From Ghiorsea bivora (GTDB taxonomy: Bacteria > Pseudomonadota > Zetaproteobacteria > Mariprofundales > Mariprofundaceae), in contig NZ_JQLW01000005.1 of assembly GCF_000744415.1 (NCBI RefSeq), positions 224,650 through 288,649 of the forward strand: 64,000 nt of DNA, in the 5' to 3' direction. The notes beneath the pieces are model-generated. The model saw nothing but the letters and a program-made list of their open reading frames with translations, had not been told where the DNA came from and did not search any database. Positions 1 to 64,000 of the stretch are shown one piece after another. Position numbers and translations under genes: made by a program. How positions within the stretch are numbered: the first letter of the stretch is position 1; the number at the start of each line of letters is the position of its first letter.

Positions 1-210
1 CAAGAGCATAATTTACACTGTGTTTGCTTAATGATTGGATAAGCTTTTGGATAAACATGAATAAAGTATATCTAAAGTATATATTATGTAAAGGTACTGT
101 AACCTATTCTACTTCATACTGTATGTTTGTAGCTTTGGGCGGTGTCTTTGCTAGGGTTCGTCCCATTCAAAAATAAACCTAATGAATATTCTGATTCAAA
201 AGAGAGACAT

Positions 211-492
211 ATGGCAGAAACAGCGGACGAACTAACCATTGATTATGAAGAAAATGGTATTTTAACGACCAAACAAACGGATAAAATGATTTTGAGTAAA
301 GGTGCATGGGTAACTATTTTGTTTAAGTACCAAACTTGGGACAAAACCAACCAAGAATACAGCACTGATAAGTATACGATTCGTCGTTTTCAAAAGCGTG
401 ATGGTAAATATACACCGCGCTCAAAATTTAACATTACCAATGCCAAACAAGCCAAGTTGATTGTAGACACTTTACAGGATTGGATGAAATAA
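211..492 (+). CDS. small conserved-looking protein, function unknown
   Basis: A soluble protein of 93 residues rich in Lys, Thr and Asp, with no signal peptide, membrane segment or motif I recognise. The reading frame is open back to a GTG at 142. I prefer the ATG at 211 because a purine-rich AGAGAGA lies just before it, whereas the GTG at 142 has no ribosome site. The stop is immediately followed by the arsenate reductase start at 494, so the two are probably co-transcribed. That spacing is the only hint of a role. Confidence that it is a gene is good; its function is unknown. Confidence 0.65.
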   Translation: MAETADELTIDYEENGILTTKQTDKMILSKGAWVTILFKYQTWDKTNQEYSTDKYTIRRFQKRDGKYTPRSKFNITNAKQAKLIVDTLQDWMK

Positions 493-493
493 A

Positions 494-910
494 GTGAGTA
501 AGCGCAAGGTGTTATTCTTATGTACGGGTAATGCCTGCCGCTCACAAATGGCAGAAGGTTGGCTCAAATATTTAGCAGGTGACATTTATGATGTGTATTC
601 TGCGGGCATTGTCGCACATGGTAAAAATCCGCGGGCTATTGCTGCGATGAAGCAAGCTGGTGTTGATGTTAGTCAGCAAAAGTCTGAAGCATTAGACCCT
701 GTACTTTTGGCAGACATTGACCTTTTGATTACAGTATGTGGCAATGCGGATGCAAGCTGTCCAACTGTGCCTGTAAGCTGTGAAAAACAACACTGGCCTT
801 TTGATGATCCAGCAAAAGCAAGTGGTAGCGAAGAAGAAATCATGGCTGAATTTTATAAGGTGCGTGACAAAATTCGTCAGCAAATCCAAGTTTTCTTGCA
901 AGGTGCATGA
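494..910 (+). CDS. arsC: arsenate reductase, thioredoxin-coupled low-molecular-weight phosphatase type
   Basis: Predicted cytoplasmic enzyme reducing arsenate to arsenite. The N-terminal P-loop CTGNACRS carries the nucleophile Cys10. Cys82 and Cys89 lie in VCGNADASC. These are the three positions used by the Staphylococcus plasmid pI258 ArsC for its Cys10-Cys82-Cys89 disulfide relay regenerated by thioredoxin. At 138 residues it has the usual family length. The GTG start lies one base after the preceding stop. No arsB, acr3 or arsR flanks it, so it is not in a standard ars operon. A protein tyrosine phosphatase role is the alternative, but the two extra cysteines favour arsenate reductase. 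An unrelated glutaredoxin-type ArsC lies at 43702-44049. Confidence 0.9.
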   Translation: MSKRKVLFLCTGNACRSQMAEGWLKYLAGDIYDVYSAGIVAHGKNPRAIAAMKQAGVDVSQQKSEALDPVLLADIDLLITVCGNADASCPTVPVSCEKQHWPFDDPAKASGSEEEIMAEFYKVRDKIRQQIQVFLQGA

Positions 911-948
911 CAATTGAAAGCCCAGCATAAATGGCTACAGGGGATGGT

Positions 949-2742
949 ATGAAAACAGCTTTTTTAAGGTTGATGAAAGGTATAGAAAATATTCGCTATG
1001 TTATGGTGAATATGCTTTTCTTGTTTTTAGTTGGCTTCTTGTTGTACACCTTGATGCAAGCGCAGCCAACCATGCCAGAACGGGCGATTTTACAGTTGGA
1101 TTTAAAAGGAGCTTTGGTTGAGCAGGTCAAACGCCCAAGTTTTGGTTTATCCGCGTTAACCAATCCTGAGCCGAAACAGGTGAAGGTGCATGATGTGGTG
1201 ATGGCGCTGGAAATGGCAGCCAAAGATGAGCGGATAAAAGGTGTGCGCCTTGATTTGAGCAAACTATCATCGGCTGCCTTGCCGCATTTGCAAGAAATTC
1301 GCCATGCTATTGAAACATTTAAGGCAAGTGGAAAACCTGTGATGGCGTATGCTGATAATTGGACGCAAGCACAGTATTATTTGGCGGCAGCAGCAAATGA
1401 TGTGTATTTGCATCCTATGGGGAATATTGCATTGCAGGGGTATGCTGTATACCGCAACTATATTAAAGATGCCTTGGATAAGTTGGGTGTAGATGTTCAT
1501 GTGTTTCGGGCGGGTAAATATAAGTCAGCCGCTGCACCTTTGATACAAAATGCCATGTCAGATGCAGAAAGAGAGGCCGATAGCCAATGGTTAAATACGC
1601 TTTGGGATGTATATAAAACAGATATTCAAAACATGCGAGGCATCAAAACGGCACGTTTACAGCAGGTCTTAGACACTCCCGTTGCGAGCATCAAGGCTTA
1701 TGATGGTGATCTGGGGAAATTCTTTATGGCAGAAGGCTGGGTGGATGGTTTACTTTATCCAGAGCAGGCAGATGCTAAATTACAAGCCAAAACAGGGCCA
1801 GCTGAACTGGTGGATTATAAGTCATATTTGATGGCGAATACCAGTTTACTACCATCGCAACCGCAAGATGTGGATAACTGGGTGGGTATCATTACGGGCA
1901 GTGGTCAGATTCTAAGTGGTGAACAACCTTCAGGTACCATTGGTAGTGATACCATGGTTGAGTTATTACAAACAGCACTTCATGACACGCGCATCAAAGC
2001 TGTGGTACTGCGTTTAAATACACCTGGAGGTAGTGCCCAAGCATCCGAGAGTATTCGTCATGCTGTTGAAGTATTGCGGCAACATGGTAAACCTGTGGTG
2101 GTATCCATGGGTAGTATGGCAGCATCAGGAGGTTACTGGATTGCGTCTGCAGCCAATGAAATTTGGGCATCACCTGCCACCATTACAGGTTCTATAGGTG
2201 TTTTTGGCATTGTACCCAATATTAGTCATAGCCTAGAGAAGTTAGGTGTGCATACCGATGGTTTGGGTACAACTAAATTGGCAGGAGCAATGCGTATTGA
2301 TAAACCATTAACTGCTGAGCTTGCAGCGTCGATTCAACTTAGTATTCATCAAATTTATAAGCAGTTTATCGGGCATGTAGCCCAAGGGCGGAAGATGCCA
2401 ACGGAAAAGGTTGAGTCATTGGCACAAGGGCGTGTTTGGAGCGGGCGTGATGCCAAGGATTTGGGTTTGGTGGATGCGCTTGGCGACATGGATGCTGCGA
2501 TTCAAGCTGCGGCACGATTGGCACATATTGAGAAGAGTCATACTGCAGTGGAAGTCACACCACCCATGAATGCATTGGAGTTTATGATGGAGAATATATT
2601 GAGTGAGGTTTTGGTATCTCTAGATATTCAACCATCGGCAATGGTTGATATGTTGATGCAAACACTTCATGTGCAAGATGATATTTTCGCGCTGAATGAC
2701 CCTCGCGGTATTTATGCTTTGAGTGATATTAAATTGAAGTGA
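949..2742 (+). CDS. sppA: signal peptide peptidase SppA, 67-kDa type
   Basis: Inner-membrane serine protease that digests cleaved signal peptides. A membrane segment at about residues 18-40 anchors a double ClpP-like fold, as in E. coli SppA (about 618 residues; here 597). The N-terminal half carries the general-base lysine in RAGKYKSAAAP. The C-terminal half carries the nucleophile serine in GSMAASGGYW, giving the Lys/Ser dyad contributed by the two repeats. The frame is open from an ATG at 931, but the ATG at 949 is chosen because AGGGGA at 939-944 precedes it. It ends 3 bases before the convergent methyltransferase gene. Confidence 0.9.
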   Translation: MKTAFLRLMKGIENIRYVMVNMLFLFLVGFLLYTLMQAQPTMPERAILQLDLKGALVEQVKRPSFGLSALTNPEPKQVKVHDVVMALEMAAKDERIKGVRLDLSKLSSAALPHLQEIRHAIETFKASGKPVMAYADNWTQAQYYLAAAANDVYLHPMGNIALQGYAVYRNYIKDALDKLGVDVHVFRAGKYKSAAAPLIQNAMSDAEREADSQWLNTLWDVYKTDIQNMRGIKTARLQQVLDTPVASIKAYDGDLGKFFMAEGWVDGLLYPEQADAKLQAKTGPAELVDYKSYLMANTSLLPSQPQDVDNWVGIITGSGQILSGEQPSGTIGSDTMVELLQTALHDTRIKAVVLRLNTPGGSAQASESIRHAVEVLRQHGKPVVVSMGSMAASGGYWIASAANEIWASPATITGSIGVFGIVPNISHSLEKLGVHTDGLGTTKLAGAMRIDKPLTAELAASIQLSIHQIYKQFIGHVAQGRKMPTEKVESLAQGRVWSGRDAKDLGLVDALGDMDAAIQAAARLAHIEKSHTAVEVTPPMNALEFMMENILSEVLVSLDIQPSAMVDMLMQTLHVQDDIFALNDPRGIYALSDIKLK

Positions 2743-2745
2743 TGT

Positions 2746-3600
2746 TTAGGTTTCTTGGTCAAAGCTTTTTAATACTTCATCATATTTGAAGCTGACATCT
2801 TTGCTGTCTTTTTCCTTCTCAAAAACAATAAACGTATGTTTGTTTAGTAAATGTTTGGGGTTGATATTGATGCGAAGCTGCTCTTGATATACTTCTTTTT
2901 TCTTGGATTCAGAAATCTTTGGCAATTTTCGCATATGTTTTTGGTAGGTCAGCAGTGAGCGTATGAGAATAAGCGGGTATAAGAAGGGAAATAAAACCAA
3001 TGAACCACGGCTTAAACGTACATAACGGATTTCTTTGATATTAAAGCCTGCTAGCCGTGCAAGTATGCGTAATTTTTGTAAGCCGATTAGAAAAATATGC
3101 CCATGGTAAATTTCAGTTGATACCGATTGATCGTCCATCCAAATATCATTAATTTCATTGGGTGGCATTTGGCTACTGGTTTCACTTTCAAACATGATAT
3201 AGCTGAATTTAGCTGCTAGGTTGGAGTAGCTAGGTGTGGTAATAATCAGTGTACCATTTTGTTTGAGTACACGATTAAATTCTTTGAATACCTGTAATTG
3301 GTCACTGAAATGCTCGATGCCTTCTTGGCAAATGAGCATGTCAGCAATATTATTTTTTACAGGAATACCTTGTGTTACATCAGCACGCTCACAACTTACA
3401 CCTTTAAGTTTAAAGTATTCAGGGAATAAATCAAAAGCACGAACTTTTGCCCCCATATTCAGTAAAAGTTGTGATGTAAACCCAGAACCAGCAGGCAAAT
3501 CAATCACCGTTTTACCCTGAAGTTGATCTTGAATACGATGTAAATACTTTGTTACATGGTATTTGATATCTTTAGGGTTTTGTGTGTGTTTGTTATCCAT
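2746..3600 (-). CDS. class I SAM-dependent methyltransferase
   Basis: A 284-residue protein with a Rossmann methyltransferase core. Motif I is VIDLPAGSGFTS near residue 35, an acidic residue ends strand 2 (AFDLFPEYF), and a Methyltransf_11-like stretch reads DMLICQEGIEHF followed by LKQNGTLIITTPS. This layout is typical of small-molecule, quinone or sugar methyltransferases, but the substrate cannot be read from sequence. The hydrophobic stretch around residues 200-215 (VLFPFLYPLILI) could associate with the membrane. It lies 6 bases downstream of purM on the same strand and may be the last gene of the gyrB-purM transcription unit. Confidence 0.7.
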   Translation of the reverse strand: MDNKHTQNPKDIKYHVTKYLHRIQDQLQGKTVIDLPAGSGFTSQLLLNMGAKVRAFDLFPEYFKLKGVSCERADVTQGIPVKNNIADMLICQEGIEHFSDQLQVFKEFNRVLKQNGTLIITTPSYSNLAAKFSYIMFESETSSQMPPNEINDIWMDDQSVSTEIYHGHIFLIGLQKLRILARLAGFNIKEIRYVRLSRGSLVLFPFLYPLILIRSLLTYQKHMRKLPKISESKKKEVYQEQLRININPKHLLNKHTFIVFEKEKDSKDVSFKYDEVLKSFDQET

Positions 3601-3606
3601 AATTGA

Positions 3607-7078
<3,472 letters not shown>

Positions 7079-7112
7079 TCATTGACCATTCTGTTCATTC
7101 AAATCTTTTTGT

Positions 7113-8174
7113 TCATTTTGTGTTCAAGCTTTGGTGTAATGTGTGTTTGCGAATATCTTCGGGCACATCACCAGGCGCTGTCATCAGCACTTGGCCCTGA
7201 TGTTGGCCTAATCTTTCTAACAAGCGCAAAGCGCGAGTATGGTCTAACGACTCCAAGCAATCATCAAGCAATAAAATTGGCATTAAACGCTTGGTTTCTT
7301 GAAGCACCAAACATTCAGCTAACCGTAAGGCTATACCGGATACTTTTTGCTGACCTCTCGAACCACATACACGTATTTCACGGCTATTATAACTGATTTT
7401 CAGCCTATCACAATGCGGGCCTTGGGTGACACGACCAAGGCGGTGATGTTCCTCACGTTTACCATGCAACCAACTGAACCATTCTTCTTTGTTTTCAAAT
7501 GTTTGCCCTGTTAGCTCAAGTTGAAAGGGTAGATCCAACCAGTCGCTTTCTTGGGTTAAATATTGGTTTAATTTGGCGATAATAGTGGCACGTTTGGCTT
7601 TGATGATACTACCGTAGCTGACAATTTGTTCTTCCCAGCTGCTTAATTCATCCGCAGAGCCATGATGACGCAATAAGCGGCCCCGTTGCATCAATGCCCG
7701 CAAATAGCCTTGATAATGGGTGTAAGAGGCTGTTTGTGTGGCAATCACAAGTCGATCTAACCACTTGCGCCGCTCACCTGGTGCACCATCAATCAAACGT
7801 ACACCTTGGGGTGCATCCACAATCAAAGATATATGCTCAAACATATCCTTTCGGGCTGCAACCTTTCTACCTTGCAGCGACATATCCACTTTACCTTTTT
7901 TACCATCTACGCGAATATGTAAAGGGCCATAGCGTTGAATAGTCGCTTGAATATGAAAAGACTTGGCATCCCAGTGGGTGAGTTGCGGGGCTTTGGCTTG
8001 GCGAAATGAACGCCCATACGCCAAAATATAAGCTGCTTCCAAAATAGTGGTTTTGCCGCTGCCATTATCACCTGTAATCAAATTCAAATGCTTGCCACAT
8101 TGCCATTCAAAGTCTTGATGACAGCGCAGATTGTGCATATGAATATGATGTAGGGTTAAGCGCGGGTTAGCCAT
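7113..8174 (-). CDS. recF: DNA replication and repair protein RecF
   Basis: SMC-like ATPase that loads RecA at gapped DNA together with RecO and RecR. The Walker A GDNGSGKTTILEA is near residues 35-47. The signature region is CGSRGQQKVSGIALRLAE and the Walker B is LLLDDCLESLD near the C-terminus. At 353 residues it has the normal length. It directly precedes gyrB. In many bacteria it follows dnaN; here dnaN is at 58 kb, so the ancestral dnaA-dnaN-recF-gyrB cluster is split. Confidence 0.95.
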   Translation of the reverse strand: MANPRLTLHHIHMHNLRCHQDFEWQCGKHLNLITGDNGSGKTTILEAAYILAYGRSFRQAKAPQLTHWDAKSFHIQATIQRYGPLHIRVDGKKGKVDMSLQGRKVAARKDMFEHISLIVDAPQGVRLIDGAPGERRKWLDRLVIATQTASYTHYQGYLRALMQRGRLLRHHGSADELSSWEEQIVSYGSIIKAKRATIIAKLNQYLTQESDWLDLPFQLELTGQTFENKEEWFSWLHGKREEHHRLGRVTQGPHCDRLKISYNSREIRVCGSRGQQKVSGIALRLAECLVLQETKRLMPILLLDDCLESLDHTRALRLLERLGQHQGQVLMTAPGDVPEDIRKHTLHQSLNTK

Positions 8175-8234
8175 TAGCGATAGTGTAATGGCAGGCGATT
8201 AAAAATATAGTGTAAGAATCCGACTACTTCATTC

Positions 8235-9569
8235 TTACAATTTCTTTTTTAAAAAATCATCGATGATGCTTACAGATGATTCATCCAATTCACCTGTGGA
8301 TGCAATCAGTTGAAGATAGGCCATTGTATGGCGGGCAACAGCATCAGCATATCGCTGTTTGGCGGCAGCTAATCTTTCTTCGGCATCCAACGCATCTGTA
8401 ATAGTTCGTACGCCTACTTCAAACCCTGCCTGTGCAGCCTTTTTTTCCGTTTTAGCGCTACTCAAGGCTGCATCCAATGCCTTAACTTCAGCAGCAGTTG
8501 TACGCAAACCAAGCAGAGATTGACGGGCTGCAAGACGTGCCGTGCGCTTGGCTTCTGCCATGTTAAATTCAGCCTGAATCTTTTCTTGAGTACTCTTGCG
8601 CTGTTGAGCCCATATTCCACCACCTGCATAGAGCGGCATGGATAATTCTATTCCAAAGGAAGCTCCTTTCACCGTTGAACCACCAAATGTGCCATCCGAG
8701 CTTTTGATATGATCCCAGCCTGCCACCAGTTGCAATGTAGGCATAGCTCCCCCCACACTTTTTAAATGTTCTGCATCAGCCATAGCTACAGCCTGATCAC
8801 TTAATTGAACACCTAGCGCTGTTGCTTCTGCCCGCTGCTCCCATATTTCCAGATTATCCTCCTTGACATGCAGCGGCTCCATTCCCTGATGTAGAGTACC
8901 GGAAACCACCATCTCCATACCAACTAGCGAGTTTAATCTTGCTTCTGCTTGAGCCAAAACCTGACCTGCCCGAATTCGTCCGGCTGTAGCCAGATCACGG
9001 CGACTACTGGCCGAAAGAGAATCATTGACGGTAGCCGTACCCACTTCAAATGCCGATTTTGCCTGCATAGCAAGCTTATTCATGGCCTGCTCTCTGACTT
9101 TCGCTGCCGAAAATGCAGCCTTCGCCCGAATGACACTCAGCCATGCAGCAGAAGCTTCCAGAATGGTTTGTTGGCGTTGCATGGCTAACTTCACTTCTCC
9201 TGTCGCAGCAGAAATTTTACCCTGTTGATAGGCTGCCCACTTCTCTACATCAAACAATGGCTGATATGCCTTAATGCCATAGATTTGTTCATTATTACGC
9301 ACACCTGTTTTTAGAAAATCAAATGATACATCATAGCTAAAATCCTGGTTTCTTCTCGTGAGCGAGGCATTGGCAACCACATAGGGCAACATCGATGCAC
9401 GCCCCAAGGTGATATCTTCAGTCAATGCATTTCGTGCAGCCTGTGCCGCCTGAAGGGAAGGAGCATGCTTCAGAGCCAAATCAACAGCAGATTGCAAGCT
9501 TGATACACCGGCTGAAAAAGCAGGTGAAGGAAGTAGAAGGCAAAGCGATAGTATTATAATCTTTTTCAT
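8235..9569 (-). CDS. TolC-family outer membrane efflux protein
   Basis: A 444-residue outer membrane channel subunit. A clear signal peptide, MKKIIILSLCLLLPSPAFSA, is followed by two repeated alpha-helical OEP domains rich in Ala, Gln and Lys. The second repeat carries FEVGVRTITDALDAEERL, the conserved FxxGxxxxxDvLdA pattern of TolC proteins. It is the last gene of a four-gene operon (tetR, adaptor, RND pump, this gene) whose members overlap by 4 bases. It should form the outer-membrane exit duct for the pump encoded just upstream. Confidence 0.88.
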   Translation of the reverse strand: MKKIIILSLCLLLPSPAFSAGVSSLQSAVDLALKHAPSLQAAQAARNALTEDITLGRASMLPYVVANASLTRRNQDFSYDVSFDFLKTGVRNNEQIYGIKAYQPLFDVEKWAAYQQGKISAATGEVKLAMQRQQTILEASAAWLSVIRAKAAFSAAKVREQAMNKLAMQAKSAFEVGTATVNDSLSASSRRDLATAGRIRAGQVLAQAEARLNSLVGMEMVVSGTLHQGMEPLHVKEDNLEIWEQRAEATALGVQLSDQAVAMADAEHLKSVGGAMPTLQLVAGWDHIKSSDGTFGGSTVKGASFGIELSMPLYAGGGIWAQQRKSTQEKIQAEFNMAEAKRTARLAARQSLLGLRTTAAEVKALDAALSSAKTEKKAAQAGFEVGVRTITDALDAEERLAAAKQRYADAVARHTMAYLQLIASTGELDESSVSIIDDFLKKKL

Positions 9570-12500
9570 GATTTTATCTCACCTTTTATGGGTTCATCTG
9601 CCGTAATCCTTGTACGCAAACCACGCCAGTTTTTAAATCGTTCAATTCCATTTTCCATGAGTGAATAAGCGGCTGGAACAACAACCAGTGTTAACAGTGT
9701 CGATGAAATCATGCCGCCAATCACGGCGACCGACATAGGAATGGTCATTTCACTACCTGTACCCCAACCGAGTGCGGCTGGCAGCATAGCAAAGATAATA
9801 GTGAGTGATGTCATCAACACAGGTCGCATGCGCACAGGGCAAGCTTCCCGTAACGCATGGTCAATACTCATCCCCTGATTACGGTATTGATTGGTCAGAT
9901 CAACAAGCAAAATCGAGTTTTTAGCCACCAAACCAACCAACAACACCAGCCCGATCATGGAAAAGATATTAAGTGTATTTCCTGTGATGACCAGGGCAGC
10001 TACACCACCGGCAATCGCCATGGGTTGGGCGAGCATTAAGACCCATGGCTGGGCGAAGGAGTTAAACTGACTCGCCAGAACCATGAAAATCAGAATCATC
10101 GCAATACCAAAGGCAAACATCATATTTTTACCTGTCTTTTTAAATTCTGCCGCCTGACCTGTATATATAATACCATAACCAGGGGGTAATAGCTCTTTGG
10201 CAAGCTCATTAACTTGATCAACAGCTCCGCCCAGCGGCATGCTAGGTGCTGTATAGAACATACCTGCGTATCGCAGATCCATTTTCTGAATCACGGCTGG
10301 GCCTAGCTGACGCTGCCAACTGGCAATAGTGTCCAGTCGAACCTGCTGCCCTGTGGGGGTGCGCAAGTATATTTTGCTCAAATCATCGGGTTGTGCGAGC
10401 TGGCCATGCTTCACTTTTAAACGTATATTGTAACGATTCCCATCGCCAGGCTCATCATTAAACTTGGCAACATCATAACCGCCAGCCAACACGCCAACAG
10501 TTTGAGCAATATCTGCGGCAGAAATACCCAAGTCCCGTGCACGCTCACGATCGACATGCAAGACCAACTGCGGCAAATCCAGTTGCAGGTCAAGATCAAG
10601 GTTCCCCATTCCAGGTAACCTATCCAGTTTCTGTTTTAGCTCATGTGATAACCTAGCAACCTCACCAAGATCAGGTCCAGTAAGCGCAAACTGCATGGGT
10701 TCGCCACGCTGTCCACCACCGACAATCGGCACCTTGATGGCAAAGGCATGCAAGCCTGGGATTTGCCCCAGTTTCGTTTGAATCTCAGGAATAATATCCC
10801 ACTGCTTACGACTGCGTTCCGTCTTGTTGCTCAATCGAACAAAGGTCATACCTTGATTCACTTGCCCACGCTGCCCTGAACCAATGACCGTAAAATAGCT
10901 CCGCACATCTGGATCACTGGCCAGTACTGACTCCATTTCTTTTAAGCGCATACCCGTGTCGCTCACCGATGAGCCCAGGGGTGCCTTGAAAATGATCATA
11001 AAGCGACCTTCATCCTCTTCTGGGACAAAACCTTTACCAATCAAACCAAACAATGTTGTACTGATGACAAACAATGCTATCGATCCTGCCAATACTTTCC
11101 AGCGATGATTCAGACATCCGTTCAACACATAGCGGTACATGTTATCAAGCAGCATAAAGCCTCGATCAAATAGCTTATAAACATGACCGTGCCTTTTTTC
11201 CACATGCAAATAACGAGAACAGAGCATGGGAACCAAAGTCAGCGCAACAAATAGCGATGCCAGCACGCCAAAGCTGACAATCACGGCAAACGCATTAAAG
11301 AAACGCCCAATCATACCATCCATGAAAATCACAGGGGCAAAAATCGCCACAATACTTAAGCTCGCAGCAATCACTGCAAAGGTCACCTGTTTGCTACCCG
11401 AAATCGCAGCGCTTTTTGCATCAGGCTCCAATCCCTCTTCACGATGGCGGTAGATATTTTCCAGCACCACAATGGCATCATCAACCACAATGCCAATCAA
11501 TAAAAGCAGAGCAAGAAGGGTCATTAAGTTCAACGTGAAGCCAAGGGCATAAGCAACGCCAATTGCCGCCAGCATAGAAACTGGAATTGCCGCAGTTACA
11601 ATCAAGGTCGCGCGAATACTTTTCAGAAACACTAGCACAACCACAAAAGCCAGCAGAATCGATTCAATTAGATGTTCTTTTAGTCCATCAACAATACCCT
11701 GAATAATATCGGCATCATTTGAAGCAATATTGATTTCCAGTCCAGGCGGTAGTGCTGGCTGGATCTCTTCATTCAAACGCTTTTTTACCTCATCCACAAT
11801 GGCAACGGCATTGGCACCTGTGACTTTTACAATGCCCAAACCAACAGTAGGCTTGCCATTGAAACGGGCAATTTGCCTGAAGTCAGCCAGTCCATCTTCA
11901 ATATCGGCAATATCCGCCAAGGTAATCGTGCTACCACCTTTGGCGCGTACCACCATTTTTTTCAATGCATCAGCAGTGTGAAACTCCATGTCCAGTTTGA
12001 TCATATATTCACGTTTATCACTGGTCAGAAAACCACCAGGGAATTGAACATGCTCTTTTTGAAATGCCGCAATCACTTCGGGAACAGTAACACCAAAACC
12101 CTGCATGCGATCCAGATCCAGCCATGCACGTATGGTACGTTTTCGTTCACCTGCAATCTGAACTTCACCCACGCCATTAATGTTTTCCAAACGCTTTTTA
12201 ATAATATTCCGAGCATACTGATTGAGCTGTTGAAGCGTACGGTCGCCTGATAAAGATAGCCATAAAACTGGAGCAGCACCAATTTCAATCTTGGCAACAA
12301 TTGGAGGCTCACTACCTTTGGGTAGCTCACTTAAAACCTGGTTGACCTTAGCCTGGACTTCGTTAAATGCCACATCAATATCTTTAGACAGAAGAAACTG
12401 TAGTGTTACCACAGATACACCGGGTGATGAATAGGATATTACATGCTCAATGCCTGAAATACTATTTACCTTTTCCTCGATAATCGATGTCATCGAGGCA

Positions 12501-12679
12501 TCAACGATATCTGAATCCGCCCCTACCTGCACGGTGGTCACTGATACCATGGGGAAATCTACAGTAGGGAAACGATCCACACCAATACGGTTATAACTAA
12601 TGATACCAAACAAGACCAACAGCGCTGACATCATCCATGCGAATACATGGCGGTTGATGGAGAGTTCAGGTAAATTCAT
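9566..12679 (-). CDS. RND multidrug-type efflux permease (HAE1/AcrB-like)
   Basis: Inner-membrane proton-driven pump of 1037 residues, the normal length for AcrB relatives. It has a single N-terminal membrane helix, a large periplasmic loop, helices 2-6, a second periplasmic loop, and the final helix bundle. The proton relay aspartate pair of helix 4 is present in GIVVDDAIVVLENIYRH. Substrates cannot be read from sequence; amphiphilic drugs, dyes or solvents are usual for this subfamily. The 4-base overlaps with the adaptor gene and the tolC gene show one operon under the TetR regulator encoded first. Confidence 0.92.
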   Translation of the reverse strand: MNLPELSINRHVFAWMMSALLVLFGIISYNRIGVDRFPTVDFPMVSVTTVQVGADSDIVDASMTSIIEEKVNSISGIEHVISYSSPGVSVVTLQFLLSKDIDVAFNEVQAKVNQVLSELPKGSEPPIVAKIEIGAAPVLWLSLSGDRTLQQLNQYARNIIKKRLENINGVGEVQIAGERKRTIRAWLDLDRMQGFGVTVPEVIAAFQKEHVQFPGGFLTSDKREYMIKLDMEFHTADALKKMVVRAKGGSTITLADIADIEDGLADFRQIARFNGKPTVGLGIVKVTGANAVAIVDEVKKRLNEEIQPALPPGLEINIASNDADIIQGIVDGLKEHLIESILLAFVVVLVFLKSIRATLIVTAAIPVSMLAAIGVAYALGFTLNLMTLLALLLLIGIVVDDAIVVLENIYRHREEGLEPDAKSAAISGSKQVTFAVIAASLSIVAIFAPVIFMDGMIGRFFNAFAVIVSFGVLASLFVALTLVPMLCSRYLHVEKRHGHVYKLFDRGFMLLDNMYRYVLNGCLNHRWKVLAGSIALFVISTTLFGLIGKGFVPEEDEGRFMIIFKAPLGSSVSDTGMRLKEMESVLASDPDVRSYFTVIGSGQRGQVNQGMTFVRLSNKTERSRKQWDIIPEIQTKLGQIPGLHAFAIKVPIVGGGQRGEPMQFALTGPDLGEVARLSHELKQKLDRLPGMGNLDLDLQLDLPQLVLHVDRERARDLGISAADIAQTVGVLAGGYDVAKFNDEPGDGNRYNIRLKVKHGQLAQPDDLSKIYLRTPTGQQVRLDTIASWQRQLGPAVIQKMDLRYAGMFYTAPSMPLGGAVDQVNELAKELLPPGYGIIYTGQAAEFKKTGKNMMFAFGIAMILIFMVLASQFNSFAQPWVLMLAQPMAIAGGVAALVITGNTLNIFSMIGLVLLVGLVAKNSILLVDLTNQYRNQGMSIDHALREACPVRMRPVLMTSLTIIFAMLPAALGWGTGSEMTIPMSVAVIGGMISSTLLTLVVVPAAYSLMENGIERFKNWRGLRTRITADEPIKGEIKS

Positions 12680-13767
12680 TTTGCACCTGCCTGAACCTGT
12701 ACGCTTGCCCCATCACTTAAAAATGCCGCGCCAGTTGCAGCCAGCGTGACGCCAGCACTTAAGCCATCCGTGATTTCAACATAACCGTTTCTGCGAACGC
12801 CAGTTTGGATGCTGTGCACCTCAACCTTTTCACCTTTTAGTACATAAACAACCTCTCCAGCAGGACGCAGCACCACACACTCTTCAGGCACCACAACGGC
12901 CTGCTTATGCGTCGCAATAATTAATTCCGCAATGACACTTCCGCCAGGCCGCCAGTTACCTGGATTATTGATTCTCACCCGTGCTTCAAAAGCATTTGAT
13001 GACGATCCAATCATTGGCGTTAAATCATTAATTGACGCGGAAATAATCTGATCACTACCAGGCAAGTGCATGCGCACCGGAATACCTACTTTAACTGAAT
13101 GAATCTTGGTTTCAGGAACCGTAATGGAGATAATAAATTGATCATTTGTAACCAATTGGAACATAGGCTTACCGACACCAATATAATCACCTGCTGCAAC
13201 CCATCGTTTCTGAATCGTTCCTGTAACAGGTGCAACAATATCGGTTCGGGCCAAATTATTTTTGGCTTGCCTGAGCTGCGCTTTTGCCGCCTTTACTGAT
13301 TTTTGCAAAGCTATCAATTGTGCCTCTGCCTGATCCAACATGGTGGTAGAGATAAATTTATCTTCAGCCAGTTTTCTGTAGCGCTGAACAAGCCGTTCTT
13401 GTGCATTAGCCTGCGCCTTGTTGCGTGCTAAGTTTGCTGCTGCTGTGGAAACAGCCACCTGCATATCAGAAGTATCGAGTTGCGCCAGCACATCACCTTT
13501 TGCAACCTTGTCTCCGACATCAACCTTCACCTTACGTACACGTGCTGGCACTTCTGCGGCAATGGTTGTTGTTGCTGGATCAAGTATACGCCCCAAAGCC
13601 TGCTCAATCACCTCAACATTGCGCAATTCACTTTTTACCGTAGTTATTTTTACAGACCTAACAGCATGCTGACTTTTTATATCAGTTTCTTTTCCATCCT
13701 TCGCAAGCTCTCCATCTCCACAAGATGCCAGCATAACGACCAACAATAACAATACGATTCTATTCAT
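12676..13767 (-). CDS. RND efflux periplasmic adaptor (membrane fusion protein), lipoprotein
   Basis: A 363-residue periplasmic adaptor that bridges the RND pump and the TolC channel. The N-terminus has a lipoprotein signal peptide ending in the lipobox LASC (Cys16), so it should be anchored by lipid to the inner membrane. It then shows a beta-barrel/lipoyl half (AAEVPARVRKVKVDVGDKV), a coiled-coil hairpin rich in Ala, Gln and Lys (about residues 105-170), and the second lipoyl half (ARTDIVAPVTGTI). Starts and stops overlap its neighbours by 4 bases. Confidence 0.9.
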   Translation of the reverse strand: MNRIVLLLLVVMLASCGDGELAKDGKETDIKSQHAVRSVKITTVKSELRNVEVIEQALGRILDPATTTIAAEVPARVRKVKVDVGDKVAKGDVLAQLDTSDMQVAVSTAAANLARNKAQANAQERLVQRYRKLAEDKFISTTMLDQAEAQLIALQKSVKAAKAQLRQAKNNLARTDIVAPVTGTIQKRWVAAGDYIGVGKPMFQLVTNDQFIISITVPETKIHSVKVGIPVRMHLPGSDQIISASINDLTPMIGSSSNAFEARVRINNPGNWRPGGSVIAELIIATHKQAVVVPEECVVLRPAGEVVYVLKGEKVEVHSIQTGVRRNGYVEITDGLSAGVTLAATGAAFLSDGASVQVQAGAK

Positions 13768-14375
13768 TTTTTATCTCCGTGAGTTGTAAAACCATTGTAC
13801 AATAGTTCAAACATAATTTTTCCGCTTTCATGCTGATTCTTAAATAGGTTGCCTGGAAAGTGTTGCAGCGCTGGCCAAGATTGAAAAAGAAATATATTCA
13901 TTCCAGCAAGTGCTGCTGCCATATGGTCAGGATCAATATCACGCCTAATCTCACCACGCTCCTGACATTGACATAATAATGACCTTAAAAGAGAAAAATA
14001 TTCAGCAAAAACTTGCTCTGCTAGGTCTTGCCCTCTTGAGCTATTGCTATCCAGCATTTCCCGAAGAATAAGTCTGGAAATATTGCTTTTGGCATTGATA
14101 TGTTTGAGGTGTTCAATAGAAAAATGTGCAAGTTGCTCAGCTGATGTACCATCAACATGTTGCAATTCAGTGAGCAGAAGTTTCATATCTTGAAGCGCAC
14201 ATTTCAATACAGCCAGATACAATTCATCTTTTAATTTGAAATGATGGTAGATATTGGCTTTGGATATACCTGCATCAGCAGCAATCTGTTGCATAGACAC
14301 ACCATCATAACCGCGCTTGGCAAACAGCTTCTCTGCCGCAATAAGTATTTGTGTTGCACTAGGAGCCAATATCAT
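13764..14375 (-). CDS. TetR/AcrR-family transcriptional regulator of the efflux operon
   Basis: A 203-residue repressor. The N-terminal helix-turn-helix is typical of TetR: ILIAAEKLFAKRGYDGV, then AGISKANIYHHFKLKDELY. The C-terminal ligand-binding domain (about residues 70-200) is variable, as usual. It is the first gene of the operon, with a 4-base overlap into the adaptor gene, so it likely controls its own expression and that of the pump. A 14-bp imperfect palindrome of the TetR type lies 27 bases upstream of its start. Confidence 0.9.
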   Translation of the reverse strand: MILAPSATQILIAAEKLFAKRGYDGVSMQQIAADAGISKANIYHHFKLKDELYLAVLKCALQDMKLLLTELQHVDGTSAEQLAHFSIEHLKHINAKSNISRLILREMLDSNSSRGQDLAEQVFAEYFSLLRSLLCQCQERGEIRRDIDPDHMAAALAGMNIFLFQSWPALQHFPGNLFKNQHESGKIMFELLYNGFTTHGDKK

Positions 14376-14401
14376 TTGATACCTCTTTGAACCTCAAACT
14401 G

Positions 14402-14415
14402 ACCGAACGGTCGGT
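14402..14415. promoter_or_regulatory. putative TetR operator upstream of the efflux operon
   Basis: ACCGAACGGTCGGT is an imperfect inverted repeat (ACCGA/TCGGT arms). The ACCGACCG-TCGGT type of site is familiar from many TetR/AcrR-regulated efflux operons. It lies 27 bases upstream of the tetR start, where bound repressor would block transcription or the promoter itself. Binding is inferred from position and symmetry only. Confidence 0.55.
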
Positions 14416-14501
14416 AGATTATCACCTTAGATTTAAACCGCAACATTTAGGGATGTGACTGTGCGCCAAAGTGAAAATATCCTCTTTACTATCGATATAT
14501 G

Positions 14502-14518
14502 GGTTAAGTCCTTTAACC
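14502..14518. promoter_or_regulatory. perfect inverted repeat in the tetR-marR divergent spacer
   Basis: GGTTAA and TTAACC, perfect 6-bp arms separated by 5 bases, lie in the 311-bp spacer between the divergent tetR and marR genes. MarR dimers usually bind such short palindromes, so this is a candidate autoregulatory operator. A DnaA, LexA or Fur-type site was considered, but the sequence does not fit. No -35/-10 pair could be assigned confidently; the spacer is strongly AT-rich. Confidence 0.35.
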
Positions 14519-14608
14519 AGTGGCTATTCTGCAAACTAATATGAAATAAGGATTACATATAACTTTAAAAATATTTAAATCTTTGTTATTCAGGTAATCA
14601 ATTGATGT

Positions 14609-14623
14609 ACCTTTCGAAAAGGT
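14609..14623. promoter_or_regulatory. second inverted repeat upstream of marR
   Basis: ACCTTT-CGA-AAAGGT, perfect 6-bp arms around a 3-base centre, lies 64 bases before the marR start codon. With the palindrome at 14502 it gives two candidate operators in the spacer 14376-14686. The rest of the spacer is AT-rich and holds no open reading frame I would call. Confidence 0.35.
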
Positions 14624-14686
14624 TTACCTCGCACCTTAAAAAGTTTAAAAAGGCCTATAAGGCAACATTTGTGGAGGAAAAACAAT

Positions 14687-15127
14687 ATGAGTATTTTTGA
14701 TATTCAAACACCGCAACAAAGTGTTGGTTTTCAGTTTTGGAAATTACATCAGAAATGGCAAAAACGGGTTCACAATGCCCTAGAACCTTATCACATCACC
14801 CATACGCAATTTGTGATGATGGCATCGATTGCTTGGTATGAAGAGCAAGGTATTCAACCTTCTCAAGCCCAAGTTACACAACTGATGAATATTGATAAAA
14901 TGGCATTTTCTAAAGCTGTACGTCAGCTGGAAGAACGCGGCTTGGTCAAACGCAAGCAAAGCAAAAAGGATGCACGTATCAAAGCATTATCCTTAACAAA
15001 AAAATCACTTATTATCATGCCTCAAGCAATCTTAGCGATTGAGTCTGTAGATAAAGAAATCTTCGGTATGCTTGGAGAGCGTAAACAAACGTTTAATAAG
15101 ATTCTGATTTTATTGAATAAGTCCTAA
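14687..15127 (+). CDS. MarR-family transcriptional regulator
   Basis: A 146-residue winged-helix regulator. The DNA-binding segment is seen as QAQVTQLMNIDKMAFSKAV followed by the wing RQLEERGLVKRKQSKKDARI, and helices for dimerisation lie at both ends. The ATG at 14687 is chosen over the TTG at 14669 because GGAGG at 14673-14677 is well spaced from it. It is a single gene divergent from the efflux operon. Its targets are unknown; control of itself and perhaps of the neighbouring pump is the simplest guess. Confidence 0.85.
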   Translation: MSIFDIQTPQQSVGFQFWKLHQKWQKRVHNALEPYHITHTQFVMMASIAWYEEQGIQPSQAQVTQLMNIDKMAFSKAVRQLEERGLVKRKQSKKDARIKALSLTKKSLIIMPQAILAIESVDKEIFGMLGERKQTFNKILILLNKS

Positions 15128-15136
15128 GGACAGTCT

Positions 15137-15231
15137 GTCAAATCAATAGCACAAGCTGTTGATTTGTAAGAGAAAGGAAAACCACATTTTTTCTTTCTCA
15201 CACTGATTTTTGGCAAAACGCCAATAAATCA
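15137..15231. repeat. structured intergenic repeat, copy A
   Basis: About 95 bp that is clearly related to the segment 17198-17291 (copy B). It holds three consecutive inverted repeats: AAATCAAT...TTGATTT, AGAAAGGAAAA...TTTTCTTTCT, and CTGATTTTTGGC...GCCAATAAATCAG. A short palindrome (GACAG/CTGTC) lies at its left edge. It lies between the convergent marR and cytochrome b genes, where it may also act as a transcription terminator. No protein is encoded. Copy A seems to lack the outer left arm seen in copy B. Confidence 0.7.
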
Positions 15232-15243
15232 GAACCTCCCGAA

Positions 15244-15903
15244 CTATGGCTTAGGGCTAATCCTAGCCAACACGCCATGCCCTTGCCTTTCATGCAATAT
15301 GGCTGCTAACACATGCAAAGCAATCATTGCCTCAAGCACACCAACAATTGCCTCATGTACTTCAGCAACAAGCACCACCATCCATGATTGTGGTGCTGTG
15401 ATACTCCAACCAAAATACAGTAGTACGCCTGTCACCGCCATGATTGCAGCAAGCATTAAAAGTATACCATGCATGGTTTTAGCTGTTGTTTCACTGTCTT
15501 GCGGGTTGGCAAGCTCAAGACGAAACCAGCCTTTAATTTGCGTATTCAGCTCTTGCAGTAGCTGTGTTCTGCCTTCTGCTTGTAACCAAGGAAACAATGT
15601 GCGCCAACCCGCTTCAGGCAATGCCATCAACGCCAATATCATGCGAAACACCAATAACCCCACAATGGTCAGCCCCAAAAACTCATGGGTTTCAAAACCC
15701 AGCGAAGGCGTGGTCACACCTACTTCTGCTAAATGCTCATTCTCATGGGCAAATGCTTGCGTTAGGATATGCATTGCTTCTTGATGCTCACCTTCTACTT
15801 CAGGCACATCCATCAACTCACCCACTGCCAGTTGTGCCAGCAGGCAAGCGGCAAATACAGCGTGAAATATACGAAGTATCCAAGGGTATTTAACCACATT
15901 CAT
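15244..15903 (-). CDS. membrane cytochrome b (cytochrome b561 / Ni-Fe hydrogenase b-type family)
   Basis: A 219-residue integral membrane protein with four likely helices: RIFHAVFAACLLAQLAVG near the start, HEFLGLTIVGLLVFRMILAL, MHGILLMLAAIMAVTGVLLYFG, and the last around HEAIVGVLEAMIALHVLAAIL. Histidines placed within or at the edges of the helices fit bis-histidine haem ligation, as in cytochrome b561-type proteins. Such subunits pass electrons between quinone and a soluble or periplasmic partner. No hydrogenase or dehydrogenase partner is adjacent, so the electron donor is unknown. It lies 2 bases after argG. Confidence 0.72.
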   Translation of the reverse strand: MNVVKYPWILRIFHAVFAACLLAQLAVGELMDVPEVEGEHQEAMHILTQAFAHENEHLAEVGVTTPSLGFETHEFLGLTIVGLLVFRMILALMALPEAGWRTLFPWLQAEGRTQLLQELNTQIKGWFRLELANPQDSETTAKTMHGILLMLAAIMAVTGVLLYFGWSITAPQSWMVVLVAEVHEAIVGVLEAMIALHVLAAILHERQGHGVLARISPKP

Positions 15904-15905
15904 GT

Positions 15906-17114
15906 TTATTTACCAGCCAACTGGTTCATGCGCAAACGTAATGCATTAAGTTTAATAAAACCATCTGCATCTTGCTGATTGTAAGCACCTTCATCATCTT
16001 CAAATGTACATAAACGTTCATCAAACAAGGAGTTATCCGAGCGGCGACCCAATACCATGACATTGCCTTTGTATAATTTCAGGCGTACATCACCATTCAC
16101 TGTTGCTTGTGAAGCATCAATGGCTGATTGCATCATACGTGTTTCAGGGGCAAACCAATAACCATTGTAAATCAGTTTAGCATAACGTGGCATCAACTCA
16201 TCTTTCAAATGTGCTGCTTCTCTGTCCACAGTGATGGATTCAATAGCACGGTGCGCTTTGAGCATAATTGTGCCGCCTGGTGTTTCGTAACAACCACGCG
16301 ACTTCATGCCCACATAACGATTTTCCACAATATCAATGCGACCAATACCATGTTTGTTACCCAAACGATTGAGTTCACGCAATACTTCCGCAGGAGTCAT
16401 GGTTTTGCCATTCACAGCAACAATATCACCGCCTTTATAAGTCAGCTCAATTTCTTCTGGGGTATTCGGTGCATTTTCAGGAGACACTGACCAACGCCAC
16501 ATATCTTCACCCGGTGCAACCCAAGGATCTTCCAAATCATAACCTTCATAAGAAATATGCAATAAATTGGCATCCATTGAGTATGGTGACTTGGAGTTTT
16601 CACGTTTACGCTCGATTTCAATGCCGTGTTTGGCTGCATATGCCAACATTTGCTCACGTGAAGTCAAATTCCATTCACGCCACGGTGCAATCACTTTCAC
16701 GTCAGGTTTTAGCGCATAAAAACCAAGCTCAAAACGCACTTGATCATTACCTTTACCCGTTGCACCATGCGATACAGCATCAGCACCTTCAAGTTTGGCA
16801 ATTTCAATCATACGTTTGGAAATTAACGGGCGTGCAATGGATGTACCAAGCAAATATTCGCCTTCATAAATTGCGTTGGCGCGAAACATAGGAAACACAA
16901 AGTCACGCACATATTCTTCCGTTAAATCGTCAATATAAACTGCCGATGCACCACATGCCTCAGCTTTAGAACGCGCCTCTTCAACCTCTTCACCCTGCCC
17001 AATATCAGCAGTAAACGTCACCACTTCGCATTGATAAGTATCTTGCAACCACTTAAGGATAATTGAGGTGTCCAAACCACCCGAATAGGCTAATACGACT
17101 TTATTGACTGACAT
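15906..17114 (-). CDS. argG: argininosuccinate synthase
   Basis: Joins citrulline and aspartate in arginine synthesis, with ATP cleavage to AMP. At 402 residues it is the normal length. The N-terminal PP-loop AYSGGLDTS binds ATP. Further conserved segments are [28 protein letters not shown] and [18 protein letters not shown]. It is followed closely by the cytochrome b gene. The 200-bp spacer upstream holds a MITE-like repeat, so its promoter is either inside that element or in the short stretch 17115-17142. Confidence 0.96.
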
Positions 17115-17142
17115 AAAAGAACTCCAATTGTGTTAAACTAAC

Positions 17143-17303
17143 TTTTAAGGAAGCGCTGGTTTATTCAGTGCTTCCGTGCAGCCCATGGGTGGGCTGCCAA
17201 ATCAATAGCGCAAGCATTTGATTTTTAAGAGAAAGGAAAACCACGTTTTTCCTTTCTCGTCCTGATTTTTGGCAGGATGCCAATAAATCAGCATTTCCTT
17301 AAA
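17143..17303. repeat. MITE-like structured repeat, copy B, upstream of argG
   Basis: A 161-bp non-coding element bounded by 22-bp imperfect terminal inverted repeats (left arm 17143-17165, right arm 17282-17303; 19 of 22 positions complementary). Inside are four further hairpins: GCAGCCC/GGGCTGC, AAATCAA.../...TTGATTT, GAGAAAGGAAAA/TTTTCCTTTCTC, and TGATTTTTGGCA/TGCCAATAAATCA. The inner 94 bp matches copy A at 15137-15231 closely. It fills the spacer between ribF and argG. It could be a non-autonomous mobile element or a conserved RNA/terminator unit. Confidence 0.7.
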
Positions 17304-17314
17304 CACGGCGCAGC

Positions 17315-18277
17315 CTATCGTTTTTTTATTATAGGGCTATGAATATCCAACAAGCGATGCGCTTCAGCACAATCGGCTTGAATTTGTGCCGCCAAACCAT
17401 CAGCGGAAACAAAAGCCCTATCTTCACGAATCCGCTTGACGAAATGTACTTTCAGGCGTTTGCCATACAAGTCTTCTTGCGTGTCCAATAAGTGTGTTTC
17501 TAACAACAGTGTGCGTCCGTTAAAGGTGGGGCGATAGCCCAAATATGCAGCAGATTTTACCTTTTTACCATCATATTCTGACCATGCCGCATAAATGCCA
17601 ACGGGCGGATGTGTTAAATCTTTGACCTGAATGTTCGCCGTAGGAAAACCCATCTTACGCCCACGTTTTTCACCATGCCCAACTCGACCCGAAATGGCAT
17701 AACAACGGCCCAATAAATCATTGGCTAAATCAAAATCAGCCGCTTCAATCGCCGAACGAATACGACTGGATGATACCACCGCGCCATCCATAGCAAAAGC
17801 AGCAGCTTCACTCACTGTAAAACCATGTCTATCACCAAGCACACGCATCATATCCGCCTGCCCTTGTCTATCTTTACCAAAGGCAAAGTCATAACCGACA
17901 TGAATATGTTTAAAACCCAAACTATTATAAATATGCCGCATAAAATCTTCGGCAGACATGGATGCCAAAGCTTGATTAAAATGAAGTAAAAGAACGGCAT
18001 CCACACCTGCACTTTTTAAATCTTCCAAACGTTCATGCAAATGCGACAAACGACGCGGTGCTTCTTCAGGAAACAAAAAGGCTCGGGGATGTGGCTCAAA
18101 GGTAATCACCACTGATTTTGCATCACCTAGCGCCGCAGCATGACCATTCAATTCCGCCAACACTTGTTGGTGTCCCATGTGTACACCATCAAAATTACCA
18201 ATGGTGATGGCACAGCCCTGTAAATCTGCTTTTTTCGCAGCATCAAATGAACGTAAAACTTGCATGAGCTGAAACAT
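17315..18277 (-). CDS. ribF: bifunctional riboflavin kinase / FAD synthetase
   Basis: Makes FMN and FAD. The N-terminal nucleotidyltransferase domain shows GNFDGVHMGHQQVL and SSSRIRSAIEAADFDLANDLLGR. The C-terminal flavokinase domain shows GRKMGFPTANI, the ATP/flavin-binding motif, and ETHLLDTQEDLYGKRLKVHFVKRIR. At 320 residues it matches the usual length of about 310. The start MFQLMQVLRSFD is plausible. Often next to ileS and rpsT in proteobacteria; here it stands next to argG instead. Confidence 0.93.
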   Translation of the reverse strand: MFQLMQVLRSFDAAKKADLQGCAITIGNFDGVHMGHQQVLAELNGHAAALGDAKSVVITFEPHPRAFLFPEEAPRRLSHLHERLEDLKSAGVDAVLLLHFNQALASMSAEDFMRHIYNSLGFKHIHVGYDFAFGKDRQGQADMMRVLGDRHGFTVSEAAAFAMDGAVVSSSRIRSAIEAADFDLANDLLGRCYAISGRVGHGEKRGRKMGFPTANIQVKDLTHPPVGIYAAWSEYDGKKVKSAAYLGYRPTFNGRTLLLETHLLDTQEDLYGKRLKVHFVKRIREDRAFVSADGLAAQIQADCAEAHRLLDIHSPIIKKR

Positions 18278-18412
18278 AAGAAGACAGTCATCCTCTGTCG
18301 AGGAAACAATCTAGGTCTTGAAAAACTGTATGCTTCAACTTATATAAATTAGAACTTGCTAATATATTAAACTACATTATACTTCGCCATCAAATTTCAA
18401 AGGTAAAAGGAG

Positions 18413-19771
18413 ATGTTAAACGTGTCTTTCCCATCCGTAATCCAACGCCTGACATGGTTTGCACTCATATGTGTTTCACCAGTCATGGGTCATGCAGCTG
18501 ATACATTATCCCTCAAAGATAGTGTTTCTTTTGCACTTGAACATAATCGTATGTTGTCTGTTGCTGAGGCACAAGTACAAGCTGCTGAAGCACAAGCTGA
18601 TGCTGCCACGGGGCAACTCATGCCACGTTTAGACCTATCCACGGGTTTATTTCGTACCAACTCACCACTCAATAGTTTTGGTACTAAATTGCAGCAACAA
18701 GGTGTAACCGCTGCTGACTTTGACCCGACATTATTAAACAGCCCTGCTTATATTAACAACTACCTAACCCGCCTTAACTTAACCATGCCGTTGTTTGCAG
18801 GTGGTGCAAATTGGGCTGCACAAACAGCTGCTAAGTCTCAAGCCCAAGCATCCACATACCAATTTGATTTTCGTAAACAGCAAATGATTTATCAAACCAT
18901 TGCGGCTTACGTGCAAACCCGCCAAGCCTTGGCACAAGTCGAAGCTCAGCAACATGCTGTTCGCGCTGCCAACAATCGCTGGCATGATGCCCAAGCCTTG
19001 AAAAAGCGTGGCATTGCTATCGAAAGTGATGTGATGGATGCCCATGTTTATGTATTACGCAACCAAGTTGCACTTGCTCAAGCCAAAGCTCAGTATCAAG
19101 ATAGTCTTGAACACCTGCACTTGGTTTTAGGTATGCCAAACACAAAACAAGCACCCGTATTGGCAGAACCTGTGATTCAATTTCAAGCTGAAAATGTCAA
19201 TAAGCTCTTGGAACAGGCTTACGCCAATCGCGCTGACTTATTGGCATTGCAAAGTAGCGTTGAAGCTGCTGCTGCAGGCAAACGCCAAGCCCAAGCTGGT
19301 TTTTATCCACACATCAATTTGATTGCAGCCCAAGAATGGAACAGTGACACCTTTGGTTTAAAAAATGATAATACAACAGTAGGTATTAATTTGACCATGA
19401 ATCTTTTTGCGGGTGGTGCCAACAACGCACAAACACGTGCCGCAGAGTCCAAACGTATTATGGCAAGTTTGCAGTTGGAAGATAAACGTCAACAAATTGC
19501 CAATGAAGTCCGTCAGGCATGGCGTGGGCTACATATTGCTGAACAACGTTTACGAAGCGAAACTGAAGCATTAAATCAAACCTTGGAGTCTTTACGCATC
19601 AAATCCTTGCGTCAAAAACAAGGCTTAGAAAAAACTTCTGACTTACTCGATGCGCAAGCCCATGCTGATGCATCTAGGGTCGCACAAATCCAAGCCAAAT
19701 ATGATTATATGATTGCCAAAGCTGCTTTATTACTGGCAGCAGGCACATTACATGAAGGGGTAGTTCAATGA
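18413..19771 (+). CDS. TolC-family outer membrane efflux protein (second system)
   Basis: A 452-residue outer membrane channel with a signal peptide (hydrophobic core WFALICVSPVMG, cleavage near GHAAD) and two OEP repeats. The first is SLKDSVSFALEHNRMLSVAEAQ. The end has LRQKQGLEKTSDLLDAQAHA, the conserved TolC second-repeat motif. AAAGG at 18400 supports the ATG at 18413. A GTG at 18422 is also possible because AGGAG directly abuts the ATG and is better spaced for the GTG. It is first in an operon with the adaptor (4-base overlap) and an RND pump. Confidence 0.88.
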   Translation: MLNVSFPSVIQRLTWFALICVSPVMGHAADTLSLKDSVSFALEHNRMLSVAEAQVQAAEAQADAATGQLMPRLDLSTGLFRTNSPLNSFGTKLQQQGVTAADFDPTLLNSPAYINNYLTRLNLTMPLFAGGANWAAQTAAKSQAQASTYQFDFRKQQMIYQTIAAYVQTRQALAQVEAQQHAVRAANNRWHDAQALKKRGIAIESDVMDAHVYVLRNQVALAQAKAQYQDSLEHLHLVLGMPNTKQAPVLAEPVIQFQAENVNKLLEQAYANRADLLALQSSVEAAAAGKRQAQAGFYPHINLIAAQEWNSDTFGLKNDNTTVGINLTMNLFAGGANNAQTRAAESKRIMASLQLEDKRQQIANEVRQAWRGLHIAEQRLRSETEALNQTLESLRIKSLRQKQGLEKTSDLLDAQAHADASRVAQIQAKYDYMIAKAALLLAAGTLHEGVVQ

Positions 19772-20805
19772 ACAATATCAAACAAAAATTAACATACATC
19801 ACGCTAATTGCAGCTGTTACAAGTCTTAGTGCTTGCTCAGATGAGCCTGCACCAAAAGCAGCAAACTACCCTACGGCAACAGCACAAACCATGACCGTAC
19901 AACAACAAGCTGTACCTGCATATTATACCACCAGTGGTACGGTAACTTCTGACCACCGTGTATCCATTAGCTCACGTTTATCCGGTTATATCCGTGAATT
20001 GACGGTACGTGAAGGCGATCAAGTCAAAGCAGGGCAAATATTGGTACGTGTTGACCCTGTTGATGCCAAACAAGCTTTGATTCAAGCCAAAGCCGATTTG
20101 GCAGATGCCGAAGCCGACTTAAACCGTTACAAAGAACTATTCAAATCGGGCGCTGTATCCAAACAACAATTATCCAAAATTGAACTGCGTTATACCGTAG
20201 CCAAATCCCAAGTGAAACAAGCCAGTAACCAATTAAGTTATGCCGAAGTACGCTCACCTGTTGCGGGTGTGGTGGTAGAAAAACGTCTTAGCCAAGGTGA
20301 TTTAGCAGCACCTGGCATGCCGATTTTAACCATTGAAGACCCAACAAGCCTATTGGTAGAAACGTATGTATCTGAAGGTTTTATCAGCAAAATCCATGAA
20401 AATGCGATTGTAGATGTGACCATTCCATCATTACACCAAACCTTTGAAGGTACTGTACGCCAAGTGGTGCAAGCTGCCGACCCTGTTTCCCATCAGTTTT
20501 TGGTGAAAGTAGCGCTTAAAGCCTCTGCGGATATTCACCCTGGCATGTTTGCTCAAGCTGGTTTCCGCGTGGGTGAACGTCAAGCCATCATCGTGCCACA
20601 ATCAACATTAAAAACACACTCAGGTTTACACGCGGTATATGTGCTTGATGCCCATGGTATCAGCCAATATCGTCTTGTTCGACTTGGACAAACATTGGGT
20701 GATAAGGTTGAAATTGTTGCAGGTTTACATGATGGCGACACCATTGTTTGGGGTAATCCAAACATCAAAACTGGCATGAAAATCCAAGCTGAAAACGGTA
20801 AATAA
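19768..20805 (+). CDS. RND efflux periplasmic adaptor, lipoprotein
   Basis: A 345-residue membrane fusion protein. The signal peptide ends at SLSAC, a lipobox with Cys at about position 23. Lipoyl half-motifs SSRLSGYIRELTVREGDQV and EVRSPVAGVVVEKRL flank a short coiled-coil hairpin (LADAEADLNRYKELFKSGAVSKQQL). A beta-barrel domain follows (VETYVSEGFISKI). It lies between the TolC gene and the permease gene, and joins the two in the assembled pump. Confidence 0.9.
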   Translation: MNNIKQKLTYITLIAAVTSLSACSDEPAPKAANYPTATAQTMTVQQQAVPAYYTTSGTVTSDHRVSISSRLSGYIRELTVREGDQVKAGQILVRVDPVDAKQALIQAKADLADAEADLNRYKELFKSGAVSKQQLSKIELRYTVAKSQVKQASNQLSYAEVRSPVAGVVVEKRLSQGDLAAPGMPILTIEDPTSLLVETYVSEGFISKIHENAIVDVTIPSLHQTFEGTVRQVVQAADPVSHQFLVKVALKASADIHPGMFAQAGFRVGERQAIIVPQSTLKTHSGLHAVYVLDAHGISQYRLVRLGQTLGDKVEIVAGLHDGDTIVWGNPNIKTGMKIQAENGK

Positions 20806-20807
20806 CC

Positions 20808-23800
20808 ATGGCTGAACAAGAAAATAAAACACAAGAACCCTTAAACATTGCAGGTAAGTTGGGTTTGGTGTCAATGAAGACCAACTTGACCCCGATTATC
20901 AGCATTTTGATTCTATTGATTGGTGTTTTTGCGCTATTTATTACACCGCGTGAAGAAAACCCACAAATTGATGTGCCTGCTGCCAATGTGATTATCCAAA
21001 TGAATGGTGCAAGCCCACAAGAGGTGCAAAACCTTATCGTACACCCTCTGGAAATGGTCTTGCGCGAGATGAGTGGCGTTGACCATACCTATGGTACAGC
21101 CATGGGTAATGTAGGTGTTGTCACTGTTGTATTCGAAGTGGGTGCAGATACAGAAATCAGCATGGTTAAGTTATATGACCGTATCATGCAAAATCTTGAC
21201 CGCATTCCTCCAGGTGCATCCCAACCCTTGGTCAAACCCATGGATGTTAACGAGGTTCCAGCGGCAGTCATTACACTTTCATCCAGCGAGCTTGATGGTC
21301 TAAGCTTAAAACGCCTTGCTGAGCGTGTGCGTGAACAACTAGCGCCGCTAGAAGGTGTATCTGTTGCCGATATTATTGGTGGTCGCGACCATGAAGTTCG
21401 CATTGAAATCGATCCTGCCAAAATGGCTGGTTATAAAATAACTTTAGACCAACTGCATAATGTATTGATGAGCGCTAATACAGGTGGCCCTGTGGGTGAG
21501 CTTGTTGGCAACAACCGCGTAAGCAAAGTTTGGTTATCTGGTTATTTGGAAAACGCACAAGAAGTGGGCGCATTAATTGTAGGTAGCCATGGTGGTAAAC
21601 CTGTTCACCTTCGTGATGTAGCAACCATTATTGATGGCCCTGCTGAAGTCACACATTTGCATCGCATTGCTTATGGTCCTTCTGCAGAGCATGGTACACA
21701 AACTGGTGAAGAGCCTGAAATCAATGCTGTTTCCATCACGCTGGCAAAACAACGTGGTACCAATGCCGTATTCGTTACACAACGTATCATGGATAAATTG
21801 GAAACACTTAAAGGTGACTTTATTCCAAGTAATGTTCGCGTAGATATTACCCGCGACTCGGGTAAAAAAGCCAATGCTGCAGTAAACTATTTGGTAGAGC
21901 ACTTGGTGATTGCCATTGTTTCCGTCATTCTTATTTTATTATTATTCCTTGGATGGCGCGAAGCGGCGATTGTTACAATGAACATTCCGTTGATTTTGTT
22001 TATCGTGTTGGCAATCGGTTTCTTGGCAGACCAAACCATCAACCGTATCACTCTTTTCTCACTCATCCTTGCTTTGGGATTGTTGGTGGATGATGCCATT
22101 GTGGTGATTGAAAATATTCATCGTCACTTGCACAAAGGTGTGAAAGATACCGCTGACAAAATCAAATTGATTGTGCGTGCCACCAATGAAACGGGCAAGC
22201 CAACCATTGTCGCAACCATTGCCGTGATTCTTGCCTTTATTCCTATGGGTTTTGTGACAGGCATGATGGGGCCATTCATGGCACCCATCCCATTCAATGC
22301 ACCGTTGGCAATGGCAGCATCATTAATCATTGCTTATGCCTTTACGCCATGGATTGCACAACGGTTCTTGCCCAATAAAATGGTAGAACCCACCATGGAA
22401 GAACAAGATCATAACCCCAAAGACTGGGTACATAGCACATACATGAAATATGCTACGCCACTGGTTGAGAATGCTAAAGTTCGCCTCATCTTTTGGATAG
22501 TCGTAGCTGCTTTGTTTATGGGTGCAATGCTGCAACCTGCATGGCAATTTATTCGTCCTGCTGGCATCAATGGTCCATTAACAACGGGTGGTGTAGAATT
22601 GAAGATGTTACCCAAAGGCAACCAAAACACCTTTAATATCACCATCGATTTACCCGAAGGTAGCACCATGGAAGAAACCGACCGTGTTGCGCGTGAAATC
22701 GGCAATATCTTGCGCCAACATGAGATGGTTAAAGATTATGAGACCTTTGTGGGTCGTGGTGGCCCTATTGATTTCAATGGTATCTTACGTGGCGCAGCAC
22801 TGTTCCGCGAAGCACCAAACTTGGGTGAAATTCGCGTCAACTTGCGAGACAAACATGAACGCAGTATTCGTTCAGAAGATATTGTGTTGGAATTGCGCGA
22901 AATGTTAGCCCCAGTATTTGCCAAACACCCCTTGGCATCCATTAAACTGGTCGAAGATCCACCAGGTCCACCTGTCCGCGCAACATTATTGGCTGAAATT
23001 TACGGCCCTGATTATGCCAAACAAAAAGAAGTGGCAGCAGAAGTCCGTAAGACCTTTGCCAACACTTATGATGTCGTGGATTTGGATGACTCCATTGGTG
23101 CATCACAAACACAATTTAACATCAAAGTGAACAAAGAAAAAGCTGCACACCTTGGTGTGGTCACACAGCAGGTTGAAGTAGCATTGCGTGACTTCTTATC
23201 TGGCTATAATTTTGGTGCCGTACACATCGAAGATGAACGTCATATCGTGAATCTACACGTACAATTGCCACGCTCCATGCGCGTCAATGCTGAAAATCTG
23301 AATCAGATTTATGTCAGCTCACCACAAGGCCCTGTAGCACTGTCTGCCATTGCTACAGTAGAAGAAAGCACCGTGAAAAACCCTATCTTCAGTAAAGATG
23401 GGCATACGGTAGTCTATGTAACTGCTGAACCTAAACAGGGTTCACAAGTCTATTCTTTGCTCGATATCGATAGTAAAATTGATGGGCAAAAACTAGCAGG
23501 TGTTGAATTAAAAACAGGCGGTATGCGTTTTACGGATACGCCCCCTGAAGACACCTTTGGTTATCATATGCTGTGGGATGGTGAAATGCGCTTAACACTG
23601 GATGTTTTCCGTGACTTGGGTGCTGCATTCATCGTGGCTATGGTCTTAATTTACCTATTAATGGTGGCATATTATGGTCAGTTTATTCTGCCCATGTTGG
23701 TCATGGCACCAACCGCTTTGACCATGATTGGTATTTTCCCTGGTCATGCGATTACAGGGCAACCCTTCACTGCCACATCCATGATTGGTATGATTGCACT

Positions 23801-24104
23801 GGCAGGCATTGTGGTGCGAAACTCTACCCTGCTGATTGATTTCATACTTGAATACCGCAAAAAAGGGTATGACCTCAAAACATCGGTACTTGAAGCAGGT
23901 GCAGTACGTGCCCGCCCCATCCTGCTCACAGCCATTGCCGTGGTCGCTGGTACATCCATCATGATTACCGACCCAGTATTTGGTGGTTTGGGTGTCTCTA
24001 TGGCATTTGGTACCATTGCAGCAACGATTTTAACCTTGTTTGTCACCCCATTGATGTATTATCTATGGCAACGCGGCAAACCCGATCCTGCAGCCAAAGC
24101 CTAA
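20808..24104 (+). CDS. RND efflux permease (AcrB/AcrD/AcrF superfamily)
   Basis: A 1098-residue inner-membrane pump, about 60 residues longer than AcrB. Helix 4 has the aspartate pair in LGLLVDDAIVVIENIHRHL. The N-terminus MAEQENKTQEPLNIAGKLG precedes the first membrane helix and is longer than in AcrB. The C-terminal bundle includes GMIALAGIVVRNSTLLIDFI and RARPILLTAIAVVAG. It ends the operon with a strong terminator at 24126-24156. This longer RND type is common in environmental proteobacteria; its substrate is not predictable. Confidence 0.9.
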   Translation: MAEQENKTQEPLNIAGKLGLVSMKTNLTPIISILILLIGVFALFITPREENPQIDVPAANVIIQMNGASPQEVQNLIVHPLEMVLREMSGVDHTYGTAMGNVGVVTVVFEVGADTEISMVKLYDRIMQNLDRIPPGASQPLVKPMDVNEVPAAVITLSSSELDGLSLKRLAERVREQLAPLEGVSVADIIGGRDHEVRIEIDPAKMAGYKITLDQLHNVLMSANTGGPVGELVGNNRVSKVWLSGYLENAQEVGALIVGSHGGKPVHLRDVATIIDGPAEVTHLHRIAYGPSAEHGTQTGEEPEINAVSITLAKQRGTNAVFVTQRIMDKLETLKGDFIPSNVRVDITRDSGKKANAAVNYLVEHLVIAIVSVILILLLFLGWREAAIVTMNIPLILFIVLAIGFLADQTINRITLFSLILALGLLVDDAIVVIENIHRHLHKGVKDTADKIKLIVRATNETGKPTIVATIAVILAFIPMGFVTGMMGPFMAPIPFNAPLAMAASLIIAYAFTPWIAQRFLPNKMVEPTMEEQDHNPKDWVHSTYMKYATPLVENAKVRLIFWIVVAALFMGAMLQPAWQFIRPAGINGPLTTGGVELKMLPKGNQNTFNITIDLPEGSTMEETDRVAREIGNILRQHEMVKDYETFVGRGGPIDFNGILRGAALFREAPNLGEIRVNLRDKHERSIRSEDIVLELREMLAPVFAKHPLASIKLVEDPPGPPVRATLLAEIYGPDYAKQKEVAAEVRKTFANTYDVVDLDDSIGASQTQFNIKVNKEKAAHLGVVTQQVEVALRDFLSGYNFGAVHIEDERHIVNLHVQLPRSMRVNAENLNQIYVSSPQGPVALSAIATVEESTVKNPIFSKDGHTVVYVTAEPKQGSQVYSLLDIDSKIDGQKLAGVELKTGGMRFTDTPPEDTFGYHMLWDGEMRLTLDVFRDLGAAFIVAMVLIYLLMVAYYGQFILPMLVMAPTALTMIGIFPGHAITGQPFTATSMIGMIALAGIVVRNSTLLIDFILEYRKKGYDLKTSVLEAGAVRARPILLTAIAVVAGTSIMITDPVFGGLGVSMAFGTIAATILTLFVTPLMYYLWQRGKPDPAAKA

Positions 24105-24125
24105 AGCAGGCATAAGCCAAATATC

Positions 24126-24156
24126 AAAGCCCAGCCGTCAAACGCTGGGCTTTTTT
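24126..24156 (+). terminator. intrinsic terminator of the second RND operon
   Basis: Stem AAAGCCCAGC / GCTGGGCTTT (10 bp) with an 8-base loop, followed by a run of T residues. It starts 22 bases after the permease stop, as expected for a rho-independent terminator. Confidence 0.9.
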
Positions 24157-24212
24157 ATGCTTCAAAGCATACTGTATAGCATTTTAATCGTATTGGGATT
24201 ACGCTTTCATCT

Positions 24213-24419
24213 ATGCAGAATACTTCAATGCTAATGTGGGGGCTTGTGTTTGGCTCGATTGGCTTCGGTTTTTTCTCTTACGGGCGAAAACAAAAGGCGA
24301 TTGTGCCACTACTCACAGGCATGACGCTGATGGTATTGCCCTACTTTGTTGCCAACCTCTATCTATTGTTGGGTTTAGGCGTGGTTTTACTCGCCATACC
24401 TTATTTTATTCGCTTGTAA
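24213..24419 (+). CDS. small membrane protein, function unknown
   Basis: A 68-residue protein with two predicted membrane helices (MLMWGLVFGSIGFGFFSYG and LLTGMTLMVLPYFVANLYL) followed by a third hydrophobic run near the C-terminus. A GRKQK basic loop lies between the first two. The length and layout resemble small conserved proteobacterial membrane proteins of unknown function. Its last 14 bases overlap the end of the convergent intI gene, so it forms the left border of the integron. No partner suggests a role. Confidence 0.6.
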   Translation: MQNTSMLMWGLVFGSIGFGFFSYGRKQKAIVPLLTGMTLMVLPYFVANLYLLLGLGVVLLAIPYFIRL

Positions 24420-25434
24420 GCGAACCCAGCATATCCAAAGGGCTAACAACCGCACCAAGGTTTTGCTGCAACACATGGGTATAAATTTCTGTAGTTTTCA
24501 CATCGGCGTGTCCAAGAAGCTTTTGTACTACACGGATATTCGTACCCGATTCCAGTAAATGTGTGGCAAACGAATGGCGCAATGTATGCGATGTCACCCG
24601 CTTATTGATGTTAGCTTTTTCTTTTGCCCGCTTAATCGCTTTTTGCAAGTTCGATTGATTCACATGATGGCGGCGAATCTCACCCGTTTCAGGGTCTTTA
24701 GATAAGGTCTTAGAGGGAAAAACAAACTGCCATTCCCATGATTTTGGTGCGTTGGGATATTTTTTTGCCAATGCGCCCGACAACCATACATTGGCAACCC
24801 CCTGCTCAACATCTTGATTAAATAGCTCTCGCACACCTCGCAAATGTGCTTTTAAATCATCGTGTAAAGATGATGCCAATAAAGTGGTTCGATCTTTATC
24901 GCCCTTACCTGCATGAATCGTTAAATAACCATAGTCAAAATCAATATCTTGAACCCGCAACCGAAGCATCTCATTCAAACGCAAACCTCCACCGTACATC
25001 ACACGAGCCATCAACAAGGTTTCACCTTGCATGACAGAAAAAAGACGACTCATTTCTTGTTGACTGAGCACAACAGGTAAACGTGGCGGTCTTTTTGAGC
25101 GAATCGCAGCAATATCATCTGCAAACGGTAAGTGTAAAACGCTTTTATACAAAAACAAAAGTGCATTAAACGCCTGATTTTGTGTCGAAACTGCGACTTT
25201 TCGCTTGACCGCCAAGTGACTTAAATAGGCTTCAGCTTCTGCTTTCCCCATATCTCTAGGATGGCGTTTGTTGTGAAAAAATATGAAGTCTTTAATCCAA
25301 TAAGTATATGCCTCTTCAGTACGCCGCCCATAATGGTAAAAGCGCATCACTTCGCTCACTTGATCCATCAATCGCACCGATTGAGGTTGAAATGTTCGCT
25401 CATTCTTGACCTTGGGTGGATATATCGGCATCAT
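24406..25434 (-). CDS. intI: integron integrase IntI (tyrosine recombinase)
   Basis: A 342-residue tyrosine recombinase. The N-terminal SAM-like domain reads VMRFYHYGRRTEEAYTYWIK. Catalytic boxes are visible: box 1 Arg in YGGGLRLNEMLRLR, box 2 His/Arg in SHTLRHSFATHLLE, LLGHADVKTTEIYTHV with the second His and the nucleophile Tyr. The segment ALAKKYPNAPKSWEWQFVFP between boxes 1 and 2 is the extra domain found in IntI and absent from XerC/XerD; it marks this as an integron integrase. The gene faces away from a cassette array that starts just upstream, the standard integron layout. AGGAG at the start fits either of two adjacent ATGs. Confidence 0.95.
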   Translation of the reverse strand: MMPIYPPKVKNERTFQPQSVRLMDQVSEVMRFYHYGRRTEEAYTYWIKDFIFFHNKRHPRDMGKAEAEAYLSHLAVKRKVAVSTQNQAFNALLFLYKSVLHLPFADDIAAIRSKRPPRLPVVLSQQEMSRLFSVMQGETLLMARVMYGGGLRLNEMLRLRVQDIDFDYGYLTIHAGKGDKDRTTLLASSLHDDLKAHLRGVRELFNQDVEQGVANVWLSGALAKKYPNAPKSWEWQFVFPSKTLSKDPETGEIRRHHVNQSNLQKAIKRAKEKANINKRVTSHTLRHSFATHLLESGTNIRVVQKLLGHADVKTTEIYTHVLQQNLGAVVSPLDMLGSLTSE

Positions 25435-25489
25435 CGCTCCTATTCCTCTTTTAAGGCTTAATATGCAATAAAGTGGAAAGGATGTCCAC

Positions 25490-25542
25490 CTATAGGAGTT
25501 AATAATGAGGAACTTTGATTACTCCTATTCGGTTAGTTATGT
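25490..25542 (+). other. attI primary recombination site
   Basis: The spacer upstream of intI ends in GTTATGT at 25536-25542, matching the GTTRRRY-type core, and the following bases TTATGTGTAAAAAG also begin cassette 3 at 26788. This places the crossover at the G/TT step, 25536/25537. The spacer also has AGGAGT/ACTCCT arms (25495-25526) that may be integrase-binding repeats. A weak promoter-like pair, TTGATT at 25515 and TATGTG at 25538 (17-bp spacing), might drive the cassettes. The attI limits to the left are not certain. Confidence 0.65.
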
Positions 25543-25567
25543 GTAAAAAGCGAAAAAGGATATGCAA

Positions 25568-26116
25568 ATGTTGAAATTTGTTTTTGGTATGTTCATAGGC
25601 GCATTAATATCTATATGTTATTTTATATTGTCACCTGAGTTTGATTTTGATAGCAACTTATCAGTTAATTTTATTATCGCTTTTGCGACATGCACAGCTA
25701 CAGCTATACATTTTGACTCTATTAAGAAACAACGAAGAGATAGAATATGGGATATCAACAAATCAATCCTATTAGATTTAACGCATGCACTATCAGAAGT
25801 TATAAAAGAAACTGAATTGGCAATAGACGATGAGCTTGACTACAAATCCCCGCCCAGAGAAAACAGGGGGCATGTATTTAGAAGCTTGGAAGAAAAAATT
25901 GATTACGCCCTAAATGTCTACAAACCTTTAATGAATACTGAGTTAGCCAATAATCTTAAAGATCATAAAGCATTTAGCGACAAAATTACTGAAGAAGTTA
26001 ATTATGCTCATCTAGATCACATAGATGCTTATGAAGCCATGTTAAAAGAATATAAGAGCCTATACGGGAAATTAATTAATTTTATTGCGAGTATTTCTGG
26101 TGTTAAAAACACATAA
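25568..26116 (+). CDS. integron cassette 1: membrane-anchored protein, function unknown
   Basis: A 182-residue protein with two N-terminal hydrophobic helices (LKFVFGMFIGALISICYFIL and VNFIIAFATCTATAIHF) and a charged, mostly helical cytoplasmic or periplasmic remainder (SIKKQRRDRIWDINKSILL, then a Glu/Lys-rich region). I recognise no domain. The ATG at 25568 is preferred to the one at 25562 because AAAGGA at 25555 is then spaced correctly. The stop TAA is part of the attC R'' box. Being nearest attI, it is probably the most recently captured and best expressed cassette. Confidence 0.75.
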   Translation: MLKFVFGMFIGALISICYFILSPEFDFDSNLSVNFIIAFATCTATAIHFDSIKKQRRDRIWDINKSILLDLTHALSEVIKETELAIDDELDYKSPPRENRGHVFRSLEEKIDYALNVYKPLMNTELANNLKDHKAFSDKITEEVNYAHLDHIDAYEAMLKEYKSLYGKLINFIASISGVKNT

Positions 26117-26189
26117 CAATGCGCTGCAGTTGACCTCGCAATACGCCGCTTCGCTCTGTATTGCGGTCAACTGAGCTTAAGCGTTAGCT
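26111..26189 (+). other. attC site 1
   Basis: A 79-bp hairpin-forming site. The R'' box ACATAAC is at 26111 and the R' box GTTAGCT at 26183. The arms CAGTTGACC(T)CGCAATAC and GTATTGCGGTCAACTG pair almost perfectly, with one extra T as a bulge, as expected for a folded single-strand attC. It belongs to the same sequence family as attC site 3. Confidence 0.9.
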
Positions 26190-26202
26190 TTCTAGGATAA
26201 GC

Positions 26203-26736
26203 ATGGAACCTATCTGGATTGATAAAATAGAAGTTGCAGAAAGGCAGATTGCCGAAGCAGTAAAGCTGTTTTTTGAAAAAAGAGACCTTGTTGTTATCCA
26301 TACGGTAATTGCATCTGCTCACCAAGTGTTAATTGATGTTGGTAAAGAACAAAAAATTAACAGTGCTATTAAAAACCCAAAGGGGTTAACACGACAACAG
26401 TACAGGCAACATATCAAATCAATTAATGTTCCTTACAATTTTTTCAAACATGCTGATAATGACCCAAATGGAAAGCTAAATATTGCTCCCATAGAGCGTT
26501 TTACATCAGATTTCATTCTTGATGCAATACTAATGCTTCAGAGGATATCAGGAAATATTCCTTTAGAGGCTAAAGTATTCTGGGGATGGTTTGTTGCTAC
26601 ATACCCTGATGAGTTTGATGATTGTCCAAACAACGGTGCAATTAAAAATATGATGGAGATGGGTTTGGCAGATTGGGATTTTCCAACAATTCATCAATTT
26701 CTTATATTTGGAGAAATTTTGTATGAAAAAAGCTAA
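26203..26736 (+). CDS. integron cassette 2: soluble protein, function unknown
   Basis: A 177-residue, mostly helical soluble protein without signal peptide. A stretch with VPYNFFKHADNDPNGKLNI near residue 75 resembles a motif I have seen in hypothetical proteins of integron arrays, but no function is known to me. The ATG at 26203 follows the attC R' box by 14 bases and starts MEPIWIDKIEV. The stop lies in the next attC R'' box. Base composition is AT-rich, unlike the housekeeping genes of the window. Confidence 0.75.
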   Translation: MEPIWIDKIEVAERQIAEAVKLFFEKRDLVVIHTVIASAHQVLIDVGKEQKINSAIKNPKGLTRQQYRQHIKSINVPYNFFKHADNDPNGKLNIAPIERFTSDFILDAILMLQRISGNIPLEAKVFWGWFVATYPDEFDDCPNNGAIKNMMEMGLADWDFPTIHQFLIFGEILYEKS

Positions 26737-26794
26737 CCAAAGCATCGAGAGGGACGCTCGCTGCGCTCCTGCCCCTCATGCAGGTCGTTATGTG
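26731..26794 (+). other. attC site 2
   Basis: A 64-bp site. The R''-like AGCTAAC is at 26731 and the R'-like GTTATGT at 26788. The arms GCATCGAGAGGGAC and GCCCCTCATGC pair imperfectly around a loop with GCTCGCTGCGCTC. It belongs to the same family as sites 4 and 5. Confidence 0.85.
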
Positions 26795-26810
26795 TAAAAA
26801 GAAATAAAAC

Positions 26811-27248
26811 ATGATTAAACAATTACAGGATGTACTACACACAGAAATTCCATTAACAAAGCATATTGGCTTGTCTGTCGTTAAACATACGGAGCTATCA
26901 TTAACTTTAAGTGCGCCATTAGAAAAGAACATCAATCATAAATGCACGGCATTTGGTGGCAGCATTTACTCAGTATCCGTTTTATCTGGCTGGGGTCTAA
27001 TATATTTACTGCTAAAACAACATAATTTATCAGGCCACATTGTCATTCAGGAAAGCAATACAAAGTTCAGCAAACCAGTTAACTCTGATATAACGGCTAC
27101 ATGCTCTTTCATATCTATTCGCCAATGTGATAAATTCATCAATATGTACAAAAGAAAAGGCGTAGCAAGAATAAAGCTAGTATCTAAAATATCTTGCAAT
27201 AGTGAAAATGCGGTAACATTTAATGGCACCTATGTTGTACACACATAA
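26811..27248 (+). CDS. integron cassette 3: YiiD C-terminal-type thioesterase (hotdog fold)
   Basis: A 145-residue protein resembling the thioesterase domain found at the C-terminus of YiiD. It has IPLTKHIGLSVVKHTELSL, then NINHKCTAFGGSIYSVSVLSGW, where the hotdog active-site helix begins with N-H/G-T-x-F-G-G-S. Later segments include GHIVIQESNTKFSKPVNSDI. It would hydrolyse acyl thioesters, most likely acyl-CoA or acyl-ACP. The acyl substrate is not known. The leader TTATGTGTAAAAAG is shared with the attI-proximal end of cassette 1. The stop lies in the next attC R'' box. Confidence 0.75.
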   Translation: MIKQLQDVLHTEIPLTKHIGLSVVKHTELSLTLSAPLEKNINHKCTAFGGSIYSVSVLSGWGLIYLLLKQHNLSGHIVIQESNTKFSKPVNSDITATCSFISIRQCDKFINMYKRKGVARIKLVSKISCNSENAVTFNGTYVVHT

Positions 27249-27331
27249 CAATACGCTGCAGTTGACCTCGCAATACGCCGTTTCGCTTCGCTACACTCTG
27301 TATCGCGGTCAACTGAGCTAGGTCGTTAGGC
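27243..27331 (+). other. attC site 3
   Basis: An 89-bp site. The R'' box ACATAAC is at 27243 and the R' box GTTAGGC at 27325. The stem sequence is nearly identical to attC site 1 (GCAGTTGACCTCGCAATACGC ... GCGGTCAACTG), with a longer loop TTTCGCTTCGCTACACT. Confidence 0.9.
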
Positions 27332-27337
27332 AAACAA

Positions 27338-27871
27338 ATGGAAAATATGAATATATCATTTCAGATAACCTGTAAAAACATAACTCAATTTATCGAGCAC
27401 TGGTCATCTAAATATATTTACTCTAATGAGCAAAAATATGACGATAATGTTGGTAAGCCTCTTACAGCCGAATCAAGGTTAGAATTATTTGAGTGGAAAA
27501 ATGGTTCAGTTATTTCAGCTAAAAAAATCGAAAGTATAAATAAAAACTATCCTTTAATTTTTGAAGGAAGCCAAGAAGAAAGATATTTAAATCACAAAAA
27601 ATCTGGCGGGGCAATCTGGAATATTTTTTACATACATTGCCTAAACCCAACCCAATGGCCAATTTACGACCAACATACATTTAGAGCCATGAAATATATG
27701 AAAACAGGTGAAATTACTGAAATAGGAAATACAAATAAACAAAAATATGAAAGCTATATAAATGAATATATTCCATTTATTGAGTCTTTTAATAATATAA
27801 ATCATCGAAAATTAGATATGGCTCTATTTGCATTTGGCCAATTTCTTAAAATAGCAAAAAAATATGCCTAA
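27338..27871 (+). CDS. integron cassette 4: soluble protein, function unknown
   Basis: A 177-residue protein, AT-rich and Lys/Asn-rich. The middle contains GGAIWNIFYIHCLNP and WPIYDQHTFRAMKYM. A similar WxIFxxH...YPIxDQHVYRA pattern appears in proteins annotated with a DNA-glycosylase-like (OGG) helix-hairpin-helix fold. I recall that only loosely, so the link is weak. No signal peptide or membrane segment. The ATG at 27338 is 6 bases after the R' box. The stop lies in the next attC R'' box. Confidence 0.7.
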   Translation: MENMNISFQITCKNITQFIEHWSSKYIYSNEQKYDDNVGKPLTAESRLELFEWKNGSVISAKKIESINKNYPLIFEGSQEERYLNHKKSGGAIWNIFYIHCLNPTQWPIYDQHTFRAMKYMKTGEITEIGNTNKQKYESYINEYIPFIESFNNINHRKLDMALFAFGQFLKIAKKYA

Positions 27872-27926
27872 CCAAAGCATCGAGAGGGACATAGCTTCGC
27901 TCTGCCCCTCATGCAGGTCGTTAGGG
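27866..27926 (+). other. attC site 4
   Basis: A 61-bp site. The R'' box GCCTAAC is at 27866, a perfect RYYYAAC, and the R' box GTTAGGG is at 27920. The arms GCATCGAGAGGGAC / GCCCCTCATGC are the same as in sites 2 and 5, with a shorter loop (ATAGCTTCGCTCT). Confidence 0.9.
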
Positions 27927-27946
27927 CTCTATGAGGAGGAATTGAA

Positions 27947-28336
27947 GTGTCACAAGTAAAAATATTTGGAATCAAAGAGAGTTTGAACCCAATCAAGAAA
28001 GAGTTATCTGATGTTATTCATGAGTGTGTTGTTGAAGCCCTTCATTTTCCTCAAGATAAAAGAGCGCACAGATTCTTTCCTCTTGAAAAAGAAAACATGT
28101 TTTACCCCAGTGGTAGAACAGATGCCTATACCATTATTGAAATTACAATGATTGAAGGTAGAGAAACAGAAACAAAGAAAAAGTTAATTAGCCTTTTATT
28201 TGATAGAATTCAAGAAAAAATCGGCATCACTCATCAAGATATTGAAATCTGCATTTATGAATCGCCAGCCTGTAATTGGGGCTTTCGTGGTATGCATGGT
28301 GATGAAGTGAAGTTAAATTATAAAATCAATGTCTAA
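27947..28336 (+). CDS. integron cassette 5: tautomerase-family protein
   Basis: A 129-residue protein resembling the Tautomerase_2 family of small enzymes related to 4-oxalocrotonate tautomerase. Visible are VKIFGIKESLNPIKKELSDV, YPSGRTDAYTIIEITMIEGR and YESPACNWGFRGMHGDE. The catalytic Pro that follows Met in classic tautomerases is missing; residue 2 is Ser. Either it uses another nucleophile or it is a non-catalytic relative. The start is GTG with a strong AGGAGGAA upstream, the best ribosome site in the array. Its stop (28334-28336) lies just before, not inside, the attC. Confidence 0.75.
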   Translation: MSQVKIFGIKESLNPIKKELSDVIHECVVEALHFPQDKRAHRFFPLEKENMFYPSGRTDAYTIIEITMIEGRETETKKKLISLLFDRIQEKIGITHQDIEICIYESPACNWGFRGMHGDEVKLNYKINV

Positions 28337-28339
28337 AAG

Positions 28340-28402
28340 CCATAACAAAAGCATCGAGAGGGACGCTCGCTGCGCTCGCGCCCCTCATGCAGGTCGTTAT
28401 AT
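28340..28402 (+). other. attC site 5
   Basis: A 63-bp site. The R''-like CCATAAC is at 28340 and the R'-like GTTATAT at 28396. The arms GCATCGAGAGGGAC / GCCCCTCATGC match sites 2 and 4. The loop GCTCGCTGCGCTCGC is nearly identical to that in site 2. Confidence 0.87.
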
Positions 28403-28405
28403 GCC

Positions 28406-28954
28406 ATGAAATGTTTCACACTCGATTCAAACTGCATCATCGATTTAGAAGAAAATCGACCAGATGCTATCCACCTAGAAGAGTTAAAAACATTATGGCA
28501 GTCTGGAAAAATTGAAATTGGTGTCGTTTCCGTAAGCGCTTCTGAGAATCAACCATCTGGTGAATCTATGCACAATTATGCAGAGTTTGAGGCCAAATTA
28601 ACCCGTGCAGGTCTATCAAATGCACGTGAATTAGCGCCCATTGGAATATGGGATTTTGGCTATTGGGATCATATGCTATGGTCTAGTGATGAATCTGAAG
28701 CCCAGCTTAAAGAAATAAAAGATATTCTTTTCCCGCAATCACAATATGACCCGCCAGACGACTTTAGCACTAATAGTAAATGGCGTAACCAGACATGTGA
28801 TGCGCTAGTAGCCTGGTCGCACAATTTTCATAAATCTGACCATCTTGTAACCAGGGATAATAATTTTCATAAAAAAGCTCAGCCTTTAATAAAGTTTGGT
28901 ATTAAGAGCATTGTTACTCCCGAGGAGGCAGTATCAATTGCAAAAAGCATATAA
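28406..28954 (+). CDS. integron cassette 6: PIN-domain-like protein (putative ribonuclease)
   Basis: A 182-residue protein with PIN-like acidic motifs. FTLDSNCIIDLEE at the start supplies the first Asp. CDALVAWSHNFHKSDHLVTRDNNFHKKA near residues 130-155 supplies the second acidic cluster (D in TCDALV, D in VTRDNNF). PIN proteins are Mg-dependent ribonucleases, often toxins. No antitoxin gene precedes it, and the start codon lies 4 bases after the R' box of the preceding attC, so it is not a normal toxin-antitoxin pair. The stop lies in the next R''-like box. Confidence 0.72.
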   Translation: MKCFTLDSNCIIDLEENRPDAIHLEELKTLWQSGKIEIGVVSVSASENQPSGESMHNYAEFEAKLTRAGLSNARELAPIGIWDFGYWDHMLWSSDESEAQLKEIKDILFPQSQYDPPDDFSTNSKWRNQTCDALVAWSHNFHKSDHLVTRDNNFHKKAQPLIKFGIKSIVTPEEAVSIAKSI

Positions 28955-29009
28955 CAAATCGTCCAACCCGACCTTTTTATACGCCGTTTCGCTTCGCTAC
29001 GGAATAAAA
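28949..29009 (+). other. partial attC site 6, interrupted by the transposase element
   Basis: The left half of an attC of a third sequence type. ATATAAC at 28949 is the R'' box, followed by CCAACCCGACCTTTTTAT, a loop CGCCGTTTCGCTTCGC, then AATAAAAG. The arms CCTTTTTAT / AATAAAAG(G) still pair. The expected right arm, mirroring CCAACCCGACC and ending in GTTRRRY, is replaced by the inverted-repeat end of the Y1 transposase element at 29010. The array therefore ends here. Confidence 0.65.
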
Positions 29010-29566
29010 GGGGTCAGGTCTTGTTTCGCGCATTCTTGACGTTATACTTGCGCCATGGCTAGACCTCTCCGAATCGAATACGAAGGCGCAGTGTATCATG
29101 TGACATCGCGCGGCAATGCACGGTCTGATATTTATTTTTCAGATGCTGACCGTGAGATATTTCTTGATGTGCTTACACATGTAGTTGAGCGATTCGATTG
29201 GGTTTGCCATGCTTATTGCCTAATGAGCAATCACTATCACCTAATGATTGAAACCCCCAAAGCCAACCTTAGCCGAGGTATGTGGAATAAAAGGGGTCAG
29301 GTCTTGTTTCGCGCATTCTTGACGTTATACTTGCCCCATGGCTAGACCTCTCCGAATCGAATACGAAGGCGCAGTGTATCATGTGACATCGCGCGGCAAT
29401 GCACAGACTGATATTTATTTATCAGATGCTGACCGTGATATATTTCTTGATGTGCTTACACATGTAGTTGAGCGATTCGATTGGGTTTGCCATGCTTATT
29501 GCCTGATGAGCAATCACTATCACCTGATGATTGAAACCCCCAAAGCCAACCTTAGCCGAGGCATGC
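29001..29566 (+). repeat. 283-bp tandem direct duplication at the 5' end of the transposase element
   Basis: 29001-29283 and 29284-29566 align at a constant offset of 283 bp from GGAATAAAA to CGAGG(T/C)ATG, with only a handful of differences (for example GCACGGTCTG versus GCACAGACTG). A tandem duplication of this segment accounts for the truncated first transposase gene and for GGAATAAAA preceding both copies. The differences show it is not a very recent event or that two variants recombined. Confidence 0.85.
29055..29345 (+). pseudogene. truncated Y1 (REP-associated tyrosine) transposase copy
   Basis: The first 76 codons match the complete gene at 29338 almost exactly (start MARPLRIEYEGAVYHVTSRG). 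The HUH metal-binding motif HYHLMIE is present, but the copy breaks off after NLSRGM and continues in the duplicated upstream sequence to a stop at 29345. The catalytic tyrosine and C-terminal helix-turn-helix are missing, so it should be inactive. Its 3' end overlaps the start of the intact gene by 8 bases. Confidence 0.85.
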
Positions 29567-30178
29567 GCCAGCTTAATGGGATGTACACCCAAAGGTTTAA
29601 TCGGGCACATCATCGTATCGGCCATGTGTTTCAGGGTCGGTTTAAGTCTATTATCGTGGATAAAGATGCATATTTACTTGAATTAAGCAGGTATATTGTA
29701 CGTAATCCTGTTGCCGCAAATATGGTTAATTCCGTAAGTGATTGGCCTTGGAGCAGCTATAACGCTACGGCAGGCATAGAAAAAAAACCTGCTTTCTTAA
29801 CTGTAAACTGGCTACTTTCCCAGTTTGGTGGTGATAGAGAAGCATATAAACGGTTTGTGAATCAATCTGAAGTCGTGATACCTTGGAAATCATTGAATGG
29901 GCCTGATTTGCTGGGCGATGATGCCTTTAGACAGAGGTTACAAGCATTCAAAAGTGAACCTGATCAGAATATACCCAAACGCAAACAAACGCTGCGGCAT
30001 TTGCCATTGGCTGAACTTGCAGCGCAAGAGAAAACACGTGGTGAATGGATGCGGAAAGCTTATCAGGAGCATGGCTATACGATGCAATCCATCGCAGATT
30101 TTGCAGGCTTACACCATTCTACAGTAAGCCGGCTTATCAAACAGCAAGATGAAAATGCGCGAAACAAGACCTGACCCC
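29293..30178 (+). mobile_element. Y1/HUH transposase element with 22-bp perfect terminal inverted repeats
   Basis: The outer left end 29293-29314 (begins GGGGTCAGGTCTTG) and the right end 30157-30178 (ends AAGACCTGACCCC) are exact reverse complements over 22 bases. A second left end is at 29010-29031 in the truncated copy. The element holds one transposase gene nearly filling it (886 bp). IS200/IS605-type and REP-associated elements normally have subterminal hairpins rather than perfect ends. No target duplication is seen, as expected for single-strand transposition. Confidence 0.8.
29338..30174 (+). CDS. REP-associated tyrosine transposase (Y1 HUH nuclease)
   Basis: A 278-residue single-strand transposase. 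The HUH motif is in CLMSNHYHLMIET (about residue 65). The catalytic Tyr is in LSRYIVRNPVAANMV (about residue 115). The C-terminus has a helix-turn-helix, YTMQSIADFAGLHHSTVSRLI, found in the longer RAYT-type family. It should nick and rejoin single-stranded DNA at the element ends. The ATG at 29338 is the same start as in the truncated copy at 29055. The last codons lie inside the right inverted repeat. Confidence 0.92.
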   Translation: MARPLRIEYEGAVYHVTSRGNAQTDIYLSDADRDIFLDVLTHVVERFDWVCHAYCLMSNHYHLMIETPKANLSRGMRQLNGMYTQRFNRAHHRIGHVFQGRFKSIIVDKDAYLLELSRYIVRNPVAANMVNSVSDWPWSSYNATAGIEKKPAFLTVNWLLSQFGGDREAYKRFVNQSEVVIPWKSLNGPDLLGDDAFRQRLQAFKSEPDQNIPKRKQTLRHLPLAELAAQEKTRGEWMRKAYQEHGYTMQSIADFAGLHHSTVSRLIKQQDENARNKT

Positions 30179-30196
30179 AAACACAAACACACAATC

Positions 30197-30790
30197 ATGC
30201 AAATATTATTTTTACTGGTTCTTATATACCCGCTTCAATTAAATGCTGAACCAAAGGTCTACGAAACAATTGAAGAATATAGCGTTATTTCTAAGAGTGT
30301 TGATAACTTACTTTCTAATCTCAATAAGGCTTCCCCAATTCGGCAACATGGTAGTATTTATCATGCTTACACAGATACTTATGTAGAATGGAATTACAAG
30401 TGGCGTAACCAAAAAGGCAGTTGCAAACTTAACCGCGTAGAAACTACAGTTCGTATTACTTATACGCTCCCACACCTTCTAAAAACTTCTTCAAGCAGGC
30501 AAGCTTTAAATATCTGGAATTCATATTACCCAGCCCTTGTTTTGCATGAAAAAGGGCACGGCACAATTGCTATCAATGCCGCAAAACAAATCGAAAAAAC
30601 ATTACTTGGGCTACCCATATATACCAATTGCGATTCTTTAAACCGAGAAGCAAACCTAAAAGCACATGATATTTTAGCACGATTTAGGCTTAAACAGGCG
30701 AATTATGATACAAGAACTGAGCACGGTAAAACACAAGGTGCAAATCTAGAATTATACTTATATAGAAAGCCTACTAAAAACACGAAGTAG
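30197..30790 (+). CDS. DUF922-family secreted putative zinc protease
   Basis: A 197-residue protein with a signal peptide (MQILFLLVLIYPLQLNA, cleaved before EPKVYE). The HExxH-like motif LHEKGHGTIAIN near the middle is characteristic of the DUF922 family, thought to be zinc-dependent peptidases. An upstream W-rich segment (TYVEWNYKWRNQKGSCKLNRV) and a disulfide-capable pair of Cys are present. The frame is open back to 30149 inside the transposase gene, but the ATG at 30197 gives the proper signal peptide. It lies just outside the right end of the mobile element and has no attC after it. Confidence 0.75.
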   Translation: MQILFLLVLIYPLQLNAEPKVYETIEEYSVISKSVDNLLSNLNKASPIRQHGSIYHAYTDTYVEWNYKWRNQKGSCKLNRVETTVRITYTLPHLLKTSSSRQALNIWNSYYPALVLHEKGHGTIAINAAKQIEKTLLGLPIYTNCDSLNREANLKAHDILARFRLKQANYDTRTEHGKTQGANLELYLYRKPTKNTK

Positions 30791-30843
30791 ATCTGTATTT
30801 TCCCTAAATCAGTAATGTAAGGGGCAAGGTCTTTGCATAATGT

Positions 30844-32208
30844 TTAATCATGTGATGCTTCTTTAAAGAGGTGGTCTATATTTTGGTTCCACTCATTTCG
30901 GTATAAACGCAGCCATTTATCCGCTTGGGTTTCGCCTGATTTCACCACATCAAACAACGGCAATAAATATTGTGCCTCACATCTTCCCTGCTCATCACAA
31001 ATATCAAGGTTGTTTAACCCTTGTTTTGCCATATTAAGTATAGTTTCAGCATAAAAATGTACATTTTTATCTAAAAAAGGTGTTTTTAGGGCTGTTTTTG
31101 GAACATTTTCCATCAAATCAACGACTTCCTCATGTTTCCAGCCTTTTACCATGTCCCAAGCCTGGTTCAATGTAGGCTCATCATAAAGCAGACCTTTCCA
31201 CAATGCAGGCAATGCTGAAATCCAGTCCCAGCCGCCTGCATCCGCACCACGTACTTCAATAAATTGCTTTAAGCGCACTTCGGGGAATGTAGTACTCACA
31301 TGCAATTCCCAGTCGGCATGGGTGGGGTATTCACCAGGTAACATAGGTAACTTACCTTCCAAGAAGTCACGAAAGGATTCACCCGTGCAATCAATATATT
31401 CCGCATCTCTAAGCACAAAATACATAGGCACATCAAGCACCCATTCTGTCCATGATTCAAAACCAAAATCATCCTCAAACACACACTTGGGAATGCCTGT
31501 ACGGTTGGGGTCGGTATCTAACCAACAGTCGGCGCGGGTAGACAATAAGCCCGATGGTTTACCATCTTTAAAAGGTGATGCCGCAAACATAGCGGTTACC
31601 ATAGGCTGCAAGCAATAAGCCACGCGCATCTTTTTCGCCATATCTGTTTCGGATTCAAAATCCAAATTGGCTTGGGTTGTTGCGGTGCGCAACATCATGT
31701 CCAAACCTTTGTTGCCCACTTTAACCATGTATTCGCGCATCACATTGTATCGCGCCTTGGGCATCCACGGAATATCACCGCGTTTCCACTTGGGCTGAAA
31801 ACCAAGCGCCAAGAAGCCAATCTCTAATTCCTTATTAAGCTGGCGCAACAAATCAAAATGGTGACCCACTTCATCATGTGTTTCATGAATCGTTGCCAGT
31901 GGCGCACCCGATAACTCCAGTTGCCCACCTGGTTCAAGAGTGATGGAAGCTAAACCATGTTTAAGCGCAATCGGATTGCCATTTTCAAGCACCGCAAGCC
32001 ATTGTTCATCATGGTTCCAGTCGGCTAAACGCTCCAGCAAATGTTGAATGCTTTTTTCACCAAAATACGGAATAGGACGCAATGTTTGCGTACAATACCC
32101 AACTTTTTCATGCTCTGTACCAATCTTCCAAGCTTCTCTTGGTTTATTGCCACGGCGAAAATAATCAGCCAATTCTTCTCGATAAATGCGCTTATGTTCC
32201 AAAATCAT
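30844..32208 (-). CDS. gshA: glutamate--cysteine ligase, plant/alphaproteobacterial type
   Basis: First step of glutathione synthesis. At 454 residues it is the length of the GCS2 (plant-type) family, not the E. coli type. Conserved segments include WKIGTEHEKVGY, SITLEPGGQLELSGAP, MPKARYNVMREYM, ATTQANLDFESETDM and HVSTTFPEVRLKQFIEVRGAD. It is a single gene, divergent from the NusG-II gene 37 bases away; gshB is not adjacent. Glutathione would also supply the glutaredoxin-type arsenate reductase at 43702. Confidence 0.93.
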   Translation of the reverse strand: MILEHKRIYREELADYFRRGNKPREAWKIGTEHEKVGYCTQTLRPIPYFGEKSIQHLLERLADWNHDEQWLAVLENGNPIALKHGLASITLEPGGQLELSGAPLATIHETHDEVGHHFDLLRQLNKELEIGFLALGFQPKWKRGDIPWMPKARYNVMREYMVKVGNKGLDMMLRTATTQANLDFESETDMAKKMRVAYCLQPMVTAMFAASPFKDGKPSGLLSTRADCWLDTDPNRTGIPKCVFEDDFGFESWTEWVLDVPMYFVLRDAEYIDCTGESFRDFLEGKLPMLPGEYPTHADWELHVSTTFPEVRLKQFIEVRGADAGGWDWISALPALWKGLLYDEPTLNQAWDMVKGWKHEEVVDLMENVPKTALKTPFLDKNVHFYAETILNMAKQGLNNLDICDEQGRCEAQYLLPLFDVVKSGETQADKWLRLYRNEWNQNIDHLFKEASHD

Positions 32209-32245
32209 TCCCCATCATCTAGCTTGCGTATGTGGAAACATACCC

Positions 32246-32695
32246 ATGACAACAAAAAACAACCACCCTAAAGCGGCTACGGTTAGTTTTCGCCAATGTC
32301 TACAAGGCACTTGGGCGGACAGAACCTTATTATTTGCCTTATTATTGACCATTGCACTTTTATGGCTGCAAATCTCACATACACTCAACCAAGGTGCCCC
32401 CACAGCTTATATTTACCACGGCGATACACTGTTAGCAAAATACCCCTTACCGGATGACGAGCATATTATTCATGTCGCAGCACAAGGAGAAATCGGTATA
32501 TCTGATATTGAGATATCCAAAGATGGTATTCGTTTTGATAGTTCCCCGTGTACAACCCACCATTGCATACTTGCAGGCACCAAAAGATATGCAGGCAGCG
32601 TGATTGCCTGTGTACCTAACCACATTATGGTTGTCATTCGGGGCTCTGATAAAGAAAATAAAACGCGCATCAAATTTGATGCAATCTCTGAGTAA
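32246..32695 (+). CDS. NusG domain II-containing membrane protein
   Basis: A 149-residue protein with one N-terminal membrane helix (LLFALLLTIALLWLQI) and a periplasmic domain of NusG-II type (AYIYHGDTLLAKYPL, then ISDIEISKDGIRF, SSPCTTHHCILAGTKRYAGSVIACVPNHIMVVIRG). The CxxHxC-like cysteines are usual for this family. The ATG at 32246 is chosen because the open frame before it runs across the gshA start. The gene is next to a Gx transporter gene, as in many Rnf- or FMN-related gene pairs. Confidence 0.75.
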   Translation: MTTKNNHPKAATVSFRQCLQGTWADRTLLFALLLTIALLWLQISHTLNQGAPTAYIYHGDTLLAKYPLPDDEHIIHVAAQGEIGISDIEISKDGIRFDSSPCTTHHCILAGTKRYAGSVIACVPNHIMVVIRGSDKENKTRIKFDAISE

Positions 32696-32697
32696 CC

Positions 32698-33243
32698 ATG
32701 CATCAACAAAAAATAAACATCCCACCACGCCCAAAGCTTGCCTTCTTAGAGCAGCAAGCAGTTTGGCTTTCCTTCGTACTATTGGCGATTGGTTTACATG
32801 TATTTGAGGCAGCACTGCCCAGTTTAGGTCCATGGTTTAAGTTTGGTGTCGCCAATATCATGACCTTACTGGCGCTGATGTATTTGGGTGTACGTGCGGC
32901 TTTCACCCTTGCCCTTGCCCGCGTCATTATTGGTAGCATGTTTATCGGCACATTGTTCACCCCCACCTTCTTTATCAGCCTTTCAGGTGCACTTACCGCC
33001 GCCACGGTTATGGTTATATTGTATCAACTATTTCCTCGCATCAGTTTGATTAGCTTGAGCCTGCTGGCAGCAATCGCGCACATGTCAGGGCAATTTATTG
33101 CTGTAGAAACATGGTTTATTCAACAACCAGCCCTGTATTACCTGCTCCCCCCCTTGCTTGCCCTATCTTGTATTAGCGGTTGGATTAATGGTGCAATCGC
33201 AACATACATTTGGCAAAAACTAAAAGCGGAGCATGAGAAATGA
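32698..33243 (+). CDS. Gx transporter-family membrane protein
   Basis: A 181-residue membrane protein with five or six helices. It belongs to the family long annotated as heptaprenyl diphosphate synthase component I (VANIMTLLALMYLGVRAAFTLALARV is characteristic). The family is now called Gx transporter because it pairs with NusG-II proteins and resembles energy-coupling-factor-type substrate-binding subunits. The substrate is unknown. It starts 2 bases after the NusG-II gene and ends in a 4-base overlap with the DUF924 gene, so they form an operon. Confidence 0.78.
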   Translation: MHQQKINIPPRPKLAFLEQQAVWLSFVLLAIGLHVFEAALPSLGPWFKFGVANIMTLLALMYLGVRAAFTLALARVIIGSMFIGTLFTPTFFISLSGALTAATVMVILYQLFPRISLISLSLLAAIAHMSGQFIAVETWFIQQPALYYLLPPLLALSCISGWINGAIATYIWQKLKAEHEK

Positions 33244-33794
33244 ATACAACCAACATAAAATATCAAGATATCATCACCTTTTGGTTCAAAACATTAACAC
33301 CGAAACAATGGTTTATAAAAGATGCAGCACTGGATCAACTTATACATAAAAGTTTCCATGCAATACATGCCGCTGCATTGCGCGGTGAGCTTTATATGTG
33401 GCGCGAAACACCTGAAGGTAGGCTTGCCGAAATCATCGTGCTTGATCAATTCTCACGTAATATGTTTCGTGATAACCCCAAAGCTTTTGCATCGGATACG
33501 CTTGCTTTAGTACTTGCCCAAGAAGCCATTCGCCAAGGCGATGACCAGCGCATTGTTATTGAGCAACGCGCTTTTATGTATATGCCATATATGCACAGTG
33601 AATCAGCCCTGATTCATGAACAAGCTGAACAGTTATTTAGTCAGCCTGGTGCAGAATATAATTATGAGTTTGAATTAAAACACCAAGCTATCATTAAGCG
33701 CTTTGGTCGTTACCCACACCGCAATGCAATTTTAGGCCGTGAATCAACACCTGAAGAGATAACTTTCCTTAAACAACCTGAATCTTCATTTTAG
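33240..33794 (+). CDS. DUF924-family protein
   Basis: A 184-residue cytoplasmic protein of the DUF924 (helical, TPR-like) family. Recognisable segments are ITFWFKTLTPKQWFIKDAALD, LAEIIVLDQFSRNMFRD, and the C-terminal FGRYPHRNAILGRESTPEEI. Its biochemical function is not established. It overlaps the preceding Gx gene by 4 bases and ends 9 bases into a small gene on the other strand. Confidence 0.85.
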   Translation: MNTTNIKYQDIITFWFKTLTPKQWFIKDAALDQLIHKSFHAIHAAALRGELYMWRETPEGRLAEIIVLDQFSRNMFRDNPKAFASDTLALVLAQEAIRQGDDQRIVIEQRAFMYMPYMHSESALIHEQAEQLFSQPGAEYNYEFELKHQAIIKRFGRYPHRNAILGRESTPEEITFLKQPESSF

Positions 33795-33956
33795 ATCATC
33801 ATCTTTTTTATTTTCTAAAGGTGGCAGTTTCCGATTGGGTTTATTGTACCTTTTCCACAAATAGGAACCCAACCAAATCGCAGCACCCGCAGCTAAAGCA
33901 TAGATCAATGCTTCACCTTCAGTAGATTCATCGCGCAGGCTTCGCCAGCCAATCAT
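33786..33956 (-). CDS. short single-span membrane protein, function unknown
   Basis: A 56-residue reading frame on the minus strand. It starts MIGWRSLRDESTEGEA, then a membrane helix LIYALAAGAAIWLGSYLW, and ends in a basic then acidic tail (KRYNKPNRKLPPLENKKDDD). The positive-inside rule would place the tail in the cytoplasm. GAGAG lies upstream of the ATG. The amino acid composition and the clean single helix support a real gene. It lies 59 bases downstream of the DUF3240 gene on the same strand, so it may be the last gene of the metal efflux operon. Confidence 0.5.
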   Translation of the reverse strand: MIGWRSLRDESTEGEALIYALAAGAAIWLGSYLWKRYNKPNRKLPPLENKKDDDLK

Positions 33957-34015
33957 GCCTTATCTCTCATCAAACCCAACGTAGCCTCAGCATCAAGATA
34001 AGCAAGCCATGCATG

Positions 34016-34327
34016 TTATAAATGCCCTGCCTCATCAACGGGGGCAACCCAATAAAACAACTCTTTGATATGCCCTTCTTGCCTAAGCTTTTTCAATGCC
34101 TGCAATACATCTGCAATATCCACAGCACTTAACACAACATCAATACGCACATGGGGGGTATAACCCACCACCTTATCACGTGCAGAAAGAAAAGGGTTTG
34201 TTTCTGACTGTTCACTATGCCCTTCTATATGACTCAAAGTAAACCCTTGGATTTGCGGCATGGTTCGCAAATAATCGCAAACGTCTTGCTGTGCTTTCAA
34301 ACCCATCACCAGTGTTAATTGCTTCAT
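34016..34327 (-). CDS. DUF3240-family protein of a metal efflux operon
   Basis: A 103-residue protein resembling the DUF3240 family, which shares the ferredoxin-like fold of nitrogen regulatory PII-like and CutA-type proteins. It begins MKQLTLVMGLKAQQDVCDYL and ends ELFYWVAPVDEAGHL. Members are encoded at the end of RND heavy-metal efflux operons, where they may sense or regulate. The start overlaps the CzcA gene stop by 4 bases, so translation is coupled to the pump. Confidence 0.7.
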   Translation of the reverse strand: MKQLTLVMGLKAQQDVCDYLRTMPQIQGFTLSHIEGHSEQSETNPFLSARDKVVGYTPHVRIDVVLSAVDIADVLQALKKLRQEGHIKELFYWVAPVDEAGHL

Positions 34328-37300
34328 ACCAGCTCCTCTTGTGGTTTTACTGCATCATGCTGCACCTTATGTTCATTTTTCTCTTCCAGCCACGCATACA
34401 ATGTTGGCAAAAGAATAAGTGTGAGCAATGTAGAGCTGAGTAAACCACCAATCACCACTACAGCCAAAGGCTGCTGCAATTCAGAACCTGGCCCTGTCGC
34501 AAACAGCAATGGTACTAAACCTAAACTAGCAATCATGGCTGTCATCAATACTGGGCGTAAGCGACGTTCTGCACCCTCTTTGACCGCTTCAAGCACACTG
34601 CGTCCATTTTCACGCAGCTGGTTAAAGAATGTCACCATCACCACGCCATTGAGCACCGCCACCCCAAACAAGGTAATAAAACCAACCGATGCAGGCACGG
34701 ATAAATACAAACCCGATAAATATAAACTCACCACACCACCAATCATGGCAAACGGAATGTTCATGATAATCAAACCTGCCTGACGCAATGAACCGAAAGT
34801 AACAAACAGCATCAAATAAATAAGCACGATCGCAATAGGCACAACCAAACTTAAACGGTCTGCCGCCCGTTGTTGGTTTTCAAACTGACCACCAAATGTA
34901 ACATAATACCCCGTAGGAAATTTTATTTTACTTTCAATTTGCGCGCGAATATCCTCAACAAAACTCACCACATCACGCCCTTCAACATTCGCCTGAATCA
35001 CCACTTGGCGCCGTGCTGATTCGCGGGCGATTTCCACAGGTCCATCCACTTCATGAATTTTAGCCAAAATATGCAATGGAACCTTGGCACCACGTGGTGT
35101 GGTCACCAATAAATTTTGAATATCTTCAGCCGAAGTACGATCTTTTGCAGCATAACGCAATAACACAGATGTACGGCGGTTATCTTCAATAATTTCAGTG
35201 ACAACTTGACCTGCAACTGCTGTTTCAATCAACATATTGATATCTTCAACATGCAAACCATATTTGGCAATCGCTTCGGATAGTATATCGATTTGCAGAT
35301 ACGTTTGCCCCGATAATCTACCTCTAAAAATATCAACGGCACCATCCACTTGGGATACAATGTTTTCAATTTCCGCAGATAAACGCTCCAAAGTTTGTAA
35401 ATCATCACCATACAACTTGATGGCCATAGCAGAGCGCACCCCCGTTAACATTTCAGACACCCGCATATCAATCGGCTGTGAAAATGCATAATCAATGCCG
35501 TCAAACCGCTTCATTTTTTCACGTAGCTTTTCCAGCAATGTTGCCTGATCAATTGTCCATTCATCCTTGGGTTTGGTAATAATAAAATTGTCGGTTTGAT
35601 ACAAACCCATAGGATCCATACGCAGCTCATCAGCCCCTGTACGCGAAACAACACCAATCACTTCAGGGATTTCCATAAATGCCTTTTGCATAGGTGCATC
35701 CAAGGCTAAGGAATGTTTCAACGAGACATCCGATGCTTTTTCCATCAAAATCACTGTAGAACCTTCATCCATAATCGGCATGAATTCTTTACCAATATAC
35801 GGAAATAACGAAAGTGCTCCCACCAGCATCGTCACAGACAAAGTCACAGCAACCAAACGAAAACGAAGTGCCGCATTCACCACAGGACGGTAAACTTTCT
35901 TGAGTGTGCGCATCAGCCAACCGTCATCTTCACTACCACCTTTCATGACCAAGCTAGAGACCACTGGAATCACAGTGAGTGACAAAATAAGCGAGCCAAT
36001 CAAGGCAAAAGAAATGGTAGCAGCCAGTGGCATAAACATTTTCCCTTCCAGCCCTGTGAGGCTAAATAGCGGCAAAAACACCACAATAATAATCAATACG
36101 CCACTGATGACAGGTGTTGCCACTTCCGTGGTTGCACGGTACACAATATGCAGCTTGCTCACGCCTTTGGGAGCATGGCTTAAACGCTCATAAATATTTT
36201 CCACAACCACCACTGCGGCATCCACCAGAATACCGATGGCAATGGCAAGCCCACCCAACGTCATCAAGTTGGCGGAAATACCTGTTAGATGCATCATAAT
36301 AAAGGTAAACAACACGGAAAGCGGCAAAATAATTGCAACCGTTAACGCAGCGCGCAAGTTGCCCAACATAATAATTAAAACCAACAACACTAAAATAACT
36401 GCTTCAGACAAGGCTTTTTCTACCGTAAACACGGCTGCTGAAACCAACTCACTTCGATCATAAAAGGGAACCAGTGTGACACCTTTAGGCAAGCTTGTTT
36501 TCAGTGCCTCTAGCTCCTGTTTAATCCCTTCAATGGTTGTTCGGCTATTCGCACCTTTGCGTAACAAGACAAGCCCTGTAACAACTTCTCCTTCACCATC
36601 GGCAGTCACAGCACCATAACGTGTGAGTGAACCCATATGCACATCAGCAACCGTATCCAATGAAATCGGTACACCATTACGCACAGCTACTGTAATGCGA
36701 CGAATGTCATCAGCATTACGTAATAAACCCACAGTACGCAACAATAACATAGTTTTATCACGCTCAATCCTATCGCCACCAGCGCTGCGATTATTTTTTT
36801 CTAAAGCATATTGAATATCCTGGATACTTAACCCATAACGAATCAAAGCTTTAGGGTCTGGGTTGATTTCAAAGGCACGTACTTCACCACCCAGCGAGTT
36901 AACATCCGCAACACCATCTACGGTGCGTAAACGTGGGCGTATCGTCCAATCTTGTAGAGAACGCAGTTCAGCATTGGTATAATTCTCACCTTTTATGCGG
37001 TACATGAAAATTTCACCCAAAGGGGTTGTAATTGGTGCTAAACCACCAGCAACACCTTTAGGTAACTTTCCCCAAACTTGATTGAGTCGCTCTGTAACTT
37101 GATTCCTAGCCCAGTAAATATCTGTGCCATCCTCAAAATCAATTTTGATAATACTCAAAGACGACTTGGTCACAGAGCGTAAAACTTTCTGTTTTGGTAA
37201 ACCCTGCATTTCCATTTCCACAGGGAATGTGATTCGGCTTTCCACTTCTGTAGGCGATAAACCAGGTGCTTTGATAATAATTTGTACTTGTGGCGAAGAA

Positions 37301-37425
37301 ATATCGGGAAATGCATCAATAGGTAAGGTTTTAAATGACCACAAACCACCAGCTGCCAAAGCCGCCGCTAAGATGAGTAACATCAAACGTTGTGTAAGGG
37401 AAAAACGTATCAAAGCAGCAATCAT
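34324..37425 (-). CDS. heavy-metal RND efflux permease (CzcA/CusA family)
   Basis: A 1033-residue inner-membrane pump of the heavy-metal efflux (HME) RND group, shown by LSPTEVESRITFPVEMEMQGL, a typical HME motif, and by the CzcC gene upstream. The helix-4 proton relay reads AIAIGILVDAAVVVVENIYERL: it keeps the second Asp and the Glu but lacks the Asp of DFG found in CzcA, like CusA (Cu/Ag). The exact metal is uncertain; Met and Asp residues around QPIDMRVSEM may be near the metal site. No adaptor gene is in the operon, which would be needed for a full tripartite pump. Confidence 0.9.
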   Translation of the reverse strand: MIAALIRFSLTQRLMLLILAAALAAGGLWSFKTLPIDAFPDISSPQVQIIIKAPGLSPTEVESRITFPVEMEMQGLPKQKVLRSVTKSSLSIIKIDFEDGTDIYWARNQVTERLNQVWGKLPKGVAGGLAPITTPLGEIFMYRIKGENYTNAELRSLQDWTIRPRLRTVDGVADVNSLGGEVRAFEINPDPKALIRYGLSIQDIQYALEKNNRSAGGDRIERDKTMLLLRTVGLLRNADDIRRITVAVRNGVPISLDTVADVHMGSLTRYGAVTADGEGEVVTGLVLLRKGANSRTTIEGIKQELEALKTSLPKGVTLVPFYDRSELVSAAVFTVEKALSEAVILVLLVLIIMLGNLRAALTVAIILPLSVLFTFIMMHLTGISANLMTLGGLAIAIGILVDAAVVVVENIYERLSHAPKGVSKLHIVYRATTEVATPVISGVLIIIVVFLPLFSLTGLEGKMFMPLAATISFALIGSLILSLTVIPVVSSLVMKGGSEDDGWLMRTLKKVYRPVVNAALRFRLVAVTLSVTMLVGALSLFPYIGKEFMPIMDEGSTVILMEKASDVSLKHSLALDAPMQKAFMEIPEVIGVVSRTGADELRMDPMGLYQTDNFIITKPKDEWTIDQATLLEKLREKMKRFDGIDYAFSQPIDMRVSEMLTGVRSAMAIKLYGDDLQTLERLSAEIENIVSQVDGAVDIFRGRLSGQTYLQIDILSEAIAKYGLHVEDINMLIETAVAGQVVTEIIEDNRRTSVLLRYAAKDRTSAEDIQNLLVTTPRGAKVPLHILAKIHEVDGPVEIARESARRQVVIQANVEGRDVVSFVEDIRAQIESKIKFPTGYYVTFGGQFENQQRAADRLSLVVPIAIVLIYLMLFVTFGSLRQAGLIIMNIPFAMIGGVVSLYLSGLYLSVPASVGFITLFGVAVLNGVVMVTFFNQLRENGRSVLEAVKEGAERRLRPVLMTAMIASLGLVPLLFATGPGSELQQPLAVVVIGGLLSSTLLTLILLPTLYAWLEEKNEHKVQHDAVKPQEELV

Positions 37426-38780
37426 GGTGTTGTCTCCAATTCAGGTGTGCTATCGGTATAACCAATCACCGAAATACCTGCGTTCAAACGCAACAAGGCA
37501 AGCTCTTGCCAAGCTGATGTTAACATTTGGATATATGCAGCTTGCGCATCAAAAGAGGTCTTATAAGCATCAACCACATTCAACACACTCAATTCACCTG
37601 CATCAAAAGCCTGATTGGTTAATCGAAGCATCTTTTTCGCTGGTTTAAGCACCTTCTTTTTGTAATGACTGGCTTGCTTCATCAAATGCTGCACATGCAA
37701 AAAACTTTTATACACGTTCACTTGCAAATCACGCTGCGTCGCTGCTAATGCAGCCTGATTTTGTTGTACACTATATTTGGCTTGGTTAACCCCACCTTGG
37801 TTCTGATTCCACAACGGCACATCCATGCTCAATACCAAACCTGTCACTGTATCCCGTTGACCAGCGAGAAAGTCCTTACGCATAAAAAGTGTGACCACGG
37901 GGTCGGCAAAGCGTTGAGCATACGCTACAGCAATACCTGCTTCAGCTTCTGCAATCGCTTGCCTGCTGACTTGAAGCGCAGGATGCTGTGCTAAAGCAGC
38001 ATCCAATATGCTGCGTGGATAAGCTTTTGTCACAGGCTGCAAAGCAGGAAAAACCAATGTCTTTTCCAAAGGTAACCCAAGCAAAGCTTTAAAATTTAAA
38101 GACGCTTCGTGATACAAACCCTCTGCTTTGGCAAGCTGCTGTTTGGCTGTTTCTTGCGCAATATTTAAACGCATCTCTTCCAAAGGCGTTAAATAACGTA
38201 CCAATGGATCAGAATTATCCTTTGTGTGCTCCTGTTTCTTAATTTCACGCAAACGCTGTTGACTTAAACGCAAGATTGCTTGTTTCATTTGCACATCATA
38301 AAAAGACTGTGCAATGGTATGTTCCAATTGTAATTGTTGCCGTTGATACATGGCTTCAGCTTTGGCTACACCCAACTCTGCTTGTTTTTGTTGTTTTGCA
38401 GCACGAAAAACAGGGATAGCTTGCGACACTGCAACTTCAGTAAAGTCATACCCACCAGCAGCATCTTCAATACCCAAAAAATTATCGGCTTGCACACTTA
38501 CATTCGGATTTGCCCAGGTTGTGCTCTGCTTAACTTTCCCTTGTTGCATACCAACTTGCGCCCGTGCCGCTTTCATTTCTGGTGTATTACTTATGCCAAT
38601 ATGAATACTTTTTTCTAGCGTAAGTGATAATTTATTTTCACCTGCCAATGCCAGCGATGACATGAATAAAATGCTACCGGTAAGTGAAAATTTTAAGCAC
38701 AACAAGCCTAACTTGCTACTGGGTACTAAATATCCAATGCTCATAAACAACCCTTGTTCTTTGATATTATCAAACACCAT
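37422..38780 (-). CDS. CzcC/TolC-family outer membrane component of metal efflux
   Basis: A 452-residue outer membrane efflux protein. The signal peptide (FSLTGSILFMSSLALAGE) lies about 30 residues into the frame, so the start may be the ATG at 38744 (SD AAGGG) rather than 38780. The OEP repeats show LTLEKSIHIGISNTPEMKAA and FDAGELSVLNVVDAYKTS, the latter typical of CzcC. It is first in the operon CzcC-CzcA-DUF3240, with a 4-base overlap to CzcA. An AT-rich 141-bp spacer with likely promoter lies upstream. Confidence 0.87.
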   Translation of the reverse strand: MVFDNIKEQGLFMSIGYLVPSSKLGLLCLKFSLTGSILFMSSLALAGENKLSLTLEKSIHIGISNTPEMKAARAQVGMQQGKVKQSTTWANPNVSVQADNFLGIEDAAGGYDFTEVAVSQAIPVFRAAKQQKQAELGVAKAEAMYQRQQLQLEHTIAQSFYDVQMKQAILRLSQQRLREIKKQEHTKDNSDPLVRYLTPLEEMRLNIAQETAKQQLAKAEGLYHEASLNFKALLGLPLEKTLVFPALQPVTKAYPRSILDAALAQHPALQVSRQAIAEAEAGIAVAYAQRFADPVVTLFMRKDFLAGQRDTVTGLVLSMDVPLWNQNQGGVNQAKYSVQQNQAALAATQRDLQVNVYKSFLHVQHLMKQASHYKKKVLKPAKKMLRLTNQAFDAGELSVLNVVDAYKTSFDAQAAYIQMLTSAWQELALLRLNAGISVIGYTDSTPELETTP

Positions 38781-38921
38781 ACTACCTTATTTGATTGCAG
38801 CGCATGCTGGTAAACAAGTATTAAGCTCATGTTAAGATTATAAAAAATGTTTAAGCATAAATATAATCGATAACTCTAAAAAGATTTGGCAAGGTTGTTT
38901 ATATGCATCAAATAACGTGTA

Positions 38922-39608
38922 CTATTTTTGGGGCCACCAACCTTGTTCTTGGAAGGACAATACTTGTGTACCCGCCAATAAAAAATGGTCCAAAAGTTTG
39001 ATGTCTAACGTATTACAAGCTTCAATCAATTGCCTTGTTAATGCAATATCTTGTTCACTGGCTAAAGCTGTGCCTGCTGGATGGTTATGAAAAATAATTA
39101 ATCCTTTGGCATCCAACTCCAAAGCGCGTTTAATCAAAGTACGGGGATACACCACTGCTCTATCAACCGTGCCTTCAAACAGTATTTCAGTAGAAATACA
39201 CTGGTTTTGTTGATCGGTAAACAGCGCACCAAAATATTCAATACTTTTTTCTTGAAGTTTAAGGCGCAACCAAGCTTTAACTGTTTCAGGTGAGTCTAGC
39301 TTAGGTTTTGATGCCAGTTCCGATTCAAGGTAACGCACTTGCGCTGCTTTCAAGAGTTTTAAGAGCTGCGCAGATTCTTTACCCAAACCTTCAACCGTTT
39401 GCAACTCTTGAACCTGTGCATCAAACACACCCGCTAAAGTTTGAAATTGTACCATCAATCGCTTGGCAACGGGTTTTACATCTTTGCGCGGAATTGCATA
39501 CGTCAGCAGCAATTCCAACACTTCATATTCATGGAACCCATCAAGACCATGCTCGGTAAAACGCTGTTTTAACCGAGCTCTATGCCCTTGAACAGACTTA
39601 TCTACCAA
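38922..39608 (-). CDS. radC: RadC-family JAB1/MPN-domain protein
   Basis: A 228-residue protein. The N-terminal helix-hairpin-helix-like part (YEVLELLLTYAIPRKDVKP, LQTVEGLGKESAQLLK) precedes the JAMM metalloprotease-like domain with the zinc motif IFHNHPAGTALASEQD, where the His-x-His and Asp ligands are present. Despite its name a repair role is not established; it may be a JAMM isopeptidase-like enzyme. It starts one base after the glyS stop, so they share a transcript. Confidence 0.93.
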   Translation of the reverse strand: MVDKSVQGHRARLKQRFTEHGLDGFHEYEVLELLLTYAIPRKDVKPVAKRLMVQFQTLAGVFDAQVQELQTVEGLGKESAQLLKLLKAAQVRYLESELASKPKLDSPETVKAWLRLKLQEKSIEYFGALFTDQQNQCISTEILFEGTVDRAVVYPRTLIKRALELDAKGLIIFHNHPAGTALASEQDIALTRQLIEACNTLDIKLLDHFLLAGTQVLSFQEQGWWPQK

Positions 39609-41690
39609 TCAGGCAAGCCTCGATACATCCGCAAGGCGCAAAAACAAGCCTCGCAAACGCGATAACAACGCCAAACGATTGACTTTAATCGCATCATCAT
39701 CCGCCATCACCATTACACCATCAAAGAAGGCATCCACAGGCTCTCGTAAGCCTGCCAACACTTGAAGTTGAGCCTCTGCATCATCGGGGAAGTTACTCTC
39801 AGCTTTCTGCAATGCTGAGAACAACGCTTTTTCCACATCTTCCACAAGTAATGATTCATCAATATCACTGCTCACATCACCTGCTTTTTTCAGAATGTTG
39901 GCAATGCGTTTATTCGCTGCCGCCACAGCCTGCCCCGCTTCGGAATCGGCAAAACCTGTTAACAAGCGCGCCACCTGCAAATGTTTATGCAGTGGCAAAG
40001 CTAGGTTTGCACCCAATGCCGCATCACATGCAGGTTTGGTCACATCAAAACCATCAGATAAACCCAAGAAACGCTCATGAATAAAGGACAGCACTGCCGC
40101 TTGTGTTTCATCACTAATCGTAATCGTCACACGCTGTTGATTCCATTGCTTGGAAGCTTCCTGCAACACCTCTTGCAAGGTCATATCAACCGGATTGGTT
40201 TCATCTGCCAACAAGCGCACAAGACCAATGGCTGCACGACGCAAAGCAAACGGGTCAGCACTCGCAGTTGGGATTTTACCCAAGTGGAAATAACCCAACA
40301 ATTTATCTGCGCGTTCCACCACAGCAATCGCTTTGGCAATCGACGAAGTCGGCAAGTCATCATCTGCACCTGCGGGGGCATAATGTTGACTAATCGCTTC
40401 AGCAACTTCTTTATTTTCACCATCCATTTCGGCGTAAATGCCGCCCATATAACCTTGAAGTTCAGGAAACTCACCCACCAAGCCAGTAGTTAAATCGGAT
40501 TTACACAAGTATGCAGCGCGTTGCGTATCATTGGCATCGACACCCAGCTTATCTGCATTATCAAGTACAAAACCACGCAAACGACGTACTTGGTCACCCA
40601 CCATACCTAAGCCATCTTGGAACACAATTTCCGATAGTTTTTCTACACGTGATTCTAAGCTTTCTTTGGGGTCACGCTCAAAGAAAAACATAGCATCAGC
40701 AAGGCGTGCATTGACCACGCGCTCATTACCATGCGCCACCATAGCAGGGTCATTGGATTTGATGTTTGCTACAGCAAAGAATACATTGGATGTATTACCA
40801 TCCTTATCTTTGGTTGAGAAGCAGCGTTGATGATGTTTCAGCTCAATGCGGCTCACTTCAATCGGCAAAGCGAGGAATTTCTCTTCATATTTGCCTGTAA
40901 TCACATGCGGCCATTCGGTTAAGTCGGTGACTTCTTCAACCAAAGCATCATCTTCGACCAAAGCCACACCTACAGCTTTGGCTGCATTGTTCAAACCTTG
41001 CACAATACTTGCTTTGCGCGCATCTCTATCGGCAATCACCATGCGCTCTTCTAACCACGCAAATGGATCTGTTACACTGATGTCACCCTTGGCATCTTTA
41101 CACATGCGATGGGCATAGGATTGTTTGCCTGCTTGGATACCAGCAAAGGAAAAGTCCAACACATCATCACCCAATCGCGCCACAATCCAACGGATGGGGC
41201 GAATAAAACTATCGCCTCGGCTCTCACCATCTTGCCATTGCATTTGTTTGGGGCTTGGCAATCCGCGCAAGATTGCAGGCATGGCTTCAGCAATAATATC
41301 AATCGTTTTGCGCCCTTTCACGGTGATAACCGCTTTCATATATTTGGCTTTACCATCACCTTTATCGGTAAATTCAAAGTCAGATACACTTAAACCCGAT
41401 TTACGGGCAAATCCTTCTGCTGCTTTGCTTGGCTCGCCATCTTTGAGCGCGATATTTTCAGGCGGCCCCCAAATCACTTGCTCGCTGTCGGCTTGCATGG
41501 TTGGGCACGCTGCAACATGAATCAACAAACGGCGCGGGGTCACCCCCAAACGCAGATCCGACACATCTAAATTCGCATCGTTAAACAATTTCACCAACGC
41601 AGCTTGAAGTGCGCTGCCCATACGAGGTGCAACACCTGCGGGGATTTCTTCCACACCAATTTCAATCAATAGTGGTTTCAAATCACTCAT
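39609..41690 (-). CDS. glyS: glycyl-tRNA synthetase beta subunit
   Basis: Beta subunit of the heterotetrameric bacterial glycyl-tRNA synthetase, 693 residues (E. coli 689). It has the start [18 protein letters not shown], the HD-like middle ([17 protein letters not shown]), and a C-terminal anticodon-binding DALR-like region ([22 protein letters not shown]). It overlaps glyQ by 4 bases, as in most proteobacteria. Housekeeping gene. Confidence 0.96.
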
Positions 41691-42544
41691 GATTCCACCC
41701 CCGCATACCCTTGGGCAACGGTGCGTGATAATCCACGAACACGCCCAATAAAGCGTTGCCGCTCAGCCACCGAAATCGCGCCCCTTGCATCCAACAAGTT
41801 AAAGGCATGAGATGCTTTAATCACTTCTTCGTAGGCAGGTAAAAACAAGTTATTTTCTGCCAGCTTTTTGCAATCGCCTTCAGCTTGGTCAAATTGCTGT
41901 TGTAAAAATTCAATGTTGGCATGTTCAAAGTTATACGCTGAAAATTCCTGCTCATTACGTAAAAACACTTCGCCATAGGTCACTTGCTTGCCATCAGGCT
42001 GCTCCACCCAAATCAGGTCATACACATTTTCTACGCCTTGGATATACATCGCCAAGCGTTCCAAGCCATAAGTAATCTCGCCTGGGGTGCGCGGTAATTC
42101 AACGCCACCCACCTGTTGAAAATAGGTAAACTGAGTTACTTCCATGCCGTTAAGCCAAACTTCCCAACCCAAACCCCATGCGCCAAGTGTTGGCGATTCC
42201 CAATCATCTTCAACAAAACGAATATCGTGAACATCAGTATCAATGCCGATTTCACGCAAAGATGCCAAATACAAATCCAAAATATCATCAGGTGCAGGTT
42301 TTAGAATCACCTGAAATTGATAATAATGTTGTAAGCGGTTGGGGTTTTCACCATAGCGCCCATCGGTTGGGCGGCGGCACGGCTGCACATAAGCCGTGCG
42401 CCAATCTTTATCATCCAACACCCTCAAAAAGGTGGATGGGTGGAATGTGCCAGCACCCATAGAGCTATCATAAGGCTGCTGAACCACGCAGCCCTGCTTT
42501 GCCCAAAAGTGTTGCAATGTCAGCAATAAATCTTGAAATGTCAC
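41687..42544 (-). CDS. glyQ: glycyl-tRNA synthetase alpha subunit
   Basis: Catalytic alpha subunit, 285 residues (E. coli 303). Class II motifs are seen in [33 protein letters not shown], and [20 protein letters not shown]. It precedes glyS with a 4-base overlap. The upstream 203-bp spacer carries a short reading frame that looks like a remnant. Confidence 0.96.
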
Positions 42545-42747
42545 GGTAAAAACTCCGATGCCTAGCTTAAAACAATAATCTTTCTTGCTCGAACTATATC
42601 GACATCAGTTTTTTCGTCATTACAAACTTGGCACAGATTGCATTTATGCGTTTAGTCTTGCATGATATGCCTATGAATATTGAATTAACAGGGCATAAAC
42701 CCTTACGCTCTGCAAATCATGAGCAAATGCAAAAGAGACTATCATAG

Positions 42748-43626
42748 ATGGAGTTACCAAAGTTTAATGACACATTCATGCCTATTTTAGAAGTCCTAAA
42801 TGATGGAAAAGTAATAAAAGGTCGCGATTTGGTTAGAATTGTCGAAGAAAAATTTTACTCTGACTTGCCTCCAGAACTTCTTGAACAAACAACAAAAAGT
42901 GGGCGTAGGTTAATAGAAGATAGAATTAGCTGGGGTAAGACCTACCTAAAAAAGGGAGGGCTTGTTCATTACCCCCAACGAGGGCATGTTCAAATTACCG
43001 AAAAAGGAAAAGAAGCAACGCTACAAAATGTATCATTACAAGAAATTCAATCTAACGTCATTCGGTTGTATGAGCCTGAAAACAAATCATCACCAAATAC
43101 AAATATTGAAGCTAGTGCTACACCGCAAGACCTTATTGATCTAGGATTTGAAAAAATTGAAAGAGAAGTAAAAGATGAGCTGCTTTCAAAACTAAAAGAG
43201 GTTGACCCCTACTCTTTCGAAAAAATTATTTTAATTTTACTTAAAAAAATGGGCTATGGCGACTTTATCGAAACAGCTAAGTCTGGCGATGGTGGGATAG
43301 ATGGAATAATAAATGAAGACCAATTGGGCTTAGAAAAAATATATATCCAAGCAAAGCGCTATACTACTAATAAAGTGCGAGAAACTGATATACGCAATTT
43401 TATTGGTGCTATGAGTGGAGACACTCGTAAAGGCATATTTGTTACCACGTCATCTTTTGATGAAAAAGCAAAAACCAAAACAAGGGATGCGCATCATACT
43501 ATCATTTTAATCGATGGTTCAAAACTTGTAGATTTAATGCATAAATTTAATGTTGGTGTGCAAATAAAAAGTCACTATGAAGTAAAAATGCTAGATAATG
43601 ATTTTTTTGATGCCGAAGACATATAG
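42748..43626 (+). CDS. Mrr-type restriction endonuclease
   Basis: A 292-residue protein. The N-terminal winged-helix Mrr_N domain spans about residues 1-90 (GKVIKGRDLVRIVEEKFYSD, ISWGKTYLKKGGLVHYPQRG). The Mrr catalytic domain follows from about residue 155. The PD-(D/E)xK-type active site is in GDGGIDGIINED (Asp) and YIQAKRYTT (Q-x-K). The C-terminus includes FVTTSSFDEKAKTKT. Mrr cleaves DNA carrying certain methylated bases. No methyltransferase is adjacent. It stands alone between glyQ and arsC with AT-rich composition, suggesting gain by transfer. Confidence 0.85.
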   Translation: MELPKFNDTFMPILEVLNDGKVIKGRDLVRIVEEKFYSDLPPELLEQTTKSGRRLIEDRISWGKTYLKKGGLVHYPQRGHVQITEKGKEATLQNVSLQEIQSNVIRLYEPENKSSPNTNIEASATPQDLIDLGFEKIEREVKDELLSKLKEVDPYSFEKIILILLKKMGYGDFIETAKSGDGGIDGIINEDQLGLEKIYIQAKRYTTNKVRETDIRNFIGAMSGDTRKGIFVTTSSFDEKAKTKTRDAHHTIILIDGSKLVDLMHKFNVGVQIKSHYEVKMLDNDFFDAEDI

Positions 43627-43671
43627 ATTATTAGGAAACCCTACTTACTCTGGGTCAGAACCCTTTTAGCC

Positions 43672-43695
43672 AAAAAGCGAGGGGCTAAACCCCTC
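43672..43695 (-). terminator. terminator downstream of the slyD-arsC operon
   Basis: GAGGGG / CCCCTC stem with a 5-base loop (TTTAG read on the minus strand), followed on that strand by GCTTTTTGG. It begins 7 bases after the arsC stop, in the right orientation for a rho-independent terminator. Confidence 0.75.
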
Positions 43696-43701
43696 ACCTC
43701 A

Positions 43702-44049
43702 TCAAGCAATAATCGGTAAAATTAACTCCAATGGTCTTGCAATCGCAGCTTTTAAGTCGTTGGCAACAATCGGGCGCTCAATCATTTTGGGATGTTCCAC
43801 CATCAACGCAATCAATTCATCACGGCTTAAATCTTTGCCTTGGATGTATTCTTTGTATTCGGCTTCACCTTTGCGCATCAAGTCTTGCGGCTCCATGCCT
43901 AACTTATCGAGAATAGCTGTTAACTCTTCAATCGTAGGTGGATTTTTAAGGTAGTCGATAACCTCATGCTCCACACCTTTTTCTTCTAAAAGGTTTAAAG
44001 CTGCTCGAGATTTACTGCATCTTGGGTTATGGTATATTTGAATAGCCAT
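43702..44049 (-). CDS. arsC: arsenate reductase, glutaredoxin-dependent (ArsC/YffB family)
   Basis: A 115-residue thioredoxin-fold protein. The start IQIYHNPRCSKSRAALNLL has the catalytic Cys in NPRCSKSR. It ends with ERPIVANDLKAAIARPLELILPII, where the ERPIV motif typical of arsenate-binding ArsC occurs. It is therefore more likely the arsenate reductase than YffB or Spx. Glutathione and glutaredoxin are the expected reductants, and gshA lies at 30844. It is encoded right after slyD, sharing one base of overlap. This is the second, unrelated arsenate reductase in the window. Confidence 0.88.
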   Translation of the reverse strand: MAIQIYHNPRCSKSRAALNLLEEKGVEHEVIDYLKNPPTIEELTAILDKLGMEPQDLMRKGEAEYKEYIQGKDLSRDELIALMVEHPKMIERPIVANDLKAAIARPLELILPIIA

Positions 44050-44543
44050 TAGTGACCACAGCCGCCTTCGCCATGTACATGTCCATGCTCTAATTCTTCT
44101 GAAGTTGCATCACGAATACTCAAGATTTCAACATCGAAGTTTAAAGTTTCACCTGCAAGCGGGTGATTGGCATCAATGGTGACCACTTTATCATCCACTG
44201 CAACCACTGTCACCAACTCAACACCGTGTTCCGCTTCAGCTTCAAAGCGCATACCCACCTCAATATCACCATCAAACTGGAACACATCACGTGGCACGGC
44301 TTGTGTAAGCTCAGGGTTGCGCTCACCATAACCTTCAGCAGGTGCAACTGATGTTTTAATCACATCACCCACTTTTTTGCCTTCCAATTCTTTTTCCAAA
44401 CCAGGCACCAAGTTTTCCATGCCATGAATATATGGCAATGGCGCTTCACCACGCGATGAATCCACAGTCTCACCTTTATCATTGGTTAATGTGTAATGAA
44501 TTTCCACGGCTTTATTTGCTGCAATACTTAATTCTGACATCAA
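44049..44543 (-). CDS. slyD: SlyD-type FKBP peptidyl-prolyl isomerase
   Basis: A 164-residue cytoplasmic foldase and metallochaperone. The FKBP domain has IHYTLTNDKGETVDSSRGEAP, IHGMENLVPGLEKELEGKKVGD and an insert-in-flap chaperone domain. The C-terminal tail is short and histidine-rich (HGHVHGEGGCGH) and can bind nickel, zinc or copper, as in E. coli SlyD, though the E. coli tail is longer. It overlaps the small gene upstream by 4 bases and the arsC gene by one base. Confidence 0.92.
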   Translation of the reverse strand: MMSELSIAANKAVEIHYTLTNDKGETVDSSRGEAPLPYIHGMENLVPGLEKELEGKKVGDVIKTSVAPAEGYGERNPELTQAVPRDVFQFDGDIEVGMRFEAEAEHGVELVTVVAVDDKVVTIDANHPLAGETLNFDVEILSIRDATSEELEHGHVHGEGGCGH

Positions 44544-44785
44544 GTGTCTCCTTGGTTTTGGCTATGTTTAAACAGCAAATATTGTTCATATTCCTGCATA
44601 TCCATTTTACCTAAAATAAATAATTCATGGTCAGCAAGCGTGTCGGCATCAGGTGTCACACCTTCTTTCTCGTAGTGTGCCTCTGCCTGTTTGCGACGGC
44701 TTGCAATTTCAACATCTGAAACACTATGCTCACGTTGCATGGCATCATCTCGCCATGTTTCTGCCGTTTTGTATTTACCAACCAT
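44540..44785 (-). CDS. small protein, function unknown
   Basis: An 81-residue soluble, charged protein (start MVGKYKTAETWRDDAMQRE, end QEYEQYLLFKHSQNQGDT), with helical periodicity. The GTG at 44803 extends it by six residues, but ATG 44785 is preferred because the extension has no ribosome site. It overlaps slyD by 4 bases and so is translated with it. The two-helix C-terminal portion loosely resembles small antitoxin-like proteins, but I would not assign a family. Confidence 0.65.
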   Translation of the reverse strand: MVGKYKTAETWRDDAMQREHSVSDVEIASRRKQAEAHYEKEGVTPDADTLADHELFILGKMDMQEYEQYLLFKHSQNQGDT

Positions 44786-44833
44786 AGCGCAATACAGCCA
44801 CACGCATAAAAAATGTCAATTTTGATAACCTTA

Positions 44834-45502
44834 TTAAAATGGAATCACCTTGCCATCAAAAGCAACAAGCTGCCCCAGCTCATAATCATCAACACGACTT
44901 ATCACATCCGTCATACCTGCCACCGATGTTTGCACATCAATCAAACCAGACTGGTGCGTCATATCTGTGCTTACCCAACCTGGGTGCAGGGTGATAACCG
45001 AAACACCCGACGGCTTTAAATCAATCGCCATAGATTTAGAAACAATGATTAAACCCGCTTTCGCTGCACGGTAAGCATATGTGCCACCACTTCCATTATC
45101 ATCGCTTGAGCCCATTTTGGAGCTGATATTTGCGATGGTGCCACCTGCTTGAATCATACGGTCTTTAAGCTGCTGAACCACGCGCAATGGACCAACACAA
45201 TCTACATTAAACACTTCTAACATGGCATCTGATGTAATACTATCCAAATCCTGCCCACCATACGGACCATAAATGCCTGCATTATTAATCAACAAATCAA
45301 TGCTAGCTGGCAAGCTTAAATCATCCACATTAAAATCTTGGCTAACATCCAATTGTACCGTATGTAGTTTGTTATTATTGATGTCCGCAAGCCCATCTAA
45401 GTTTGAGCGGTAACATGCCCAAACCTCATCATCTTTGTTTAAATAATGCTGAACAAATCCTAAACCCAAACCACGGTTTGCACCTGTAATAACTATATTC
45501 AT
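44834..45502 (-). CDS. short-chain dehydrogenase/reductase
   Basis: A 222-residue NAD(P)-dependent oxidoreductase of the classical SDR type. The cofactor motif TGANRGLGLGF is at the start. The NNAG motif is in DLLINNAGIYG. The catalytic Ser lies in NISSKMGSS, and the YxxxK in YAYRAAKAGL. It resembles the C-factor (CsgA-like) group. Substrate unknown. AGGAGG precedes the ATG. Confidence 0.88.
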   Translation of the reverse strand: MNIVITGANRGLGLGFVQHYLNKDDEVWACYRSNLDGLADINNNKLHTVQLDVSQDFNVDDLSLPASIDLLINNAGIYGPYGGQDLDSITSDAMLEVFNVDCVGPLRVVQQLKDRMIQAGGTIANISSKMGSSDDNGSGGTYAYRAAKAGLIIVSKSMAIDLKPSGVSVITLHPGWVSTDMTHQSGLIDVQTSVAGMTDVISRVDDYELGQLVAFDGKVIPF

Positions 45503-45506
45503 CTCT

Positions 45507-45791
45507 TTAACCTCCTATGGCGAAACAGCATGGATAATTTGATACTAGCCTATCATTTTTATCAAACCCAACTGTCCACATTTCACCACCTGTTTTACCA
45601 AACCATAACATCTTTTTACACAACCCTGCTTTGTCTTCACCCAACATTTCTGAGCCCCAAGCTAAATACTCATTGCATTGTGATGTCTTGATTGGTTCGC
45701 ACAACATAGAAACAGTCTTTGTTAAACTATCCCTTCGGGAAAGTTTATTATACTGACTGTGTATGTGATTATCGAAGTATATAAGATACAT
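45507..45791 (-). CDS. small protein of unknown function, possibly broken
   Basis: A 94-residue reading frame without a good ribosome site. The segment LTKTVSMLCEPIKTSQCNEYL, then WFGKTGGEMWTVGFDKNDRLVSNY, loosely resembles the SmpA/OmlA lipoprotein fold, but the start of such a protein (signal peptide and lipobox) is missing. It may be a 5'-truncated remnant or a short real protein; the start is uncertain. It ends 5 bases before the SDR start and lies downstream of comM. Confidence 0.35.
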   Translation of the reverse strand: MYLIYFDNHIHSQYNKLSRRDSLTKTVSMLCEPIKTSQCNEYLAWGSEMLGEDKAGLCKKMLWFGKTGGEMWTVGFDKNDRLVSNYPCCFAIGG

Positions 45792-45829
45792 AATCTAACC
45801 CAAAAAAAAGACCAAAACAACTTTAACCC

Positions 45830-47332
45830 TCATTCGCTATCCCCTCGGTATTGCAAAGCTTCCGCAATATGTTCCGAAATCACATGCTCAGAACCTGCCA
45901 AATCGGCAATCGTTCGTGCCACTTTTAAAGTCCGATGATAACTGCGTGCTGATAAACCAAAACGATTGAGTGCTGTGGTTAATAGTTCTGCACCCTGTGC
46001 ATCAGGCTTGGCATGTTCTTCCAAAGCTGTGGGCAATAACCGCGCATTCACCACTTCACCTTGTCTTGCATATTGAATGGCTCGTGCTTTGAGTACACGC
46101 GCTTTCACTTCCACCGATGATTCGCCAGCCTGCATTTGCGTAAGCTCTTCATGATCCACAGGTGGCACATGAATACGAATATCAAAGCGGTCTAACAATG
46201 GTCCTGAAATACGACCTACATAGCGAGACACTTGCGTTTGTGAACATCGACAAGCTTTGGTCGGGTGACCCAAATAACCACAAGGGCATGGGTTCATCGC
46301 ACCAATCAACTGAAATTCAGCAGGAAATGTTAACGTATCAGCAGCTCGTGCAATGCTTACAGTACCACTTTCCAAAGGTTGACGTAGCACTTCCAACACG
46401 GATCGTTTAAATTCAGCAAGTTCATCAAGAAATAAAATTCCATGTAAACAACGACTTACCTCCCCTGGCTTGGGAATCTGACCACCTCCAATCATAGCCA
46501 CATCCGATGCTGAATGATGGGGCGACCTAAATGGTGGTATAGATGACATGGGTGGGCGAGCTTCACCTGCAATACTATATACTCGCGCTACAGCTAAACG
46601 CTGCTCATCGGTCAATTCAGGAAGAATACTAGGTAAACGTGATGCCAACATACTTTTACCTGAACCCGGAGGGCCACTCATAAGAAGGTGGTGACCGCCA
46701 GCGGCAACAATTTCCAAAGCACGGCGCGCCTGTTGTTGCCCGCGTACATCCTTGAGGTCTAAAGCTTGTTCATCATAATGCTCTACGGGTTGGACAGGTT
46801 TAAAACGTTGTAACAACCGTTTACCTTGAATGTGAGCTGCCACTTCCAGCAAGTTACTCGCCGCAATCACTTCAATACCTTGCACCACAGCTGCTTCTTC
46901 CACATTAGCGAGTGGTACAATCATGGTTTTAAAACCTTGGCTTTGCGCAAACATGGTGAGCGGTAATACGCCTGCAACAGGGTTTAGGCGACCATCCAAT
47001 GCAAGCTCGCCCACCATAAAAGGCAGCCTGCTTTCATTTTCCACACGAATTTGACCCGATGCCATCAGTAAACCCACAGCCACGGGCAAATCAAAATGTG
47101 AACCGTCTTTACGCTTGTCCGCAGGGGCTAAGTTTACGGTTATGTGTCTTAATGGGAATTCAAAATTAGAATTGAGAAGAGCAGCGCGAACTCTATCTCT
47201 GGCCTCACGAACCGCTGCATCAGGCAGCCCCACCAAACTCCACGAAGGCATACCCCGTGATAAATCCACCTCAACATCAACAGCTTCCGCTTCAAGCCCA
47301 CGAAGTGATGCACTAGCCAATCTTGCTAACAT
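45830..47332 (-). CDS. comM: ComM/YifB-family AAA+ ATPase (Mg-chelatase-like)
   Basis: A 500-residue hexameric helicase that promotes branch migration of D-loops during natural transformation in proteobacteria. An N-terminal ChlI-like (Lon-type) domain is visible: GLPDAAVREARDRVRAALL. The Walker A GPPGSGKSMLASRLP and Walker B ILFLDELAEF lie in the AAA core. Its C-terminus has the Mg_chelatase_C part (RLLPTALEEHAKPDAQ). It follows ubiK on the same strand with a 3-base gap. Confidence 0.92.
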   Translation of the reverse strand: MLARLASASLRGLEAEAVDVEVDLSRGMPSWSLVGLPDAAVREARDRVRAALLNSNFEFPLRHITVNLAPADKRKDGSHFDLPVAVGLLMASGQIRVENESRLPFMVGELALDGRLNPVAGVLPLTMFAQSQGFKTMIVPLANVEEAAVVQGIEVIAASNLLEVAAHIQGKRLLQRFKPVQPVEHYDEQALDLKDVRGQQQARRALEIVAAGGHHLLMSGPPGSGKSMLASRLPSILPELTDEQRLAVARVYSIAGEARPPMSSIPPFRSPHHSASDVAMIGGGQIPKPGEVSRCLHGILFLDELAEFKRSVLEVLRQPLESGTVSIARAADTLTFPAEFQLIGAMNPCPCGYLGHPTKACRCSQTQVSRYVGRISGPLLDRFDIRIHVPPVDHEELTQMQAGESSVEVKARVLKARAIQYARQGEVVNARLLPTALEEHAKPDAQGAELLTTALNRFGLSARSYHRTLKVARTIADLAGSEHVISEHIAEALQYRGDSE

Positions 47333-47335
47333 AAA

Positions 47336-47587
47336 CTATTTGTTTTTCAGTAGTTCTTCTAGCTTGGCAATACGCTCTTCCATCTTTTGCAAATCTTCGC
47401 GCGCTTTTTTGAGCATGGCTTCTTGTACTTCCATACGCTCGTGGGTGACCACATCAAAGTGTGCCAATGCGCCTTCAACAATGTTTTGAATTTGGGCTTC
47501 TGCACCCATTTTTACGCCACCAAGCATTTTGATGCCTGCTGCAATTTTTTCTGAAATATCATCTAATGTTTTGCTATCTACTGCCAT
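47336..47587 (-). CDS. ubiK: ubiquinone synthesis accessory factor UbiK (BMFP protein)
   Basis: An 83-residue membrane-fusogenic protein. The N-terminal part DDISEKIAAGIKMLGGVKMG is followed by a coiled coil (EAMLKKAREDLQKMEERIAKLEELLKN). UbiK binds lipid and helps the Ubi complex in the ubiquinone pathway. It sits between ubiX and comM, and the ubiX neighbour supports a quinone role. Confidence 0.82.
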   Translation of the reverse strand: MAVDSKTLDDISEKIAAGIKMLGGVKMGAEAQIQNIVEGALAHFDVVTHERMEVQEAMLKKAREDLQKMEERIAKLEELLKNK

Positions 47588-47590
47588 GCC

Positions 47591-48211
47591 TTACTCCTTA
47601 CTTCCCCAACGAATATTTGTGCCATCATCTACATTTAAATGATCCATAATTCTGTCCACCATAAAATCCACCAAATCATCAATCGTTTTCGGCTCATGAT
47701 AAAAACCTGGCATGGCAGGAATAATGCGAACACCCATTTTGGATAGGTTATACATATGACCCAAATGAATCTCCGATAACGGTGTTTCACGTGGCACAAG
47801 CACCAAATTCTTACGCTCTTTAAGCATCACATCGGTTGCCCGCTCAATCAAATTACTCGATGCGCCCGTGGCAATACGCGCCAACGACCCCATAGAACAG
47901 GGTACAACCACCATATCCTGCATATCCGCAGAACCCGATGCTACAGGTGACATCCAATCTTTATTACCCCAACAGGTTAAATACTTGGCATCCACACCCA
48001 CAAAATCAGCGATTTCTTGTGCCATATCATCAAGGTTAGCGGTCAGTTTAAAATTCGATTCTTTATCCAACACCACACGCGCCGCATCGGAAATGAGTAG
48101 GTGTAATACAATCTCTTGTTTGGCGAGTCGCGCAATCAAACGCAGCGCATAAGGTGCGCCCGATGCACCAGTCATGGCAATAATAATGGGGCTATGTTTT
48201 TGTTTACGCAT
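47591..48211 (-). CDS. ubiX: UbiX flavin prenyltransferase
   Basis: A 206-residue prenyltransferase that makes the prenylated FMN cofactor used by UbiD decarboxylase in ubiquinone synthesis. It has GASGAPYALRL near the start, a conserved VVPCSMGSLARIATGASSNL, and the C-terminal MPGFYHEPKTIDDLVDFM. The size fits. It lies 3 bases upstream of ubiK in the same direction. The partner ubiD is not within the window. Confidence 0.92.
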   Translation of the reverse strand: MRKQKHSPIIIAMTGASGAPYALRLIARLAKQEIVLHLLISDAARVVLDKESNFKLTANLDDMAQEIADFVGVDAKYLTCWGNKDWMSPVASGSADMQDMVVVPCSMGSLARIATGASSNLIERATDVMLKERKNLVLVPRETPLSEIHLGHMYNLSKMGVRIIPAMPGFYHEPKTIDDLVDFMVDRIMDHLNVDDGTNIRWGSKE

Positions 48212-48221
48212 GATTTACCCC

Positions 48222-48953
48222 TTACAAACTAAAACTTTCGCCAAAATATAAACGGCGTGCATCTTCATTGTTTACAATCTCTTCTGCTGAACCTTTGACC
48301 AAGATTTCACCCGCTGTCATCAAATAGGCTCTATCACAAATACTCAATGTTTCGCGCACATTGTGGTCAGTAATCAAAATACCATAACCTTTATCACGCA
48401 AATCACTAATAATACCCTGAATATCTTCCACAGCAATCGGGTCAACACCTGCAAATGGCTCATCAAGCAGAACAAACTTGGGTTTAGTCACCAAACAACG
48501 GGCAATTTCAGTGCGCCGCCGTTGCCCACCCGATAAGGTATATGCCTTTTGCTCTTGCACACTCTCTAAACCAAAGTCAGCAAGTAATGCATCCAATTCT
48601 TCATGCATTTGTTCCACAGGCATGTCCAAAGTTTCAAAAATCGCTAACAAATTCTCACGTACCGTAAGTTTACGAAACACACTGGCTTCTTGCGGCAAAT
48701 AGCCAATGCCTTTGCGTGCCCTTTTGTACATCGGCATATTCACTAACGATTCACCATCTAAGGTCACATCACCACCGTCAGCTTCAACAAGCCCACACAC
48801 CATATAAAAACTTGTGGTTTTACCCGCACCATTGGCACCCAACAAGCCCACACATTCCCCTGAAAACACCTCAATACTCACGTCATGAACCACAGTTTTA
48901 TGCCCATATACCTTTTTCAGGTTTTGCGCAGATAAATGCGATTTATTCATCAC
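48222..48953 (-). CDS. lptB: LPS export ABC transporter ATP-binding protein
   Basis: A 243-residue ATPase that powers LPS extraction with LptF and LptG. Walker A is [17 protein letters not shown], the signature is [15 protein letters not shown] (LSGGQ), Walker B is [13 protein letters not shown], and the H-loop is [13 protein letters not shown]. The start [11 protein letters not shown] is usual for LptB. It overlaps lptA by 4 bases. lptF and lptG are not in the window. Confidence 0.95.
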
Positions 48954-49420
48954 TTGGCTTCTTCTCCAAAGGTAAACTGCACTTGTTTCCCTGACTTACC
49001 TTTGAGCACTTTAATGTTTTCTGTTGCCGTATGATATTCAATAACCTCACCTTCAAGCACACTATTCTCATCTTTGACTTGCGCATGCCCTGTCAAAACC
49101 AAAAGCTCTGAACCAGCCTCAAAAGTGGCTCTGTCAGCACTGCCTTGTTTTACCTTAGTTGTGATCATCACATGCCCTGTAGCATCCAAAGATTTCAGTT
49201 CATTTTTACCATCTATTTCTTGGTACCACACCTTCACTTTATCCGCTTTCATGACCATATCATGCCTATGCACAACAACATGCCCATAAAAATCAGCGCG
49301 TTTATCTTCTTGAAACAGCTCAAATCGATCTGCATCTACTGTCATGGTTTCTGCATAAGCTATGGGTGAAAAATGAAGCAATGCAAAACACAAACCAAAA
49401 AATAACAGCCGATTCTTCAT
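48950..49420 (-). CDS. lptA: LPS transport periplasmic protein LptA
   Basis: A 156-residue periplasmic protein that bridges the inner and outer membrane in LPS transport. The signal peptide is [21 protein letters not shown]. The OstA/LptA beta-jellyroll reads [21 protein letters not shown] and [21 protein letters not shown]. It overlaps lptC by 4 bases. Confidence 0.9.
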
Positions 49421-49977
49421 TGTTTTTCCTCAATTTCCATATGCACGCCACCTTGAACAGAAACCCTACCCTTCTCTTGCCATACATGCATGTTTTTACC
49501 CGTAATCATCATGCCTTCTTTTTTCATCACAAATGCATCAGGAATATATAACACATTTTTTTTCTGATAAAAATAAAGCGTTTCACTTTGTAGGTTCCAT
49601 CCAAGGAATAATACCAACACGCTACCCTTAAGGTGAACCGTACCCCTTTTTTTATCATAATCACCTGTGTCCCCTTCAATGGGAATCACCTGCCGAGAAG
49701 CTGTATATAAATAAATCAACGGCTGCACTAAAAGCAGCATATTTCCCTTTTCTACTGCACTTTTTGCCTGCAAACGCCAGTTTAAACTATCCCCTTGGTA
49801 TGCTTTAATGTCTGGGTTGGTCACACGGCTTCCCGCTTGAATCGCAGCCACATCCAACACTTCTTGTATGCTATGTTTTGCTGTCAGCATAAAATATGCA
49901 GCCAGCATCGTACTACCGACACTTAAACCCACAAAAGTCCATTTTAGCCACGTTAACACGACTGTTACCAGCCGCAA
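49417..49977 (-). CDS. lptC: LPS export protein LptC
   Basis: A 186-residue single-span inner-membrane protein of the LptC (DUF1239) family. The N-terminal helix LTWLKWTFVGLSVGSTMLAAY is followed by a periplasmic OstA-like beta-structure (TNPDIKAYQGDSLNWRLQAK, ITGKNMHVWQEKGRVSVQGG). It passes LPS from LptB2FG to LptA. Its start overlaps the kdsC stop by 13 bases. Confidence 0.85.
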   Translation of the reverse strand: MRLVTVVLTWLKWTFVGLSVGSTMLAAYFMLTAKHSIQEVLDVAAIQAGSRVTNPDIKAYQGDSLNWRLQAKSAVEKGNMLLLVQPLIYLYTASRQVIPIEGDTGDYDKKRGTVHLKGSVLVLFLGWNLQSETLYFYQKKNVLYIPDAFVMKKEGMMITGKNMHVWQEKGRVSVQGGVHMEIEEKQ

Positions 49978-50525
49978 TCCTGTGGGGTAACACCATACGC
50001 CTGCTCTAAAATATGCTCCCAGCCACCGTTGGCTAAAATCAAACCTTCACATAGTTGACGCACCGCACCATGTCCCCCAGCATATTCAGAGACCCATGTT
50101 GCATGTTTGAGTACACCCACAAAAGCATTGGATGGTGCGCTTTGTAAGCGGCATTGGCGCATGGCTGGCAAATCAATCACATCATCACCCATATAAGCAC
50201 AATCTTGCGGTAAAATACCCGCCTGCTCACACAAGTCTTTCAAACCATCCGCTTTACGCAAACTACCTTGTATCAAATACTTAATACCCAAGTCTGCAGC
50301 CCTATGTGCAACCACTTTGGATTTTCGCCCTGTTAGAATGGCAACCTCAATACCTGCTCGCTGCAACATTTTAATGCCATGCCCGTCGCGTACATTAAAA
50401 TTCTTAATTTCATCCCCGTTATCCGTCATGGTAACATGCCCTTCCGTCAGCACACCATCCACATCCAACACCAACATTTTAATGCCTTTGGCAACGTCTA
50501 AAGGGAAACTTTGATATGAATTCAT
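49965..50525 (-). CDS. kdsC: 3-deoxy-D-manno-octulosonate 8-phosphate phosphatase
   Basis: A 186-residue HAD-family phosphatase that makes KDO from KDO 8-phosphate. Motif 1 is MLVLDVDGVLTEG, with the nucleophile Asp. Motif 2 is AILTGRKS, and the later YMGDDVIDLPAMRQC is motif 3/4. It overlaps kdsD by 4 bases. Confidence 0.94.
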   Translation of the reverse strand: MNSYQSFPLDVAKGIKMLVLDVDGVLTEGHVTMTDNGDEIKNFNVRDGHGIKMLQRAGIEVAILTGRKSKVVAHRAADLGIKYLIQGSLRKADGLKDLCEQAGILPQDCAYMGDDVIDLPAMRQCRLQSAPSNAFVGVLKHATWVSEYAGGHGAVRQLCEGLILANGGWEHILEQAYGVTPQDCGW

Positions 50526-51505
50526 GCAATACCTGCCTGTAATAAATCGTGAAGATGCACCACACCCACCAACTCATCATTTTTGTTGGTTACAAACAAT
50601 ACTGTCACTTTCTTTTCTTCCATCAAACGCACAGCTTCACTGGCCAAATGCGTTTCTTCAATCGTATGTGGCGATGGGTGCATCACTGAAACAACAGGTG
50701 TGGTCATGTCCAACTGCCCATCCTGTTGTAAAATTCGCCTTAAATCACCATCGGTTAAGCAACCTTCTAACTTCTTAGGTTCACCAATTCCAGTAATGCC
50801 TAAACGGTAACTACTCATGGTATAAATCGCATCAGAAAGGTGAGCCTGAGGCGAAACCATGGGTATTTTATCACCCACTTGCATCACATCAGCTACCGTC
50901 ATTAAACGGCGACCAAGGCTTCCAGCAGGGTGAACGCGTGCAAAATCTTCAGGCTGAATACCACGATGTTTAAGGACAACCACAGCAAGCGCATCACCCA
51001 AGGCTAGAGTCGCAGTCGTGGACGCTGTAGGTGCTAAATTCATCGGACAAGCCTCTTCTGTGACGGGGATATGCAATAAAAATTCTGCATGTTGTGCCAA
51101 GGTAGAGGTTTTACCACCTGTCATCGCAATGATTGGCGCACCCAATCGTTTAATGGTTGGCAACAAACCACAGACTTCATCCGTCTCACCACTGTGTGAC
51201 AATGCCAACACAGCATCATCACTGGTAATCATACCTAAATCACCATGCTGTGCTTCTGCAGCATGCACAAAAAAAGCAGGTGTACCTGTGGACGCAAAAG
51301 TTGCCGCAATTTTACGCGCAATAATACCTGACTTGCCCATGCCTATAATGACAAGTTTACCCTTAAGCTGTAAAATTAGTGATGCTGCTTTCACAAAATC
51401 AATATTCAAAGCTGACTTTTGCATTTCCAAAGCGGCTATTTCTATATCAAGTACCTTTTCAGCTTGAGCAACCCATATTTGTTGGTGTTGAATATCATTG
51501 GTCAT
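50522..51505 (-). CDS. kdsD: D-arabinose 5-phosphate isomerase
   Basis: A 327-residue enzyme converting ribulose 5-phosphate to arabinose 5-phosphate for KDO synthesis. The SIS sugar-isomerase domain comes first (LVIIGMGKSGIIARKIAATF, ALSHSGETDEV). Two CBS domains follow from about residue 205 (VADVMQVGDKIPMVSPQA, CLTDGDLRRIL). It belongs to the KDO/LPS block with kdsC and lptCAB. This order matches E. coli. Confidence 0.93.
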   Translation of the reverse strand: MTNDIQHQQIWVAQAEKVLDIEIAALEMQKSALNIDFVKAASLILQLKGKLVIIGMGKSGIIARKIAATFASTGTPAFFVHAAEAQHGDLGMITSDDAVLALSHSGETDEVCGLLPTIKRLGAPIIAMTGGKTSTLAQHAEFLLHIPVTEEACPMNLAPTASTTATLALGDALAVVVLKHRGIQPEDFARVHPAGSLGRRLMTVADVMQVGDKIPMVSPQAHLSDAIYTMSSYRLGITGIGEPKKLEGCLTDGDLRRILQQDGQLDMTTPVVSVMHPSPHTIEETHLASEAVRLMEEKKVTVLFVTNKNDELVGVVHLHDLLQAGIA

Positions 51506-51508
51506 GAT

Positions 51509-52774
51509 TTATCCCCATGCATTTAATTGGCTTTGCACAGCCATGATTTGCATCATTTCTTTCGCTTTTAAGCGAAATGCTGTGATTTCTGTTTTAGGAA
51601 CTGGTTTTGCAGCTTTGTGTTTCACCCGTAAAGGATTAACCGCTCTACCTCTTGATCTAAATTCAAAATGAAGATGTGGGCCAGTCGCTAAGCCACTCAT
51701 GCCCACATAACCAATAATTTGCCCTTGTTTAACAAAGCTACCTTTTCTTATCCCTTTAGCATAGCGACGCATATGTGCATAAGCAGTAGAATGAATACCA
51801 TTGGTATGTCTTATTTCTATAAAGCGTCCATAACCACCTTTCCAACCTTTATAAACCACTTTACCATCTCCGATGGCACGGATGGGGGTTCCTGCTTTGG
51901 CAGCATAATCAACCCCACGATGGGCTCGTGTATATCCTAAAATAGGATGTTTACGGGATACTGAAAAACGAGATGAAATTCGCGAATAACGAACTGGAGA
52001 TTTTAAATATGTTTTGCGAAGGTTTCTTCCTTCGGCATCATAATACTCGATATTACCTTTTTTATCTTTATAACGTATAGCTGTGTAAACATGACCTCTA
52101 TTGATGAACTCTGCCGATAAAATGGTATAATCAACGCGTCTACCTTCATCATCAAAAGATTCTTCATACAACACTTTAAAAGCATCGCCTTTGCGTAGAT
52201 CCCTTACAAAATCAATATCCCAAGCAAAAATATTCACCAATTGAATCGTTAAAGCATCTTCTAAACCCGCCTTACCCGCATCGTAAAACAAACTATCTTG
52301 GATGACACCTTCCACCATATTTGTTCGAGTAAATAAAGGGCGTTGCACCATTTCCGCTCGCCATGTTTTACCTGGTTCAGCTGTTAAAACCAAACGTTCT
52401 TTGGCATCAATTTGATATGTGATTTCAATAGATTGATCACTTACCTTTTTCTGAAACTTATGACCAATATGTACATTTTTTAAATTATAAACGGGTGCAG
52501 CAGCATGGATGATATTAGCTGCTTCGGATGCAGGAAGTCCTAACCTTGCCAAGACTAAACCTGCCGTATCACCGCTTTTAACCGCCTCTGTTCTTCCAAC
52601 ATCATGAACAGCTTGAATGGATGGTAAAATCCACTCATTGTGTGCCACAGGTGTATCATCACGCCCTGCATTACCTTGTATTGATGTTATAAACATTACA
52701 AATATCAAAAAAAGTATTGCTGTTAATAAAAAGCCGTGTTTCCCCCACCTTTTTATAAAAGAAGTCATAAACAC
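51509..52774 (-). CDS. M23-family peptidoglycan metalloendopeptidase
   Basis: A 421-residue protein with an N-terminal membrane anchor (FLLTAILFLIFVMFITSI). A LysM/OapA-like segment in the middle (VKSGDTAGLVLARLGLPASEA) precedes the M23 domain. The zinc ligands are HRGVDYAAKAGTPIRAIGDG (His and Asp) and the final GPHLHFEFRS (HxH). It is like MepM/NlpD relatives that cut peptidoglycan cross-links, and should act in the periplasm. It lies between kdsD and parB on the same strand. Confidence 0.88.
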   Translation of the reverse strand: MFMTSFIKRWGKHGFLLTAILFLIFVMFITSIQGNAGRDDTPVAHNEWILPSIQAVHDVGRTEAVKSGDTAGLVLARLGLPASEAANIIHAAAPVYNLKNVHIGHKFQKKVSDQSIEITYQIDAKERLVLTAEPGKTWRAEMVQRPLFTRTNMVEGVIQDSLFYDAGKAGLEDALTIQLVNIFAWDIDFVRDLRKGDAFKVLYEESFDDEGRRVDYTILSAEFINRGHVYTAIRYKDKKGNIEYYDAEGRNLRKTYLKSPVRYSRISSRFSVSRKHPILGYTRAHRGVDYAAKAGTPIRAIGDGKVVYKGWKGGYGRFIEIRHTNGIHSTAYAHMRRYAKGIRKGSFVKQGQIIGYVGMSGLATGPHLHFEFRSRGRAVNPLRVKHKAAKPVPKTEITAFRLKAKEMMQIMAVQSQLNAWG

Positions 52775-52778
52775 TTGG

Positions 52779-53633
52779 TTATTGGTAACCTCTCAGGCTT
52801 TTTATAATCCTATCTAACTCTTGTTTGTGCGCAAAAGCAATTTTAACTTCACCAGAACCATCTTTCTTCCGCGTTAAACTTACTGTTAAACCCAAGTTTC
52901 GTTTCAACTCTTCACTCAGTGCCTGAATATCAGCATCAATTTCATTTTTAGCAGGCTTGGATGCATTGGCCTTTCTTGCCTCCTTTTCCATCTGCCTTGC
53001 GCTCCAACCTTTTTCAACGCATGTTTTTGCCAGTGTAATTGCATCCACCGCAGCAAGACCAACCAATGGTCTAGCATGCCCCATATTAAGTTTTCGTTCC
53101 TCTAACATAACTTGTACTGCTTCTGGCAGCTGCAAAAGGCGAATCAAATTACTTACCTGAACCCGCGAAACACCGATACTTTCGGCAACCTGTTGTTGTG
53201 TATAATTAAACTCTTCCATCAACCTTCTGTACGCACGTGCTGACTCTACTGCTGTTAAATCATCACGCTGTTCATTCTCAACAATGGCAAGTTCTAACGC
53301 CTGTAAATCATCAACCTCTCGAACCACAGCAGGAATTTCATGCAACTTTGCCATTTGCGAAGCACGCCAGCGTCGCTCCCCTGCAATTAACTCATAACCA
53401 TCGCCCTGTGGACGAATCAAAATTGGCATCAAAACACCATCGCGTTTAATCGAATTTGCGAGTGCTTGTAACTCATCTTTATCAAAATTAGAACGTGGCT
53501 GATACTTATTTGGTTTGATTTTGGATATTGATATTAATGTTGCCTGCGCCAAAACCTCTGGTGTTGGTTTATCACCCAACAATGCATTCAAACCTCTTCC
53601 CAAAGCTTGTCTCTTCTTTTGTGGTGTTTTCAT
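52779..53633 (-). CDS. parB: chromosome partitioning protein ParB
   Basis: A 284-residue CTPase clamp that binds parS. It starts with RQALGRGLNALLGD, usual for chromosomal ParB. The ParB/sulfiredoxin-type domain shows KPNKYQPRSNFD and GERRWRASQMAKL with the CTP-binding arginines. The helix-turn-helix is FNYTQQQVAESIGVSRVQVSN. The C-terminal dimerisation segment is KDGSGEVKIAFAHKQELDRI. parA lies upstream; two parS sites are nearby. Confidence 0.95.
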   Translation of the reverse strand: MKTPQKKRQALGRGLNALLGDKPTPEVLAQATLISISKIKPNKYQPRSNFDKDELQALANSIKRDGVLMPILIRPQGDGYELIAGERRWRASQMAKLHEIPAVVREVDDLQALELAIVENEQRDDLTAVESARAYRRLMEEFNYTQQQVAESIGVSRVQVSNLIRLLQLPEAVQVMLEERKLNMGHARPLVGLAAVDAITLAKTCVEKGWSARQMEKEARKANASKPAKNEIDADIQALSEELKRNLGLTVSLTRKKDGSGEVKIAFAHKQELDRIIKSLRGYQ

Positions 53634-53661
53634 AGCTTTCCCTACCCTTCTCTATTACGCA

Positions 53662-54453
53662 TTAAACAGCAATTGATTCGCGCTGCATCATTTCTTGTGC
53701 AACTTGAAAATATGCCTGTGCGCCCTTTGAGCGTAAGTCATGATACATCACAGGTAAACCATAACTCGGTGCTTCCGACAAACGCACATTTCTCGGAACG
53801 ACTGCTTCATAAACCTGAGCACCGAAATACTCACGCACATCCTTTTCAACCTGGCTTGATAAATTATTCCTTCTATCCACCATCGTTAACAGAATACCTT
53901 CAATTTCTAAATGTTCATTTAGATTTGCCCGCACACGACGAATAGTATCCATAAGCTGACTCAAACCTTCCATGGCATAAAACTCAGTCTGCAAGGTCAC
54001 TAGCACGCGATCAGAAGCTGTAAGCGCATTGATGGTCAGCATATTTAATGCTGGTGGACAGTCTATAATCACATAATCAAATGGCTCACCTTCATAATTT
54101 CGCAAGCAGGTTTTTAAAATTTCTTCTCTCGCGTTTAAGTTTACCAATTCAACTTCAGAGCCCGATAAATCAATTGTCGCAGGAACCAAATACAAACCCT
54201 CACAATCTGTTTCTATAATTGCTTCTTTAAGGTCTTCCCCGTGACTTAGCAGCTCATACATACCTACTTTTACGTTATCCTTATCCACCCCCAACCCCGA
54301 TGTTGTATTGCCTTGAGGGTCCAAATCCAAGACCAAAACACGCTTATCAAATGCTGATAGCGACGCTGCTAAATTAATACTTGTGGTGGTTTTCCCTACT
54401 CCCCCTTTCTGGTTTGCAATTGAAAACACGGGTCCTAAATTTTTATGTTTCAC
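53662..54453 (-). CDS. parA: chromosome partitioning ATPase ParA
   Basis: A Walker-type ATPase that positions the ParB-parS complex. The deviant Walker A is ANQKGGVGKTTTSINLA near residue 14; the switch region is DYVIIDCPPALNML. The frame is open to a GTG at 54483, but I prefer GTG at 54453 because GGAGG at about 54462-54466 is then 8 bases upstream. On that reading the parS site at 54446-54461 sits between the ribosome site and the start. The last bases overlap rsmG. The product from 54453 is 263 residues. Confidence 0.93.
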   Translation of the reverse strand: MKHKNLGPVFSIANQKGGVGKTTTSINLAASLSAFDKRVLVLDLDPQGNTTSGLGVDKDNVKVGMYELLSHGEDLKEAIIETDCEGLYLVPATIDLSGSEVELVNLNAREEILKTCLRNYEGEPFDYVIIDCPPALNMLTINALTASDRVLVTLQTEFYAMEGLSQLMDTIRRVRANLNEHLEIEGILLTMVDRRNNLSSQVEKDVREYFGAQVYEAVVPRNVRLSEAPSYGLPVMYHDLRSKGAQAYFQVAQEMMQRESIAV

Positions 54454-55015
54454 GTGAAACACCTCCAACACCTTCTTTTCCACCTTTAATGTAACAAGCT
54501 ATTCTTTGCATATCTTTAGGTCGATAATCCTCATGTAAACACCAACCATCAACGACAGGTAAAACCGCTTCATCTGGAACTGGCAACACAGCTTTGCCAC
54601 CATCAATGATATGTTTATCACACATTCGCAATAAAAGACGAACCTCAGAAACAGCTCTTGCTACACATACTGTCGCTTTCAACGGATCTAAATCATTAAT
54701 ATCTGCATCATAAGCAACCGCATTTAACTTCAATTTCCGTATAACATGACGTATAAACTCTGTTCGTTTTTTTCTTCGCTCAACCAAAACACCGTGAATA
54801 TTTTCATTATGTATTAAAAGAGGTATTCCAGGTACACCCATACCACTACCAATATCTAAAACTACATCCTTATCATCAATCCATTTCGATAAAGCAACAG
54901 AGGGTTTGATAAAAGTTTGATAAAACAAACCTGAATCTTTAATCGAAGTGAGATTTAAAACCTTACGAAACTTCATCACTTCATCACAATACAGTTGTTG
55001 TTTAGCATCAGCCAT
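54443..55015 (-). CDS. rsmG: 16S rRNA (guanine527-N7)-methyltransferase
   Basis: A 190-residue SAM-dependent enzyme, also called GidB. Motif I is VVLDIGSGMGVPGIPLLI, then VLVERRKKRTEFIRHV, CVARAVSEVRLLLRMC, and the C-terminal Lys/Gly-rich tail. It methylates G527 of 16S rRNA. It overlaps mnmG by one base (TAATG) and ends within parS and the parA start. The order mnmG-rsmG-parA-parB is a classic origin-proximal set. Confidence 0.92.
   Translation of the reverse strand: MADAKQQLYCDEVMKFRKVLNLTSIKDSGLFYQTFIKPSVALSKWIDDKDVVLDIGSGMGVPGIPLLIHNENIHGVLVERRKKRTEFIRHVIRKLKLNAVAYDADINDLDPLKATVCVARAVSEVRLLLRMCDKHIIDGGKAVLPVPDEAVLPVVDGWCLHEDYRPKDMQRIACYIKGGKEGVGGVSRET
54446..54461. other. parS centromere site 1
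   Basis: TGTTTCACGTGAAACA, a perfect 16-bp palindrome matching the bacterial parS consensus. It lies in the overlap of the rsmG end and the parA start, within the parA translation initiation region. ParB bound here would spread along the parAB operon, and could repress parA. Confidence 0.95.
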
Positions 55016-56907
55016 TACAACTCCCCTTTGAGCTGTGACCTAGACTTCAACCATATCAACATACAACTAATCGCCGCTGGTGTAACACCTGATATTTGCG
55101 ATGCTTGCGCTAAGGTTTGAGGAAGACTTGAAGATAACTTTTGACGAACTTCAGTACTCAAACCTAAAACATCCGCATAGTTAATATCTGATGGTATTAG
55201 GATTTTTTCTAAATTCTTAAATTTATCAACCTCAAGTTGTTGTTTATCCAAATACCCATCGTAATGCAATAAAGCTCGTACTGACACTTCATCTCTAGCA
55301 TTCAACTCACCTAGCTCCAGCAAGGGTAAGACTTTACTCACTTCAACATCTGCACGGTGACAATACGATGCAATAGGCATACCCTGCTTGGGTACAGGTA
55401 ATGATAGGTCATGAAGTTTCTTAATCCATACCTTGCCTGAACCAACAGTAATATTTTTTATCGCCTCTTTAGCTTTTTTATAAACTTTAGACCTTTGTTC
55501 ATAACAGGAAACCCAAGGTTCTTTAAGTAAACCAAGTTTTAATGCATGACCTGATAAACGCATATCTGCATTATCTTCACGCAATTGTAGACGAAATTCA
55601 GCTCTAGACGTGAACATACGATAAGGCTCACTCACTCCCTTATGAACCAAATCATCAACCATCACACCAATGTATGACTCTGAACGCGTTGGTACCCAAA
55701 CCTCCAACCCCAGTGCTTTAGAGGCAGCGTTAATACCAGCCAATAAACCTTGTGCTCCAGCTTCTTCATAACCCGTTGTTCCATTAATTTGCCCAGCATG
55801 AAACAAACCAGAAACCTTTTTACACTCCAGTGTTAATCTAAGCTCAGTAGGATCAACATAATCATATTCAATTGCATAACCAGGGCGAATAATATTAACG
55901 TTCTCCAACCCCTTGATAGAGCGTAAAAACCTCCATTGAACATCAATCGGTAATGATGTTGAAATACCATTGGGATAAACCTCAGCATGATCATTACCTT
56001 CAGGTTCTAAAAATATTTGGTGACTTGATTTGTCAGCAAAACGCACAACCTTATCTTCAATACTTGGGCAATAACGCGGCCCTTTACTTTCAATCTGCCC
56101 AGAAAACATTGGTGAACGTTCTAAGTTATCTCTAATAATATCATGTGTCTTTTCATTGGTTCGTGCAATAGCACAATTTTCTTGTACTTGCGTGACCTGC
56201 TGATGTAAAATAGAAAAAGGAATAGCCGAGGTATCTCCAGGTTGCTGCTCCAAACTACTCCAATCAATTGTTCTTTTATCCAACCTAGGAGGAGTTCCTG
56301 TTTTAAGGCGACCCACACGAAACTCTTTCTGATAAAGCTCCTGTGTAAGATAATCAATTGAGGCATCCCCCAAACGACCCGCTGGAAACCGTTTATCTCC
56401 AATATGAATCAAACCACCAAGGAAAGTCCCTGTCGTTAAAATTACTGTAGGTGCAAAATGAGCCACACCAAAATTATCAACGACACCTTGAATCGCACCT
56501 TGATCAAACAGTAGATTATTAATACTACCTTGGTACAAATGCAGCCCATCTTGTTCATCCAATAATTTACGCATAGCAATATGGTACAAACGTCTATCAC
56601 ACTGTGCTCTTGTAGCCTGAACAGCAGGTCCTTTGCGTTGGTTAAGTATCCTATATTGAAGCGCTGCTTTATCGGCAACAAGCCCCATAACCCCACCCAA
56701 GGCATCAATTTCTTTAACCAAATGCCCTTTGCCCACACCACCAATAGCAGGGTTACATGACATCTTAGCTATTGTATCAAGATTTTGTGTAATGAGTCGA
56801 ACTTTAGCACCACGGCGTGCTGCAGCCATTGCAGCCTCACAACCTGCATGCCCTGCACCAATTACTAAAACATCAACTTCACCATCTGGGTGTTTCACGT
56901 GAAACAT
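55015..56907 (-). CDS. mnmG: tRNA uridine-34 5-carboxymethylaminomethyl modification enzyme
   Basis: FAD enzyme that, with MnmE, modifies U34 of certain tRNAs (also GidA). The FAD motif [20 protein letters not shown] is near the start, then [14 protein letters not shown] and [20 protein letters not shown]. From ATG 56907 the length is 630 residues (E. coli 629). ATG 56925 is an alternative with six more residues; the frame is open to 57003. Neither ATG has a clear ribosome site. Codons 1-6 (MFHVKH) are parS site 2. It overlaps rsmG by one base. Confidence 0.93.
56891..56906. other. parS centromere site 2
   Basis: A second exact copy of TGTTTCACGTGAAACA, spanning codons 1-6 of mnmG. With the site at 54446 it gives two parS within 2.5 kb, about 2.3 and 4.7 kb left of the predicted origin. 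Confidence 0.95.
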
Positions 56908-57048
56908 ATTTTGATTATTCGACATGATGAAATCATATGAAATAAGAAGGAACTTTCTATAAAATAATTTAAGAATGATAAAAAATACAATATTTAGACA
57001 CAAAAACCGAAATAAACAAGTATAGGGAGTGCTACCATAAAAAACAAA

Positions 57049-57080
57049 AAAAAAGGGTGGCTTAAGAAGCCACCCTTTTT
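57049..57080 (-). terminator. intrinsic terminator downstream of prk
   Basis: AAAAGGGTGGCTT / AAGCCACCCTTTT, a 13-bp perfect stem with a 3-base loop, followed on the minus strand by a T-run. It begins 20 bases after the prk stop and insulates mnmG from the prk transcript. The plus-strand reading also ends in T residues, but no plus-strand gene leads into it. Confidence 0.93.
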
Positions 57081-57099
57081 AACATCTTTTCTGATTAGA

Positions 57100-57960
57100 T
57101 TAGGATTTACGTTTTTCCAATATATCATGAATGATAGGAGAGAAAATTAACTCCATAGCTAACAACATCTTACTCGATGGAACAACCAATGTATTACGGC
57201 GAGACATGAATGAGTTGTTTAACATAGATAACAAGTATGGAAAATCGATACCCCAACGCTCAGGTTTACGAATACGAATCACCATCAAACTTTCATCTGG
57301 TGTTGGCACATCACGCGCAATAAATGGGTTGGATGTGTCTACCAAAGGTACACGTTGGAAGTTAATATCGGTGTGGCTAAATTGCGGAGTGATGAAGTGA
57401 ACATAGTCATGCATACGAGACAATATATTATCTACAACAGCTTCAGATGAATACCCACGCATAGCAGTATCACGATGAATCTTTTGAATCCACTCAATAT
57501 TTACCACAGGCACAATACCAACCATTAAATCGGCATAAGGACGAACTTCTTCTACACCACCATGTAAACCTTCATAAAAAAGTAAATCAGAACCTTCGCC
57601 AATGTCACGCCAATCAGTAAATTTACCAGACTCTACGCCATAGATTTTAGCTTCTTCGTCATCATGAACGTAAGTACGAACCTTACCTCTACCTGTTTCC
57701 CCATAAGATTTAAAAAGCTCAGCAATTTTATCGAACAAGTTTGCTTCATCAGAAAAATGACTCAAACGTTTACCAGCTGCTTCAAATTCTTTGGCTTTTT
57801 CTTTAAAGGTTACGCGATCAAACTTATGAAAACAATCACCTTCAACAATAGCTGGTGTCACATTTTCCCTATGAAAGATATGCTCAAGTGCTACTTTTGC
57901 AGTACTTGTTCCCGCACCAGATGAACCAGTTACAGAAATTACAGGATGTTTAACGGACAT
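57100..57960 (-). CDS. prk: phosphoribulokinase
   Basis: A 286-residue Calvin-cycle kinase that makes ribulose 1,5-bisphosphate. The P-loop GSSGAGTSTAKVALEHIF is near the start. It continues with EGDCFHKFDR, FYEGLHGGVEEV, EWIQKIHRDTAMRGYSSEAV and the C-terminal segment SMLNNSFMSRRNTLVVPS. The length is that of bacterial class I (octameric) Prk. It implies CO2 fixation with RubisCO, not in this window. It is a single gene with its own terminator, set between mnmG and dnaN. Confidence 0.94.
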   Translation of the reverse strand: MSVKHPVISVTGSSGAGTSTAKVALEHIFHRENVTPAIVEGDCFHKFDRVTFKEKAKEFEAAGKRLSHFSDEANLFDKIAELFKSYGETGRGKVRTYVHDDEEAKIYGVESGKFTDWRDIGEGSDLLFYEGLHGGVEEVRPYADLMVGIVPVVNIEWIQKIHRDTAMRGYSSEAVVDNILSRMHDYVHFITPQFSHTDINFQRVPLVDTSNPFIARDVPTPDESLMVIRIRKPERWGIDFPYLLSMLNNSFMSRRNTLVVPSSKMLLAMELIFSPIIHDILEKRKS

Positions 57961-58049
57961 AGATACTCCCTACTCTTTTTAAAAAACTTTAATGTTATTT
58001 TTATTGTGCTGCATTATGCAGTAAAAGTGGTCTAAATATCAAGATAAAC

Positions 58050-59150
58050 CTAAATACGCATCGGCATTAATACATGACGAGAACGTTCATGCTCTTCTTC
58101 CAAAAGCAAAGCTGGTGACAAACTATCTTTCAATTGAATTCTCACTACAGGGCTCTTAATTGCAGATAATACATCACGCATATACTTGGCATTAAAGCCC
58201 ACTTCAACCTCCAAGCCTTGGTAAGCTATAGAAATATCTTCTTCGGCCTGTTCTTGCTCTGTATTATGCGCTGCAATGGATAGTTTATCGTTTGCAAAGG
58301 TTAGTTTTACATCATGGGTGAAATCATTGGCAACCACCAAACTACGACGTAAAGCTTGATCCAAACAGTTTTTATCAATACTTGCAGTATATGGATTGTC
58401 TTTAGGAATAACATCTTCATAGACTGGATATTTGGCATCAATCACCTTTGAAGTAAAACGTTGTTGATTTACCTCAATCCTAACCTGTTGTTTTCCAAGA
58501 GATAATTTAATATCTTCCTCAGATTCTTCTGCCAATCTTTTGATTTCCATCACGGCTTTTTTAGGAACAATGCATTCTGTTTCATCATGCTCAACATCAA
58601 GTTTAAATTCACTTAAAGCCATACGATGACCATCGGTTGTTACAATACGAATACCATGTTCTTTTGAAACCTCAAACAAGCTACCCGTTAAATACTTTCT
58701 AGTTTCATCATTGGACATGGCAAAACTGGTTGATGAAATCATATTTGCTAATTCATGACCGGGGATCTGTATGGTTAAATCTGTTTCATCAGATGGCTCA
58801 TTCGGAAATTCATCAGCTGGTTTAGTAGCCAATTTAAATTTTACACCGCCACTGGTAATATCTAAAAAAGAACCTTCTGTTTTTAGTTCAACAGGTGTTT
58901 CAGGATTTAATTCACGTACAATTTCAAAAATCTTTTTGGCTTCAACTGTAAATGAACCCGAATTTAGAACTTCAACGCTTTGTGTACTTGTGTACGTTGC
59001 TTGGAGATCTGTGGCTGTAAGTTTTAATGTTTGCTCTACAGTTTCAAATAAAATATTTGCTAAAATTGGATTGGTATTCCTTTTTTCAACGATATTTTGA
59101 CAGCGTTGAATTTGTTGAAAAAGTGATGTTCTGGAAATTTTAATATGCAT
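58050..59150 (-). CDS. dnaN: DNA polymerase III beta subunit (sliding clamp)
   Basis: A processivity clamp of 366 residues, the same as E. coli. ATG 59150 (MHIKISRTSLFQQIQRC) is chosen over the GTG at 59168; the segment before it is short and has no other support. Visible are TNPILANILFETVEQTLKLTATD, a middle domain, and the C-terminal PMRI ending, which fits the family ending of ..MPMRL. It follows dnaA with the origin spacer between them. Confidence 0.96.
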   Translation of the reverse strand: MHIKISRTSLFQQIQRCQNIVEKRNTNPILANILFETVEQTLKLTATDLQATYTSTQSVEVLNSGSFTVEAKKIFEIVRELNPETPVELKTEGSFLDITSGGVKFKLATKPADEFPNEPSDETDLTIQIPGHELANMISSTSFAMSNDETRKYLTGSLFEVSKEHGIRIVTTDGHRMALSEFKLDVEHDETECIVPKKAVMEIKRLAEESEEDIKLSLGKQQVRIEVNQQRFTSKVIDAKYPVYEDVIPKDNPYTASIDKNCLDQALRRSLVVANDFTHDVKLTFANDKLSIAAHNTEQEQAEEDISIAYQGLEVEVGFNAKYMRDVLSAIKSPVVRIQLKDSLSPALLLEEEHERSRHVLMPMRI

Positions 59151-59168
59151 ACTGTTATATTCTCTCAC

Positions 59169-59409
59169 TTATATTATATTTAATTATCGTCATCGTAGGC
59201 ATTGTTTATAAGTAGGATAAGCATGCTAATCATAAACAAAACAAACACTTAAATAAAGTTAATCGGTGTATATTTATTCTTATAACCTGTGGATAGATTG
59301 CGGATAATATGCTTTTTTTATTTTTTATTACAGATTATCTTTTAAATCACAACTTATCCACAATATAATCGTGATGTTATACGTATGTTTATACACAACT
59401 CATATGAGG
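59169..59409. other. predicted replication origin (oriC) between dnaN and dnaA
   Basis: A 241-bp AT-rich spacer. It has one perfect DnaA box TTATCCACA (59354-59362) and two near-matches, TGTGGATAG (59288-59296, inverted) and TTATACACA (59389-59397). A T/A-rich stretch (59311-59345) could be the unwinding element. Genes to the left run mostly leftward and those to the right rightward. parS sites and mnmG-rsmG-parAB nearby add support. I did not compute GC skew. Confidence 0.7.
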
Positions 59410-60726
59410 TTATCCTTGTTTAAGAAGTAGTATCAAGCGGTTTATTTCATCATCAAAGTCTTGGTCTTGATTTCGTTCATTTTGAATTTTCCGGTGTGCG
59501 TATAAAATGGTTGTATGATCTTTTTTATCAAATTTATCAGCGATTTCAGGCATAGACATTTTGGTAAGTTCTTTGCTGATATACATAGCCACTTGTCTGG
59601 GGTACGCAATATTACGTTTACGAATTTTAGATTTCATATCTTGGATACGCACATTATAATAGTTGGCAACTTGTTTTTGGATGTCTTCAATGGTGATGGT
59701 TTTGGATTGAAGATTAAGTTGGTCACGTAATTTATCTTGGGCTAATTCCATGGTTATGGGTTTACCTGAAAGTTTGGCATAAGCCGTTAAACGTGTAAGC
59801 GCACCTTCTAATTCTCTAACATTGCTGGAAATTTTAGAGGCAAGTAAAAAACAAATATCATCGTCTAGTGTGATGCCAGCTAGCTCCACTTTGCTTTTCA
59901 AAATTGCCATACGTGTTTCAAAGTTGGGTGGTTGAATGTCAGCAACCAAACCCCAATTAAAGCGTGAGCGTAGTCGTTCTGCCAAATGTTTAATAGCAGA
60001 TGGATCTCGGTCTGAAGTGAGGATAATTTGTTTTTGAGCTTTATGTAGGGCATCAAAAGTATGGAAAAACTCTTCTTGTGTACTTTGTTTACCTTCAATA
60101 AATTGAATATCATCAATGATTAACACATCAACTTTACGATACTTATCTCGGAAGGCAGAGGTTTTTTGCCCGCGGATAGCGTCAATCAGTTCGTTGGTAA
60201 AATGTTCACCTGTTCGGTAAGCAATACGCACATCTTTGTGTGCAACCAAATGGTTGGCAATGGCATTGATTAAGTGTGTTTTTCCTAAACCAACACCACC
60301 ATGAATATACAAAGGATTGTATTGTGCACCAGGCTGGTCAGCCACGGCTAAACTTGCGGCGTGGCAAAACTCATTACTTGAGCCTACAACAAAGTTTTCA
60401 AAGGTAAAACGTTCATCAATAAAACCATCAATATTTTGTTTATGGGTAGATGTTTTGGTTTGTTGAACGGGTGCGAGTTCTATGGATGTATCAATGAGAT
60501 ATTTTAAGTGAATGTGGTGTAAATTTAGTGTTTGTAATGCATCTAAAATGTGTTGTTCACAGTCACTTTTTAGCCCATCAATAAAAAATTGATTGGGTAC
60601 CTTGAGGGTCAAAATATTATCATCCAATTGGGCGGAGACAGGTTCAATCCATGCACCTATTTTTGCAGGCGATAATTGTGGTGATAAACGGAGCTTAATG
60701 GTTTCCCATAGTTCTTGATGATTCAT
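59410..60726 (-). CDS. dnaA: chromosomal replication initiator DnaA
   Basis: A 438-residue initiator. The N-terminal domain starts LWETIKLRLSPQLSPAKIGAW. AAA+ domain III has Walker A GGVGLGKTHLINAI and Walker B VLIIDDIQFI. Domain IV at the C-terminus has RQVAMYISKELTKMSMPEI and the DnaA box-binding signature KKDHTTILYAHRKI. Next gene leftward is dnaN, with oriC between. It is divergent from the PyrK-like gene. Confidence 0.97.
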   Translation of the reverse strand: MNHQELWETIKLRLSPQLSPAKIGAWIEPVSAQLDDNILTLKVPNQFFIDGLKSDCEQHILDALQTLNLHHIHLKYLIDTSIELAPVQQTKTSTHKQNIDGFIDERFTFENFVVGSSNEFCHAASLAVADQPGAQYNPLYIHGGVGLGKTHLINAIANHLVAHKDVRIAYRTGEHFTNELIDAIRGQKTSAFRDKYRKVDVLIIDDIQFIEGKQSTQEEFFHTFDALHKAQKQIILTSDRDPSAIKHLAERLRSRFNWGLVADIQPPNFETRMAILKSKVELAGITLDDDICFLLASKISSNVRELEGALTRLTAYAKLSGKPITMELAQDKLRDQLNLQSKTITIEDIQKQVANYYNVRIQDMKSKIRKRNIAYPRQVAMYISKELTKMSMPEIADKFDKKDHTTILYAHRKIQNERNQDQDFDDEINRLILLLKQG

Positions 60727-60789
60727 GGCGTAAGCATAACCAAAAAAGATGACAATTCACATGTGATTATTTAAACATTGAAGGATTTC

Positions 60790-61698
60790 ATGGACGAATC
60801 TGTGTTTACTATTCAGTATTCACATCTCATGAAGAATCAACGAAATACAATTTTTGAAGAATACGCAGAAATATTGGCCAATGTATCCCATGAAGGGGAG
60901 CAGTGTATTATGCGTTTAAAAGCACCAAAAACAGCAAAAACAGCAAACCCAGGGCAATTTGTACACATTCGTGTTTCGGATGCTTTGCCGCTGCGCCGCC
61001 CTATTTCGATTATGTTAACCAATCCAGAACAAGGTACCATCGATTTACTTTATAAAAAAATTGGTGAAGGCACAGTGCAACTTGGACAGCGCAAAAAGGG
61101 TGAAGTTTTACCAATGTTAGGGCCAATTGGTGTGCCTTTTGATTTGTCAGACACAAGCAAACGTTATATTCTGATTGGCGGTGGTGTTGGTGTGCCCCCC
61201 ATGGTTTTTGTAGCAGATACTTTGGTTCAAAAAGCAGATTTAGTGTTGTTTGCTGGCTCTGAGGTTGCGTTTCCTTTTGCTTTAAAACCATCCGCATTTA
61301 TGTTGCCTGGCATTGCGGGTAACACGACTTTAACCATATCTTCACTTGAAGCGCGTGGTATTGCCTGCAGATTGGCTTCAAATGCAGGGCTGTATGGTTG
61401 TTATGAAGGGCATGTGCCAGATTTAGCGCGTGATTATTTAACAGCATTAAGTGATGAGGAACGTGCGCGATGTGTATTGTTATCGTGTGGCCCTCATCCG
61501 ATGCTTCATGCTGTAGCCAAACTGGGACGTGACTTGGGTATTTCTGCGCAGTTAAGTTTGGAAGAGTATATGGCATGTGGTATTGGTGGGTGTGCGGGTT
61601 GTGTGGTGAAAACCATTGAAGATGGACAAGAAAAATATAAGCGGGTGTGTGTAGATGGTCCTGTGTTTGATGCAGAGCAGCTACCCGAATTTGCTTAA
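60790..61698 (+). CDS. PyrK-like flavin/iron-sulfur electron transfer protein
   Basis: A 302-residue ferredoxin-NAD(P) reductase-like protein. FAD motif: [17 protein letters not shown] motif: [15 protein letters not shown]. The C-terminal [2Fe-2S] cysteines are in [14 protein letters not shown] and RVCVDG (C-x4-C-x2-C-x12-C pattern), as in dihydroorotate dehydrogenase electron transfer subunit PyrK. No pyrD is adjacent, so the partner is unproven. ATG 60790 is preferred because AAGGA precedes it; TTG at 60778 is the alternative. It probably forms an operon with metK. Confidence 0.85.
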
Positions 61699-61727
61699 AC
61701 GTAAAAAAAGTTGGAATAGGAAGAATC

Positions 61728-62897
61728 ATGAGTAGAAATTTTGTGTTTACATCAGAGTCTGTGGGTGAAGGTCACCCTGATAAGGTTGCAGACCAAATAT
61801 CCGACAGTGTGTTGGATGCAATCCTTAAACAAGACCCAACTGCGCGTGTAGCATGTGAAACCATGGTCAACACAGGCATGGTGATTTTATCAGGTGAAAT
61901 TACCACATCGGCAGTGATTGATTATCAAGAAATTGCACGTAATACCATTAAAGAAATTGGCTACAATTCATCAGATATGGGTTTTGATTATGCCTCTTGT
62001 GCGGTGTTGGTGACCATGGATAAACAATCAGTGGATATTGCAGCGGGCGTGAATGAAGGTGAAGGTCTTGATTTGGATCAAGGTGCAGGCGACCAAGGTT
62101 TGATGTTTGGTTATGCATCCAATGAAACGGATGTGTTGATGCCTATGCCTGTGCATTTGTCGCATCAGTTGATGGAAAAACAAGCGGAAGTTCGTAAAAC
62201 GGGTGTGTTGAAATATTTGCGTCCTGATGCCAAGTCACAAGTGACAGTGCGTTATGAAAATTCTAAACCGGTAGCTATTGATGCGGTGGTGATTTCTACA
62301 CAACACACGGCTGATGTTAGTCATGAAGACTTGGTTGCTGGTGTGATGCAAGAAATTGTACACCCTGTATTGGATAAAACGGGTTTGTTGCATGATAAAA
62401 CAGAATATCACATTAATCCAACAGGGCGTTTTGTGATTGGTGGCCCAGTGGGTGACTGTGGTGTAACGGGTCGTAAAATCATTGTGGATACCTATGGTGG
62501 TTTTGGACATCACGGTGGCGGTGCATTTTCAGGTAAAGATCCAACGAAAGTAGACCGTTCGGCTTGTTATATGATGCGTTATGTGGCGAAAAATATTGTG
62601 GCTGCAGAGCTAGCAGATCGCTGTGAAGTGCAAGTGGCTTATGCCATTGGTGTCGCCCGTCCATTGTCTGTGATGGTGAATACCTTTGGTACAGGAAAAG
62701 TGGATGAAGCCAAACTTGCTGAAGCTGTGCGCGAAGTGTTTGATTTGCGTCCTAAAGGTATTGTGCAAGAACTTGATTTATTGCGCCCTATTTATGCGAA
62801 AACAGCGGCTTATGGTCATTTTGGTCGTGAACTTCCTGAATTCACTTGGGAAAAAACCGATAAAGTGGATGCATTGAAGGCAGCTGTGAAATCGTAA
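61728..62897 (+). CDS. metK: S-adenosylmethionine synthetase
   Basis: Makes SAM from methionine and ATP. At 389 residues it matches E. coli (384). The signature [19 protein letters not shown] is near the start. Also seen are [12 protein letters not shown] and [23 protein letters not shown] precedes the ATG. It precedes ahcY, so the two form a methyl-cycle module with a riboswitch between them. Confidence 0.97.
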
Positions 62898-62904
62898 ACA
62901 ATAA

Positions 62905-62945
62905 GATTCCTCCACTACGGTCGGAATGACACAATGTGTGTCACC
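62905..62945. repeat. REP-like repeat segment in the metK-ahcY spacer
   Basis: ATTCCTCCACTACGGTCGG and the following AATGACACAATGTG resemble a family of short repeats common in proteobacterial intergenic regions. On the minus strand in one frame they encode DTHCVIPTVVEES. I recognise this from memory, and there is only one copy in the window, so the call is weak. ACACAATGTGTGT is a small palindrome within it. Confidence 0.35.
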
Positions 62946-62979
62946 GCTAGCTAAGTCGAGAGGTCTTGTGAACAATTTA

Positions 62980-63062
62980 GACTGAGGAGCACTGCGCCGA
63001 TGTTGTTTTATCATAAAATAACATCGTTAGGCTCAGTCGTTTGAATAAAAACAACGGTGCTC
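62980..63062 (+). promoter_or_regulatory. SAH riboswitch upstream of ahcY
   Basis: The SAH aptamer family is recognised by GAGGAGCACTGC, GGCTC and CAACGGTGCTC. P1: GACTGAG (62980-62986) with CTCAGTC (63032-63038). P2: CGATGTT (62998-63004) with AACATCG (63020-63026). The pseudoknot/P4 pairs GAGCAC (62987-62992) with GTGCTC (63057-63062). It lies 45 bases before the ahcY start. SAH riboswitches in proteobacteria turn on SAH-recycling genes when SAH builds up. A small ATCAC-GAAA-GTGAT hairpin at 63073-63086, just before the ribosome site, may be the expression platform. Confidence 0.88.
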
Positions 63063-63106
63063 ATATTTTTATATCACGAAAGTGATGCTTTTATAGGAGT
63101 ATGAGA

Positions 63107-64000
63107 ATGTCTGAATTTACAGATTATAAAGTCGCTGATATGTCATTAGCAGAATGGGGCCGCAAAGAAGTAAAAATTGCGGAAACAGAAATGCCTGGTT
63201 TGATGGCATTACGCGAAGAATATGCAGGCAAAAAACCTTTGGCTGGTGCGCGTATTGTGGGTTGTTTACACATGACGATTCAAACCGCTGTGTTAATGGA
63301 GACATTGGTTGAGCTGGGTGCGGAAATTCGCTGGTCATCATGCAATATTTTCTCCACACAAGACCAAGCAGCAGCGGCGATGGCTGCTGTTGGTATCCCA
63401 ACATTTGCTTGGAAAGGCGAAACGGAAGAAGAGTTTTGGTGGTGTATTGAACAAACTGTACATGGTCCAGACGGTTGGACACCCAACTTGATTCTTGATG
63501 ATGGTGGTGATGTTACCCAGTTGATTCATGATAAATATCCTGAATTATTGAAAGATATTAAAGGTTTATCTGAAGAAACTACAACAGGTGTTCACCGCCT
63601 TTATGAAATGGCGAAAGAAGGCAAACTTAAAGTCCCTGCGATTAATGTGAATGATTCCGTAACCAAATCCAAATTTGATAACCTTTATGGTTGTCGTGAA
63701 TCTTTATTGGATGGCATCAAACGTGCAACTGATGTGATGATTGCGGGTAAAATTGCAGTTGTACTTGGTTATGGCGATGTGGGTAAAGGTTGCGCTCAGG
63801 CATTTAAAGGTATGGGTGCAACGGTTTGGGTAACAGAAATTGACCCAATTTGTGCGCTTCAAGCAGCGATGGAAGGTTATCGCGTGGTTGAAATGGATGA
63901 TGCATGTAAATTGGGCGACATTTTTGTAACCACTACGGGCAACTATCATGTGATTCAGCATGACCATATGTTGAACATGAAAGACCAATCGATTGTTTGT
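63107..64000 (+). CDS. ahcY: S-adenosylhomocysteine hydrolase, N-terminal part (cut by the window end)
   Basis: Splits S-adenosylhomocysteine to adenosine and homocysteine. The frame runs off the window at 64000 after 298 codons of about 430-470. Signature segments are [67 protein letters not shown] and the NAD motif [20 protein letters not shown] 63107 has AGGAG upstream. The SAH riboswitch 45 bases before it should adjust its expression to SAH. Confidence 0.95.

Follow-up and report, generated by a model that had tools for sequence, protein, structure and literature searches.

Two unrelated attC families interleaved in a small integron of Ghiorsea bivora

Examination of a 64,000 nt stretch of the G. 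bivora contig NZ_JQLW01000005.1 (hereafter, the window) revealed an intact integron at positions 24,406–28,402, with intI, attI and five complete attC sites, followed by half of a sixth (Table 1). The complete sites belong to two families of unrelated sequence, designated A and B, which succeed each other along the array in the order A-B-A-B-B and have relatives in different lineages. This mixture is real but ordinary among the related integrons compared. We consider it likely that the integrase of this small chromosomal integron accepts unrelated attC hairpins and that cassettes were taken up singly from at least two pools.

Organization of the integron

The match to TIGR02249 identifies intI as an integron-type tyrosine recombinase. 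The putative attI region lies beside it and shows a mean column identity of 64% in an alignment across nine platforms, the eight others including a decayed copy from the same genome; it terminates at the G^TT with which cassette 1 begins, the crossover being at 25,536/25,537. No known family was found in Pfam or NCBIfam for four of the six cassette genes, nor did these databases reveal any resistance gene among the named ones. The only PADLOC match was weak (cassette 6, E 0.006) and was not used, and the single Rfam match at gathering score in the window corresponds to an unrelated SAH riboswitch.

Table 1. Coordinates of the integron, its cassettes and flanking genes in the window.
Feature	Position	Strand	Evidence
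RND efflux permease, platform flank	20808–24104	+	PF00873, 499.5 bits
intI, integron integrase, 342 aa, full length	24406–25434	−	NCBIfam TIGR02249, 450.1 bits (cut-off 265)
attI region, two CTCCTATTC motifs (spotted by eye)	25436–25540	+	Aligned with eight other platforms
Cassette 1: ORF 25562–26116, 184 aa, no Pfam/NCBIfam match; family-A attC	25537–26183	+	
attC A1	26111–26189	+	R-box/arm scan, folding, arm identity, cassette ends
Cassette 2: ORF 26203–26736, 177 aa, no Pfam/NCBIfam match; family-B attC	26184–26787	+	
attC B2	26731–26793	+	R-box/arm scan, arm identity
Cassette 3: YiiD_C-type thioesterase ORF 26811–27248; family-A attC	26788–27325	+	Pfam PF09500, 161.8 bits
attC A3	27243–27331	+	R-box/arm scan, arm identity, cassette ends
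Cassette 4: ORF 27338–27871, 177 aa, no Pfam/NCBIfam match; family-B attC	27326–27920	+	
attC B4	27866–27926	+	R-box/arm scan, folding, arm identity
Cassette 5: tautomerase ORF 27947–28336; family-B attC	27921–28396	+	Pfam PF14552, 87.6 bits
attC B5	28340–28402	+	R-box/arm scan, arm identity, cassette ends
Cassette 6, 3′ end lost: ORF 28406–28954, 182 aa, no Pfam/NCBIfam match	28397–29000	+	
attC 6, 5′ half only	28949–29000	+	Arm unlike A and B; loop 28979–29000 as in A3
REP-associated Y1 transposase element	29001–30180	+	Truncated copy 29001–29282; longer copy from 29284 with ORF 29338–30174
Glutamate–cysteine ligase, platform flank	30844–32208	−	TIGR01436, 570.7 bits

Lead and R″ box of the same cassette pair at 51 of 66 positions in total, a value that only 2 of the 720 assignments reach; every lead pairs less well with the attC of the neighbor than with its own, indicating that these are true cassettes. 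Cassette 6 is no exception (9 of 11 positions), and cassettes 1 and 3 have a common 14-base lead, TTATGTGTAAAAAG.

The 3′ half of attC 6 has been replaced by the Y1 transposase element (NCBIfam NF047646, 83.6 bits with a cut-off of 80), whose two copies form a direct repeat of 97% identity and have inverted ends (GGGGTCAGGTCTTGTTTCGCGC); an exact pattern for the element end found three matches in the genome, all of them at this locus. The first-pass annotation of this DNA placed its mixed array at 26,111–28,402, exactly the span of the complete sites, and counted site 6 within it as a third type. Site 6 lies beyond this span and, although its arm does differ, only the 5′ half is left and 22 bases of its loop are identical to the loop of A3, for which reason it qualifies only in part as a third type.

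Two families of attC sites

Sites A1 and A3 have in common GCAGTTGACC...GGTCAACTG, and B2, B4 and B5 have in common GCATCGAGAGGG...CCCCTCATGC, as in the stems that the first-pass annotation had assigned to sites 1 and 3 and to sites 2, 4 and 5. L-box arm identity was 0.84–0.93 (mean 0.88) within families vs. 0.45–0.52 (mean 0.50) between them, and among the 10 ways of dividing the five sites 2/3 this grouping scored best. The between-family value resembles that of shuffled sequence (mean 0.48, 99th percentile 0.66); the two families would have been one if similarity between them had equaled that within each, and it did not. The two interleaved families are thus confirmed.

Sites were sought with a finder that scores the R boxes and the pairing of the two L-box arms. 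All five scored −13.9 or better and no other site in the rest of the window reached −13 on either strand, while one match at −12 in the 57 kb scanned on both strands (114 kb) was a false site. In single-strand DNA folding, the bottom strands of A1 and B4 were clearly more stable than shuffles (z = −3.9 and −3.0, respectively); those of A3, B2 and B5 were not (z = −1.2, −1.0 and −1.6). Four of the five sites fold as attC unaided and B2 prefers another fold; the A sites have one extrahelical base, and B4 and B5 a 3-base bulge. Intergenic hairpins are common, and the three bottom strands folding no better than shuffles could suit chance palindromes or transcription terminators, but the R boxes, the G^TT boundary, the intact integrase and attI, the matching cassette ends and the lack of equally scoring sites elsewhere in the window leave this reading a negligible probability.

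Distribution of the two families

Of 78 genomes from the class Zetaproteobacteria, 10 contain family B, all of them within the Mariprofundaceae; it was absent from 320 further genomes sampled from the phylum and from 28 gammaproteobacterial genomes. The best matches of the B sites were 0.93–0.95 identical in other Mariprofundaceae genomes and 0.68–0.70 elsewhere. The core pattern of the family was also present on 11 virus-labeled contigs (10 of them with a G+C content of 0.53–0.63), indicating that B is not strictly confined to Mariprofundaceae. Locus L163 carries phage anti-repressor, Erf, exonuclease and SSB genes, and its B site is part of a 12-site array oriented against the phage genes. 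A pattern for family A matched 21 viral contigs, although on inspection none of the matches was an attC.

Family A was found in 2 of the 78 genomes of the class, both from the genus Ghiorsea, and in 4 of the 28 gammaproteobacterial genomes; another Ghiorsea genome (G027) has an A site by a looser match. Like family B, it was absent from the 320 other genomes of the phylum, a set in which integrons may be few. The gammaproteobacterial set was not random: 16 genomes entered by IntI similarity (two of them chosen after an A site was seen) and 12 as family members of one A-bearing genome, and the lineage bias obtained with this non-random sample had Fisher p values of 0.04 for family A and 0.06 for family B. 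No match to the A3 and B5 sites was found in 72,556 plasmid records.

Over the whole site, A1 was 0.88 identical to a site from Cycloclasticus vs. 0.80 and 0.72 to two other Ghiorsea sites, and A3 was 0.86 identical to a Thiotrichaceae site vs. 0.65 to both other Ghiorsea sites, this low value being due in part to their shorter loops. By arms alone, A3 tied at 0.75 with a zetaproteobacterial and a gammaproteobacterial site; the likeness of family A to gammaproteobacterial sites includes loop sequence outside the L-box arms. The site from Cycloclasticus G403 was left out of this identity matrix because its R″ box is degenerate. One of the two Ghiorsea sites compared is damaged.

Mixed arrays and variable platforms among related integrons

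The first-pass annotation implied that a mixed array is a rarity, relying on sedentary arrays having one dominant attC type. The latter is indeed an expectation stated in part of the published literature (PMC8618304), but a passage of PMC8352920 indicates that attC homogeneity differs between taxa, and the rarity did not hold in our survey, in which 10 of the 11 integrase-linked arrays with at least two detected sites contained at least two attC types (8 to 10 of 11 with identity thresholds from 0.60 to 0.80). From 80 loci with IntI relatives, 43 were picked by eye for array-side DNA; 34 had a detected site and 10 had at least two, with the window as the eleventh array. The count was restricted to minus-strand sites with a score of −12.5 or better and a length of up to 125; weak or damaged sites, the A site of L040 among them, escape the finder, and single sites among those counted may be spurious. 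The array of the window has a mean pairwise attC identity of 0.65, and by this measure just one of the 11 arrays is more uniform. Since most of the related integrons compared are likewise mixed, the mixture is real but ordinary.

The position of the platform varies within Ghiorsea. In L015, from another Ghiorsea, the order RND permease-intI-cassettes-glutamate–cysteine ligase is maintained, with the permease adjoining intI (92% identity) and the ligase at the opposite end of the array (90% identity over 154 aa); its cassettes contain different genes and a different attC. The most similar integrase is that of L012 (91%), beside which there is no RND permease; this platform adjoins genes whose counterparts sit at 38,924–42,628 in the window, and its location at another locus shows that the platform is not fixed. 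Eight other loci had only the integrase and the attI region in common with four compared stretches of this genome. A decayed second platform, with a broken intI, attI and one cassette, occurs at a distance of about 98 kb on this 424 kb contig; the only attC found there belongs to neither A nor B.

Origin of the mixed array

The claim of the first-pass annotation that the array was built from more than one source is supported, as is its prediction of separate clusters with relatives in different lineages: B leads to Mariprofundaceae and, by whole-site identity, A leads to gammaproteobacterial sites. The presence of two unrelated attC types, one typical of the family and the other common with gammaproteobacteria, therefore suggests that at least two pools probably supplied the cassettes. 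In the mechanism that we favor, the integrase would accept folded attC hairpins of unrelated sequence and cassettes would have been acquired one by one, from a pool (family B) that would be typical of Mariprofundaceae and from another (family A) that would be common to marine gammaproteobacteria such as Cycloclasticus and Thiotrichaceae. The analysis shows the structure of the integron, the limits of its cassettes, the two families with their lineage bias and, in one other Ghiorsea, different cassettes at this platform locus; recombination of both families by this integrase, as well as horizontal transfer and its direction, are inferred. Against this explanation stand the sampling limits and the viral occurrences of B given above, the different locus of the L012 platform and the plasmid matches for cassette proteins 1, 2, 3 and 6, which were just 25–41% identical among the matches listed and are uninformative on the source.

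Both families might instead be native, if Ghiorsea forms cassettes with several attC types and the resemblance to gammaproteobacterial sites stems from common descent or from convergence toward an effective hairpin, and not from transfer. A sites do occur in two other Ghiorsea genomes, one of them by the looser match only; part of PMC8352920 raises the possibility that some taxa generate variable attC sites; and cassettes 1 and 3 are alike in both lead and attC, the common lead hinting at one scaffold instead of separate arrivals. However, A1 and A3 are closer over the whole site to their Cycloclasticus and Thiotrichaceae counterparts than to the two other Ghiorsea sites compared, and the sharing of loops outside the L-box arms also speaks against a native origin, which we regard as unlikely. 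A merger of two single-type arrays, for instance with the second platform of this genome, is far less probable still: that platform is on the same contig and platform loci differ among Ghiorsea, but its one attC is of neither family and the alternation A-B-A-B-B is unlike a fusion of blocks.

Relation to known integrons

As in sedentary chromosomal integrons of the Vibrio superintegron type, here an integrase, an attI and a cassette array lie on a chromosome-sized contig and most cassette genes are without a known family. Sedentary chromosomal integrons have large arrays, of tens of cassettes or more, whereas this one has six, and its locus is not constant in all relatives. Its attC families are only 0.50 identical, in contrast with the conserved sites described in part of the literature (PMC8618304), and the sites were not mostly alike either in 9 of the 10 other arrays. 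A short array with mixed attC sites, read in the same source as coming from several sources, is reminiscent of mobile class 1 integrons, but no surrounding transposon or plasmid context was seen here: the contig is of 424 kb, one relative occupies the same locus and A3 and B5 lack plasmid matches. Family A also resembles the environment-linked attC clusters of Ghaly et al. (2021; PMC8352920), in which marine attC types are common to unrelated hosts, although the eleven taxon models of that study include no Zetaproteobacteria.

For the marine chromosomal integrons compared, these results speak against assuming a single attC type in each array by default, and they show that cassette origin can be traced by attC family. 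More tentatively, and with rather low probability, the array could be a meeting point of two cassette economies, with A as a marine pool crossing the boundary between Gammaproteobacteria and Zetaproteobacteria and B as a Mariprofundaceae pool that is also phage-borne, in which case phages would be a vehicle feeding this chromosomal integron. A family-typical and a cross-class attC type are adjacent in a two-megabase genome, and the A and B sites constitute a natural substrate pair for probing the attC range of one integrase.

Organization of the array and its two attC families

The integron platform comprises a complete integrase gene (intI), an attI region upstream of it that can be aligned to the attI of eight further platforms, and six gene cassettes that follow attI, numbered away from intI, the last of which is damaged. 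The platform is located on contig 5 of a 2.15 Mb genome, and its intI product is 91% identical to that from a Ghiorsea MAG, 85% to that from a Mariprofundus MAG and 81% to that from a second Ghiorsea MAG. Judged by integrase coordinates, the contigs of the two Ghiorsea MAGs also occur in genomes assigned to the genus of the window, which points to a host within the Mariprofundaceae, most likely Ghiorsea. Coordinates are collected in the table.

Features of the integron, its surroundings and the compared records (window coordinates unless a record is named)
Feature	Position	Strand	Match or remark
intI, complete integron integrase	24406-25434	-	TIGR02249, 450.1 bits
Cassette 1	25537		position of lead
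Cassette 3	26788		position of lead
Cassette 6	28397 onwards		damaged
REP-associated Y1 transposase element with inverted ends	29001-30180 (start ~29001)		NF047646
DUF922 protein	30149-30790		PF06037; between transposase element and platform flank
Counterparts of genes beside the L012 platform	38924-42628		~14 kb from the integron
SAH riboswitch	62978-63069		45.6 bits, gathering score 37
Platform with the most similar integrase	L012:1405-6766
Decayed platform, same genome	L009:8361-10262		~98 kb away
REP-type element or end at attC, genome G020	L113:100-180
Transposase matches near outer attC sites	L083:1-330; L133:712-1857
Phage early region and the attC-like sites after it	L163:5471-9029		IMGVR_UViG_3300013233_000191
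Family B site of that record	L163:6227-6281

A scan requiring TAAC and GTT boxes, plus pairing between both L-box arms, gave scores of -13.9 to -20.1 for five attC sites; on both strands, the rest of the window contained nothing that reached -13. The first-pass annotation had sorted these sites into two interleaved families, A (sites 1 and 3, here A1 and A3) and B (sites 2, 4 and 5, here B2, B4 and B5), and this division was sustained: identity of the L-box arms was 0.86 within A and 0.84-0.93 within B, versus 0.45-0.52 between families, which is the level of shuffled arms (mean 0.48, 99th percentile 0.66), and {1,3}/{2,4,5} was the best among the ten possible splits. Whole-site identities were 0.81 within A, 0.86-0.94 within B and 0.48-0.52 between A and B. 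The predicted folds have one extra-helical base in A and a three-base bulge in B4 and B5; folded as isolated DNA strands, A1 and B4 were clearly more stable than shuffles, which was not so for A3, B2 and B5, and B2 preferred another fold.

Cassette 6 retains its lead and the 5′ half of its attC. Its site had been regarded as a third type, which holds for the arm, unlike those of A and B, but not for the loop, 22 bases of which are those of A3. From about 29001 onwards, its sequence gives way to the Y1 transposase element, present as one truncated copy and one longer copy (a direct repeat at 97%), and an exact pattern for its ends had three matches in the genome, all inside this element. Both here and in genome G020, attC sequences border on, or are broken by, REP-type Y1 transposase elements or the ends of such elements, and transposase matches occur near outer attC sites in two other records; in a further two arrays (L077 and L084) such transposase genes had no attC seen beside them. 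These elements may preferentially target attC hairpins or array ends. The DUF922 protein had no match in the L015 locus (from the second Ghiorsea MAG), and no attC was found beyond it.

Once cassettes are integrated in an array, the R′ box on the right of each attC is part of the cassette that follows. Of the 11 positions in each leading edge, 8 or 9 paired with the cassette's own R″ box (51/66 in sum), against 5-7 with the neighbour's R″ box; 2 of 720 assignments equalled this sum, namely the true one and one in which cassettes 1 and 3, whose leads are identical, are exchanged. Additionally, cassette 6 and all but one of the five complete cassettes have their ORF stop in the R″-box TAAC. Because of this pairing and of the position of the stops, we conclude that every cassette, with an A or a B attC alike, arrived or moved as one unit.

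Location of platforms within the genus

In L015, whose integrase is 81% identical, the genes that flank the platform are those found in the window, an RND permease (92% protein identity) and a glutamate-cysteine ligase (90% over 154 aa), and its attI is similar; its array contains two ORFs other than the window's, one of which matches DnaJ at a score under the Pfam cut-off, and a single detected attC of different sequence. The platform with the most similar integrase (91%) lies instead beside genes, read from the sequence as glycyl-tRNA synthetase genes, whose counterparts are found, in window order, some 14 kb from the window's integron. The second platform of the same genome is decayed, with intI in pieces with stops, an attI like the intact one, one cassette, read from its sequence as PfpI-like, and one detected attC, which falls outside both families. 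These comparisons indicate that platforms sit at several places in the genus and that cassettes differ at the one shared place; platforms, or integrase genes, seem to change place among its members. When eight further loci of the class were compared with the window and three other stretches of its genome, only the integrase and attI region, plus scattered weak matches, were common among the matches listed.

Distribution of the attC families

Using the pattern ATCGAGAGGGAC...GCCCCTCAT, family B was found in 10 of the 398 phylum genomes sampled; these ten belong to three genera of Mariprofundaceae, and one genome (G007) has 35 copies. No match came from the 320 phylum genomes outside the class or from 28 gammaproteobacterial genomes. 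Family A (CAGTTGACC...GGTCAACTGAG) appeared in two of the 398, both Ghiorsea, and in 3/16 IntI-bearing genomes outside the class (two Cycloclasticus and one Thiotrichaceae with two copies) and 3/18 of the Cycloclasticus family, which combine to 4/28. The lineage bias gave Fisher p values of 0.04 (A) and 0.06 (B), to be read knowing that the 28 genomes are a non-random sample, drawn from IntI relatives and from the family to which one such relative belongs.

Nearest relatives agreed with the expectation that the two families have kin in different lineages. By arms, B sites were 0.93-0.95 identical to sites from other genomes of the family and 0.68-0.70 to anything else. By whole site, A1 was nearest to Cycloclasticus (0.88), ahead of A3 (0.81) and other Ghiorsea (0.80 and 0.72), and A3 to Thiotrichaceae (0.86), ahead of A1 (0.81) and both Ghiorsea (0.65), whose loops are shorter; by arms, A1 still preferred the gammaproteobacterial site (0.86 vs. 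0.80) and A3 gave a tie (0.75). B is therefore a Mariprofundaceae type among the genomes searched, though not exclusively, since its core pattern also occurs on 11 virus-labelled contigs, ten of them G+C-rich; in those inspected the outer arms differ from B.

One virus-labelled contig, L163, carries a phage early region (anti-repressor, Erf, RecE-like exonuclease and SSB) and, after it, 12 attC-like sites, which are of several types and include one of family B; the record has no match to the window's integrase. Seven of the 12 pass the scan, all scoring better on the minus strand, opposing the plus-strand phage genes, whereas pairing is weak in the remaining five. At 9/12 sites the R′ box contains the stop of a plus-strand ORF of 67-113 aa, minus-strand ORFs of at least 60 aa stop in the usual box at 2/12, and the inter-site ends match each other at 77/88 positions (0/20000 permutations). 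Phage-borne cassettes with reversed genes look unusual; of the phage arrays described in one report, two have the usual orientation and another has divergent attC sites (PMC9892861). The scan also detected between three and six sites on each of five G+C-rich virus-labelled contigs (L201, L203, L205, L162 and L167); the record from which L203 comes includes, in addition, a gene for an integron integrase that shares 52% identity with the window's.

Mixed arrays and their origin

The first-pass annotation had contrasted the mixture with sedentary arrays of one dominant type; the rarity that this implies is not supported by the survey. Of 80 IntI loci, 43 were examined; ten of these, together with the window's, gave 11 integrase-linked arrays with at least two detected sites. 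At 0.70 identity, ten of the 11 held at least two attC types, and seven consisted entirely of sites that differed in type from one another; the count was 8/11 at 0.60 and 10/11 from 0.66 to 0.80, the exception being L027, with two sites of one type. Mixed arrays are thus not unusual in this set. Genome G007, in contrast, has many B-supertype sites, and three of its four integrase-less contigs form one cluster. In earlier works, sedentary arrays tend towards conserved attC sites (PMC8618304), attC sites cluster by environment with homogeneity varying between taxa (PMC8352920), and vibrios differ in their attC sites, closer relatives being more alike (PMC1382264). A literature search retrieved nothing on Ghiorsea integrons nor, among the matches listed, on zetaproteobacterial integrons. 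The two sites from a Mariprofundus MAG (L013) reach identities of 0.98 and 0.95 with sites from a Cycloclasticus symbiont and a Methylophaga MAG, so attC sharing across classes extends beyond family A.

The main rival to acquisition from outside holds that several attC types arise within Ghiorsea itself, for which the best point is that cassettes 1 and 3, with differing ORFs, have identical first 14 bases (TTATGTGTAAAAAG), perhaps a shared scaffold from cassette formation; the best point against it is the nearest-relative pattern of A1 and A3. The analysis establishes the parts of the integron, their boundaries, the two families and the lineage bias of these; we infer both that the window's integrase recombines the two families and the direction of transfer. 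The best reading of the mixed array is ordinary integron biology, in which the integrase would recognise the folded bottom strands of attC sites, and, apart from any later shuffling, circular cassettes would be taken up at attI from any pool available.
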